A stretch of DNA of 64,000 nucleotides from Melampsora larici-populina 98AG31 (taxonomy: Eukaryota > Basidiomycota > Pucciniomycetes > Pucciniales > Melampsoraceae). The notes under the pieces are model-generated. The model worked only from the letters and a program-made list of their open reading frames with translations. It did no database searches and had not been told where the DNA came from. Each line of letters begins with the position of its first letter. Within the stretch, counting starts at the first letter, position 1. The translations under genes were made by a program, and so were the position numbers. The stretch spans positions 220,824 to 284,823 of the forward strand of contig NW_006768841.1 of the NCBI RefSeq assembly GCF_000204055.1, given 5' to 3'. This document shows positions 1 to 64,000 of this stretch, piece after piece.

Positions 1-795
1 CTATTGATACCATCTTGTCTTTTAGGAGCATCCATGATACGCAATAAAAACAATTTTTCATGTGGAGTTTTAGATCAATGGGATCACTGAGAGACAGAAA
101 GAGAGAAGCCATTGATAATGGATAAGGATGACACAAAACTATTGAATAATAACTTTTTCATGAGGAAAAAGTATGATACAACTCCGAAGACTTATGAGGA
201 GGGTAAGGAACAGAAGCCCTGAGCGTGGGGTCCGCCAACCCTTGCAAACACACCAAACCCAACCGCTCAAAAGCCTTTATTTATGCTCATACACTCCTTC
301 AAAGTCCAAGGTCTCTAAAATCAAATTCAACCCATTTCCACGGGACTTCCGCACTTTTGGCATACCAATTCAACTCAGCCTACATGAGGGGGTTCAAAGT
401 TTGTTTTTTTACAATTTTTTCCAAAAAGTTACACAAGTTGTTCATAAAAAATATTTGTACTTAAAACCAAATGCTATACTCTGAAAGCCATTCAACAGTA
501 ACAGAAGGGGTGTTACATGATGTTTAAATTACACCAAAAATATGAGTCAGTGTATGTAGTCAATTTTGGAATGCTTGTGTCAAACTGAAGAAAATTACAG
601 AAAGTATCACATATGATTGACTCATTTGGATGAGCGGGGAACTGAGCAGACCTGTATGTACATGATAGCTAATAATTTACTCAGCTTGTTGCACATATGT
701 AGTGTGGGTGTTATGGCTCAGGTGTGCAGTGATAGATCTTTTGATGACAAACTACAATAATCATTGTTTTCCCAGTTCCACTTGGGGATAGTTGT
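1..795. other. Intergenic, no gene
   Basis: No convincing coding frame. A segment near 213-243 (AAGCCCTGAGCGTGG, then GCCAACCCT) is matched in reverse complement near 2036-2066, with weaker similarity for about 30 bases further in. These may be diverged inverted arms of an old element or two unrelated copies of a repeat. No target duplication was found. Confidence 0.4.
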
Positions 796-948
796 GGTAC
801 TCAAAGCTACATATGTACACATACATAGTTGCCGTATATAGTTTTTTTTGCCGGGGAAAAAACTCAAGAAGTATATTCAAAGTATTTTGCCCACCAAAAA
901 AAACTATATACGACAACTATGGGCATGTACATAGTTGCTTTGAGTACC
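796..948. mobile_element. Short foldback element (MITE-like)
   Basis: The first and last roughly 55 bases are imperfect reverse complements. The left arm starts GGTACTCAAAGCTACATATG and the right arm ends GCTTTGAGTACC; both continue inward through the shared GTACATAGTTG/CAACTAT and AAAAAAACTATATAC blocks. The short A/T-rich loop has no ORF. Size and structure fit a foldback MITE. The target duplication is not clear (possibly GT), so the superfamily is unassigned. Confidence 0.7.
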
Positions 949-2518
949 GTAAGTGTATAATGTTTACAGTGAACTCCATACACTACTTGCTTACCCTCCT
1001 ACTTGCTCTTTTGTCTTTTATTGTTGTCTCACTTTTGCGTACTGATTGTGTGCACCTCTCAGTCCCCTGACATTGTTGACAATATTAATAAGGTTTCAAT
1101 TTTCTATGACAAAATTCCACAGCTAGCCACTCATTGAGACAGTTTTTGATAAAGATTTTCATCATTGCTGAGACATGTTTTGAGAAAGTCTAGTATGCAA
1201 TTAGAGCCAACATATATGGAGCTAGGTGTTGGTTCAAGCCACATCAACACCTCCTGACCATCAAATAGAACCCCACCTTGAATGCAGTGATTTTATTCAA
1301 AGACCAAGCTATGTGGCAACTGCACAGATAGGCCAAAGTGAGTGTTGACATTTACCGTCCTGCTAACAAGCACCATACAATAAATATTTAAACACATCAA
1401 TCAACCAAGTTCCTTTGCTCCTCTCCAGTCAACTTTACATCATCCTGTGAACTTTCCTGACAAATGGCCTGTCAACCACCAATTACAGATGATCCAGATT
1501 GGGATACATGGAATTGTCCAATATAGGATGTTGCTGGTGTTCAAATGTGTTGGAAGTTCACGTTTGGAAATCTACATTTCAACTGTTGAACATTTCACCC
1601 TGAATCAAGACCAGAAGGGGTGGTTATCCTTTATGGCATTACAAAATCAAGCCAGATAAGCCTGATGTGATTGTACTCATTGGATGATCTACAACAAGTG
1701 ACAAATGGTCATCACTGTACATAAGCAAACCAATTTCCTTGACATCATTTTGCCTCCATATGGTAATCTTGAAACCTTTCCATTAGGTTATTGATATGTT
1801 TTGAGTGAAGATTTGGTCTTGAAGATGTTTGATCATAATTGTGGCTTCTGAAACAGGGTGGGCATTATCAGAAATGCAGCCAGATGTAGTGTGTAATGAG
1901 ATTGTGAGTGGCAGGTGAGTAGGTGACTGAGCAGAAGGTGGCCAAACCTGTGATGGAGATGTTGCAATCTGGATATGAGATGTGATGCTGGGGATGTAGA
2001 GGCGTGTGTACAGAATTTGTATGTGTTTGAGAGGGTTGGCAAACACCACACTCAGGGCTTCCATAGTACAAAAGAGTAACTTGTAACAACCTGATGGCCT
2101 AAAACCCAATTCTTTAGATGTAGAGAGGACACAACTTTCACAAAAACACAAATTATCTTCACCAAGCCAACTCTGCCTGCCCAAATCCTATTTATTGAAA
2201 TCTAGTTCCAACTTCAGATGACCCTGTCTCCCGTGGAGGTGGGGATATCCAGTGTACCAGACCGCTTGCACATTAGGTACTCAGGCTAGGGCTGTATAGT
2301 CCCCGGCACCAAGCCGGCACTGTTGGATTGGGGGCTGGGGTATCAAGATCCTTGACTTACCTTGGGGAAATTAGCAGCTGGAGGTAGATCAAGGAACTTG
2401 CGTGCAGGGATTTGGCAGAGAGCCTGCATGTATGATGATATTAATGATTGAGCTTCTGCACAGCCAACATAGATGTCTCAGATTGAAAAATCTGAGGTAT
2501 CATTGGATTGAAAACCTT
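949..2518. other. Intergenic, no gene
   Basis: AT-rich sequence with only short, compositionally random reading frames. I see no domain, splice structure or terminal repeats apart from the weak inverted match between about 2036-2066 and 213-243. Confidence 0.5.
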
Positions 2519-2526
2519 GTGCAGAC

Positions 2527-2846
2527 TAGGGCTGTGACCCGGACCCGGACCCGGCCCCGCCCGGCCGACTCTGCCCGACGACTTTCACGAAGCTGACGGT
2601 GCGTGCCCCGGGGCATCCATATGCAGTTCAATAACGGTTAAATACGGCCCCGTGGGCGCTTCAGGCAGCTCGGGCACTCGACCCGGCCGGGTTGCCGACC
2701 CTTTTTTCACCCAAAAAATGCCTTCACGCTACTCTCTTGCCGGCCCTGGTTGGCCCTGAGCAGTTCTCAGAGGTCATCGGGCTTGCTCAGGGCTCTATTT
2801 GGCCCCGGGTCCGGCCCTGAACTCACAGGGTCGGGTCACAGCCCTA
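2527..2846. mobile_element. GC-rich hAT-type MITE, 320 bp, intact ends
   Basis: Terminal inverted repeats read TAGGGCTGTGACCCG at the left end and its reverse complement at the right end. The element is flanked by a perfect 8-bp duplication, GTGCAGAC, at 2519-2526 and 2847-2854. An 8-bp TSD with ends starting TAGGG is typical of the hAT superfamily. The interior is strikingly GC-rich (ACCCGG and GGCCC runs) against AT-rich surroundings and has no credible coding capacity, so it must be non-autonomous. Confidence 0.9.
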
Positions 2847-3075
2847 GTGCAGACTATTTCCAATGATGTGTAAGGAATACACATGTGAAAATAGGCTATG
2901 GTAATAGGTTATGGGATTGAACAAAGCACACTTATGTGTCTTCTCTAAACTGGGCTCCAGATAATTCTCACTCTTCAAGAGACTTACTGTGGATTATTTG
3001 GAGCTACGTGAGCATCTCTTCTTTTGGTTGATTCTCTTTTAATATATCTTCTCTATTGTTTTGAGTAGCATCACT

Positions 3076-4005
3076 AAGGACCAGGCGCAGAAGCCCAGGT
3101 CTTTGTATTACCAAAATGAGTTGTTTTTCACGTTTGCTCACATTCACGTCTAAAAATGGAGTTATTTTGCCATCTGAGACACCGTACGTGATGTGATTTG
3201 TGATTCAGTGTTTTCTTCTTGTCGTGCCTCATATAGTTTCAGTGAGGCACAACTTCATACACTCATGAATGATGAGTGTATGATGTTGCTCTTTGCATGA
3301 CCCCAGATTTGTCGGATTGCATAGTAAGGGAATAAAAAGCTCTATTTCCGAGTCTTTTTATTTTCTTACTACTTGAGGTTTTTGATTTGTAACATTCGAT
3401 TTGATGACATTTTGGAAGTGATTTATCTTGCACTCTCTTGCACTTCTGTCCTTTTTGGCTCGTCTGGTTAACCTTTGTGAGCTTCATTCACAGCACAGAG
3501 CTATGGTTTTTGAAATAACCTTTCTGTGAAAGGTTGCAAGTGTACAGCATATATGATATATGTGCATATATCAAGCCCGTAATCCAATCTCCTCAGTCAC
3601 ATTCTCTAAATCTGTACCTGTGTGGTTAGTCTGATTTCTCTTGCTTTGTTAGATAAGTTGTTGTGGAGTCTATTTGGCTGGAATAGTAAATGGTGGTCTT
3701 CCATGTGGACAAATTTGAGCGGCAGTTTGTGAGAGGAAGGGAGATCAAAGAGGAATTGGCATGAGTCACAGGGGATCTGATTCGTCAAGAGAGCTCAGCA
3801 TTTGCACTGAGGTGTCAATCATTGGACATCTCAATGCCTAGGCATGGTGTTAGATAGGTAGGTGTGCGACATGCTGTAGCATGTCACATGCACTCTAAGT
3901 GAGATCATCCAGGATCATCAGCAGATCTCAAAGTCAAAGATCAATCTAAAAGTGCTTTTACCTACTAATAACAAGCACAAACCAGGAGATCTGCGCCTGG
4001 TCCTT
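3076..4005. mobile_element. Putative non-autonomous DNA transposon, 930 bp
   Basis: The ends are inverted copies: AAGGACCAGGCGCAGA at the left and TCTGCGCCTGGTCCTT at the right. They are flanked by the trinucleotide ACT on both sides (3073-3075 and 4006-4008), consistent with a 3-bp TSD. With the flanking bases the ends read CACTAAGG and CAGTAAGG, so a CACTA-like assignment is possible, but a Harbinger-like one is not excluded. No transposase ORF lies inside. Confidence 0.6.
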
Positions 4006-4008
4006 ACT

Positions 4009-5119
4009 GACTCTCTGAGACTATGGATTATTTGTATCTAGCTCATAATTAATATGAAAAAGTTCAAAGTTTAATCTTGTCCCACTGCTCTCCTCAAGTC
4101 AATCTCTCCGGAAAGGATCTGCAGCTCTAGTGAAGGCTAACAAAGGCCTTACATGATGCCTTGTATTTTTCAATCTGTGGTATCTATGTTGGCAGTGCTG
4201 AGTAGAAAGTTATGCCATTCCAGGAAAGGTGCAGCACAACTGGGAAGTTGCGGGGACAGGACCCTGTAGAGCGCACACAGACCCTCCTAATTTGTACCCA
4301 AATTATGTTTTTGTCAGATTTTAGGCTTTTTCCACACAGCCATGACCATTTTACCAGTTTTGAAAACTGTCACAAGTTAAACTATGCCACAGCTTTCTAG
4401 TACATATAATTTTACTATGATAGGGGCAGTGGTTTTGGGTAAAACCCAATGTAGAGCCCTGGCCCCAATATGTAGGAATACACCCAGGATCATACAAAAA
4501 TGTTTTCTTGCATTTTCCTCCTCAACCAGCCCTCCAAAAAACTCAAGGTTGGTATCATAAGATAGCCCTTCTTTGCCTGCACCCAACATGCTACTGTGCA
4601 CCTTCAAAGGTAGTTGAGTGTTGTGTGCATGAGCAAACACCCCAAAAGTGTGTTTTGTTAAGAGGGTTTGTATACACTTTCCAGGGGAATGGGTCTTTGG
4701 CCCTAGATAGTAGGTATCTGGGTTCACACTCAATGGCTACAGAGGCTGCTTTATTAGCATAGGAATAAAGAGTAGGTAAGAGAACAGACATGACAATCAG
4801 TGGTTGAACTTTAGAGAAAAACACGGAAATTCAGCGGGTGGCTAATTTATGTCTGACATGTTAGATTATGATACATTTTGATTTATCCCCTTTAACCTTG
4901 TCAGGGTGGGTGGGTGGTAGAGATTTTTCAATAAACAAAAAATGTAGAATATAGATTTTTTCTTGGATAATGGAAATGGATGAAAGAGATGATAATTTTT
5001 TATAATGATTTTGTTCTACAGCATTTGCAAAAAGCTTGCAGCAAATTCACCGCCAAATTGCTTGAGTTCTGCGGGCAAATTTGAGCAAGCTTTTTGAAAA
5101 CGACTGTAAGCAATTAGGA
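4009..5119. other. Intergenic, no gene
   Basis: Several open frames of about 60-118 codons occur between 4212 and 4824 on both strands, but they overlap in opposite directions and show no domain or splice logic. No gene is called. Confidence 0.4.
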
Positions 5120-6496
5120 TACAGCCATTCCAATATTGCTTGTTGCAACATTTTTGAAAAGAAAAAGTTTATGAGCTTGAAATCTAAGTTTTGAACAGTT
5201 AAAACCTGAAAATTGGCTGTATTTCCCTAAATTACAGCCAATTTCAAAGTTTTAGTGAGTAAAAACTTAGGTTTTGCCAAGTTTCACTTTTTATTTTTCA
5301 CAGCAGAGCAACAAGAAATATTGGAATGGCTGTGTCAGCCCTGAGTACATACACATGTACCCAAAACTAACCTGTAACAGTAAAAACCCTATGTATAAAA
5401 TCAATTACATGCTACATACTGAATATAAACTGTATGTAACATGTAATACAATGTCAAAACCTTTATTACATATACCTGAACCTGTAAAACAACATGGAAT
5501 ATGTAATAAATCACCATTTACACCTCATAACTCAGTGTCAAGAGTTAAAATGCTTATATTACATATCACACATAACATGTATATGTAACTAAGCATCACT
5601 AGTAACAATCATTACTATATGTTAATGACTAACACTACAAAAAATGTCATCTTTTCTCATGAGACTAGAAAAGTCACGTGACATAGAAAAGTTTTGTCCA
5701 TACTTTTCTTTTCTCACTTTACTATGTTTGTACATCTGGATTTTACCTTAAGATATAGAGTAAATTTTGATTACCAAATTTGCAGTTGACTCCACGAACA
5801 AACCAAAAGAATGCTATACAGGACAAGATATATGATAACTGACTAGAAATGCTTAAGATGATGATTCAAACATCATGTCTAGTATTTTATAAGAAAAGAT
5901 ATGAAACCTAGCTAGTGAGTACTTGTACTGAAGTCAGATCTAAGTAATCCAAATGTATAATGAAGGCTTCCTTTGATCAGAAAAAAAATACGAAAAGGAA
6001 AGTTACTTAATCTTGCACAGGATCTTTTGTGCACACATATAATCTAGAGAAAATTGCTCTCAGATAATCACAAACAACACATTGCCAATCAATCATTTGA
6101 CGACTTTTGACCCTTGCATATTCATCAATGTGTACAGTCCCAACTCAATACACGTTGATGCACATATTTGAACAAAAAACTTCTAAGTATGACTGTAAGA
6201 CAAGGAAATTTGATACATCGATATCACACACCATATCACAAGGTCACAACAGTGGAATTTCAGATTTCAGTGAATCACTAGACTAACGAGATCGGAGGCT
6301 AGTGGTGTGGCAGGTTTGGAAACCGGTGAGGTGGGTTCAGGATTAGTTCGAGCTACACTGCAGCATCCTCAAAATCGCAAGTGCGTTTGCTAGGTTCAAG
6401 AAAGTGAGATGATCATAGATGATGTGACAAAATACAAGTAAAGTGAGTTGTGTGAAGACATTTATCATGATACGTTGTGATTTATTAAATGTTTAC

Positions 6497-6994
6497 TCAC
6501 TTCTCCCTAGAAAGAATTGCTCCACGTCTTGCCACGTCTCTGTTGTAACGTTTGAATGCGCGCATATACTCTTTACGTTCCGCGCGTGATTTCTTTAGTT
6601 GCTCCTTGAGTATATGATGATGGGCGGAAAATTCGGGATCAGGCAAACCCAATGCCATTTCTACATATCCCACTACACGTTCAGCATCACAGAGATAAGA
6701 AATAGTATCATGAATCTGATCCTGGATAGCACTAAGATGATCTTTTATCAAGTCGAGTTCTTGGGTGTTGAGAAATTGATAGTGTTCTACATGTTTTTCA
6801 AGAGCCTGAGGGACCAAATGGTAGCATCCCGAATCAAGGTGCAGTTCAAAACGCAGATTGAACGAGCTGATGCGCTCTGGAGAAGTCTGTTGTGAAAGTT
6901 CCGAGGTTGGAGTTCGAGTTTGGAAGGCCATGGCTCGTAGCTCAGGCATGACACTTCCCCGTGATTGACCATAGATCATGAAAGTTGGGAACAT
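6497..6994 (-). CDS. CACTA accessory protein, 165 aa, unknown function
   Basis: I do not recognise this protein. The chosen ATG (6992-6994) opens the frame MFPTFMIYGQ; the same frame is open to an earlier ATG at 7063, but a TTCTTTTAG acceptor-like site lies just before the chosen start, suggesting that the upstream part is an intron. The protein is soluble-looking, has no membrane segment, and has a basic, probably helical C-terminus (KEQLKKSRAERKEYMRAFKR, then NRDVARRG). It lies in the left part of the CACTA element, divergent from the gene at 7868. Conserved genes of this kind in CACTA elements are usually assumed to help transposition or to be captured cargo; here that is inference. Confidence 0.55.
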   Translation of the reverse strand: MFPTFMIYGQSRGSVMPELRAMAFQTRTPTSELSQQTSPERISSFNLRFELHLDSGCYHLVPQALEKHVEHYQFLNTQELDLIKDHLSAIQDQIHDTISYLCDAERVVGYVEMALGLPDPEFSAHHHILKEQLKKSRAERKEYMRAFKRYNRDVARRGAILSREK

Positions 6995-7867
6995 TGTGGC
7001 AACTTTCCTAAAAGAATTGTCAGAATAGAGAAAAGATAAACTGGAAATCGAGTGAAATATCATCGACTAACTTGAATATAGGTGATAATTAAACGAAACG
7101 GAGACAGGACAAATCACTCAAAGTGAGTTAGGCCCAAGCGAGGTTGACATGGTTTATTATCATAAGAACAAAAAACGAGATGGGTAGGTGTTTTCAGAGG
7201 TGAAAGGGCATTGTTAATTTGCCTTGGTGTTGATCTGTAGTTATCTTCTTACCCTTTCCTAATCTCGTTCCTAATCCCATTGCTTGCCCCACTCATGCAC
7301 CACTTGCATGCATGGAATTCTTTATGAACATCCGATAATATATATTATATTTACACAAAGTCATTTTAATAAATCGGCTCTCTCGAAGATGGATATAAAT
7401 TTCTTCCTTTATTATTTCCCAACTCGTGCGCTAGGGATCGTGAAGGTATTGTCATGATATAACTTTAAGTCTCGAAAACGGGCAACTCATTGATTCTGCA
7501 CTTTGACCATCACACCCCAACTCACCCTTTCGAATGTGCACTGTGACATAACAAAAGGAAAAATATGTACGTGGTTTAACTTTCATGATCCCCTGTATGA
7601 TGATATTTCAGCAATAGATCCCGCCACAACATAGAAAAGAACAATGTACGTGAACTAAAGCAATCACTGACTCACAAAAAATACATCTGTCTTTTATGAA
7701 CCACCACTACCTGTTCTTTTTTATATCAGATATCTAATTTCGAAGATTATAAAGGTGAATTTTCACATTCAGTGATGATACTAGATCAATACCTTCAGAT
7801 AGTTTGTCTTTGTTAATTTTCTGATAATTAGCTGTTGATCTAATCGTCTGGATTCTTTCTCACAGAT

Positions 7868-8716
7868 ATGACGAAAAGTAAAAGCCGCAAAGGGTCGCTT
7901 AAGTCTCCTGGGGCTTCGATGGTTGCGGATCATAGTCTGAAGACGAAGGAACCAACTAGCCCTACCCCAAACTCAACCCAAACTGCTAAAGATCCCAGCA
8001 CGAGTCAAAATCCTCAAGCAAACTTCTCAAATCTTTTCAATCATCCGTTGTGGCCTAAAGTCCAAACATTACCTAAAGACCTCCATGTTTTTCTCGAAAT
8101 CGACTTTGAATCAATGGCTTCAGGGATAAAGAACTTAAATTACTACAGGGTCTTGGCTCATTTCAATCCCGAAACAAAATCGCGTCCGACTCATAACAAG
8201 GCCAAGCTGACTCACGACTTTATGACCGACTTGCGACCACTTCTTGAGCCATTTTTGATCAGAACATCTGTTCCACCATCTGACACTCTCAAACCCGATA
8301 TTGATTTCGATCCGCTCAGTCGTCATACTACCCGTGCAATGTTATGTGACGCCATCCATAGCCGTTGCCCAGGTGTTACAATTCGACAAGACGCCCGAGT
8401 CGATCAAGTCCTGGTACTCTACAAGGCTCATGTGGATCCTGATCTAGTCCTACCTTTTAGTAAGGAGTTCAGTTGCAAGCCCAAGACCCTCGCAGCTGGA
8501 AAGGCTCATAAAAAGACAATCGAATTCTTACGATTTTCACTCCAATGTCATGCTCCATACATATTTGTCCACTCTGTTGGTCTAGTACATCCGGTTCTGG
8601 TCGACTTGTACATAAAATTTGTTTGTGAGGAGGATGTTCCCGAAGGACGTGTTATCTCGGGATATCATTATTCTCAAGTTTCAGACCTGATGCCGTCGGT
8701 GGATATGCAAGAGTGA
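7868..8716 (+). CDS. CACTA accessory protein, about 282 aa, unknown function
   Basis: Begins MTKSKSRKGSLKSPGA with a basic, serine/proline-rich N-terminus of about 55 residues, followed by a globular-looking region (NLFNHPLWPKVQ through DLYIKFVCEEDV). No known family is recognised. The frame ends at 8716. A downstream stretch starting after an acceptor at 8789 (TINQPSSFVKKVFHAP) is open to a TAA near 8883 and could be a second exon joined from a donor inside the last codons of the main frame; that donor would be weak. The gene lies directly upstream of the transposase, on the same strand, with about 490 bp between them. Confidence 0.6.
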   Translation: MTKSKSRKGSLKSPGASMVADHSLKTKEPTSPTPNSTQTAKDPSTSQNPQANFSNLFNHPLWPKVQTLPKDLHVFLEIDFESMASGIKNLNYYRVLAHFNPETKSRPTHNKAKLTHDFMTDLRPLLEPFLIRTSVPPSDTLKPDIDFDPLSRHTTRAMLCDAIHSRCPGVTIRQDARVDQVLVLYKAHVDPDLVLPFSKEFSCKPKTLAAGKAHKKTIEFLRFSLQCHAPYIFVHSVGLVHPVLVDLYIKFVCEEDVPEGRVISGYHYSQVSDLMPSVDMQE

Positions 8717-9207
8717 TTTTGTGCGTTACTTCATCTATCAACAAAGTCTCTAACAAATCTTTAACCTGCTTTTCTTGTAACACAGACTATCAATCAACCC
8801 AGTTCATTTGTCAAGAAGGTGTTTCATGCACCCAATCTCCGAAACACTGGTTTTGGTTCCCAATGGCCGCAGATGCTTGTTTAAATAAACGATAAGAATT
8901 CAAGTTTCAGCCTAAACCAAAGGATATTCTAGTAGGAATCTAATTCTACGTGATGTATCGGCTTATATGGTGTAACTTTTTGTGGATCGTGTGGATTGTG
9001 TTGCGAATGAAATGTTGTACTATTTGGCTATATCATGTGGCAGACTTCTGTGAACTCTTTTTTGGACTACATTATACATACCATTCTTGCTTTCCAAAAG
9101 TATACCTCATTGTATTTTCACCAAGGTTTTTTTCTCGTATGTTCTGCTTTTTCCGTTAACTATCTGTCAAATATTCAACATCTATACTGTGTGATTTGTT
9201 CGAGAGG

Positions 9208-12200
9208 ATGGCTCCTCGTCAAAAGCAGGCTGGACATGTCCGGCGTATTGTGTGCTGCTGCAAAGCTTTCCATTGCAGTTCAGGTGTCTATTTGGATGCA
9301 TATGGGCAACAGCAATCAGGAGTTGAACTTACTCGGGAAGCATATGAGGCTCATCAACGTGCTGAGCTTCGTAACCAGGCTCAAGAGTCTTCCTTATCAA
9401 CAAACTCCAACATCGAAGGACCTTTGCTTGAGCCTGGCGGTGGTTCAGATCAGGATGATCTGGTTACATCTCTCGCACAGATCTCTTTACAATCATCATC
9501 TATAAGAACCACTAGGGATCATCTAAATGTAAACGAATCATCGAATCCACTGCAAGAATCTCAAGTGGTAGGAACTCCCCGACCTGAGTCTGGAGAACGA
9601 TTAGACATAAATCCCGAATGTTCCTTCTCTAATCCCAATCGTTCCACATCATCGGAGAATACAGAAGCAACACCATCAAGAACTTGTCTAGCAGCTGTTG
9701 TCGCCCAATCTGAAGGTGTCAAGAAACATGATTGCAGTACGTCTTTCATCCTAGTGTTGACATCCAGAGTCTTCCGTAAACTAATCTGTTTATTTTGCAG
9801 GCCGATTTCACAAATTTACGCTCACACAAGTCCCAGCGTTGGCTCTACATGCTGTGCTGACAACGGTAATTATGAATATATACGACCATTCATCAAATAG
9901 TACAGCTTCCTGGCTACTTAATGTCCAGAGGATCACGATCGAATTATCTTGGACTCTGGGACTTGTACCATGTCTCTCACAAAGTTCTCGCGTCCTTCTT
10001 CCGGCTGAGACTGTTGCTCTACGTAAAATACCAAAAGGTATTGGTACCGCTATCAACTGGCTTGAGATCGATCCTGACCTGATCTATATGAACTGCTGCC
10101 GAGCATGCTTTGCTTTACATCCACCAACCAACACGCCAATGCGATGCAATCATAAGATATCTACAATTCCGGGTGGGCCTATTGAAAACAATCCCGATAT
10201 GGTGACGAGTGCAAATCCAACCACACATCCTGATGATGCCTTCACCGAAGAAACTTGTGGCGAACCTCTGATAAAATTTTCCCGAGGAAACGAGAGACCT
10301 GTGCGGCAGTATGCGTTTCAAGATCTCTCCAATTGGATATCACGCTTGTTGTCTCGTCCAACGATTGAGCTGTCCCTTGATGAATCACTCGAGGAATCAT
10401 CAAAGCCATTTGAACCGGCCTCCAAAATCAGCGATATTCATCATTCAAAGATTTGGAAAGAATTCAAAGGCCCAGATGGAAAACAGTTCACAAAAGCCAG
10501 CGGGAATTTGGTTTTTGGGATGTTTGTGGATGGTATCAATCCATTTGGAAATAAACAAAGTGGTCATCATACATCTATCACTTTTATCATACTAGTTTGT
10601 CTAACACTTCCATTTAAGATACGGTTTCGTCCTGAAAATATTTTCATTGCTGGAGTGGTTCCAGGACCACGTGAACCTTCACTGGAACAAATGAACTGGG
10701 TTCTAAGGCCAATTGTAACTCAACTTCAAACCTTGTGGAATCCTGGACTTTTACTGTCTCAAACTCATCTCTACAAAGAGGGACGCCTGGTTAGGGCTGC
10801 ATTACTACCTTTTGTAGCCGACATCCCTGCTTTGAGGCGCTCTCTGGGTTTTCCAAGCGCAACAGCAACCTATTTTTGCTCCTACTGTCTTCTCAAAAAA
10901 AGCGAAATCAACAATTTTGACACCACATCATGGCCTTTACGACCTTGTGCTCAACACAGAGTGTGGGCTCAACAAGCTCGAGATGCCAAAACTGTTTCAG
11001 AAAGAAAAAAAATCTTCAAAACTCATGGAGTGCGGTACTCCGTATTAATTGAGTTAGAGTACTGGAATATCATCGAATTTCATGTTGTAGATTCAATGCA
11101 TAATCTGTTGCTCGGTCTCTTCATGTCGCACTGTAGAAGGTTTTGGGCAATGGCGGAAATTACCAGCGAAGAAGACAAAGTTCCAGGAATCAGTACAAAT
11201 GAGCTACTAAGTCTATTAGCAGAACACTCCGAAAAAAAACCCAAGAATCGCAGGTTGCCAAAGGTGGAGAAAAGTGTTGATGGTGAAAATGTGATAGACA
11301 ACTCATTTGATGATGGCACAGACTTGAGTGATTCTGAATTTGATCCGTTGAATGATAGTGGATGGGTAGGAGAGTGGGTTTCTCCACCTCTTGACGAGAT
11401 AATCTTTGATTCTTCAATGTTACAGTATGTCAATTCTTTCTTACCACGGATTCATATTCCAACGTGGATCAAGAGAGCAATACCAGCTCTTGGGAAGGCT
11501 TCCTTTGGTAAGCTTAAAGCTGATGAGTGGAGAAATCTATTCTCCATTCAATTACCCTTGGTATTGATTCCAAAGTGGTTTGGTAATGATCAAGTTCAGA
11601 CTTCTTTGCTGCAGAACTTTTGTCATCTAGTTTCATTAGTCAACCTAGCTCTCAAGCGTGCAATCACGGATGAACACATACAGAAATACCGTTATCATAT
11701 TCGAGAATACTTGGAAAGCTCAGTTATACTTTTTCAGCATTGTACCCTGACACCGAACCACCATATGGCCATTCATTTGGGGGACTGTCTTGAAAAGTTT
11801 GGTTCAGTGCGATCTTGGTGGTCTTTTCCGTATGAACGCCTAATGGGAAATATTTTGAAAGCCTGTCATAATAATCATGTTGGTCAGTGTTTTGTATATA
11901 ATTGTAATACATCCCTTCCTCAGCTAAAGTCAGATATTTGTTTAATATTGCAGGGCAGCTCGAAATCACATTTCTCAAGAACTTCTGTCGGGCCGGGAAT
12001 CTCTCAGCTCTACTTCAAGATGAGAAAAAACTGCCAGACGAACTCAGACCCCATATTACGCAGCTGAAATCTTTTTACGAGCCGCAAGATCCTAAGCCCC
12101 ATGTCGAATTCTCGGCTCGAACCACTGAGTGAAAACACTCTAGCACTTTTGATTAGGCGTCTGGATGATGATCAATGTGATAGCTGTACATGGTTAGCTC

Positions 12201-12673
12201 CGAAGATTTGGGCCACATTGTCGTCTGATGATGCACTTGGCTTTTCACCAGTTCCAGCCCGTGCTTTTTTTCACAAACGACAGGAACATTGTGGTGTGAC
12301 CTACTCAAACTTCAAGAGCAGTATGGATGATAGCTTTGTTGTCTTCCGATCAATCACAGACACCTCTGACTGCTTTGGACGTATATCAAAAATCTTCGAA
12401 CACCATCGATCTCCAGTATTGGGTGAGAATATAATTGATACCTGGCTACAAATTCAGTGTTTCAAGCCAATACCATCATCATCAAGGGACCCTTTTGCAC
12501 GTGTCCAGATGCCAGATATGAACATGCATTTACGGGTGTGGGATGCGCCTGAAGATAGAATAGTCAGACTAAATGAGATAATAGCACATTGTTCATGGCT
12601 AATGTATAAGCCCAAAGAGTTGAGTAGGAATCTCAATATTCCTACTGTGGCGCTGGTCTCAATGGTGCGATGA
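9208..12673 (+). pseudogene. TNP2-like CACTA transposase (Transposase_21 type), apparent frameshift
   Basis: Exons are 9208-9736, 9801-11882 and from 11954. The N-terminus has a cysteine cluster (IVCCCKAFHCSSGVYLDAYG), then an acidic linker and the catalytic region with DGINPFGN, ENIFIAGVVPGPREPSLEQ, FCSYCLLKKS, VRYSVLIELEYWNII and VVDSMHNLLLGLF, which I associate with TNP2 proteins of CACTA elements. The second frame ends at 12132, while clearly related sequence (SRLEPLSENTLALLIRRLD) continues in a different frame from about 12101 to 12673. That implies a one-base indel near 12080-12115, an unrecognised intron, or a sequence error. Apart from this, the gene of about 1,100 codons looks complete. 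The product would bind the CACTA ends and cut DNA. Confidence 0.88.
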
Positions 12674-12806
12674 GGGGTATTTGATGCATTCCAGTGCCAA
12701 ATATCTCACCAAACCAATACACAATCATCGATACAAAAGATTAAAGATAGAATACTTGTATGACATAAATAAGAGTCCTGTTTACAATATGTTCTTTGAA
12801 ATGAAA

Positions 12807-15631
12807 TCAAATCCTTTTAACTATTGGAAGTAGATCCTTCAGAATAGGTTTAGAAGCAATGTCCAGCTCGCTTCTCTCAAGAGGAGAAAGACTCTGTAGC
12901 CATCGTACAGAGTAGCAATCAATAGGAAGGGCGGACGGAACAGAGGTGCGGGTTACCGGCCTGTCTTCGCCACGCAAACGTGGCCTGGTAGGACGTCCGG
13001 TGAGTTTCGGCGACTTGTTCTTCCCTGGTGTGCTGGAATCGGTTTTTGCCTTGGAAGAATCGAGTAATAGACAGATATTTTCAAGCTCCTTGCTACGCCA
13101 TTCAAGATTTCGAACACGACAGGGTCTTCCTGGACCCTGTGGATCCTCAGGTGAGATTGCCCGCTCATTATCAGTCTCATCATCGCTGCATGCCACAATA
13201 ACAATTTTTGAAAGTGGCCATAGTTCTTTTTGAGAAAGAACTACATTTTCACGCAGCCGTTGCAACTAAGATTCGGAATATTCAATGTGAGGGGTTTTCC
13301 ATCAATTGTGTATTTTAAAATGTGGTACTTACGTATCTTAGCCTAGCGCTTCTCCGAACTTCATCGGCTGTTCTTTTCCTGCGTTCCTCATCCCAGTTTT
13401 CGTTTTGGTAGCTATATATAAGATGTGTTTAGCCAAAGAAGCCCTGTGTAAGTCTACCAAGAGGATTGGTCATCATCATGAAGCAAGTATCAAGTTGAAG
13501 CTTACCGCTTTTTGAGTGACATGACATGAGTGAAGAGACACCTCTTGATGAAGTCGTGGTCGCCATTCTGTAGAGGTACTCCAGTATACTCTCCGCATTC
13601 AACTAATTTTATAAATATATTTAAAGCAAGATCCCATAACCACTTGTTGGGTTGTGAATGAGGTGGTTCCGAAAAGTCTGGACGAAAGCTTGAGACTCCC
13701 ACTGCTTGCATCATATTCCATATGACCGAAAGTTGCTGAGGAGTGGAGTCTTTATGCCCGGGTCCATTTGGATACGAGAAACATGGATCAAAGGGCTGCG
13801 CATGAGAGGTTTGAGCACTGGAATCTTCATTGATATTAATACTTTTCGGTTCAACATCACACATCCAAGCGCTCCTTTTGATTTCGGTTGCAGGGCGTGG
13901 AAGATTGTTCTCCTGGTCCCTCTGCCCAAACATTGTCTCAATGTGAAATCGTATCCGAGCCTAATCCAATTTAAAGGATTAATCTTGATTCAAGACTGAG
14001 CGCATAGAAAAACAACTGACTGAAGTTTGCCCACCGCGTGACTTAGTACCACTGCCCTTTGGAGAGCATGTCCCAATTCTTTTGTCAACAACGTCAGATA
14101 AAATATCAAACTTTTCTGATATCGCCTCAAGTCTCTTGTCTGTCCTTGCTATGTGAGCTTCGAGCTTATCTACATAGAAACAGGCATCAGTTTCTGCTTC
14201 ATTGAGGATCAAACAAACCCAGAAACAGATATATGAAACTGCACTCACAAATCCTTTGAATGACCCAGTCCGCACTTCCAGTTTCTAGCTTATCAGACTC
14301 ATTTTTTGATGGTTTTTTGGGATTCGAATCGTCTGGTCCATCTCGTGCTTCAGGAATTGAGTTTGTTTCCAGAGACTCTCCAGACTCAAGTACGCTATCA
14401 AGGGTGAAGGTGCCTTTGCTATTCTGCCTTCCTTTGGGCCTGGAAGTGTCGCACGAAGTATTGGGTCTGGTATTTGAATTTTCATCATCACTAGCTTCGC
14501 TGATGTAGGTGTCTGATGGATTGGAGTTGTCGGTTCCAGAGTTAGATGGTACGTAGTCATCGCTTCCAGAGTGAGATGTTGTGTAGTCATCGCTTCCACG
14601 TGCTTTGAGTTTGCCCTTTCCTGATTTTCTTGGTTTTGGCAACGACTTTTTGATTGAGCGCACTCCAGGCTTCTTTGAGCGGATGTTCTTAAGACTTCGA
14701 ATGGAGGATACAGATGGTCCTGCAACCGGCTGTTGGGATTCGGAACAATCCGGGCTCGAGTCTGGAACTGCAATCAAAGGTGTAAGAGTAAGAACACGGT
14801 ACCTATATTGATGATTGTACACATTACATGATACTATTACTGACCTTCTTTGGGCTCTGAACTTCGAATTGTGGGTACCAATGGTCCTGCCACAGGCTGT
14901 TGGGATTGATCCCGACTCGAGTCTGGTTAAGCAGTCGAAGATGTAAAAATGAGAACAGTCTCTATATTCAGCACATGACAAGATATTGACCTTCTTTGGG
15001 CTCTGATGTGTTTGAAGACTCGAAGGAGAATTTCTGTAGGTGATCCGGAATGATAACTATCATGCTCATATGTACGTCAGATTCCAGCTCAATTCTTGGA
15101 CGAAGGAAGACAAACTTACTCAATTCACTATATGTCTTACACATCTTGATGAGATTTGTGCGATCAAAATCAGTGGCATCAAGTCCCACACCACGAATCA
15201 TCTCCACAAGGTCGGGGTTTGAAAATAGAGAATAATTAGGACCCTCATCGGATAGCTGACTGGGAATTTCGATGTCGCAGGCCTCTACAAATCGGTTGTC
15301 TTTGCATCTTGGGGTGATGTCTGGGACTAGCCTCTTGGACATTTGAGGCTTCTTCCGTATCACATGCCAAGACAGTAATCCAAGCAAACGATCCCTCTGA
15401 GTTTTAACTCCAACGGTAACTCCAACGTCCTTTAACGAGTCCTGTATAGCACTTGTGCTGTTTCCAGTTTGGTCTTGGATAACAGAACTCATCAGTAAAT
15501 AGTCTGTAAGTGATGTAGATCAGATCAAGACTTGGCTTACTGATTTCCGGACCTGATTCGTCTTTCTTTCTTTTTTTTGAAACCGCTTTTCTTGGTGGAC
15601 TCGAAGGCGGAGGTATCACTTTTTTGACCAT
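12807..15631 (-). CDS. CACTA accessory gene, multi-exon, unknown function
   Basis: Starts MVKKVIPPPSSPPRKAVSKK (basic, NLS-like) at 15631. Exons with GT-AG borders can be followed: 15631-15541, 15503-14991, 14922-14845, 14767-14249, then exons within about 14187-14020, 13950-13505 and 13412-13333, and a last one ending at 12807. The middle is low-complexity and acidic (GSDDYTTSHSGSDDY). The region after 14187 (KLEAHIARTDKRLEAISEKF) looks like a short coiled coil, and the C-terminus ends KPILKDLLPIVKRI. I recognise no family. Exon 14922-14845 and the start of the next exon share DSS...SQQPVAGP, suggesting an internal exon duplication. It is convergent with the transposase gene (133 bp between stops). 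Confidence 0.65.
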
Positions 15632-15699
15632 GATCTCTGAGTAGCTGTTACCACTCTTAAGTAGATGCCCAAAGATTTGGTTTCAAATCACAAGGTTCT

Positions 15700-16190
15700 G
15701 AAAAATGAAGTTTAAGATCGTAGGTTTTTGAAACACAAAAGACTCGAAATGATAAGTTTTGGAAAAACGAAAAGTTTGAGGTGAGCTGTTTACAAAAACA
15801 AAAAGCTTGAAATGTAAAGTTTTTCAAAGATAAAAAGCTTGAAATGTTAGGTTTAAAAAAACATAGGCTTGGGATGATAAGGTTTCAAAGGATCAAAATC
15901 TTAACGGTGAGTTGGGGAAATCCAAAAAGCTTGAAATGAAAAGTTGAGAAAAGCAAAAGCTTCAAACGATAAGTTTTTCAAAGAACGAGAGAGTTTGGAA
16001 TGATAAATATGTTAAAAAAGTAAGAGTGTGAAGTGCTAAGGAATTCAAAAGACGAGAGACTTTGAAATGGTCAGTTCTCTGAAGAATTGAAAGGTTTGAA
16101 ATCATCAGGTTTCAAAAAACGAAGAGTTGAAGACAATGAGTTTTGGAGCAGGATGCTTTCAAAAAAAAACAAGCTTGAAATAGTTTTTTA
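15700..16190. repeat. Degenerate tandem repeat of about 40 bp inside the CACTA element
   Basis: A purine-rich array lies between the two minus-strand accessory genes, upstream of the one starting at 15631. A degenerate unit of the form AAAAGCTTGAAATGATAAG followed by TTTTTCAAAGA recurs perhaps 10-13 times (for example near 15810, 15834, 15928 and 16168). Unit copies differ by substitutions and indels. It has no coding potential. It could be a regulatory or transposase-binding array, but that is inference. Confidence 0.7.
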
Positions 16191-16972
16191 GAAAGAAAAT
16201 CACAAGTATTTGAAGAAACGGAAAGTGTGAACTGATGATCAGCTTCTAAAAGACCAAAATATAAAGTCTTCTAGCACCAAGACGTCCTTTCATGGGATGG
16301 TTGTCATGACTAGGCAACTCAAACGCATTTGTTTGACGTATCAATCATCAGATTTATGATTCATTACTAGGATACACTCTGAGAATAGAAAAGTCATCAT
16401 AAGAGGATGTCATGAAGGACATAATAATTACCGCCTCATAACTTGATCTTATGTTTGTATACACCTCGACACATCCAACGAGTACATCATATTAAAAAAA
16501 TACCATTGGGTTTCATGATTTCCTTTGTCGGGGATCCAAATGATCACTCAGGGTGGCTTGTGCCCCTTTGTATTTACCTATGATCAAGGACAAGCGTGAT
16601 TGTAATACTTGGCAAATCTGAACTTGTTGCTCGATCATCTTCTTTCATTTGTATAATGATCCCCTAGCAAATGCAAGGGCATTAAGTCAATATTCAAGAA
16701 TTGTGTTGGTAGCGCTGTCAGAGTGGTTTGGACATTTAAAGAGTGACACAATGAACAAATCTTTTAGATCTCAATGGAAGAGCAGATTTGAATCAAAGTA
16801 CATGAGAATATGTATGCTCCTCGATTGATCAAGTTTCAGCTCAGTGTAACATTTAAGATTTCATAGCTATTTAGGGTGATATAATAGAAATGACGGGATC
16901 ATGGAAACAAAATGAAAAGTAAAATCTGTTTTCCCAAGACTCGGTAATAGATTTACGTCTAGAACCATAAGT

Positions 16973-18630
16973 TTACTCAGAGGCTGTATCTTCAGAATCT
17001 GATAAGCTCATCATCTTTGTAATTATCTCTTCCTGTTTTTGAAGTTCTGAGAGAGCTTCATCTAACTTTTCCTTCAGGTGTATGAGTTCTTGCTCCATAC
17101 TGGCAGCTTTGTCGTTTAGTTGATCAATTGTCCTACTCTTCTTTTTGAGGTGTGCGACATCGGCTTTGAGTCCTTGGAGTAGATCATCTGCAGGTGGGGT
17201 CAGCTTCGATATTATGGCGAAAAGATGATGACGACTTGTACCTTGTTGATGTGCTTTCTTTGTATCAATATCTGACTTTGCGGTCATCTCAATTTTGGTT
17301 TTCAATTCGGATAGAGCTGTTTCAAGACCTAAGACTAAACAAATGTGGATCAAGCTTTGAAAAGGAGATATAAGATCAGAAGATAGGCGGAATTTACTTA
17401 CTTTTGTCATTGCGATGTTGCTCCATCAAGAAAATATCAACACCTGACCTTTGCTTCCCGCTGTTTGTAAGGCAAGGTATGACAGGCTCTGTCTCTGTTT
17501 TTTTCAGCGGGATAGGTCAGACTAAATCAGACCAAATACAATGCGGAAGATTTAGACAAGGCAGCTCACCCGTATTTTCAGTCTCAAAGAGATCGAGGTC
17601 CGAAAACTCAATCAAGTCGGGATGGAATTTCACCTTGGTAACACTTGGGATAACAGCACTTTGTGGGCCCACATCGACCAGATCGTTAGTTTGAGTCTTC
17701 AAACAAGGCGATTTTGGTGGAATACGACGAAAAGATGACTTGTTCATGTGTTGAAGAGGGATCAGATCAGGACTAATGAATGACTGTGCTCCTTCTGGCC
17801 CAAGCAAATGTGAGCTGATAAATTGGGGTGTGGATCCAGACAGTTCGACTTTATGAACATCATCTGAAACTTCAACATCGTCTGTAGTTGTGGGTTTTGT
17901 GCTTTTTGAGCGATGTGAGGTCTTGGATTCGGCATCAGCATAACTTGGTCACAGTAGGTAAGATAGGGAACAAGGCTCATATACCTTGTTTGATTTTGGA
18001 GTTACACTTGAGACGCAACGGGACCCTGTTGTTGTAGAAGACGCCAATCGTTCCATTAGCTTACCGTGAAGTATGGGGATTCATGATTTCAAATTCAGAT
18101 ACAGTACCAGTTGCAGATCTCTTGTTGGAGTTTTTGTCTGTCTCATTTGACACTGATCGCTTGGCCAAACGAGCAACTGATGATGGTGGTGGATGGGCTC
18201 CCAAGTCCTTCTTGACAGTTTTAGAAGAAGAAGAAACGGCGGAAGGATGTGGCATGGAAGTCGTACTAGAGGAACTGTCTTTTTTCGCTTCCTCTGGATT
18301 GTTCATGCTAGATGTGCCGCTTTGATCAAATCGTTGGGGCGGTGATGAACTTGTAGGATCCGGAAAGACTTGATACGTTGGAGGTGAGATATGTAATTTG
18401 AATGAGAGTTAGAAACATTTGCGATGATTGAAAGTTGAAAATGGGATCTACGAACACTCAGGCTGCTGCTCCCGGACCGTCTCGGCTATCTTGGATTTAC
18501 TTAGTTGACCATTGACTGGAATCAATGGAAAATTTATTCGTAGCCAATCCAGCATCATCTGCTTTCCAACACCAGGTGCACTCGGATCGAACACCTCTGG
18601 CTTTGAGGCTGGATGCATCCTGCTGGTCAT
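16973..18630 (-). CDS. CACTA accessory gene with C-terminal coiled coil
   Basis: The chosen ATG at 18630 gives MTSRMHPASKPEVFDPSAPG. Exon 1 ends at a GTAGAT donor near 18453. The next exon (about 18335-18066) is Ser/Lys-rich with MNNPEEAKKDSSSSTTSMPH; a later one (about 17942-17573) contains DLIPLQHMNKSSFRRIPPKS; the last (about 17330-16973) has heptad-like LQGLKADVAHLKKKSRTIDQ and ASMEQELIHLKEKLDEALSE and ends SDSEDTASE. Exon borders in the middle are approximate. No named family is recognised. The coiled coil suggests oligomerisation. It is the gene nearest to the right TIR, on the same strand as the gene at 12807-15631. Confidence 0.6.
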
Positions 18631-19923
18631 GAGACGTTTGGAGACTATGAGCAGAAAGTGAGATAAAGTCAAATACGATTGTTGGAAACTATTTCGAGAC
18701 GCTTATGCGCAGCAACAGCAAGGTTTAAAAAGAGTTGAAAAAGGACATCAACAGAGGTAGAGATCGCTATATTGATTCGGAAAAAGACGATGATGTTATA
18801 AATTTATAAGCCTGTCTGCTGGCGAGTTGTAGGGAAATGAGGAGGGCATGGTAAAAGAGCGGCCTTCCCAAGAGTTTCTTGAATAAGATGACTTGGCCAT
18901 TGAACAAGGATATTATCCTGCAAATCAAACAAGCCATGTGTAGCATGAGTTGTCGGGCGAGTCTCAGAAGATATAACCAATATATGTGAGCCACTTTTGC
19001 CAATCTGTTTTTTGGATAAAGTACACTGGAAGCAAAGAAAACTTTGCCGCTTGATGATCTTTAGGGTCCTATGTATGTGGGACGGGCACAGACATAGATG
19101 CTATCTACCAGTGAAAACTAGTCAAGTGAGAAAAGAAAAGTGTGGACCGACATTTTCTATGCCACCCGGGCTTTTCTAGTCTCATGAGAAAAGATGACAT
19201 TTTTTGTAGTGTAACCCTGAACCAATGTAGTGATAAGAACAAATATCACTACAGTTAGGTTTAGAGAGGAGAGTATATAAACCCCTCCTCTCTCAGCCTT
19301 CAGAGAAAGAGCCCCAAGCAATTATTACACTACACTTTTAAAGAACAATATGAAAGTTCTACAGAAGTATATATCAAGAGTCTTACAAAGATAAGACTAG
19401 TGATAAACTTCTTACAACTTTCATCAGCTTCCTGATTAAAAGTAAGTAATACATTCCTTCACACCCCTCTGGATCCTCTACTTCCCCCAAGTAGAAATCA
19501 AACCTAGGTTGGTGACCTCTAACAGCCCCAGGTTAGTGACCTTAAGAAAACTTTCAGGTTGGTGACCATAAGAATAACCCAAGGTTAGTGACCATAAGAA
19601 CAACTAGTTTGGTGATCTTTATCTCACCCTTTAAATCAGATAACAGAAGATTAAAGGAGGGTCTTGGATCCAACCCTCATCCAATAATAATAATAATAGT
19701 TATTACTTATAAATCTCCTTATAAGGAGTCACTTAACTGTAGTCTGACTTGATTTGTCCCAACAGACTACTAGTGCTATTCTCTCTCTTTCTTTTCCTTT
19801 CTTTATTTCACTTGTAGATACTACATATATGAAATAAAGAATTGAAGTTCTTGAAATCCTACCCACCAATTGCCCAATTAGTGGCTTAGAGTCCTCTTCC
19901 TGAGCACCTACCCTCACAGGCTG

Positions 19924-20051
19924 TAAGAGGGAAATTGAGAATTCTAGGGAAACCATTTCCTTCTTTGTCCTAGTTGTCCATCCTGTTGAGACATATGAAC
20001 AGATTGTTGATACATCTTGGAATGATTCATGCTTTTTGCCTGTATGGAATA
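19924..20051. other. Short gap between nested element and next MITE
   Basis: Resumes the sequence interrupted at 5121, starting with the right-hand TA of the outer MITE. No feature is seen. Confidence 0.5.
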
Positions 20052-20203
20052 GTGGTACACAAACACCTCAAACAGACCTAATAGAACCCATTGCAACCCA
20101 ATTGGTTTTTGGATTTTTTAGGGCTAAAAACTCAAAATCAATGGGCTTGCCATGGGTTTTTTGGATGGGTTTCTGAGGTTGGGTTGTGGTGTTTGTGTAC
20201 CGC
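20052..20203. mobile_element. TA-flanked MITE, 152 bp
   Basis: The left end GTGGTACACAAACACC and right end GGTGTTTGTGTACCGC are inverted copies with one mismatch, and the element is flanked by TA on both sides (20050-20051 and 20204-20205). Inside are AACCCATTGCAACCCA-type blocks and their complements, giving a long hairpin. Size and the TA target fit a Tc1/mariner-related MITE. No coding capacity. Confidence 0.75.
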
Positions 20204-21265
20204 TATTGGATCACTTTGCGTACCCAAGTAACATTATTCAAAAGCCCTCTTCCACCCATTCCCGTATGTCAACACGTACCAATGCGGCCACTGTACTATA
20301 CTGTGACGGTACAGTACCAGTATAGTACCGGGACTGTGGTACTATACTGCCCAATACTAGTACTGGAGATCCGAATTTAGACTGGGCATTGTGAGTATTG
20401 CCTTTGAGATCAGTGGTACTATACAATATATCACCACAAAAAGAATCCCATACAATCACCTACCTCATCACTTCACCAACCTATCAACTGATCAAATCAA
20501 CTATCTATAGATAATCAGGATCATAGAACAAGGTTTTTGGAAACTTGACTGGTCAAGAAACCAACTCCTTGTGACTTTTGATTGGTCTCGACTGGATTTG
20601 AGAACAGTCATTAGTCTGATTAAACCAACACAACATCAATCAACTCATATCAATATCAACATCTTTATCAACTATATAGTCACCCTCATAACACCACTAT
20701 GCCATCTACCACAAACCAACCACCATGATCATCCAATGATGACACTGATGAATCACGAGAGTCTTCAGACGACGCCTCTGCAAAATCCAACCTCTCAACA
20801 GCGAACTCTCTACAACAATCAACACGCTCTTGACAACCGTCAAAAGGTACATCAGCTGTTAATTCTGATTCATCTCAAACTTCAAATCACCAGCCAAAAA
20901 AGCATAAGAAGAAATCTAATTCAAAGGTTAAGAAAAAACGCAAGATCAAGAAAGACTTACTTGCTGAAGCAGTGATATCAAATTCAGCAGTAAGTTTCTT
21001 GTTTTTTCTTTCTGAAATTTAATCTGACCTTTTTACTTTTGCAAAAATTAGACTACTTCATTAAAAATCCTCCAAACACATGTTGACCTTGTGCAGGACT
21101 CTGATGAGAAAAACCAAAAGATCAAGTTAAGCCTTGAAAGGAGATATGCAAGCACACAAACATAATGGAATAATATGGTACACCCATACGAGGTGGAAAA
21201 GATGTAAGTCAAAGTTTTCTTGACTGCAAGGAAGTATTTTTTTAACTTTGTCTTTAACATCCTGT

Positions 21266-22117
21266 ATTAAAGCCCATCAAAGGTCCATACCTCTCGTTTC
21301 CTTGCTTATGGTGCAAATCAGATGTTCAAGGCGGTGCTGATACAGACAAGAACCTCAAGGTTCATCAAGATGGACTGATGCAAGGCTCAAAGTCAGGTAA
21401 TCCTGGGTGTAAAGCACAATCTCAAGCAATAGAATCAGGAATTGACTTACCGGAGACTGCATATGAGAGGAGGCTGAAGAGGAAGGATCAAGCTGTGGTT
21501 CGATCAACATGGAATTTTAACAACAAGATATTGAATCAGATCTTGATGTTTTGGATCCTTTGTCAGGCTCTACCTTGGCACACGGTGGAGGACAATATGC
21601 TATGTGCTGCATTTAGGTACTCAAACCCTGAAGCCCACATGTATGGACGGACTTGGTCTGCTCATGAAGCTCATAGAGCTTATCTGTCACTCAGTCAATG
21701 TGTATCTCCATGATTCACAAAAGGGGAACTCTACAATTGACGGACTAACTGAATATCAGCTTGCATGCAACACGCCTTCACAGGATGTTGCAATGGACCC
21801 TAACCTGGCATTGAAGTGGTGGCAGGTGAGTTCTCTCCCTCTTCTTTCTGTCTTTTAAATTAGGTGAAGAGTCTGAAATCCAATTCTTTCATTGACAGAG
21901 CCATGAAGGAAAGTACCCTATTCTTTCAGGTCTAGCTCGCCAATATCTTGCTGTTAGTGGGAGCTCGGCCGCTGTTGAGCAAACTTTCTCATCAGCTGCG
22001 GATGTCTGCACCACAGACCGTGGAACATTAGTTCCGACAAAAATTGAGCGTTGCGTGAGTAGTTGGCTATGGATTTCTAATGGAGTCCCACTAGATTCAG
22101 GATTTGAAGAGGCCTAA
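21266..22117 (+). pseudogene. hAT transposase remnant: BED-like finger plus C-terminal domain
   Basis: The 5' part contains PYLSFPCLWCKSDVQGGADT followed by a downstream His and Cys (NLKVHQDG, NPGCKAQS), a BED-type zinc-finger layout. The 3' part, after an intron with acceptor near 21898, reads GLARQYLAVSGSSAAVEQTF, then SSAADVCTTDRGTL and IERCVSSWLWISNGVPL, ending with TAA at 22115-22117. This is the hAT dimerisation region that contributes the last catalytic Glu. Between them the RNase-H-like core that should span several hundred residues is missing or unrecognisable (a stop appears around 21711). It cannot encode a full transposase. Confidence 0.75.
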
Positions 22118-22527
22118 AGGATTATGGAGGAGTGTATCGAGGACAATAAAGCTGCTCATGTTTTACACAAGACCATGAACCAGCCTCCACATTTCTCTGG
22201 TGATTTAGTTTGTTATGTTCATTGTTCTGATTTCAAGCTTATGGAGCTTTCTCTTCACAAACAAACCATCATTTGCAATGAATGTACAATCAAAAGCCAT
22301 ACATTAAGATAAATCAATAGATTGAAGCGGAATTTTTATAGTATTTTCTTTCCATTTCAAGTTTTATTCAATGTATATCAATAGAGAGCATTTCATTTGT
22401 GCATTTTTGATGTTGTCATGGAGTCAAACACAAATAACAAGATGAGTATTGGAAGTATCGAATTGCAGAGGTCAATACTATACTATACCCAGGGTACAAA
22501 AGTACCGGTGCCAGCGGTACTATACTA

Positions 22528-22701
22528 CAGTCGCCACTCGATATAAGCACACATTGAGTAAGCATATTTCACTATAAGGATCAAATTTTGATGAAACAAA
22601 AAATTCAAATATGCAGTACGCTCCTTTTGAACTGATGCATCGCGCTTTGTAAGCATCAAATTTGGTGCATTTTTAATGATGCTTATAGCGCGTGGCGACT
22701 G
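22528..22701. mobile_element. TA-flanked MITE, 174 bp, inside the hAT remnant
   Basis: The TIRs CAGTCGCCACTCGATATAAG at the left and the reverse complement of CAGTCGCCACGCGCTATAAG at the right differ at two positions. TA flanks both sides (22526-22527 and 22702-22703). The interior is AT-rich with no ORF. Removing it rejoins the GTACTATAC-rich right subterminal region of the surrounding hAT element, which shows the order of insertion. Confidence 0.85.
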
Positions 22702-22740
22702 TAGTATTGGCCTATACTAGTATAGTATAGTATAGTGGCC

Positions 22741-23310
22741 GTGTTGCACATACCAACTTCCAGTCCTGCGGAGACTTGGCAGAGAGCCGGCATCTTGGTG
22801 GGGCATGGATTTCCCGGTGGTGGCGTCACACTGAGGGCTTTGGCATAGACTGCGGTGGGGGCCGGGTTGGCTCGGCAGCCAGGCTTCATTTTGGCTTTTT
22901 GGAGAACAAGAGGCCATCGGGAGAACCCTGACAGTACTGTCAGGCTTCTGACAGTCAGGCCTTTCAACCACCTGTCCCTTAGCCGTGAAAGCCAGCACAG
23001 ATCTTCCACGTGGCCTTTCAGCCACGCCACATCCCGGTAGAAAGGTCACCGAGGTGCAACAAAAAATAAAATTCATATATATTCAAGTTTTTTCTTTACT
23101 AATAGTTTTTGTTTACTTATACAACATCTTCTTGATCTTGGAGCTCCAAGTTGACCAATAGTGATGATGATCCAAGATCTAATCCTCAAACATCGCACGA
23201 GCTTTTATATGAGTCATATATGTGTCAAGTTGATCAACCGGCTCAACTTTTGAAGTCGCGTTACAAATACGTGATGATTTAGTATAATCATCAATCGAAA
23301 GATCAAATCA
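22741..23310. other. GC-rich then AT-rich intergenic DNA with one inverted arm
   Basis: 22741-23050 is GC-rich and includes repeats of CTGACAGT/ACTGTCAG (about 22926-22957). A region around 22890-22960 is similar in reverse complement to about 23700-23800 (both include a CGGGAGA block followed by CTGACAGTC-rich sequence). These may be the subterminal arms of a non-autonomous element. 23051-23310 is AT-rich with nothing recognisable. Confidence 0.45.
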
Positions 23311-23314
23311 TGAA

Positions 23315-23490
23315 GTGTTTGAAAACAAATTACCCACTGAACTTGATTTGATTTGGAGTAATAGATTGAATACTACTCCAGGTAAAGCTAAATGGAGTGT
23401 GTTTAGAGATTATGTCAAGGTCAAGTTATCTCACCATTATCTCCCTGATAAAGTGAAAGTACTTTGGAAATTGTCGAAAAAAAGTTTACA
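23315..23490 (+). pseudogene. Fragment resembling a SprT-like metalloprotease
   Basis: An open stretch reads VFENKLPTELDLIWSNRLNT, then TPGKAKWS and, after a diverged segment, KVKLSHHYLPDKVKVLWKLS. The order F..LP..L.L.WS.RL.TT.G.A.W followed by hydrophobic-L-S recalls the start of the SprT-like domain (Spartan/ACRC/Wss1-like DNA-protein crosslink proteases). The HExxH zinc-binding motif that should follow is absent, so this is at best a truncated copy. Assignment is from memory of the family pattern. Confidence 0.45.
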
Positions 23491-23922
23491 AATACCCTCA
23501 TACTACGTTGGATCTTTCCTACCAAGAACAAATTGTAAAACCAATTCTTCGTCAGTTTTGAAATCATTGCAAAAGAGTATTGTCAGCAGGACTGTTGTTT
23601 GCCTGTTGACCGGATGACCACAGTCGAGACAGAGGATGCAACAGGTAGCAACCGACCTTTCAGCAGTGGGTTTAAGGTTATGACCCATGATTACATGGTT
23701 TGTGAGGGGCCTGACAGTCAGGTGTCAGTGTCAGGGCCTGACAGTCACGGCTCTCCCGGTGGCTGCGACCTCTGGCTTTTTGCTCGGGGGGTCGGTTAAT
23801 CAAGGTAGTCTGTAGCAGATTTCTAAAATCAACACCACATCGACCAAGAACAAGAACAAGAACGATAACCAACCACAGCCCACCAGTCATCAGAACTCAT
23901 CAGAACTCAATAACTCCAACTC

Positions 23923-23951
23923 ATGCTCTTCAAATGAATCAGCTCATGTGA
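23923..23951 (+). promoter_or_regulatory. Two overlapping mini-uORFs before the TBC gene start
   Basis: ATG at 23923 encodes MLFK and stops at 23937. ATG at 23934 encodes MNQLM and stops at 23951, one base before the main ATG at 23953. If the mRNA begins upstream of 23923, scanning ribosomes would meet both first. The transcript start is unknown, and the main ATG could also be preceded by an unseen exon. Confidence 0.4.
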
Positions 23952-23952
23952 T

Positions 23953-26900
23953 ATGCATTCATCTTCTCAACCATTACTGCCAAATCAACTTAAGAAAACT
24001 GTGGGTCTGATACCAATCACCAATCAAATCACAGAAACTTCTCAACATCCTCTAAGTCCACTTCCTCCTGATCAGCATCAATCATCAAATACATTCAATC
24101 CATCATCATTATTATCATCATCAACCGGATTACAATCTAATTTATTAGCTCATCAACCCAAGTCTTACTTTGATTTAAAAGCGGATTCTGATCAACTCAT
24201 TTCATCTCAGACTCCTTTGGCTCAAATCTCTCAATTCGATCAACTTCTTCGTCCGCCTACACCTTCCTCATCCACTTTACCTACCTCTCAATCTGATACT
24301 ACGCTTCAAAACCCCTCCTCAAACTCAACCCATGCTTCTAAACAACTCGAACCATCAGAAACTGACGTGTCCAAGCGCATAGCTGAACCAGAACGTCATC
24401 TTCAAACAAACACCTCTCGGCTTCCAAGTCGATCACCTCACAACCTTAATAACAATGTCGAGGAAACATGTGCGATGAATCCAGACCAAGGCCCAACAAA
24501 GCGTAGGAAGTCAAAGACATCTGTAGTAAGGAAAGGCAAAAGTCCCGAAAGAGTTCGGATCACATTATCTGATGAACCCCACCGTCTCAAGTCAAACCGT
24601 CAACTCCTTCGTGAGCTTAGAACTACGATCACCAAATCAGCTCCTCAATCTTCTTCCTCTCGTCCTACTAGCCCATCTTCCTCGTCCAATACATTGGACA
24701 ATCGCGCCATGAGTGACCTGATGTTGACCATCATCAGAGAGCTTTCTTCTCGCTTGGAACAAACGAAACACGAATTGGCCAACAGTCAACTTGATACGAA
24801 AGCTCTCAAATCACTTCTAGTTGATAGTTATTCAGTAGGATTGGGCGAAATTGAAAGATGCTTAGTTCGCTCCAAGTTTGATGCATTTCCAAATCCTTCT
24901 TCAGCTCAGGATTCTGTCAAACCCCCACCAACAACATCTCCTTGGACACTCGAATTGACCGGTCATCGGAGTCGTCATCGGGAGCGTGAATCGGACCAAG
25001 ACTATGCCTCTACTCCATCGACCCGAGATGCGACTGGTCTCTCCAGCAACTTAGATTTAGAAGACTTACGAGAAGCTATGTTTGATAATCCTTCCTATGA
25101 CACTGCCTCTCTATCTAGCTGTCCATCACAATCATTAATCAACTCCCCTACATCATTTGCTGGCCAACTCAATGCCTCTAATCGTAGCTCTCGTTCTCAA
25201 GGAAAACCATCCAAAACTGGTATGATTGGCTCTCGACTTTTCAAATCCGGTTTTGGTCGAGTCTCCAAGCCTGTCACCTCAACACCGACTCTACCCTCAG
25301 GCGGATCACTTCTCCCACCTCACTCCATCACAGATAACGAAACTTGTCAAAAGAAGTTGTCTCAACCCAACGATCCAATCAAAGGCCAGACCAAGAGGAA
25401 AGACTCGATTGGAAGCAGTCTCAGCGGTGTCTCGAGTCAATACAATCATTCTGGGGCGAGTGCGGGCGGGAGCTGGGGCTTTCATGGTTGGAGATGGAGC
25501 AACAAGACTCAGAGCAATACCAGCAAGGTTGCTTCTACCTTTGGTACAGACGCGGATGATGATGAGGAGAGCGAAATTGATATCGAACGACGGTGTCAGA
25601 CCCGACTAGTAGAAGACAGCTCACGCGAAGGCATCAGCAAAGTTGCGGTTGCAGGGATGTCAGAAGGGAAGAGTGGGGCTGAGGGCAAGGGTAGGTTGCC
25701 ACATCACAGCGACCACAGACTGACGGAGGGGCAAGATCGGAAGGACCTCAGCTCACACCAGGTACAGTTGGGAAGTAGTTCTCTTGTGTCAGCTGGTGGC
25801 CACGGACTGCTTGCCAATTTCTTCGAAACCGTTACTCGAAGGTCTGTCTTGTCTTCAATCGACCTGATAACAATCTCTACAGAGTATCCGCGCTTTTCGA
25901 ACTAAGTGAATCACTTTTGCTGACTTTTCTTTCGCCTGATTTTTAGAAGGTCTGCTAGCTCGAATCGAGATCTTCAAGCTCGCGATAGTCGTAAAGTCGA
26001 GCTGAAAGGCAGCACGGACCAAGATATACTCAAAACCGAACCCAATGTCCCCATCTCTCCCCCGACAGACATGGCGTGCCCGGGGCCATCCTCTTCAGGT
26101 ACTCACTCTTTCAACTCATTACCAGCCCAACCTAGTTCGCCAACACAACTTTCCAGAGAATTACAACAAGTGGATCCAAGCCAAAGCTCCTCAAGTTCTC
26201 ATTACGCACAAGCGGCTACACCAACCAGCACAGATACCGACTTTCTCTCGAACAGTGGCCACAACAATCCTTCTAATAGATCCTCTTGCGGTTCCGTCTT
26301 GTCATCTTCCATCAATAGCTTCTCCTTACCCGCGGTACCCTTCCTCCCTGATCCACACGTCACACAATCGGAAGAAATGATAGAACGTCTTGCTTCAAGC
26401 CGTAGCGCCAGCGATGTCAGCTCTTTAGCTGTTTCCCGAGTCTTGAGTGAAGTCCCAGCCCCGCCCCCTACAGTCAACACGGCCGGTGCTGTGCCTGCCT
26501 TCGTCCTCGAAACATCATCTCCTGCAGCTGCCCTCCTCTTGTCCCCCTCTTCGCACACCAGTAGAAGGACTTCGCTCACTGCTGCCAAATCGCCAATTTC
26601 CCACATCTTCCCGACTTCCAAATGTCCCCCTACTCTTTCCACCCAGGCAGATTCGATTTTGCCTTCAGAACCCCCCTTTTCTCACGCATCACCTCCGAGG
26701 ATTCATCAATCACGCGATCCAACCTATGCCGCATCCGCCGCGTCTTTCAGTCCATTACTTGCAAGTGATCGTCATCGGAGCAGAACCTCTTCATCAAATC
26801 CGCTGTCATATACAGCTGAGCAAGGCCCAAGCGATGGAGCTATGTATGATGTCTCATCTGTATCAGAATCTCGGTCTTCTAGCGTATTGTTAGATGTCAA

Positions 26901-29897
26901 TCTCTCAAAAACGACTACTGGCAGCATTTCTTCTTTGAGCATTCAAGAACCCACTCAGTCGGATTGTGGTCATCAAAGTACGGCATCTGACGAGCCTGAG
27001 GTAGCAGACAAAGATGAGACAGTGACAACCGGTAAATTAGTTCCTCACTCCGGTTTGTTAGCCTCTGACGATGTCACGGGTATTGCAGGTCCGGAAATTG
27101 ACAGCAAACCCTTGTTGTCTCGGTTCCCTTCAGCTATTCATCTCCCGACGCATTCCGTCCGTCCTGGCACACCGGCTAAAAAGTCTCAACCTCAATCTAA
27201 ACTCATTGCACATGTGATGACCAAAGGCTATCTATCAACGGCAAAAGCCACGCTAGATACCGACTCTAGTGGCTCCTCCAATACCTCGGCCAAAGTATCA
27301 ACCATAGACCCGCTGAAAACTTTTCCACCAAATGTAACGATCTTCCCAACCCCGGCGCTCAGCCATCTGGCTTCGACCTCCACTCGTCTCTCCTCTCAAA
27401 ATTCTTTCTTGAATCTTCATGGACCCGCACAGCAATCTTCATCGACCAGTCCCGGTATGGTGGATCAACTTCAGCACGTTACGAAAAGCAACATTGCCCA
27501 TCAACCTTTGACTAATCCCAGGGTAATAGACAAACTTGGTCATATCGTTCTTCCATCCACATCAAATACTAACAACAGCACGATGGAGTTGAGTACCTTT
27601 CTCAGTACAAAATCTAACCCGCCCCCATTTTCGGCCTTCAACCGTCAAGCTCTAAGCCCTCTTTGGAAAGGGGTTGACGATAACGACGAGCAACCGATTA
27701 CGGACCGTTTTGGTTTTGTGGTTGACGCCAAGTACGGGATGCGACTGATGAGAGAGTCACGTAACAAGAAGAAGCGACATGTTAAAGATGCCAAAATATC
27801 CATACCCAATGTAGTAGGCCAAGAGTCTTTGATAAGTGACTTGAAGGACGCCCAACAGCCACTCCCGATCAAAATCGATGTCGAGTCGAGTTCCAAAGCC
27901 ATGGCAGCTACTGAAGTGTCTTCTGAATTGGCAGTCAATCCGGAGCCAGCTAGCGATAAGGTGGGTGAATGTGATGATGCTGACTTACAAGGAGAGTCGG
28001 AAGATCAAGAACCAATAGTGACTACAGCTTTACCTATCAAGTCTCAAAACGATGTAGAAGCCGAATTAGCATCTCTACGCGAGTCCCTCGGCCTACCGCC
28101 AGCAACGTCAAAGCCGAATCCAGGGAACTCTCCGGAGAAAGTGAATCATCTCATTATCGATTCCAGCAGTAGTTCAAAAGACGAAACTCCCAATGAAAGC
28201 ATCAGGAGGCTTCTCTCACAACTCAATGAGATGCAGGAGGCATTAGAACGGAATCAATTGATTGAGTGGAACGGGTTTATCTCTAAGCGGAAGGCCAGAT
28301 CTATCAAGACCTTGACGTCAGTAAGTCATCATCATCACAGCAGCGCTTCGATCACGACTGGACCACCTGGCGAAGTGAGTTCCATGCTCCGCGCGGCAAC
28401 CGGCGTGAAGGGCACATCAGATCCCGTTTCACCGGAATCGGTGGGCGCGTTCTTAGGGTTCAGGAAGCCATCAGAAACTACCACTACTGCGACAGCAGGA
28501 GTGAAGTCACCCGCCATGGGTTCCAGTGCAATGAGCTCGAGTCCAAATACACACAATGCAAGCTCGATCAACGGGTTGGCCAACGAAGCGGCACGAAAAG
28601 TCTCGGAAAGAGATTTAATGATTTGCCATGACGAAAACTTGATCGGAATTGCCTCTATGGGTCTCAGTCAGGACCATAAATCAGTCAAAGAAGATTGGAA
28701 AGAGTTCAGAGGCTTAGTGACGAAAGGTGTCCCCATCAGTCTTCGACCGAAGATTTGGCTCGAGTGCTCAGGCGCGAACGAGATGAAGGAACCAGGTTAT
28801 TATTATGATTTGCTCGATTGTCATAAAGATGAGAAAGGGATGGCTCTCAATCAGATTGAATGTGATGTGACACGGTGAGTACTGATTGCCTACACAATGA
28901 TTAAGGTTGCAAGTCTTATTGATGCTGTGATCAAACTGATGCGCAGGACATTGCCCACGAATGTCTATTTTGGAGGGGATGGGCCGGGGGTTAAGAAGTT
29001 GAGGAGGGTGCTAGCAGCGATGTCATGGCACAACCCGGTGGTAGGATATTGCCAGGTAAGCTATCAATGTTTTGGCAGCAGACGAGGTATGATATTCATT
29101 TTTACCATTACTTGGTTTGATCGCTCTAGGGTATGAACATGGTCGCCGCTACACTATTACTCACTATCCCTAATGAAGAGGACGCGTTTTGGATCTTGGT
29201 ATGCATTGTAGATGTGAGTACAAAAGAGTAATTTGTTTTGGGTCGAACATGACAGTTAACAAACAAAATGATTTTACTTGTGAGGTGCTTTCAGAAGATT
29301 TTGCCGTCAGAATATTATACATCTCATCTTCTCAGCTCTCAGGCCGATCAAAGGGTTCTTAAGGATCTTGTTGAAAAGTATTTACCAGAACTTTGGGAGC
29401 ACTTTGAAGGAATGGAGGTCGAATTAGCAGCAATCACGTGAGTGCGACGAAGTGTGGATTGGAAGGGCAAGACGCTGACAAGGAGAGTTTAACAGATTTG
29501 GTTGGTTTTTGTCACTGTTTGCGGATGCACTGCCGATTCAGACGTTGTTGTAAGTGATCCATTCAGATTCGGTGAAAGATCAATGCTGAGTAATTGTGAA
29601 TGTGGCTATTACAGACGAGTGTTTGATTTGTTTCTGATAGATGGAAGTCTGATTTTGTTTCGAGTGGCAATGGCTCTACTGAAGATGCATCGAGAAGAGA
29701 TCTTATCCCATGACTCACCAGCCTCACTTTATGCTTACATGCGAGGCCGAATGACGCTCAGTACTCATCACGCTGATAGGTTGATCAGAGTAGCAGTAGA
29801 AGAATTTGGGGAAGTGAAGAATAAGGAGATCACTAGGTTAAGAGAGAAATATGTAACGGAATTGAAGAAGGAGATGGGATTAGATGAATTTCAGTGA
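23953..29897 (+). CDS. Large TBC-domain protein (Rab GTPase-activating protein)
   Basis: Seven exons with consistent phases: 23953-25841, 25947-28874, 28947-29055, 29130-29213, 29295-29437, 29496-29549, 29615-29897; 1,829 aa. The first roughly 1,500 residues are Ser/Thr/Pro-rich and probably disordered, with a short predicted helix (RELSSRLEQTKHELANSQLD). The C-terminal TBC domain contains WKEFRGLVTKGVPISLRPKI, SWHNPVVGYCQ joined to GMNMVAATLLL, the FWILVCIVD block and FGWFLSLFADALP with RVFDLFLIDG. TBC proteins stimulate GTP hydrolysis by Rab GTPases in membrane traffic. The Arg of the usual IxxDxxR finger is not obvious (QIECDVTRTLP is the likely equivalent, keeping D and R), and the YCQGM glutamine is present. 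The best-supported host gene in the window. Confidence 0.93.
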
Positions 29898-30730
29898 CGG
29901 ATAAACATAATATACGTATGAGTTTGATTATAATAGAAGAATATGACATTCATGCATTTATCGAGATTTGTTATACATAAAGACCAAATCCAACATGTCA
30001 ATAGGCAGCGCTCTGATTGATCTCGACTTTTGACTCTTAAAAGAATTCACCCAGGCAAAGCATTAGAGAACAGCCTTTGTGGATTGCCCAGAACGAAATG
30101 ATCAAATTAAAGAGTGAGAAATGCATACCCAAGTTGAGATTTTGATCGGACTGGACTGATAAGTTTGACCGAGTTGAGAAATATTTAATTTATGATGAAG
30201 ATTGAATAGTAAGAAATCCAAAAGATACTTGATTGAGAAATAAGAACTTTAATTGATCAACTTCGGTTGGAATCTGATCAATTTCTCTTTCTCTTTCACA
30301 TTCACATTCACATCATCCTTGATTGATATCTTTATTGCTTTATACGTCCCCTTTTAGATTTTATTTTATTTGTATCTTATCTTTAAATTCAGAATTCCTC
30401 ACTTCCTTCCTTCGTTTAAAATACTCGATCCTCTCGCACCTTGCCCTCTTTTACACATTGCAACTCAGACTTTGGCCCTACAAGCATTCACTTTCCTTTA
30501 TTTCATAGACATTCTTTCAGATATCATCAACATACTTTCACAATCATTCAAGACTTGCCATTTATTTACCCTCTAGAACAATTTATCAATAGGATCCTTA
30601 CACTTCCACCCAAGCATTCAATAAACTTCACCCACCTCGTCACCGCATCTGAGATTTCCACAGCCACAGATCTACTTGCTGTACCCAATTCTTTTTCATT
30701 CTATTCCAACTTCTTCCGTTTCTTTTTTCA
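29898..30730. other. Intergenic region between two host genes
   Basis: Holds the 3' flank of the TBC gene and the 5' flank of the serine-rich gene. From about 30280 the + strand is pyrimidine-rich (CTTTCTCTTTCACATTCACA and similar), as in many fungal promoters and 5' leaders. No gene is seen. Confidence 0.5.
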
Positions 30731-33700
30731 ATGGAAGAAATACACAAAAGAAGATTCAATGGTAATAACCTACAACAGAAATCATTGTATGCTAAACAAA
30801 TCAATGAAAATCGGACTTCATCTATTGCCAAATCTCCATCTCGTCGTCAAGGAGGGCAATCAAGAAGACCAAGATTGTCATCAATCGGAGCGTTGGATGT
30901 TAAGCAGGATCATTCAAATTCGGCTGCCACCAATTCGATCACCACAAGGAACATGAACTTACTAGAAAGCTATCATGACCTCAAACATCAAGATAACTCA
31001 GTTAGTATAGCATTCATTGATCTCATTGATCTCAATTTGGCAGACTAACTCACCCCTTGCTTACTCGCTGATTCCTCATCACTTCACTCTGCCGATCTCT
31101 TGTTGGGATTTTTCTTTTCTGCTTTGGTACTCTAGAATTCCATCATTTCCGCCATGCCACCATCGCCATCTTCAACGGGTGCAATCGATGCCGCACATTC
31201 ACCTGATGCAGCAATACTTCAGTTCTCGTCGCCCGCCTCTCGTCGAACCTCTTCAGCATCAGATCCGGACAGCGATTCAGACCTCAGCATAGGTAAGTCA
31301 ATTATTCTCATAACATTGTAGTTTTTAAGTGACCGTCATTGATCTTTTGAAGTGACACCTTTTTCATTTTTTTCATTCATCTTCAGATGTGCATGCCTTC
31401 ATGGCCAACGTTCATCTGGCTGTCTCCAAGGCAGCTCAGCAGCAACGTCAGCAGGCTGACAAACCAACTTCTCTCATCAAATCGACTTCATCACCCTTTG
31501 TTACCTCATCGCCCACGTTAAACTTGATTTCAGCTGCGGATTCAAATTCTCCTTCGGCTTCAGCCCGACTTGGTACGATCCATATTGAGCCATTTTCCAT
31601 GTCCGCCCCAGCTACTCAGACGGATTCCGATCAGCGACATGCAGGCCTGGAACCACCCCTCTCTGCCTTTTCTGTCAGCCCGTCTTCGGCATTGAGCTCT
31701 TCAGCCTTTTCGCCTCTTCTCCCCGGGTCTTGGCCTAGGTCACAGGTCTCGATTGTAACTTCTCCTGAAGTGGCTCCGATGCACGACCAAGATTCATTCT
31801 CTACGCAATCTCCCGAATCTCAGCCTCTGAGCTTGATGAGCCTACCGAATCGTGCTCTAAATCGACGATCTCTTTCACTCGGTGGCATTCCATTGGACTT
31901 GCAGGCTTCCCTCGCGCATCTGACAACCCCTGAGCATTCGTCTATCCAACATACGCATTCGAATTCATCTTCTTGCGAGTCTAGTCGTCAATTTACACAA
32001 AGTCCCACTGAGAGTCAAGAGCACATGAACGAGTTTGACCTCAAACTCGAAATCTTACATCGCGCCATTGAGCAAGGTGATCTTGCGAGTCTTGATCTGT
32101 CCACTCTCATTCAGTGGGATGACGAACCTGCAACCCAAAATTTGAAACATCGCCCTTCTATCCCCACTTTGAATACTCGACAGTCATCCACCCCTATCAC
32201 ACTTACCTCTTCTATTGTGTATTCATCCGCTCCCCTCACTGCTGAAGAGCCGCTCTCACACACTGCTAGTACCAACATCAACACCAACTTTTCAAGACGA
32301 CTGGACCGCGCTTCATCGCACCATACCAAATCTTCTAGTGTATCCAATCCAATCAATCTGACTACATCCATCAGGTCTCTCTCAATACCCTCCGGGTTTC
32401 CCATCGAAAATCAAACAATTAAACGTTCACTTCACACTCCACTGATGTCTGAAACTGTCAACCTGGACGATGAATGTGAGAACTTGTCGTTCGAAACAGA
32501 AGATCTGACCAGGGATTCGATTGATGATCTATATGGATCCTTTGACGCTGTTCACCCTCCTCAAGCTTCCCCTTATCGAACCACATCTGCGAGCACCTCA
32601 CGAACTGATATGACCGGTCACTTTCCCTCTCAGCAAAATCGCGCCAATAGCCTTCATCCACATCAAACACCGCCCATTGCTGGAAGGTCTCGACAAAATA
32701 CCCTCTTCATCACTCCTTTGGCTGATCCCGAATGTCAAACAAATTTCGATGGTCATAACAATAGCACACAAAGCAGAATCCACGGTGTTGTGTCAAATGG
32801 TAGCAATCACGCCGCTGGGCATGATCAAAACATCTCCACTGTGCACGCACCCACATCTCCTGTTCGCTGCAGTCATCCCAATGGACCTTGGGAGGATAAT
32901 TGGTCTACGAAGCCTTCACAACCACCTCATAACACTTCCACTCAGTCGACTCCTTCCACAATCAACGAACGATTGAAGAAGTTTGGACGGAAATTTGGCC
33001 TGAATGGCGCCACGAGTAGTAATTCGAAAGGCCACCAATCTACTGATCCACATTACCAGCGAACGTCCCGCAGCTTTTCAACAGCTTCTCAATCTTCACA
33101 GTTATCCCCTGAACATCATCAGCAACATACATCAATCTCACATCATCGTTCAAATCAGCAGCCGCGTCGCTCGCCTAGTATTATAGCCCGAAATTACGTG
33201 CGAGACATCTTACCTGGTTTCAACCCTGCTAATCATTCTCGCCCTAATACCAGGAGTGGTAGTATCACTGATTCTATCCTTAGCCATCGGTGGGACGCAT
33301 CCTCTCCCCCACCCTCTCAACCGCGTAAGTCGAAAGACTTCACCGCCAACACTCGAGGCCAGACTCCGAGAGATGATTTGCAATTCTATGCGGAACAGGT
33401 GGAAAGCCTAACGATGCCATTGTCTGCAAAAGCCGATTCTCCACGATTCTCCAGCGAAGCTGGCATACAAATGCCAGGCAGTTTCTCATCAGGATCAGCA
33501 GCGATGGACACCCAAAGCCTCAGTAGAGCAGATAGCGGTCGGGGGGACGGTGATGCTCAAAGCGAGACTGATGTTTTTTGTCTTCAAAGTAGTACCAACT
33601 CACATCCTCGTCAACCAGCTGAGAAAGTCGCTGATGCAATGAGACTGGATCAGATCTTGAAGCAGCATCAAGCATCGGAGAAACAGTATATGCATAAACT

Positions 33701-33755
33701 TACTCAGAACGTAGCTCGGCGAACACGTTACTCATCTGATGCTGATCTCAAGTAA
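30731..33755 (+). CDS. Serine-rich protein of unknown function, 931 aa
   Basis: Three exons: 30731-31000, 31136-31292, 31387-33755, with phases that join cleanly (G|AT across the last border). The protein starts MEEIHKRRFNGNNLQQ with a basic N-terminus (SPSRRQGGQSRRPRLS). It is low-complexity and Ser/Thr/Pro-rich with many possible phosphorylation sites (RRSLSLGG, SPSIIARN). One less repetitive segment, HMNEFDLKLEILHRAIEQGD, could be a short folded helix pair, and another, NERLKKFGRKFGLNG, is basic. The C-terminus is KLTQNVARRTRYSSDADLK. No signal peptide, membrane segment or known domain is recognised. Likely a host gene, because it has clean introns and no transposon context. It is co-oriented with the TBC gene. 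Confidence 0.8.
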
Positions 33756-34774
33756 TCCTGGTGTATTCATGGCAAAGGTAGTTTGAACAAAGTTATATGT
33801 GAATTGGATTGATTGTGGATGTTATGTTGCGTGCGTGCATAGATTTGTTTAATACTGTATAGGATGACTTCTGAGTCAGAGACGAGATTCTGTTTCGAAA
33901 CCAATATCATATCACAAGACATCAAAAAAGATGTTGTAAATTAATTTTCAGGGGCTTATTCATATGCTATACCTAATTCTGTTGTTCCTTTGAATGATTA
34001 ATAGTTTTTATTTCTTCATTGTTCTTTCGAGTTTGACAATGTGGACACTTTATTCCGTATTGTAATTTTTTATTGGAAGAACACTTTGACAGGGCGAAAG
34101 AATTTTTCACATAATGTTGGCACTGACCATGTGAGATTGAGCCGACTCTTGCGTGTACCGTTGACGCGCCTCCTTGACACTGCGCTCTACTTGCAATTCA
34201 TACTGACACCTTCTTGACTGTTCAACTAAGAAAGACAACATTTGACAATGAGCCCAAACACCGCCTGCCCCAAGCCATATTACACAGAGCACCTTCCAAG
34301 CAGCGGGTATTTGGAGTGGCACAGTTATATCTAAGCTGGTTGATCATTGATTATATTTTGTTACTTATGTGAATGATCTAGTGTCTCTTGAGCTAATCGG
34401 AGGAAGGCAAGTCTGTCGCTCTCAAAAGGTCACCTTGCTCTCTTTCAAAGGTGAAACTTGAGTGGCAAACTGATATGGTTCTCTCCAACCCTTTATTCTT
34501 CATCTTCGAGCTTGTCTGACATCTTGCATTTACCTCGCGCTATTTGCCAACAAGTAGAACTACATGATTCTAATTCTATCAAAAATATACCAAACTGAGT
34601 GATCGCATGGATGGAAAAAATCAAGTAAGTGTCAATCTTTTTTGACTTTTGCAAGAGATTCACAAGCTTTATGGAATTTGTAGCGTCAAATCTGAATGTG
34701 CCTATATGTATTATTTCACGAACCTCAGTCTGTAGTCTGAACGAACTCTTCTTTTGAAGTTATCAAATGCGTAA
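33756..34774. other. Intergenic flank before the second transposon nest
   Basis: Contains the 3' flank of the serine-rich gene, a possible small gene on the minus strand (34107-34322), and otherwise nothing recognisable. Ends at the TAA target of the Harbinger-like element. Confidence 0.5.
34107..34322 (-). CDS. Possible small single-pass membrane protein (3' exon)
   Basis: The frame reads VPLQIPAAWKVLCVIWLGAG, then GVWAHCQMLSFLVEQSRR, followed by a charged, probably helical tail ending AQSHMVSANIM and a stop. One hydrophobic segment is followed by a basic/charged tail, the general layout of small inner-membrane mitochondrial proteins. The frame has no ATG near its start (34322 is GTG), but a CAGCTTAG acceptor-like site lies just upstream, so a 5' exon would be needed and was not found. 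I cannot name a family. It may be spurious. Confidence 0.3.
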   Translation of the reverse strand: MPLQIPAAWKVLCVIWLGAGGVWAHCQMLSFLVEQSRRCQYELQVERSVKEARQRYTQESAQSHMVSANIM

Positions 34775-35838
34775 GAGCATCAGCACCGGGCCTTGTAAAA
34801 AAAGGCCCGATTCGTTCCCTGTATGACACCTAGTTGACAGGCGAGGTGGTGTATTTCTAATTTCCCAGTACTTGGTAATTTTTTGGCGAAACCGAGGCTT
34901 TGCAAAAGCTAGAAAGTCCATTTGATACATCGCCCAAGCGGGCTTGATATGTGATATGTTGACATCATATCAATCGTGGTTGGTGTCCTATTAACCGAGT
35001 GGAATACGGTGCATAGATGATACAAAAAGAGAAGGCTGGAAAATGAAATATGAGAATTGATATTTGAGAATAGCGCGTAGAACCGAGGATAGTTCTCAAT
35101 GAAGTTTTAGAGGAATGAGGTAGCAGCGCCAAAGTCTGGTAGAACCAAATTACATAGAGTCGATGTTTTCGCCCCCTTGTGTAATTGACCGCTTCATCCC
35201 TTTTCCCTCTCTTTCACTTCATCCATCCATCATCCATCTAACTATACAGCATACTCTACTATCAATTGATTTCGTATTTTCCCGACTTTTCGATTTCCCG
35301 CCCACCCTCACCTATATTTGTTTTTTTTATTCTTCAAAGTTTTTTAAAAAAAAAAAAAAAAAAAGTTATATTTCTCTTTTTGATCACCGAACATTTCATA
35401 TTCCTGTCAAAAAAAAAAAAAAAAAAAAATCATCAACACATATTTATTATTCAAGTACTTTTTCACTTCAGTTTCGTTTATTTATTTCCTTTGTCTTAAA
35501 CCTTTATGCCTTAGTTACATCTCACATTATATGTTCTGCTTTTTGTATTTCAGTTATACTCGTGTTATATTTTGTAGGAAGTGTCTTTACGTTGTGTGTT
35601 TACTGGCCTCAGGCCACCCCATAGGGGCTGATGTTTTTCTGTTATCTGTCACACTTTCCGTTCCAGATTCTTGTCTAGTTTCTCACGGACGTAATACATT
35701 TTCGTTCGCGCTACCGCTTCGCGGTCGCGCTCCGCGTACATCAAACAGCTGTATAAGCTCCGTCCTTTTCAGATGCCATCTCAATATCATTCGATAACCT
35801 ATTCCAGGACCCTGGAATGCCCCTACCGAGGTATCTGT

Positions 35839-35965
35839 CGAAAACGTAGCAGAAAATCTCCGGTCTTCATTCTTTTCGGGCCGGATTGCTACGTTTTTGG
35901 TCAGATGCCTACACCGGTTTTCCATTTTTGGAGGCCAGATTGCTACGTTTCTGGTCAGATACCTT
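35839..35965. repeat. Left subterminal repeats of the 5-kb transposon
   Basis: Two direct copies of GCTACGTTTTTGGTCAGAT-like sequence start at about 35888 and 35944, and a reverse-oriented copy (AACGTAGCA) closes the TIR at about 35843-35851. They are probable transposase-binding sites by analogy with other DNA transposons. Confidence 0.7.
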
Positions 35966-36084
35966 CATACAACGGGTTTCTTATAAACAATCAACAAAAA
36001 GCGCCATTTGATCCTTTGCACAGAGCCAACAAAACAATTGAAGCTATTACAACAGGAACGAAGAGACAAAATTGAAGAAAACAA

Positions 36085-39000
36085 TCACGGGTTATTTTTT
36101 CCTTTCCCCTTTGGCTGCCCACGAGATTTTTTATTGGATGTAAGAAGGCGAATGCGTTCTTTTTCAAATGCATTCAAATATGCAGGTATGTTTAGATTAG
36201 TAAGCATTTGACAAATCACTTTAGGTAGTGAAAAGCATCCGTCTGCAAATTCCACTATGTTGGACCCGCTTGAAGGCTTGAAAACGTAGACTACACTTGT
36301 AGCCTCAAGGTGACCAAAAGTCCATTGACTTTTTGGTGATTTTGGTGGGGCAGTGCTTGCAATTGGATAATCGGGGTTGAAATACAATATCTGAGTGGAT
36401 ATGTATGAAAGTCCGCTGAGAGTTGTGGCTGATTTGACCCATGCATGATTGCCAGAGCCGGACATGTGCTGATATACGGTCAGAATCTTGGCGAGGTACA
36501 GCTTCTGTGTATATCCAAATCATCCAGATGATCAGAAGTCTTGAAACAAGAATATACATATGTGCATTTCTAAACAACTCACTGCGTTATTGATCAGAAG
36601 GACAAACTTCCCATGTTCCAAAGGATTGTCTGTGCTAACTTGACCGCCACCAAGATCGATATCTGTTGGAAAGTCGTCAACAGTTGAGGTGTTACGGATG
36701 ACATCAGCTAGTCGAAGCTTTGAGGTGATATTCCAGCGATGCAATCGAGTGGTTGCTGAAGAAACAGCTTCGTGGTTCTTCATCATAACTGCCACCAATT
36801 TACTACACATGCTTGGCTTCAATTGTTCTGCTTCAGAGGCCGTGAGATTGATAGCGATGTCCGAAACCGTTCGTTTAGCTCGCTCATTTCCATGGCCTTT
36901 GGAGACCTGACTATCATGGGATTCTCGGATGCGAAGCATAGCTGTGGCATTGAGTTTGCATCCACTTTCGATCAAATCAACAAGCGCTTCCTGTGTAGCA
37001 GACTCTGATGCTTTTCGTGCAACAGTCGTGGTAGCCGATAACATGTTTGCAGCAGCTGAGAGTTCAACCAGATCAGTAGAGAGAATGAGATGTGAAAGAG
37101 ATGGCCCGACTCACATTGTGGGTTCAGCAACGATGATATTCTCATTGCAGCATTCCAATACTCATCCGTTTGATGAGTATCGGGGACTGAGTCCAATATT
37201 GTATCGGCTTCTTGATGCTCACGAGTCAACTGGGCTACTGCTTCAACCACCGCAGCATCGTTCTCACCTGGAACAAAGCCATATTGGACGTCGTATGTCT
37301 TTGTTGGAGCTTGAGAGACGCCAGTGTCTTCCAAATCATCCTCGTCAGCTGAATTGAGATGGCTGGAGTCCGGAAGATCAGACTGTACAGTTTCAGTCGG
37401 GGGTGCCATACCAGCGAATTCGGCTAGACTCATAGCTCGTTTATGAGCAATAGTAAGTTCACGTGAAATCTCTTCATTTGATGGAAAGTAAGAGAGATCG
37501 GGGGTTTCTGTGACATCAGGCTCGTCTGAGAAGGCATGTTGATAGCCTGATCGACGGATTGGAGTGTTAGATAAGATATTGATACAGAAAGATTCAAGCT
37601 AATAGAGCACTTACCAGAGTGTATATGTTCTGACTGGGGCATTTCCATATTCCCGGACATGATACTTCGTATGACAGCAAAGATCTTCGGCATCATTAAT
37701 CAAGCATCAAGGACTGTAAAGTTGGGGCATATTACCCTCATCCATCCGAAGATATGCTCACAAGCCTCTGTTCCATGCTTCCAAGGCATGAGAGGTGAAT
37801 TCGGATAACACTCACGATGAGTTATAATGAGTGCTATTAGACTCTCTGCCATCGCACAAAAGATCTTCATACTCTGATGTGATATGAAGTTCTTTGATAA
37901 ACTCATCAAGGAATCTGGTTCTTCTTGACGATCGGACAAGTATGATTGCCATCTTCTCAAGAAGAAGATAGCTGTCCACGCGGAACGAATTCGTTCTCCA
38001 TGACCAATTGTCTTGTTTAGCCAGGCATCGCAAAGCTCTCCAAGGATGAAGAGGTAGATAGACAAGCCGGTGCATTTGGGTCGAGCTAGAGCTGCCTTTA
38101 AAGTATGATGATTTGTAGTTCGATATGCGCGGCCATCATCCTGTCGATCACTGTTGAGAACGTCTTTTGTGAATAAGGGCGAGTTTTCTGATTCGAGCAA
38201 AGTAACAAGGTGTTGAATGTTTACATAGTACTTCCCAAAGCATAGAAGTCGAGCTCCAGACAGTAATTGATTGGCCGCGGTTTTCCGACCATGCTTGGGA
38301 TCTTGCACACATATGACTGGTAAACCCTGAGGTCCTAGTCTGGGGACCTTGACGTGTACTTTGAGTTTTTCGTTCGTGTATTCAATGAAGTTCTTTGCAA
38401 GATTTGAAAAACCGTGTTGAGCTTTGAGCTCTTCTGCAGCTCCATCCGATCCAAGAGATAGTACTTGCAACCCAGCCGTTTGAGACATCGAAATGAAGGT
38501 ATCATGTTGTGTGATGAGTTCTTCGGCTGTCTCGTTTTTGTAGCTTGCGATTAATGCTACCACAAAGGTTGGAATGTTTGGTAGTGGCACTTGTATTGTA
38601 TATGCTCGCACCTACAGTTGAACCGAGAGATCAACAAGGTGGTAAATGAAGCAAGTGGATTGAAAACATACCTTTGAACACAACTGTTTCTTTGAGACAA
38701 TATCGTTGACAAGTTTTTCAAGTTCTTCTTTGTCCTTAAACTCTCGATCTCCACCCTCTGCCCCAACCAAGAATCCATGATGGTGACGGAGGGATTGAAC
38801 ACATACTGTCTGGTTGGTCGCAGCAGCAAGAGGTCCGTTATATCCAAGGTCTTTAAGGTACTTGGCAATCATTTCGAAATTGGATTGTTTAAGACCGTCT
38901 GCAAGCTGTGCTCCACTTTTGGCGCGATCGTAGCGCATAGCTCGAGACGTCTTGCCTGCGAGATGCTTGTTGAAAAGATTGAGTGCACTTGGACTCATAG

Positions 39001-40373
39001 CACCAATTGTCGTCAGGAAATTGTCCAGATATACGTCAATTCGCTTTCCACAAAGGCTTTTCCCATCAGCTTCTCTTTTAGCTCGATCAGCAACAGCCAT
39101 CATAAGACCTCGAAGAACGTCTCGGTTTTTGAAGAGACCGGCCTTTCCATATGTACCAATAAGACTCCAGAGTTCTGAATCACCCTCCTTTGAGCACTGA
39201 TTAATTGACTTTGACAATCTTCGTACTTCTTCATGTTGAAGCATGATGGAATGAAACTGGTCGGCAACCATGTATACATCGGGGATGAATTTGACATCAT
39301 CTTTCTTCGCATAGGGTCGACTGATTGCGGAGAGTAATGATCGCTCGTGCTTCAATCCAAGGCATGATTTGCAGACCACATGTGACGATCCAGTGGCGCT
39401 AGGAGAATCGACCTGCCTTTCACATTTTGGCGAATGAATGGAGCCAAGGAATCCGTGTTGTTTTATCACCCATTTTGACTCAGCTTCAAGAGCTCGGTGA
39501 AGAGTTTTGCGTTGAGCATTGCTGAGTCCCTTTTCCTTGGAGGTGTTGAACAACTCTTTGCAAACAATTGACCGATGTCGAGAACCATGATAAGGAGTAG
39601 GTGAGCCGCGGATGCATTCGATGATCTTGTGCCGGGCGCCTTCACGCTTCCACGTCTCGTCCGTTAATCCTGCACATGGGACTAAGTTCTTGGTGCTTTT
39701 GTTCCGACCTCCATCAGTATCCTTGGATATTGGTCGCTTTTTTGACTCAAAGTAATTACTCAAGAGGCCTTTTTTGTTCTTAAGAGTGTTTGTGACTTTT
39801 GCACAATTGACTACAGAACCAAGCGCAAGTAGTTAGATACTGTGTAGCTATTGATTTGTGCTGAAGGAAAATAAACTACATACCTGACGCCCAGTGTCTT
39901 TCAGCAGCCTGAATTCGTCCCAATTTCAAAGTGATCGGCTTGGCCTTGCAGTGACACTGGTACACCTTGTCTGAATCCTTTTGTGTGACTACACATTGAC
40001 TACACAAAGCTTCAGCGGTTGAAAGTGGGCAAGCAGCTACTACATCCTTTTGTTGCTTCTTTTGGGCTGGTTTCTTCTTCGGTGTTGGTGGATCAGAATC
40101 GGGTTGAGAGGTTGTTTTGTTCTCGAAATTTGTGTTTGGTGTGGCTATAGCCTGCGAGGACGTGGATTGTGGACAGCTCTTAATGATCTCGATATCATCC
40201 TTTTCCTCCTCACTGGAGGACTCATCATTGCTGATTGGTAGGTATTCCAAGCTGATGTCACTGTCTACATCAGAATTGGAAGGTTTTTTTTTTTGGTGAG
40301 AGTCTTCATTATCGGAACTGCTATCAATGACAATGCAGTCTTTGGAAGGTGCTGTGTAACAGGTAGGACTCAT
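36085..40373 (-). pseudogene. Transposase of the 5-kb element, 1,316 codons, one in-frame TGA
   Basis: Six exons: 40373-39884, 39810-38672, 38611-37615, 37546-37115, 37055-36583, 36504-36085, all with GT-AG borders and matching phases. The N-terminus is acidic and followed by a cysteine finger (LCSQCVVTQKDSDKVYQCHC ... RHWASVNC). The core has LQVLSLGSDGAAEE (D about residue 599), VQDPKHGRKTAAN (D about 647) and PWKHGTEACEHIFGWMR (E about 825/828), spaced like a D-D-E/D transposase. The DPKH..K and E..F..R elements recall P-element/THAP9 proteins, but this is only a resemblance. The C-terminus is basic (SRGQPKGKGK). A single TGA at 37702-37700 interrupts an otherwise open exon just after GWMRVICPNFTVLDA. 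Confidence 0.82.
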
Positions 40374-40500
40374 TTGCGATTATGATCAGGAAAGTTGATT
40401 AGTGGTGATTTAGGGAAAGATAATAAGCTATGAAATGAAGGAGGGTGAATGGGACGAGTGGACCCAGGCAATATTCAGGGCAGAAGTCCCATCTCCTGTG

Positions 40501-40532
40501 GCGCTGTCAAGCTATAGAAAGCTTGACAGCGC
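40501..40532. repeat. Short perfect palindrome
   Basis: GCGCTGTCAAGC and GCTTGACAGCGC are separated by 8 bases, between the transposase start and the right subterminal repeats. Possible hairpin or dimeric protein-binding site. Confidence 0.6.
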
Positions 40533-40684
40533 AGAATCAATATCTGTCTAGATCTGTCAAGACCAGGCCAAGAGAGGCTGGGACTAGCCGGGACTAGACT
40601 TATGAAACAGAGGAGAACAGGCTAGAATAGGCGCACTCAAGGCTTTCAAGGGGGTTACCTAAAAATGGCAATCAGCAATCAATT

Positions 40685-40830
40685 GCTACGTTTTAGGTGA
40701 GATACCTAAAACTCATGACCCATGATTGCTACGTTTTTGGTCAGATAGCTTGCCACTAATTTTTCCAAATTTCTACGTTTTTGACAGATACATCGCCAAA
40801 ATCTTAGCCAAAATTGCTACGTTTTTCGAC
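40685..40830. repeat. Right subterminal repeats of the 5-kb transposon
   Basis: Four same-orientation copies of the GCTACGTTTTTGGTCAGAT family start near 40685, 40728, 40772 (TCTACG variant) and 40816, the last forming the inner TIR. They are direct, not mirrored, relative to the two internal left copies. Confidence 0.7.
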
Positions 40831-41695
40831 AGGCCCCTCGGTAGGAGCATTCCAGGGTCCTCCTATTCCTCGCTGTTGTGATCACAATCGATCGACTTTG
40901 ATTCAACTTTGAGTTGAATCAGGACACCGTACGTCAGATATTGGAGGGTTAAGGTCAGACGTTTCGCCGTTTGGGTCGTTTACGCGGCAGTCCATTATTA
41001 CAAGCTCAAGGTCTGATTTTACACGTCATGTAAACCATACAGGCCGTTTGCAAGGCCCGGTGCCTCGGTTTTATTCTCACGGGATTGTAAAAAGGCCTGT
41101 ATTTATTTTTTTACAAGGCCCGGTGCCAACACCCGGCTCGCAGCGCAGACTGCGAGGCGCAGTCTGCGCCTGCGCTGTGGCTCAGCACAGGAGTTTTTGC
41201 AAATTTGGTCACTGTGCGATTTTGCAGCGCAGGGTCTGTTCGATTTTTGGCCACTGCGCGTTTTTGCAGCACAGTGGCCTCTTGCAGATGATAAAACTGT
41301 GCCCACTGCGCTTGTTCTTACATATTACATATGTATCAGCGAGATAGTTGAGAAAGGGTGAGGATTTTTTGCAATTGGTCCTTTGCTGATATTGTAATTG
41401 ATTCATGGAAAATAAAAGTGACATTTGGTCATCCTTCCATTCTTACGGGCATCTTGATCGAGAAAGTAAGTCAGTTGAGTAAAAATCAATTAGCAGATTT
41501 GTGATTTCAATGGACTCTTGGCTGTGATATCAGTTTTACGTCATAATTCCAAGCTATGACTGATAAACACCTTGCTGCTCAACTTGATCACCACCAACAC
41601 CCGGCGTGTTTTTACAAACACATTTGCTTCCTTGATTACCCCTTTTTATATACTGTTCTAACCATCATAGCAAGGTGCCATCATCTCTTTCCAAA

Positions 41696-44600
41696 ATGCC
41701 CTCTAAATCCAAGAACCCAAAAGCTGTTGTACCTTCTAAGCAAAAAGCCTCTTCAAATTCTACGGTTTCAAAGCCTTCAAGTTCAAATCATAGAGCTACT
41801 ACTGCTTCTCAAAATCCCGATGGAGTGACTACAACAATTGTTCTAGATGTAGACTCTGATGACGGTAATTATGTAACAGAACGGGAAATTGAAGATGAAG
41901 AAGAAGCCGGGAATTCTTTTCGAAGCACTCCGTCAAAAACAGATGGCAAAAGAACTCGTCAATCACCAACAGCCTCGAAGTCTACAGCCATTCAAAAACA
42001 CAAGTCTAAGAAAGTCCGAAAGAAACAAGTATGTAACTTTTCTATTAGTACTCCGTCCTTATGTAGAGGCCGCTGACCAACAACCAACCAATCAGAATTA
42101 CAAGATGCCTGACAACGTAGATGCCAATCAAGACTCTGATATTGATATTCAAACTTCAAAGTCTGATGAAAACTGTAAGTTTGATCCGATCAAAAATTAT
42201 TATGGCAAGGAACTTGTGCTTGGACCGAGGCAGGTAAGCCAAGTTTTTCGTTATCATCAAAAATATTGCTTGTTTACTTTGTTTTCTGACTTAATCATTG
42301 GTTTCTTCAGAAAGAAGGTGAAGAACCCAGGTGCCGTGAATGTTTGTGGTGTGGTGACATATTCACCGATGGCGACAGGAGTCGTTGGAACCTTACTGAG
42401 CATTGAGATGGTGGAAGTAGCCGCCAGCCCTGTAAAAAAAGACAGCGGGCCATCGAAGCAGGTGAAAAGCTCCCTCTTACCTGGCAGGAGAAGAAAGCAG
42501 AGTTAGCACGAGCAGAAGCGCAGAAAGAAGTAGGAAAGAACCACACTCTGGATGCCTTTCTCGAGTTGCCTAAGTTTTTGGTCCAGTTACTCAACACAAT
42601 CTTGGTTCTATGGCTCTTACGTAACTGTATTCCATGGCTACGCATGGAGGACACTTACCTTCAGGCTGCGTTTGTGCTTTGCAATCCAGCAGCAAAGCTA
42701 TGGTCACCTACATGGGCAGCAAAGCAGGCAATGGCCTACTTCGAGCAATTTCACAATAAGTTAATCACCACTCTTCAAGTGAGTTTCTTTGCATTTCTAT
42801 AAGTTTCTCTCAAATTGAAAATGATATACACGTTTGGGATAGGATCTATCTTCAAAAATCTGTGTCATCCATGATGTGTGGACAACGAAGGGGGGTAAGC
42901 GAGCGTTCATTGGGGTTTCTGTGTCATATATCGACAAAGACTTCAAATTTCATGTGCTCCATTTGACACTGAAGCTCATTGCATGGAATCACTACGGTGT
43001 CCTACTGGCTCAACCAGTTGGACAATTCCTGATACGACATGGGCTGCATAAAAAAATAAGTCTTCTAATTACATTATATCTGATCTTCACATTGTCTGTA
43101 TCAACTCTTAAGCTTATCAATTACTCAATCTAGCACATGGTTGCACAAACAACTGATTCAGGATCAAGCAATCCAGTCTTGGCCCAAGAACTCGAAAAGA
43201 TGTTCATGAATGCTGAAGATCCACATTATTGGAACTCGAGTCGCAATCAGATTAGATGTTACTGTCATAAACTGGCTCTAACAGTCAAAGCTGGCCTGGA
43301 CACTATTGGCTTTGGAGTTGGTCAAACAAAACCCTTGGCACCCACTGGCAAAAGACTCCGACTTCTCTTACCGGACAGCTCCTTGCCACCACCCAAAATT
43401 GTTCTCCAAGATGGCACGGTTGTTGAAGATGATGAAGATCTGAATGAAGACAAAGAACCAGCAGATCTCAGTGATCTCAGTGAAGGTCCGACTCCTACTG
43501 ATCACATTGATTATGACTCCCAAGGCGAAGACAATGACAACAGTCCAGACTACAAAGACCAAACTCCAGATGCCGACCTAGTACCCCGAGCTCTGAAAAA
43601 GGTCAGACCGTTTTGTAGTCCTCTTCATAATCCACGACAACATCAGATAAGCTTATTGGTATCGATTTGAAACAAAACCACTTGAACTTCCTATGACAGG
43701 TTCGAAGGATCAATAAGTTGATCGCCTCAAGTGCTCCTCGAATAAGCCACTTCCAGGCAACAGCTCAACAGCTATCTTATAAAGGCCCCGGATTGATTGG
43801 AGCTCACGGTCAAAGATGGAACATCTGGTATGATGCTCAAAACCGCTGCTGCCAAGCAAAACAGGTAAGCAACGACTTAATTGTAACACAGTCACGAACC
43901 ATCAGCGTAATAAATGACGTACATTATGTATTTTTTATCCAGGTAATCAATTTTATGATCAATTCTGATCAAGAAGGCTATTATGAAGGTATAACCATCA
44001 CTCCTGACAAATGGAAAGGCGTGGAGGCGCTGAATAAGGTCCTTGAGGTACACTATGAATTTGTTCTTTTGGTTTCAATTTGCATACATACCAACCTTTG
44101 TCATTTGTTCGAATTCAATATAGGTTTTTCTACTCTCCACCAAGAAGATGGAAGGTGACGGACCAACGGCAGGTTCGGTTTTATTTCAATACTCAACGTT
44201 GATTGGTCTCTTAACAACCATGAAAAACAAGACACCTCACTCAGCAATCTCAACAATGATTACCACAATGATTGGCCAGCTTCGACTGTACCAAACCGAG
44301 TCGTTACACTGCGACCCTGTCATCTTAGCCACCATTCTAAACCCACGTTTTCGTCTCAGCTTCTTCACTCAGAAGTATCCAACCTACGCCACCAATGCTG
44401 AACATCTGTTTTGCCAGGCTCTTTCTTCCCTTGAAGGAGTCGATCGCGATGAGAAAGATGAGGGTACTCAGGATGGTAATGCTGCTTCACCCAAATCATG
44501 TGATCCATTTGAAGAAAATGGGGCCTTTGAGGCCAGTTCAACTTTACAACTCAGCGGCGATGACGAGATCGACCAGTATCTTTCGGGAAAATTTCCGTGT

Positions 44601-47277
44601 AACGGTGATATCTTGGAATGGTGGCGAGTAAGTCTTTGCTTTACTCATGATTACTCAAAGAATGCAATATGCTTACTCATCGATTCTTTCAGTTCAATCA
44701 AAAGTCTTTCCCAAAACTTGCTCAGCTAGCACGAGACTATCTATGCTGTATGGGAACCTCGTGTACTGTAGAGAGGACTTTTTCCACAGCTGCTCACATA
44801 TGTACAAACAGCAGGGGCGGCCTCGTTTCAAGAACAATAGAACGAGCGGTACACCACGGGGCTGATGGCACGTGACGCTCACGTGAGACATTCAAACACA
44901 TGCTGTCTACATCGTCATACCCGATGTGAGTTACACCTGCCAGCCAGCATGGGCTACACCCAGTCTGGTCACGTTGCTACAATGTGATGACTCACCCGAC
45001 AAGCAGGTGAGTCATCTCACCTTGTTAAGGGTGTGAGGCAGGCTGCGTGACAACCAGGGGGGAAGATTGCACACCTGTACTGTACGGAAGTTGTATTGAG
45101 CTTGTGAGCATTGGCTCATCCCAGTGCTTTCCCAGCCTCGTGATGGCTGAATAAACACACCAGTTGAATCAGGCGGGGATGTTTCCAACCTTTGCTTGCT
45201 GAGTGCACACTATAACAATGATCTGATCTTTGCATTGACAAGGACTACATGTGGTAATTATAGAAACACAAATAACATGGAGAACAGTTAGAAAACAACA
45301 AAACTAAGACTAGAACTAAAACTAAAAATAGTCTGTGAGTGAAATTTGATGATTGATTGTAGTGCTTGATAATATGATTTGATGAACTGTTTCTATTGAA
45401 GAGGATCATTGAGCAATCAGCCAATGAGTTGATCAGTGAGAGATAAAAAAATGACACAAAGAAAGACCTACAATCTACGAGATCGATCCGGGTGTACGGG
45501 GCGATAAGAACCATGAGAACAAAAAGGAAGGGCAACATTGATATCTGGTCGAGAGGAGTCATGATAAATATATGAACAAATTAACAGAAAAGTACCAAAA
45601 GGTTAGTCTTCAACTTCATTGAGATATCAGAAGATTGTTCAAGCAGGGGGAGAAGAGGACTTACAAATGAAACAAACAGTCAAAGGGTTTGATGTTAACA
45701 CTTCAAACAGGAGCAAACCATGACATCAAGCTTCACAGTAAATTGAATGAGATAAATATGAAAGAATGAAAGACTGACAAATGAAATAATCGATCAAAGG
45801 ACTCCAATATGAATGGAACAGAACTAGAGTCAGCAAATATGAATCTGAAAAAATGAAATTTAAAAGAGTGTTTAGATAGAAAAGAAAGACTTGAATCCAG
45901 CCAACTGGTACCTATCAGAATGATGATTTATGCAAAGAAGTCGAATGAATGAGCGCCTCCAAGACAAAGGTGATCGATGTGATGTGATGACCCATGAGTG
46001 ACGAAGGACTCGAGCGTAGACTGGGGCAGTGGACAAGGTGTAACTGTGGAGTCTGTGACATGTGTCTGTGACGTCATACTTGACAGCATGTGTACCCGGT
46101 TCTGAAAATGACACCGGGCTGTGACATTTACACAGCCTGCTTTTGGAAAAGCGGCCTTCGAATTTCAGGATCACTTTGGCCAACAGCTCTTCTTGATTGT
46201 TCTTAACCATTAAGCTAGCCCCATTGGGTAAGTCTTTTCTTCTTCTTTGTCATCCAACACTCTCAACTTGATACTAATAGCCTTGTATCTCAATTGTCTT
46301 TTGATTGTCTTCTAGGGTTTCAAAGCTATCATCGCCAGTTTGTATCAAAGTAGTTGCTCTCAGCTTTCACTTCCATTCATCTATTGGGTATACATGTTGA
46401 TGTTCCAGGTTGTAAGTTTTTTGTTGACTTTTATCTTATACATACCTCTTATGTCTGTGTGTGATGCAAGCAACCCGTGTTTTTTGTGTTTTGTTCTTTT
46501 TTGATAGTGTCAATAAGGCTGACATATCTTTTGATAACAAAAATGTTCTCACTGTATAGCGTAATTAGGATACTTTTGTACAATATTGATGTAATTAGCA
46601 TTTACGGATTCTGTTTTCAATAGGAATCTAAAATGTTCATAATCAGTTACAGTATGAACACAAAATAACCAATTGTGGAGATGCATCAGAAAAAAGAAAA
46701 GAAAAGGATCCCAGAATTGATCAATGGGCTTTTTCTTGTTTTGTGTACTTGTCTCGATTCACTTTGTGTTTTACACACATTAAAAAAATACCCATCTGCT
46801 CAGCACCCGACGCACATTTGGATGCTAGTTGTCCAAGCTGAGTGTGTGGATGGGAGGTTGTACTGACACATGCCGGCTCACGTGCCGCCCAGGTGCTTAG
46901 GACCCAAATCAGCTTGCATGACTGGCATCCAAGTTCATTCGTGTGCTGAGCACCTGGCTTTCAGGCCACGCTCACATGCATCAGCTCACCCGCTGCTCAC
47001 GGCGAGCTCATATGTAGAACGGGTGGCAAGCTGGGGTGAGGGCCTCGTAGCCGCGGTCACACTGCTGCCACCTGTTCTACACAACCACTCGGCGTGGTCA
47101 TACCCAACTTACGTTTCACGTGGTCCCAGTTCAAAGTCGCCCCGTGGTGTAGGTGTGTGTCAGTGGCTCAAACAGGGCTTCTTTCCCGGTGGCGAAATTG
47201 GAAAGGCTGTTGTGTCCGTTGAAAAGCTTGCAAAGAATTTGACTCAGAAAAAGAAAGCCGAGCATTTGAGCAAGTGA
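41696..47277 (+). pseudogene. hAT transposase gene with BED finger; inactivated by several lesions
   Basis: Exons: 41696-42028, 42096-42233, 42311-42778, 42843-43055, 43134-43601, 43700-43864, 43943-44047, 44124-44627, 44693-44851 and 47152-47277; 893 codons. A BED-type finger (PRCRECLWCGDIFTDGDRSR ... NLTEH) is followed by the hAT core (ICVIHDVWTTKGGKRAFIGV, VAQTTDSGSSN, CYCHKLALTVK) and the C-terminal dimerisation domain (KLAQLARDYLCCMGTSCTVE, RTFSTAAHICTNSRGGL). Lesions: TGA at 42404-42406 (next to the BED His), a donor reading ATAAGT at 43056 where GTAAGT is expected, and an element inserted at the TA of a Val codon (44850-44851). Excising that element leaves the frame open to AEHLSK and a stop. 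Confidence 0.88.
44852..47149. mobile_element. TA-flanked element, 2.3 kb, in the last hAT exon
   Basis: Short inverted ends CACCACGGGGC and GCCCCGTGGTG are flanked by TA on both sides (44850-44851 and 47150-47151). Removing it joins ERAV to GVCQWLKQGFF in frame, which strongly supports the ends. TA targets suggest a Tc1/mariner-related element, but no transposase is found inside. The two subterminal regions (to about 45150 and from about 46840) are GC-rich, while the centre is AT-rich. Confidence 0.8.
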
Positions 47278-47730
47278 CTCTTTGCCTCGGTCTTCTTCAG
47301 ACTAAATTATTCCAGAACTCAACCTTGTTTGCTTTCTACCAAGTTTCCTTCTATCGATCCTGCTCCTCTCTTTCTTTTATAAAATTCAATTGTTTTGTTC
47401 TCTTTGTCTGTTTTCTTTGTATGCCACTGTTGTTCTTGATTTACACACCGTTTTCTTTCCTTATACATAAGCGAGTACCTTTCACTTTTTATGCTATCCT
47501 TTACAAAGAAAAAAATTGTGTCGTGCCTCCTCGAAACGCAGTTTTTTTGCCCACGGCGCTGCACTGCACTGCGATATAGGACAGCGCAGGGGCATATCAG
47601 ATTGTGGATAACTGCGCCCCAGCGCTGCACAGTGGGTTTGTTGATTTTCGAATTTTTGGGCGCAGCGCAGTTTAGCGCATTCTGCGCTGAACTGCGCTGA
47701 GGCTGGGTGTTGCCGGTGCTGATGCTCTAA

Positions 47731-48188
47731 GGGAGCAGTACTTCATTCCACCATCTACTCCGATTTCCATATGTAGGACTATCTAGGCAAATGCCGTCTG
47801 AGGCAGGAATGTATCAAATCCCTTCAACAACTTGAACTCAATATCTAATAATGAGCTTTTTCGCACCTATTACCAGAGTAACTGACGTTACACTCAAGCA
47901 CGATTGGGCTCAAACATCGAAAGTGGCAATCTTTTCCTCAACGCTTGTATCATGGAGCCTACCACTGTTGCTAAAAGCCATATGGTCATGGGGATGTCTT
48001 CTCAGTGATGTACTCAATGAAAGGGTTAACTTTAAAACACATGGTCATAATATTTAATCAGCGGTGCGAAGCACAAGAATAAGTCAAGATGCAATAGAAA
48101 ACAATTTTATGAAGAAAAGCAGATAAAACAGATAAAACAGATAAAGAAATTCAATAAGATTTGTTTACTATGTTGTGTGTGATGGTGA
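47731..48188. other. Intergenic, 3' flank of the GPI-protein gene
   Basis: No recognisable gene. A short direct repeat AGATAAAACAGATAAA occurs near 48120-48145. Confidence 0.4.
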
Positions 48189-49199
48189 TCAAGCAAACAG
48201 ACTTATGATCATCCCAACTACAAAAGGGGTACTCAAGGCCGACAAGCTGAATCCTAAAGTGGCTGCAGCCGAGTTTGCACCTGCTGCGGCAGGGTTGTCA
48301 GATGAGGTGGTTGTATTAGGAGTGGTCGAGGTAGTATTCGCGGGTGCGATGAAGGGAGATGAACCTTTGGTGGAATTGGTGGAACTGGTAGAATTGGTGG
48401 CTGTAGTGGTGTTCTTTGTAGGTGTCGTATTCATTGATGCAGATGTATTGCTGGTAGGTGGAGTGGAAACACCAGTGGTAGTTGGCGGATTGGCAGAACT
48501 TAACGATGCAAAAGATATCTCTATTAGTAGTCAGCTTGCAGAAACTACAGGCAATGAGCACATACGTGGTGTTTGGGGTAGCTGGAGGCTGCGGAGTGGT
48601 GGGAGCAGGAGCAGGAGCAGGAGTGGAGCCGCCACCCGATAAACAGTCGGTGTTGCCGGGCTTAAAGAGGAAAGCAGCAAGTTTTTAATCAGCACAGACG
48701 TTGAGTCAAAACGAGCAAAGTTAGATTTACCTGCACTGTGACTTGCTGAGAATAGTTCAATTGTCCATTGGAATCCCTGATCCGAAGTGTTATCGACGTC
48801 CCAACAGGCTGATTAACAACCCAACGGTATGGAGATTCGGACAACACAGGGAAATCCATAAGTGAAGCAGCTGAGGGTTGGCCACCGGGAATCACCTAAG
48901 AAAGAGGAGCTGCCTTAGTCTCACGCAGAGCGATGCTTCATCATTGAATCGAAGCAAACCCACCGAGATGTAGTACGGCGGAAGGCCTTGGCCAAAACTG
49001 ATGGACGAAGGGAGACATTGAGCAACACCCTGTGTAAAAGCGATTAGGTCAGAATTCAAAATGACAACTAAACTGAGAGTGGAGATAACTTCGTGATCAA
49101 ACTTACTAGTGGGGTGTTAATAACAGGCGGGTCAGCAGCAACAGAGCCGAAGACGATGAAGAGAGCCCCTAAGATGGAATGGATCATAAGGCGAGCCAT
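48189..49199 (-). CDS. Secreted Ser/Thr-rich GPI-anchored protein, 242 aa
   Basis: Five exons: 49199-49107, 49029-48964, 48895-48731, 48660-48566, 48498-48189; phases join cleanly. A signal peptide (MARLMIHSILGALFIVFGSV, then AA) is followed by a conserved-looking domain with two cysteines (VAQCLPSSISFGQGLPPYYI; VTVQ PGNTDC) and the SVIPGGQPSAA ... PYRWVVNQPVGTSITLRIRD pattern common in small secreted basidiomycete proteins of unknown function. A Pro-rich linker (STPAPAPAPTTPQPP) then a Ser/Thr/Asn-rich stalk lead to a C-terminal hydrophobic tail (FSLSALSTPFVVGMIISLFA), the signal for a GPI anchor. Probably at the cell wall or plasma membrane. The stalk has many possible O- and N-glycosylation sites. 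Confidence 0.88.
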
Positions 49200-50590
49200 T
49201 GAGATCTAGTATGATGGCTGATAGTGTTGATGAAAACGACGAGGGGTGAATGTGGTTGAAGGTGAATTTATGACCGCGCAAGAAATCGAGCTAAGATAGC
49301 GATTAAAGGGGATGAAGTTCAGAGCAGAATATATGTGTAGAGATGGGTATTGTATTAAGAGATGACGAATCACGATGATGACGAGGGTGGGGATTTAAAA
49401 GAGGTCAAGCTGTTGATTGGAGCGGAAGGAGAGAAAGCAAGTCAGCGAAGAAAGGGGTTTAAATAGGTTTAAATACAATTCTTTCAATGCGCAATTCCCT
49501 CAGATGTCAAATGTCAGATTGTAAACTGATGATGGAACTGATCGAACAAATTGGGAAATTCAGTCAAACGAATTTGAATCTACGCGTAGTTTCTACTTAC
49601 CTAATACAGTTGAATTCTATCTTTTGATGGATGTTTCATCTACTGTATCTAGATCAACTTCAAATTTATAGCAGTTGCACCACCAATGAAGTTGACCGAT
49701 TCCAAGGTTGACCGCTTTGAGGAGCAAACCACCCATGATAGATAAATGCTAACCAGGCGTGCATTGAATCTAACGACTAATGTCAATCCTTTCTTCACTC
49801 CGCAACCTTGACCGATCATCGTAGCTGAAGCCAGCAGAGATTCGGGATGAAGTTCCAATTGCGACTGCAATTTGAGGTGCTTTCTCTTATCCAGCGCTCA
49901 GTAAACTCTAACCTCGCTGATTGAGTCATTCATATCTCCCAACTCGAAACGAGCCTCGCTGTCGCAGGTAGTGAATCTTGGAAGATCCTCGTTAACCTTT
50001 TTCTTTATCACCACATATCACGAGAGCAGTGGAGCCTACCGCGGTATCCGCGAAATCGCGGAAAATACAGTGTGTACATAGATACAGGGCCACTCTGAAA
50101 CCCCAGGGTAAGGGAGCCGAGTAAGCACATTTGTTTCAAGCCGAAAGCAGATATAGCCAGAAATAAGAACGGCACCCGGCCTGAAGGTAGCCCTGAGGAC
50201 TACCAAGCGGGCTTTGGGCTGCCCGATCTTGTCTGGCCTACTGTTCAAAAAAAATTGCTGCAGCGCGTGCGCTGCTCAAATTTGTACCATGAAGTTCAAA
50301 ATTTTCAAATAAGATGGACATATCTGGCGCATGAATCAGCATATATTTTGATATTCAAGCTTGTTCCAATGGGCTCTACACACAAGCAACACACCAATAC
50401 CAGCCCCAACTCCAACAAACACTCCCAAACCAAAGAGGCACACCTCTCGTGTTCAAAAGAAAGTACACAAATTTGAACACTTTCATCTGAAGAAGATTCT
50501 GATCACTCTAATCTTTGTATGAAAGTCACTACCACATCAACCAGCTCCAACCAATTGAAGAGTACTAGTTGAATCAACTCCAACCTTGGG
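49200..50590. other. Upstream region of the GPI-protein gene and unassigned DNA
   Basis: 49200-49450 is the probable promoter and leader of the minus-strand gene (CT-rich on the minus strand). 50030-50230 is a GC-richer island with no recognised feature. No gene is seen. Confidence 0.45.
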
Positions 50591-50599
50591 CACAAAACC

Positions 50600-51550
50600 T
50601 TGTGGGTGTGGAGATATTTCAAGACTAAAATTGTTGTCAATCCAATCACCAACAAAGAAGAGAAGAGGACAATTTGCACCTTTGAAGTCAAGCCTGAAAA
50701 GCACTGCCAAAGCCATTATCAATCAGAGGCAACTCAGAGCACAATATCAATGAGTCAAATTTTGCAAAGCACAGCCTTGATGAAAAGTTGCATATTGAAG
50801 ATGGAGCAGTGGATACAAAGAAGTACCTCAAGACAGGCAAAATTGTTAAGGTAAGTACCACAAACCTTACTAAATAGTTTTGTTTCACCTCTGACACACT
50901 TCCCTTGTGCTTCATGATAGAGTGAAAAGCTTTTGAGCTTGAGCTTCTGTTCTTGTTCAGTATCCGTACAAGGCATGTGGGAGGTTGAGCTTGTCCATGG
51001 AAGTACTGGGTCAGTAAAGAACTTGGGCTTTGGACTGACTGTGTTGCACATGACCAAGAAAGTGCTACCTGATCAAATGAACAGATCACCAGGGAGGCAA
51101 ACACCATCAGGTGATCAGATATGTCAGCAAAGCTACACAGTCGGGCCCTGGAACTGTGAGACTCTCTTATCGAGAGAACTCAAAAGGAATTATATCCCTT
51201 TCCCCTTCACTCAATTGCTTCCAGACTCATGTATCTCTCCTGAAGATACAAAGCCCAACTTCTCCCCCCTTCCGCTCTCTCTAGCTCATATCACTCACAA
51301 TTTTTCTTACAGCTCATTGTCAATCAAGAACTTCCATTATCTCTTGTTGAATCCAAGCAATTACAGGCTGCTTTTGAACTAGCAAATCCAACCACCCTAT
51401 TCTTTGGTCATGCTATTTGACCAACACTCTCAATTCTCAATTCATTGAAGGTTAAATTTTACTGACTCATCTTCTGGAGGATTTTCCTCAAATGCGTTTT
51501 ACCTATGATGGCTGGAGTCAGCACACTAGATCAATTCTTGGAGTCACAGC
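50600..51550 (+). pseudogene. Decayed hAT transposase exons
   Basis: Three fragments keep the order of a hAT N-terminus. First, VWRYFKTKIVVNPITNKEEK with CTFEVKPEKHC (BED-like finger, about 50602-50720, followed in another frame by KKYLKTGKIVK near 50817-50850). Second, after an acceptor at 51311-51312, LIVNQELPLSLVESKQLQAA. Third, RFTYDGWSQHTRSILGVTAS at about 51495-51553, corresponding to the first catalytic-Asp region of hAT proteins. Frames differ between fragments and the rest of the gene is missing. A relic. Confidence 0.65.
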
Positions 51551-54500
51551 TTCTTGAAATATTCAATCAATGTAGAGAAAGTGAATTAGAAGATACATTA
51601 AGATACAAGAAAAATGAGAAGCACCCAAGTAGAAAAGAAATATGAAAATCATCATCAAGCAAAAGGAGACTTACATTATCAAATGATTGCCCCAATGTGG
51701 TTCAACTAACGGACTACTTATAGTAGGCATATTCAAATTTGCCCAACTTCTCTTTTCCCCATCTTTGGGAAGAGAGCTAAGTACCTCTTTACTTTGTCAT
51801 CAATCTATCTATTTGATCTGTCAACCTTACAAGGATTATTGCGAAGCAATAATCCCAAGTACATTGCCAAGAATCCAAAACTACATCAAAATGTATAAAT
51901 ATATAAAAATATACATTTTTAGAAAATACACCTCTACACTCAGTTTCAAGAGTGCCATTCAAAAGATACCAAACTGGTTACAAATAGATCCAAAATACGA
52001 GATGATACATTTTAGCATCATTATGTTAATATTTCATTCCTTTATAACGACAGAAACCAAGAGCAGAACAAGGGACAGCTAGACCCCAAAAAAACCCTGA
52101 CTAAACCAAAGCATATTGACAAGGCACAATACAATGGCTAGTTCAGGGTACAACTAAAATTAACGCCTTCTCGTTAGTTACTAAATAGAGAAATTGAACA
52201 TATAAAAGATCTACCAACTCACGTTGAACAAACAAGGATTATCTTTTACATTTAACTTTCCCTATCAGGAAAAATAAAACCTTCTTATCCTTCTAGTTTG
52301 ATCAAAACCCGAGTAGTTTAAAACCTCAGAATATCTTACTGTAGACTTCTTACAAACAACTTCTTGATCTTGATCAACACTTCTAGATTCACTTATTCTT
52401 TTCTCTTTACAAGTCTTGTTACAGATCATTTGGGTAGTTCCAATTGACTGACGTTCTCAATTCTTCAACTCCTTTTTTGATAAAAAGTGTTATCAAACCT
52501 CTGCTGAAGCAAGCCTGAAATATACCTAAGACTTTACACAAGGCACAATGTGTGGAGCAAGTCCATGAAGGCGTGCCCTGTGAAGACAGAGGATGATAAA
52601 TAGAAGAAGGTAATAAGAATGACCTGTTAGATTATCGCCCAAAGAAGACATGTCAGATCTCTTTCAAGTGACCTCGGTCTTTCAAAAAATGTCAAGAGAG
52701 GAGTTACATCACGGTAGACTCTACGAGGGCGGTAAGACTCTTAGATGATGAGATATAGAACTCATCATTGAGTGAAATATATTCCCTTCCCTGCTCCGAC
52801 TATTTCTCTTTACACCTTTCACTTCACTAATTCACTATAAGCACAACTGAAGTTATCTGTATCTTAGTTCAGGAAAGATCCCCAAGTTATTGAATAAAAT
52901 AACTACCAGCTTATAAGATTGAATAATAACAATCTTTTTGTCCAACCCACCCGCCCTACAGAACAGGAGATCACAGATCTCCCGTTGGGAGACTCTGGCT
53001 CTCCCTGCTCTCGTCTTTATAAGAAAACCAGTTCCTCTACGTTAGATAGAAGGCAGGAAACCCCTTCCTTCTAACAAGGAGAACTGCGTCATCTTAGAAA
53101 CTAGCCCTCTTAAATCACCAAAAGATTCAAGAGGGCTTCTAGCCCACATTAAGACCCTTTCTCGCCCAGTGACTAATCTGGGAGAGGTAGGGTCATCTCC
53201 CAGGAGATTGACGAGACACAAGATAATGGATACTTCCTGAAGTAGTCAATTTCAGAAGATTTGTCCTGTGAGTGCACATAACATCTAACTGGCAGCAGTA
53301 ACCATTCTGCACCTTATACAGTAGTACTAACAATCTCTAGTTTACCTTTACAGCTCTGCTCACCAAGAATCTAAAGCTACATCTAGATTTATAGAACCAT
53401 CATCTATATTTTGTGGATAGAGCTTTTGTGAGCATTAAGAATTCAACCCTAGCTTCTAAATCATCACTCATTTGAAGACTAAGGCTGACAGGATCCTATA
53501 TTAATGTGACTTGGTTTCCTTTGTAATACTTGTGTCTGTTGTTTTGATTAAAGAGCTCTTTATTTCTTTTTCTCAACCAGAGATCAGTTATTGATCAGCA
53601 ATAACTCACAAATACTCAAACATACACTTATATCTTTGAGTTTATATTCAGATATTGTCAGCCTGAGTCTCCAAACTGATGGCGCTCTGGAGAATTTTTT
53701 AATTGCCTTGTTAGATAAGTGTCCTAGGTGGCTTTGCTACAATATTTTAGTTTCTATCAAGACAAATTCAAGCCTTTCTTGAAAAGATGTTAGTATTTGA
53801 ATAAAACTTCAAGATATTTAAAAATAACTTGTAGCACTCACAATTATGTCTGAACTAGCACGATTGGGCGGCGGGCGCCGCACCGGCATTTTTTTTCAGT
53901 GTGCCTGTACATATTTCAAGTATTGGGTGCGCTACCAGGCACACCTGGAATTTGGCACTGCTTTTTTGTGCTTGTTTTTCACACTCTAAACGACTCTATG
54001 GTGTAAATTGTACAAATGAAATTCTATTGTGCCCTAAGCAATCACATAACCCCTAACTCCTAACCCAATACACCCTATCAGTTCCTGACCAAAGAATAGG
54101 TATGGTGCTTGTGTGATTCCAGCTAAAACTCATAGTCGAAAGGTTTTAACTTGAATTGGGGAGTAGATCCCTAGTTGCAATGTAGAGGAAGACTATACAG
54201 GATAGTATCTAGGTGTACATGCAGCTGACTCAAAGGTTAATAAAAAGGTCCGCTATGGGGCGGACTAAAAAAGTATTACAAAATATCATAAAAGGGAGAG
54301 GAGCAGTGGGACAAATTTTATTAAATGAATCAACTATCAGGAAGGTGATAGGATGATTAATAAGAAGGTCTGGTCTTGAGTAAATGAGAATACTTTTAAT
54401 GAGAAGAATGAAAAGACCTTTGAGATAAAAGTAAGAAGTGGGAAGAACAGGTAGTTCAAGACCATCCACTTTGATTATAAGTATAATCGTAACGGTAAAC

Positions 54501-57200
54501 AGTGCTCATTACTAAGAAGGGTAATGAGGGGTTTTTGCAAGATTGCACAGGAGGTAAGACGCGAGTATGGCTTTCTCAGAATTCATCAAGGCTACATCAC
54601 GTGGCCCCGTAACCTATTCTTGTACCTAGAAGTTGCCTCCTAGCACCCATGGTTTCTTCTTCAGGCTTGTCAGAGGTTCAGTGATTAGTACAATTGGGCA
54701 GTGGGTGCCGCACTCATAATGCACTTTCCTTCAGTAGCAATTTGTCATTACATGCAAATACTTTATTATCTTGTGCTCAATGGGTTGTTCACCTGTGGAA
54801 ATAAAGTTGCACTTAGTGGTGAACTCCATGATAAAACCTGTAATTCTCTGTTGAAAGATAGGGAAAGAGACGTACACTGGGCTTATATATATCAATTAAA
54901 CAATACACAATGCAACTTGGGTAAACAATGAGCTTGTTCCTGAACCATGACACAACTGAAAATGAAAATTAGTTCTATGAATATGTTGGCCCTAACAATA
55001 TCAATCCTCAATTGATTATCTCAATATGAAAAACTTGGTAATAATGGTTACATTATTTGAATGATAGTGATAATAATCTGAAGTTACAAAAAGTTGGTTG
55101 TTTCAACATTAACTTGTTGCTTTAAAAGTCAAGTCTGCTTCTGGTTCTTGACCGTTCATCTTGAATTGATTGAATGAAATAATATCTGAAACCATTCCTC
55201 TCTTGGCGTCTGCAAAGTGGGATGCACTTTGTGTCCAAAACTGGCAACAATGGGAGTCAAAAAACACTGATTATCTTTTTGCATTCTCCAAGTTCCAAAG
55301 CTGGTGTTGCATTGTTTGACAGATTGAAACCTTGACTACTGGTTGAATGGTATTCAGCTCTAAAATATATGACAGACATCATTCTAAATAAAGACCTTGT
55401 ATACAAAGTTGGACCAAGAAATTGGGTGAAATTGGGCAAGACTGAGATACTCAAAGATGTGCATTCAGGTTGAGTGATCAAGTTTGCATAATATTTGAAT
55501 TCCCAAGGGAAGATAATTCAAGTGGGGTTGTGGATGATTAGGATCAGGTGTATCAGCCTCTCTCAAACCTGACCCGGTCTCAAAAACCCGTCTAACTCAG
55601 TTGGCTTTTTGGCTGGGAGCAGTCAACAAATGTCAACTTGATACACAAATTTACTGCAGAGCTAACTGGGCCAGCTGGTTTTTTCAAACTGGGCCACATT
55701 TGAGATAGGCTATCAACTTGACAATGGCAACAAAGGATCCCAACTAAACTGGCCAGGTTTTGGATGTAAAAATATCTAGAAGTTTACAGTTGGTTTATTT
55801 GGCTCATCAGATCCATAAAGCAAAGATTCTACTAAACCAAGTTAGATGGTTATATTGACACCAACAAAGATTTACTTCTCATATGAGTATCAAGTCATGT
55901 GATGATATTAGACTTTTGGCAATTCCTGATCTTAAGTTATTTGGTCAATTGATTGCATCACTTAGATTTGTTTGGTTTGAAAACAATTTGGGACTTGATT
56001 CAAGAACTGGATCCATGGATATTGTAAGCTGTGAAAAGCAAAACTTTTCTATAAATCCACTGACATGTGATTGCCCTTGTGTTACACATCAGATTCATGA
56101 GTCATCTATGGTTCTGTTGATGCCATTCCAGCTTTTCAAGTGGGTCATTGGGGTGACTTTGGTATAATACCGGATAAGGTAATATAGAAGTAGCAGTAGT
56201 TATAAGAAACTCTTTTTTATTGTGTGTGTGCTTGAAGACTCTTGTTCTGGAAATTAAATCCCATTTTCTAGATTGGAGTGAAGAAGTCTTGTTCAAAGTA
56301 CATTGAGATAAGATAGAACAGTGATTAATGAGTTTGGCAAATGAATTGCACTGAGATTGAAATGTTTTTTAACAATCCAAAGCACATGGTAATCTTGAAA
56401 TAGATGAAGTGAAATAAGTAAGTTGAGTAGACAATTGATGTGGAGCAGTGTGGAGCTTATTTGTGTAGAAACAGATGATTTAGATGACCAAGTTTGGTAG
56501 AGTATAGGCTCAGTTTCAAAGTTGATGAGCTCACCAAGCTTGTACATTCCTTGTTTGATTGAATGCATCAGGTGAAACCACTGGCTTTTGATTTGTGTTG
56601 AGTGATTTGTTGAAATGCAAAGTTTCCTAGATTTCATCCTGTTTGATTTCTTTATTGGCTGCTTTGAGATTGAAGTTAAGAAAGTTGAAATGAGTAATTG
56701 ATGCAAACTAAGTTGAAAAAGAAGCAAAAGTTTCTTGAAATGAATAGCTCAATAACTACAATTATAACACATTTCAAGGTCAATTATAAAATATAGTAAC
56801 TAAAACAGATATTGTGATAAGCTGGCACAAAAAAAGACATCATGTTAGTAAAGATGAACGGTGTTAAGAAGTGCAGGAGGTTAATTAAATCAAGTCGGAA
56901 GTACTCACAAACAGAGAGGGAACTAACCTAGTGTTGATAAGTGCATTGAAAAAGTTGTCCAACATCATGATCAAAAGGTTGATGTTGATGATGACTCTAG
57001 CCTGTGAAGTTCAATAAAAGCAAATAAGATGAGGATTAGTTAGTTAAGATGACTAAAGCTTTTAGGAGGCTGGGATCAATTTGAATACAATTGGAATTGG
57101 ACCAAGATCAAAACAAAAATCACCTAAACGGTACAGGAGCAGCCAGTTTGAAGATAAGTCAGAAGGTGAATGTCCACATGGAGTGAAACCTCAAGGTGTG
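51551..57200. other. Long AT-rich stretch without recognisable genes
   Basis: About 5.6 kb with only short reading frames of biased composition. 52625-53590 has the feel of an LTR (it starts near TGTTAGATTATCGCCC and has poly-pyrimidine and TAA-rich runs), but no matching end or TSD was found. A short GC-rich motif, GATTGGGCGGCGGGCGCCGC (about 53862), has a diverged relative at about 54694 (ATTGGGCAGTGGGTGCCGC). Likely old transposon debris. Confidence 0.45.
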
Positions 57201-57436
57201 ATTAGCGATTTTGAACAGTTTGACTCGACCTTCTGAGAGCTTTTACGGCTGGCCTGGCTAGGAACCGTAGGTGGCTAGGCATCTCACCCGTTTTTGGTTT
57301 AGCCCAGATGGAATATCTAAGAATGTTAGATTGGGCTGGTTTCATTTTTGTTTGTGTGCGTCATTCTAGTTGTGCCTGGCTGAAACTTGTTTCGTATATA
57401 AAGTTCTTGTTTCTTCTCTAAATAGTGTTGCTCTCT

Positions 57437-57571
57437 ATTGTCACAAATTTCTTTTGTTACGGTAGACCTTTACTGACACTAGTTTAACTAGGTACATAAC
57501 TTTTTCTCTATGATGCAATTGTCACAAATTTCTTTTGTTCGGTAGACCTTTACTGACACTAGTTTAACTAG
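57437..57571. repeat. Two direct copies of a 54-55 bp block
   Basis: The block beginning ATTGTCACAAATTTCTTTTG and ending TGACACTAGTTTAACTAG occurs at 57437-57491 and 57518-57571, separated by 26 unrelated bases and nearly identical (one indel). It lies downstream of a TATATAAAG box (about 57395), possibly in a degraded LTR. Confidence 0.85.
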
Positions 57572-58166
57572 TCTGCGTTTCAGCTCTGTTTGTCTCTACA
57601 AGAGCAATAGCAAAATTAATCGATTGTTGTATTCAGTACTGTTAGATTATGATTAGTAGCAAAAGCCAAAAGCCCGGAGAGTTCAAACTAAACATCAAAT
57701 TCAGTCGATTGCAAAAGCTTTGATTGTCATTTTGAAGAAGAGATGCCAAATAAATCAATTTTGTGATCTAATCAATCAATCACATTCAAGTCCTAAAAGA
57801 CTTGGAGTATGTAAGTCAAAGATCAATAAATCAAAAATGAGTCTGATCAAAAAAAGGTAGATTGATTTTTTTGAGTGTAAGATTGCTAATGCGTTGATTG
57901 ATGTAAATTTGATTGATGTAGTTGATGAAGCTCATAAGATTAAATCATGTATGCTTTCTGTGACTTGATTGTTTGTACTTGTTTTGGCGTCACAAGTCCA
58001 AAATATCAGAAACACAATAGAGGGAATCAGTAACATTAATTGGGAATCTTTCACAATTTGCTATTGATTGGATTTACTTGCTTTACTTGAGAAGATTGTT
58101 CTGGAGATAAGTTTGGATGAGAATTTGATTCCAATTTTTGGTTAGTGAGACCAATGGAATTACAAT

Positions 58167-58370
58167 TAGGGGATACAAAGTAGAAAGCCGGGCACGTGCC
58201 CGGGCATGTGCCCACAAGTCCAGATCCCAATTTTACAGCCAAAATTCGGGATGTGGACTTCTGGGCACATGCCCGGCTACGTGTCCACAAGTCCAGATCC
58301 CAATTTTACAGCCAAAATTTGGGATCTGGACTTGTGGGCACATGCCCGGCTTTCTACTTTGTATCCCCTA
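58167..58370. mobile_element. Foldback element, 204 bp
   Basis: Ends TAGGGGATACAAAGTAGAAA and its exact reverse complement, flanked by AAT on both sides (58164-58166 and 58371-58373). Inside are two successive hairpin units containing GGGCACATGCCCGGC, GTCCAGATCCCAATTTT and ACAGCCAAAATT, so the whole element can fold repeatedly on itself. No ORF. The 3-bp TSD may suggest a Harbinger- or CACTA-related MITE. Confidence 0.8.
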
Positions 58371-58513
58371 AATGAACCCACTCGCTTGACAGTAACACCG
58401 GAGAACCAATTACCAGGGTGCAATGACTATGGTGTCCCTGATGTATGGAGGACGAGAGTCGCGAGCAAGGACCACCTTGAATTATGCACTATGCATTGTG
58501 TGATATGCACTGT

Positions 58514-59592
58514 TGTCAGCCCTGGGTACATATACATGTACCCAAAACTAACTTATAATATTGGACTTTTACTTATAAACCTAATTACATGTACATACAG
58601 CTTATAAAACACATGTAACATATAATAAAACATATAAAAACATCAATTACATATGTATATACACTTAAAAACATATGTAACATGTAATAAAATACCAATT
58701 ACACCTCATAACTCAGTGTCAAGAGTTAAAATGCTTATACTACATAAATTACATAACACGTATATGTAATTATGTTATATTAATAATAATAATAATTAAT
58801 AGTAATTATTAAACCCTAAACCACAGTGATGATACAATCAAATATCACTACAATTAGGTTTGGAGAGGAGGATATATAAACCCCTCCTCTCTCAGCCTTC
58901 AAGGATTTTCCCTCAAGCATTTTATTACACAACTCTTTTAAAGAACCCTTTAAAGTTCAATTGAAGTATATAATCAAGAGTCTTATAATATATAAGACTA
59001 GTGATTCACTTCATTTCTTTAAGGAAGTTCCTGACTAGAAGATAAAGTAATTTCATCCTTCACCCCCTTTCTTTGGATCCTCTACTTCCCCCAAGTAGAA
59101 CTCTTCCTGAGGTTAGTGACCTTCCAATAAACCATTAGGTTAGTCACCTTCAGAACAACTACAGGTTAGTGACCTATATCAACTCATAGGTTAGTGTACC
59201 TACAGAACAACTACAGGTTAGTGACCTACATCAACTCCAGGTTAGTGACCTCTTGAATAACTACAAGTTGGTGACTTTATTACAACCAGGTTAGTGACCT
59301 CCATATCACTCTTCAATCAGTTACCTTGAAGATTGAAGGGGAGCCTTGGATCCAGCTTTCAACAATTATATTATAATTAAACCCCTGAACCTCCTTTTGA
59401 GGAGTCATTTAAATGAAGTCTGTCTGGATTTATCCAAACAGACCAGTTCCCTTCTTCCCTTTTCTCTCTCTTATCTTATAATTTTATTGTAATACATTAT
59501 ATTTGAAATATATCTTTAATTATCTAAAACTACCAACCCAACTTGCCATTTTAGTGAGCCCTGAGTATTCTTTTGAATACCCAACCCTCACA
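58514..59592 (+). mobile_element. Intact solo LTR, 1,079 bp
   Basis: It starts TGTCAGCCCTGGGTACATAT, ends CCCTCACA and is flanked by ACTGT on both sides (58509-58513 and 59593-59597). It is the same family as the split copy at 5333-19918. It has a TATATAAACCCCTCCT box near 58872 and a minisatellite-like block at 59109-59299. No retrotransposon body adjoins it, so it arose by LTR-LTR recombination. Confidence 0.92.
59109..59299 (+). repeat. Dispersed AGGTTAGTGACCT repeats within the LTR
   Basis: About nine copies of AGGTTAGTGACCT (with variants such as AGTTGGTGACTT), spaced roughly 20-25 bp apart by A/C-rich spacers. The other LTR copy has a shorter, diverged version (about 19504-19620). Because the motif is an imperfect palindrome (AGGTNNNNNACCT), it may bind a dimeric regulator; that is inference. 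Confidence 0.85.
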
Positions 59593-59597
59593 ACTGT

Positions 59598-60488
59598 GCA
59601 CCTTGCTCGTGATGCTGGGGGGCAGACAAACTGTACAAATTTGAGATCTGCTCTGTACAGGTCTATCCTGGTCTGTCCACCCATACCTTTCCTTTTTGAA
59701 CTCCCTCTTTGACTCTCCTTAACATGATATGTAGCTCAATTGTTTGACTTAACTTGTTCTTTGGCTGCCATGGGTTGTACTTAAACACATATCTCTTCGT
59801 TGGAATGCAATGAATACCTTCAATTGCTGATCAAAGTAGTTGGTTTATACAAAAGATGATATGATTTAATTGGGATGGTTGCTTTCAAGTTTTGTCTTAT
59901 TGGTCATTGCAAACAAATAAAAGACAGGCAGACCGGATCACCATAGAACAACTATGTGTAACTTGACCGTCTTGATATGTATGGTATGACACAGAATATG
60001 TTTGATGATTGGGAAAATTGACAAAAAACCACTTCACCTTCACTGTGATATACTACAAAATATATAATGATTGACCAGCTGACCCATTGATGATGACTTC
60101 ATAGACATTCCAAGACGGTGGTTTGGTGGCCCTTTAGTGATAAACCAGGGTTGCTACAGACGCTGTAAGTTGAGCGGTTGAATGACCGGAAAGGTGTGAC
60201 TGTTTACTGAAGATCTACAATCAATCCTTCATCTAAAAACCAGGTTCGTTAGTTCTAGATCCTGGTAGTTAACCAGTCGATTGACCTTATGATGTGACCT
60301 CTGGATGACTGGTGGCCCAACCCTGAAGGCTTGGCTTCCAAGTGATGACTGCAAAGAAAAAGGCATGACTAAAGGAATTCTTTAGAGAAATTTCTAGGAG
60401 GTTTGTTGGTTGATCAAAGATCCGTAGTTGCTGGCTCCAGATGCGTCTGGAGTCTGGGAGCACAGCGAGTCCTGCATAGTCATCTGTT
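59598..60488. other. No gene
   Basis: AT-rich sequence inside the inverted-arm element, after the LTR. No domain or convincing ORF is seen. Confidence 0.4.
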
Positions 60489-60584
60489 ACACAGTGCATA
60501 GTACACAATGAATGGTGCATAATTTGAGGTGGTCCTTGCTCGCAACTCTTGTCCTCCATACTGATGAGCAATCAAGGACCACAC

Positions 60585-60650
60585 TATGCGCTATGTACTA
60601 TGCGTTGTGCACTATGCACTTTGTGCTTATGTGCTTTTGCACTTTGACAA
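60585..60650. repeat. CACTATGC-type simple repeat
   Basis: Imperfect tandem repeats of a roughly 10-base unit (CACTATGCGC, TATGTACTATGC, CACTATGCAC, then TTTGTGC variants), just outside the right inverted arm. Confidence 0.6.
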
Positions 60651-60970
60651 AATCCCAACCGGCTGATTTTTGATTTGACCAGAATTTTGAATTCCATCAT
60701 TGATTGACTCCTCAGCAATGTATGGCACCACCATGATCCTTACTTTCTCTCTCTTTCTCTACCATATCAAATGTTTTATATAGCTTGTATCTATGTATGT
60801 ACCCGACTTGGTGGAACACCGGAAGAGCCAAGATTTTTCACAGGGATGCTCTTTCTGATGTTTGCTTCAGCTTGTTCTTGTTCTTTTTCATCAGTGATTG
60901 TCTTGTTTTGCTTGATTTGTCAATTTTATACCGTTCTCCTTCACCGATCAAAGATTAAGATATCTCCAAA

Positions 60971-62342
60971 ATGCAGCTTCAAAATACAGCTTCGAACTAC
61001 TCTGACAGTGAATCCGATGGTGATGATGATCCTGTGTATCATCAAGAGATCGAAGAGCATGCTATACGCCAGTGTGTTGCGGCTGCAATGCAAAGCAATG
61101 ATATACTCTCTCATCTCGATGGCATGGGGATCAAGATATCACGGACAACTCTTACTTGTCGTCTTCGAAAGTTTGGCCTCAGCACTGCCTACAGTAAATT
61201 GTCACCTCAAGATAAAGCAGTAGTGGAAGGACTCCTCATAGAATTCAATAAACGTGGCTATCAGAAGAAAGAAGCCATTGATCAGATCAAGGGAGACACA
61301 GGTATTATGATCAACATGTATGATGTGCGCAAGCTATCCCCAGATTTATCACTTAGCTGGAAGAAAGACAATCTCCAAACTGGCCTGGTAGTTCCAGAGC
61401 TTCTCATTGAACAAATGGAATTCATAATTCGTGGTTCACATCGTGATACTGGGATACGACACATGAAGAATGCCTTGGCTGTATTACATAATATTCGAGT
61501 CAACCGGAACACAGTCCAAACTTTGCTTAAACAAATTGATCCAGAGGGTGTTGCTGCACAACGTCAAGGGCAATTGAAGAGGCGGATATTTCATGTTGAT
61601 GGTCCAAATCATGTCTGGTCTAGTGATGGGCATGATAAGCTCATGCCTTTTGGGATTACTGAAAATGTGTGAGTCCTTTGGAATAGCGTTAACAGAACCT
61701 GATAAATGAGCAATGTTAGGTAAGGTAATAACCACAAAATCCTCTCTTAAGGATATGAGCTGACCTATGACGGTGCAGCAGGGATAAGTGAGATAAGGAT
61801 AAAAATGAGCTTGTGTGCGTATGCAATCTAATGGGGACTAAGATTCTCTTTCCAAAGATGAGGAAAGAGAGATAAAACAAGCATCTCACAAGTTATAAGT
61901 AAGAAAAGATAGAAACAAACAAATGAACTACAAATTTACTTCCTTTGGCCAATCAACAATATGAACCTTTTGCTCCACTGCTTTACGTTAGCTAGACTTG
62001 GCATTCAGCGCATGATCAAGTCGTGCTCACAAGATTTTATGTAAAGCGAACTGACTGATTTACGTAACAGCATTGAGTCAAGTCAATTTTGTGTCTTGAG
62101 TCGATTGAACATTAACAATTACAATCTATGGTTTCATTGATGCTTGGTCTAGAAAGGTCTTGGGATTATATGTGGGTGTTAATAATAATGATCCGCGGAG
62201 AATTGGTTATCATTATCTGGATATTGCTGAAAAGCTTGGAGGAATTCCTCAAAAGACGTGCACAGATCATGGTGTTGGAACAAATCCTTGTTACATGTAT
62301 ACGCATATTTCATTTCATATGATTTCATTCAATATATGCTAA
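60971..62342 (+). pseudogene. Integrase-core (DDE) protein gene, split by an insertion and truncated
   Basis: ATG at 60971 opens MQLQNTASNYSDSESDGDDD, then a helical region (ISRTTLTCRLRKFGLSTAYS, HTH-like) and the start of an integrase core (FHVDGPNHVWSSDGHDKLMP, FGIT). The frame is interrupted after 61659. Downstream of the insertion (from 62123) it resumes with IYGFIDAWSRKVLGLYVGVN, NNDPRRIGYHYL and TCTDHGVGTNP, consistent with the retroviral-type D...D core. The frame ends at 62342 before the expected final Glu region. This fits a basidiomycete family of HTH plus integrase-core proteins of probable transposon origin. The exact superfamily is uncertain. Confidence 0.75.
61660..62117 (-). 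mobile_element. Solo LTR-like insertion, 458 bp, in the integrase gene
   Basis: The inserted DNA begins TGAAAATGTG and ends CATTAACA (TG...CA on the + strand; TGTTAATG...TTTTCA on the other). ATTAC is duplicated on both sides (61655-61659 and 62118-62122). Removing it rejoins the codons for GIT and IYGF exactly in frame. A 5-bp TSD, TG/CA ends and no ORF fit a solo LTR. Orientation is a guess from TGTTAATG being a more usual LTR start. Confidence 0.8.
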
Positions 62343-62991
62343 TAATTAGATATCATGTAAGATAATACTCAAAACCTTTTTCTTTGAACTTTAAACCTAA
62401 CCATGAGTTGTATCAAATCTTATATTCAATCATACCTTGTTACTCTGAAAACTTTCTTTTCTTTTCTTCATTACTTTAGAAAGTTTTCATCTTAAACAAC
62501 ATCTTATCTCAAAACACTCTCTCCGGTCTCATAGAACCTCTTTCCTGTTTGCTGATAAGCTTGTTGTTGAATCTGATCAGGAATCGAAGATTCCTTTAGG
62601 TTATGAGCCCAGGCTCTTAGGCGCATCCAATCAACGATAAAAGTAGACTAGAGTTTTAAATACGCTCTCTTGGCACGAGATTACGTCAATTTAAACTCGA
62701 AATACTCTTCAAAAGAATCTAGAACTCTAGAATCTTCTCGGTATCTGAATTGAAGAATTCGAACATCTTCTTTCGAATTCCGGAGAACTCAATCAATCCA
62801 ATTCAATACCGAAACCTTAACGATTACCCCACAATCCAAACTATCTCAAGCTGGATCCAACGACTGATCCGAACCTTAATCAATCTAAACCTCCCACCCA
62901 CCCGTCAAACCCAGAATTAACTGCTGATCAAAACACAACTGATTGTACAGCCGCTGCCACCGGTGCAACCAATCATCCGGTGACAGTCAAA
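62343..62991. other. 5' leader of a copia element and its probable LTR end
   Basis: No gene. Around 62599 the sequence GGTTATGAGCCC resembles the primer-binding site (GGTATCAGAGC-like, initiator tRNA-Met) that follows the 5' LTR in many copia elements, so the LTR may end near 62598. The LTR start cannot be fixed because its partner is outside the window. Confidence 0.35.
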
Positions 62992-64000
62992 ATGTCTTCT
63001 AATCATGCCAATTCTTCCGTATCCCATTCCTCGTTTCTTCTCGGCCAAATTCCAAAACTCAACGATACCAACCAAGTTGACTGGGTATTAGGCATTAAGA
63101 CCTATCTCAAAGGTCGAAAGCTTTGGAAGCATATCAAATGTGATACTTCCCTACCCGAATCTGATCTCAAGGATCCAGATAAGGTAGAACAGCTTGAATG
63201 TGAGCGTGCAGGAGTCCTCGAGGTAATCCGAGCGACTGTCTCACCCACTCGCCTACCAGCTATACGAGGAATTGAGAATCCCAAGGTTGCTTATGAACGA
63301 TTAATCAAACAAGCATCTCAGGATGATGGACTCGAGGTTGCTTCACTAATCGCAAAGGTTGCAACTACTCGATATACCGGAACGGAATCTGTCACAAAAT
63401 TCCTTGATGGAATTCATGACCTTCATACCCAGTTGGCTGAAGCCACTGCCAGCGACAAGGACCTCAAGATTAGCAATAAGCTATTGGCTGTCTTCCTTCT
63501 ACTTAGCTTTCCTGAAGAGCAATTTGGTACTATTCGTGACCAACTCTTTGGTGATCTCAAAAGCCTTACCTCGGCCAAAATGTCCTTGCGAATCCGAACT
63601 AAGTCGGCGTTGAACTCAGTCGATGACTCTCCCATTGCGTTAGCAACGAATGCTCGGGTCCCAAATCAATCTCAAAACCGTACCATCACCACTCGGACCA
63701 ACAAGTCTCCTAACGCTCCATGTGTACTTAAGGAGCATTGGCAATTCTCTCATACTAATGCTGCCTGTTCAAGACAAAACCGTCGGACAACTAATGCACG
63801 TCCTGGAGCAAATTCAACATCTTCTTCGGCCAATTCATTATTGGATGCTGAGAAGTTGAGAAGGTTCAATCAACTTGTAGCGGCTGGTGTAATTGGTTTG
63901 AATGCAGAAGCGCAAGGTGCTACTCCTCCATCAAATCCGAGTGTTACTGACAGTCAAGCTCCGGCTTCGAGCGAATTGCCGACTGCCGATTGTCAATTTG
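62992..64000 (+). CDS. Ty1/copia gag polyprotein (5' part, runs off the window)
   Basis: ATG at 62992 opens a frame with no stop to the window end (336 codons). The start MSSNHANSSVSHSSFLLGQI is followed by PKLNDTNQVDWVLGIKTYLK, the copia-type gag pattern in which L...N...W...I...L precedes the UBN2-like helical region (KVAYERLIKQ, LLAVFLLLSFPEEQF). At about residues 243-258 a degenerate zinc knuckle reads CVLKEHWQFSHTNAAC. After it comes a Ser/Asn-rich linker (ARPGANSTSSSANS). In intact elements protease, integrase, reverse transcriptase and RNase H would follow, beyond this window. Gag forms the virus-like particle. Confidence 0.85.
   Translation, partial: MSSNHANSSVSHSSFLLGQIPKLNDTNQVDWVLGIKTYLKGRKLWKHIKCDTSLPESDLKDPDKVEQLECERAGVLEVIRATVSPTRLPAIRGIENPKVAYERLIKQASQDDGLEVASLIAKVATTRYTGTESVTKFLDGIHDLHTQLAEATASDKDLKISNKLLAVFLLLSFPEEQFGTIRDQLFGDLKSLTSAKMSLRIRTKSALNSVDDSPIALATNARVPNQSQNRTITTRTNKSPNAPCVLKEHWQFSHTNAACSRQNRRTTNARPGANSTSSSANSLLDAEKLRRFNQLVAAGVIGLNAEAQGATPPSNPSVTDSQAPASSELPTADCQF

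Follow-up and report, generated by a model that had tools for sequence, protein, structure and literature searches.

A 64,000-nucleotide stretch of the genome of the poplar rust Melampsora larici-populina (the window) contains a transposable element in which four predicted genes accompany a TNP2-like transposase gene. This raises the question of whether the four genes are working parts of the element or stray cargo, and if working parts, what they may do.

Element ends and transposase

Positions 5633-19211 of the window constitute a complete CACTA/EnSpm element of 13,579 bp (Table 1). Its ends read CACTACAAAAAA, with CACTACAAAAAATG at 5633 on the left and the complement finishing at 19211. The terminal inverted repeats (TIRs) are about 97 bp long (87.8% identity in an alignment of 98 columns), match without a single mismatch over their outermost 41 nt, and contain AGAAAA/TTTTCT motifs repeated in both orientations. 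When the flanks were joined with a single TAA to represent the empty site, all 40 scored matches (of 315 candidates) crossed the junction at 90-98%, indicating that the element was inserted into another high-copy repeat and that its ends are exact. The termini, the target-site duplication (TSD) TAA, the 40 scored empty sites and the transposase domain thus agree with the original prediction of a 13.6-kb CACTA element with matched TIRs, and the host is indeed a rust, as that prediction supposed.

Related elements have similar boundaries: CACTACAAAAAA was found at both ends of all seven elements for which both ends were located, and a 3-bp TSD in six of these, the exception being cluster C8 (TAT/TTG). 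The single end located at cluster C40 reads CACTG, and the 19.5 kb retrieved for cluster C30 showed no CACTA ends. AGAAAA (on either strand) was seen 39 times at 10 ends of 5 lineages against 2.2 expected, but since the motif is short and rich in A, and the ends are related to one another, the enrichment is not independent evidence.

TNP2 matches Pfam family PF02992 (Transposase_21) above cut-off (E 1.2e-15) and is, judged by this domain, the catalytic transposase; the termini, the 3-bp TSD and the Transposase_21 domain assign the element to CACTA/EnSpm. The frame of the window copy is broken near 12.1 kb, affecting the tail, but the C-terminal part is continuous in clusters C8, C1, C3, C56 and C30; open copies exist. 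A run of N covers the stretch expected to hold TNP2 in clusters C11 and C93. Parts of TNP2 compared with cluster C1 have dN/dS of 0.10-0.42.

Table 1. Features of the element and its target-site duplications, in window positions.
Feature	Position	Strand	Remarks
TSD (TAA), left copy	5630..5632	.	backed by empty sites
Left TIR	5633..5729	+	CACTACAAAAAATG...; AGAAAA/TTTTCT motifs inside
Gene A open frame	6497..7066	-	189 aa; 165 aa from first ATG, as used; further upstream exon possible
Gene B	7868..8716	+ (TNP2 strand)	single exon, 282 aa; stop at 8714-8716
TNP2 exon 1 (model)	9208..9736	+	agrees with public model P0003
TNP2 exon 2	9801..11882	+	Transposase_21 domain
TNP2 exon 3	11954..12129	+	as far as frame break of window copy
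TNP2 C-terminal part	12101..12673	+	frame differs from exon 3 in window copy
Gene C last exon	12807..13265	-	conserved C-terminal region, SDDETD
Gene C exon	13333..13411	-	
Gene C exon	13506..13960	-	most conserved part
Gene C exon	14021..14169	-	coiled coil
Gene C exon	14249..14767	-	low complexity; public model adds small upstream exon, within imperfect tandem duplication
Gene C exon 2	15120..15503	-	SAP-like motif
Gene C exon 1	15541..15631	-	start identical in P0039
Gene D last exon	16973..17328	-	coiled coil
Gene D exon 4	17402..17488	-	
Gene D exon 3	17570..17943	-	
Gene D exon 2	18065..18349	-	start uncertain
Gene D exon 1	18452..18630	-	N-terminal ~47 aa conserved; end may shift by 6 nt
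Right TIR	19115..19211	-	
TSD (TAA), right copy	19212..19214	.	

The accessory genes and their recurrence

All four accessory genes (A, B, C and D) were found where they had been predicted, and public gene models back C. Gene C (12807-15631, minus strand) encodes 711 aa in seven exons in the model used; MELLADRAFT_68941 agrees with it in exons 1 and 2 and in a large part of the middle, and MELLADRAFT_86952 (the cluster C1 copy) backs the later splices. Its N-terminal exon is conserved in frame down to 36-46% identity, with one stop in the cluster C30 copy. Gene C is also present in M. americana and in Puccinia triticina (P0037, E 3.2e-61; P0038, E 6.7e-54), and the tail of P0037 is TNP2-like (residues 1432-1527, 33%, E 1.6e-5 against three sequences). 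Gene D (16973-18630, minus strand) has five exons encoding 424 or 426 aa. Gene B is mostly helical in the one structure model that was ordered, and no convincing fold match was found for it; the UniProt name of one member of the B family begins 'Secreted pr'. Homologues of gene A are 78%, 55% and 37% identical in clusters C1, C3 and C44, respectively, and its position varies among clusters. Comparison with cluster C1 gave dN/dS of 0.30 for B, 0.19-0.43 for parts of C, 0.26-0.56 for parts of D and 0.86 for A, which indicates that B, C and D are under purifying selection and that the constraint on A is weaker.

The genome was examined for A, B, C and D within 12 kb of TNP2 relatives, counting the best 59 of 351 candidates. 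B and C are each near 52 of these 59, D is near 31 (absent near 28) and A is near 18 (absent near 41), against simulated chance means of 0.65-1.23. The linkage follows one transposase lineage: among the 150 PF02992 hits that were scored, 52 overlap the focal TNP2 clade, with B near 47 and C near 45 of them, whereas the remaining 98 have B nearby in 8 cases, C in 10 and D in 4, and none of the three is near 85. Orientation is also largely kept among the best 59 of 351, the nearest C being on the strand opposite TNP2 in 48 of 52 places, the nearest D opposite in 31 of 31, and the nearest B on the TNP2 strand in 47 of 52. At 40 of the 59, the gene directly upstream of TNP2, and on its strand, is B, the order being B-TNP2-C in 25 and C-D-B-TNP2 in 8; in 43 of 45 places D and C share a strand, with D upstream. 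Two cassettes thus emerge, B-TNP2 and C-D, whose internal order is mostly kept and whose relative position varies.

Counted from the partners, a TNP2 among the same best 59 of 351 lies within 12 kb of 55 of 87 B, 51 of 89 C, 31 of 62 D and 18 of 43 A hits, and one family stands alone in 47 of 125 clusters. In each fetched element free of a long run of N (five in all: the focal one and those of clusters C8, C1, C3 and C56), matching CACTA ends enclose all five genes; beyond the fetched elements, the figures represent linkage alone. Since the set recurs, in full or in large part, at dozens of genomic sites, the four additional genes appear to be functional components of the transposon rather than stray cargo. 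Recurrence and codon constraint had been put forward in the original prediction as checks on the four genes, and both, the latter for B, C and D, speak for an element module.

Possible roles of the accessory proteins

The reading that we favour, with moderate confidence, is that this element has its transposition machinery distributed over separate genes, C and probably D being its own DNA-binding partners and B a partner in the transposase complex. In this element, of a lineage expanded in Melampsora, TNP2 would catalyse transposition; C and probably D would bind the AGAAAA/TTTTCT motifs of the TIRs through N-terminal helix-loop-helix motifs, dimerise through coiled coils and pull both element ends together for TNP2. 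They would also control the promoters of the element; in maize Spm these tasks fall to TNPA, a different protein. The linkage and constraint of B suggest a near-constant partner in the transposase complex, and A would be a less constant, fast-evolving helical accessory.

The predicted structure of C has a confident helix pair (118-127/137-146) and a helix at 310-350, and there is a weak leucine-zipper match (E 0.02). The C homologues P0036 and P0037 match SAP (E 0.024, 14.7 bits against a Pfam curated score of 23.9) and HeH (E 0.075, 13.2 against 28.9), respectively, below cut-off, so that the curated score for membership of either family was not reached. The C-terminal domain of C is confidently predicted and had no fold match; no convincing fold match was found for C in a search that barely covered parts of it. 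Of the DNA-binding and dimerisation pair, D has the coiled coil alone, its N-terminus (seven fragments) having matched no SAP/HeH-type family in Pfam. Pfam searches with C homologues, D and A yielded no family above cut-off. With B as query, the D N-terminus scores 19.2, equalled by none of 300 shuffles, at an hhalign probability of 18%; with query and template swapped, 10 of 150 shuffles reach the score. B and D may thus share a motif; no likeness was found between C and either of them.

An alternative that we regard as unlikely is that the role of the accessory genes is regulatory or anti-silencing rather than in the chemistry of transposition, with C, D or B acting on chromatin or host defence to keep the element expressed, like the Tet-like dioxygenases of other rust transposons. 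According to PMC1636069, TNPA itself reactivates promoters that are methylated, published work describes rust EnSpm elements that carry Tet genes (PMC12730594), and in the related cluster C30 a Tet-like 2OG-Fe(II) oxygenase frame (PF20515, E 4.5e-39) lies between TNP2 and C. However, no enzyme family in Pfam exceeded cut-off for A-D, no Tet/JBP-like dioxygenase is among the scanned frames of the focal element, and Tet-like genes are not clearly enriched within 8 kb of TNP2, B, C or D (6 of 150 scored, from 263 candidates, against 3.9 expected); from the same 150 of 263, the sole PF20515 match listed on C77, at 328906, is outside the focal element. The earlier suggestion of silencing antagonists is unsupported for A-D.

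It is more doubtful still that B and TNP2 are one gene, B being the 5' part of the transposase transcript. The public model P0003 does join B to TNP2 exon 1, as the frequent placement of B directly upstream (40 of the best 59 of 351) might suggest, but B has its own stop, is modelled as free-standing in P0005, P0006, P0007 and P0009, and is on the other strand in cluster C3; for 12 of the 52 places, the nearest B lies elsewhere than upstream of TNP2 on its strand. Finally, passenger cargo or captured host genes, kept merely through recent spread of the lineage, would fit the variable place and weak constraint of A and the many copies of A-D with none of the best 59 of 351 TNP2 candidates nearby, but this is very improbable given the 52 of 59 linkage (same best 59 of 351) with conserved strands, the purifying selection, the presence of C in Puccinia and the in-frame conservation of its N-terminal exon, and the capture that had been suggested is unsupported because B, C and D are multicopy families (none of A-D is single-copy in the census) bound to one TNP2 lineage.

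Comparison with known CACTA elements

In the available text of PMC2613891 and PMC1636069, the plant CACTA elements Spm/En (TNPA and TNPD), Tam1 (TNP1 and TNP2) and soybean Tgmt* have a second, DNA-binding protein, and share with the focal element CACTA termini, a 3-bp TSD, Transposase_21 and, apparently, repeated end motifs. In the plant elements the second protein is made from the transcription unit that also encodes the first, by alternative splicing or from exons within it, whereas the candidate partners here, compared by architecture, each have a gene of their own on the strand opposite the transposase, and B and A are present besides. The best reading is that C, probably with D, would be a functional analogue of plant TNPA by architecture; of the options first proposed, TNPA-like partners is the best supported for C and D in that sense, and not by homology to TNPA.

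The TET+ EnSpm families of Puccinia and Austropuccinia (Kojima 2025, PMC12730594) are likewise rust EnSpm/CACTA elements with CAC..GTG ends, a 3-bp TSD and a gene beyond the transposase, but their extra gene encodes a Tet-like dioxygenase; proteins like A-D are not mentioned in the available part of that account. Transposase_21 or CMC-group transposases are also found in fungal CACTA/TRC elements (PMC1636069) and in Cryptococcus CNIRT6 (PMC12810828), for which the available text notes no four-gene module. The accessory proteins of SmTRC from Schistosoma are described as resembling nothing in animal or fungal elements besides SmTRC itself, and they are presumed to act like TNPA (PMC1636069, in the part available). 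A literature search, mostly without subscription journals, found no description of the A-D proteins; on that basis the term 'undescribed system' is justified if modestly understood, for an element that itself is of a known kind (CACTA/EnSpm).

More tentatively, there could be a rust-wide CACTA branch with at least three obligate proteins, in which a catalytic B-TNP2 cassette is combined with an exchangeable, opposite-strand C-D cassette for end binding, and in which B and the C-terminal domain of C represent undescribed folds. Little is known of the partners of CACTA transposases outside plants, and the element provides a conserved candidate set in dozens of natural copies, an end motif with which to test it and a link to Puccinia. 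Marking these unannotated rust protein families as transposon-encoded would give cleaner catalogues of genes and candidate effectors.

The element and its copies

The focal CACTA/EnSpm element, on contig C77 (window G000:C77:220824-284823) of the 98.3-Mb assembly, has terminal inverted repeats (TIRs) of 87.8% identity across 98 aligned columns and a target site duplication (TSD) of TAA. It is nested in a high-copy repeat (flanks 5500-5632 and 19215-19320) that has at least 40 other copies. At no fewer than 40 genomic places (the best 40 of 315 candidates), the flanks with a single TAA span the junction at 90-98% identity; these matches represent element-free copies of the repeat into which it inserted.

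Features of the focal element (window positions)
Feature	Position	Strand	Basis
Focal element	5633-19211		TIR alignment, TSD, empty sites
Gene A	6497-7066	-	
Gene B	7868-8716	+	
TNP2 exons	9208-9736, 9801-11882, 11954-12129	+	gene model
Gene C	12807-15631	-	
Gene D	16973-18630	-	

Near-identical copies (at least 99.3%) are present on contigs C8 (a whole element containing a 100-bp N-run), C11 (interrupted by an N-run of 4.2 kb), and C94 and C40 (at contig ends), and the high identity among the window, C8, C11 and C94 copies suggests recent movement. Contig C1 carries a diverged copy with the gene order of the window, and C3 and C56 carry distant copies. The termini are CACTACAAAAAA in all seven elements having both ends located, six of which have matching 3-bp TSDs (TAA, TTT, TGA, TTA, ATT and TGA); at C8 the flanking trinucleotides differ (TAT/TTG). 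The original check, whether the gene set recurs between CACTA termini at other loci, came out positive: genes A, B, C, D and TNP2 all lie between the ends in the five elements free of long N-runs (window, C8, C1, C3 and C56), gene A of the C56 copy being remote (25.6% identity, E 1.2e-8). Among gene clusters, the terminus search was confined to loci fetched whole and to 19.5 kb at C30, within which such ends were not found. In this related C30 cluster, an ORF encoding a Tet-like 2OG-Fe(II) oxygenase (PF20515, E 4.5e-39) lies between TNP2 and gene C (G000:C30:683121-683609); among the best 150 of 263 Tet-like candidates in the genome, 6 are within 8 kb of the module, versus 3.9 expected.

The compared ends have in common TTTTC near position 19, then GAAAA/TTTTC motifs of alternating orientation over ~90 bp, with departures; the C56 left end is without the last of these. 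In 10 terminal 150-nt pieces from five lineages, AGAAAA (either strand) was observed 39 times versus 2.2 expected from interiors. TNPA-like proteins bind such terminal repeats in plant CACTA elements, according to the available portion of PMC2613891.

Elsewhere in the window, weak matches below cut-off to a hAT-like RNase-H (44124-44729, E 1.6e-4) and to HTH_Tnp_Tc3_2 (60959-61672, E 1.8e-4) are perhaps remnants of other transposons, and two neighbouring long open frames of 303 and 406 aa (37700-39832, minus strand) have no Pfam match at E 0.001.

Linkage, order and orientation of the gene set

Six-frame searches of the genome gave 59 TNP2 matches (the best 59 of 351 candidates), 43 of gene A, 87 of B and 62 of D, and for gene C 89 with the exon at 13505-13960 and 65 with the N-terminal exon. 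They form 125 clusters at gaps of up to 12 kb, of which 49 hold TNP2, B and C jointly (15 of these with all five genes) and 47 hold a single family (C 14, A 12, D 11, B 9, TNP2 1). The 59 TNP2 matches are those most like the window's, and linkage is therefore measured within that lineage: with pieces merged, B was found within 12 kb of 52 of the 59, C of 52, D of 31 and A of 18, versus means of 1.21, 1.23, 0.94 and 0.65 (maximum 8) in 500 runs of random placement. Counted from the accessory side, one of these best 59 of 351 lies within 12 kb of 55/87 B, 51/89 C, 31/62 D and 18/43 A matches; the others could have decayed, lie at contig ends, sit next to an unscored TNP2, or be free. As a same-genome control, the best 150 of 195 candidate PF02992 matches were divided into 52 within this clade and 98 other CACTA transposases. 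Gene B is near 47/52 of the former versus 8/98 of the latter, gene C near 45/52 versus 10/98, and gene D near 27/52 versus 4/98, all three being absent near 85 of the 98. Thus, the module is the mark of one TNP2 lineage and its fringe.

In 40 of 59 cases, gene B is the next gene upstream of TNP2 and shares its strand. The nearest gene C is opposite to TNP2 in 48/52 and the nearest D in 31/31, and D is on the strand of C and upstream of it in 43/45. The commonest order is B-TNP2-C (25/59, with D past C in 18), followed by a C-D block ahead of B-TNP2 (8/59); the remainder are varied. The position of gene A varies, from the left end in the window to the right end, inverted, in C3.

Gene structures, constraint and distribution

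TNP2 matches PF02992. From a common point in its last part, the frame is open for 59 residues in the window versus 240-241 in C8, C1, C3, C56 and C30, and so, judged from sequence, the window copy is broken or misassembled there; open TNP2 copies exist elsewhere in the genome. Gene B is a single exon (282 aa) with no in-frame stop in the window and one in C8, and a longer form of gene A, at about 290 aa, occurs among its relatives. The gene D model has an uncertain first junction and gives 424 or 426 aa. The gene C model (711 aa, GT-AG introns) has support from public predicted gene models made by others: MELLADRAFT_86952 (698 aa; C1 copy) agrees with its later splices, and MELLADRAFT_68941 (420 aa) has identical first exons, then one extra small exon and a stop inside the model's intron. 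The extra exon lies in an imperfect tandem duplication within gene C (14694-15006; ~71% over 167 columns).

Codon constraint, whose absence would have counted against the accessory genes, is borne out for B, C and D (0.19-0.56), with dN/dS relative to C1 of 0.30 for B, 0.22, 0.19, 0.30 and 0.43 for parts of C, and 0.37, 0.32, 0.26 and 0.56 for parts of D; parts of TNP2 gave 0.42, 0.10 and 0.15. For gene A, dN/dS is 0.43 versus C3 and 0.86 versus C1, the latter from 15.5 synonymous and 47.5 non-synonymous changes. In many remoter comparisons dS is saturated, and near-identical copies give counts too small for dN/dS, with non-synonymous exceeding synonymous changes in several genes. For the N-terminal exon of gene C, identity is 46% with C56 and 36% with C30; the reading frame is kept apart from one stop in C30. 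Relative to C1, dS rises from the left end rightwards (A 0.135, B 0.244, TNP2 exon 1 0.40; elsewhere 0.42-0.79), and 700-nt bins have overall identities of 0.80-0.90 up to ~14 kb and 0.64-0.77 beyond it, which suggests a mosaic in which left ends (window 5633-9736) have been swapped between elements.

Protein searches found 12 gene B family members, the window's own included, and 16 of gene C; all of these that carry a species name are from Melampsora (M. americana included for B). One gene B family member, P0011 (MELLADRAFT_65217), has an N-terminal extension absent from most relatives and a UniProt name that starts 'Secreted pr'; it may be an artefact of gene modelling and could find its way into lists of effectors. 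A profile search with gene C (7,984 candidates scored) found 22 proteins, among which PtB15_6B609 (E 3.2e-61) and PTTG_26676 (E 6.7e-54) belong to Puccinia triticina. The tail of PtB15_6B609 (1432-1527) resembles TNP2 residues 175-273 (33%, E 1.6e-5 in a three-sequence set); it is probably a merged model of adjoining C and TNP2 genes, and this one model would place gene C beside TNP2 in Puccinia also. No TNP2-like tail was seen in PTTG_26676.

Protein features and a proposed mechanism

The gene C protein is basic (pI 9.0), with a predicted coiled coil at about 310-350; from about 364 onwards the C-terminal region is for the most part confidently modelled, and fold searches found no convincing match for it. 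Its C1 homologue has a predicted N-terminal helix pair (118-127 and 137-146, pLDDT 93-96). Matches of the helix pair to Pfam SAP are below cut-off (E 0.024 in the public model P0036; E 0.1 at best, in 2 of 14 members, in another set), and so is the HeH match of a P. triticina homologue (E 0.075). Gene D has a conserved N-terminus of 47 aa and a C-terminal coil, with no family over cut-off. The basic gene B protein, mostly helical in the sole ordered model, had no match in fold and family searches; its helix pair shows a possible relationship to the gene D N-terminus (0/300 shuffles in one direction, 10/150 in the other; hhalign probability 18%). The gene A protein is short and coil-forming, and matched no family. 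Proteins like A-D are not described in the portions available of PMC12730594, PMC12810828, PMC1636069, PMC2613891 and PMC12210899.

The element, its gene set, their linkage, orientation and constraint, and the presence of gene C in Puccinia are established. The main rival account of what the proteins do is that they act in regulation or anti-silencing. In the mechanism that we propose, with the roles of the plant Spm/En proteins TNPA and TNPD taken from the accessible parts of PMC1636069 and PMC2613891, C (and D) would bind the element ends and pair them, TNP2 would cut, B would assist TNP2, and A would modulate.
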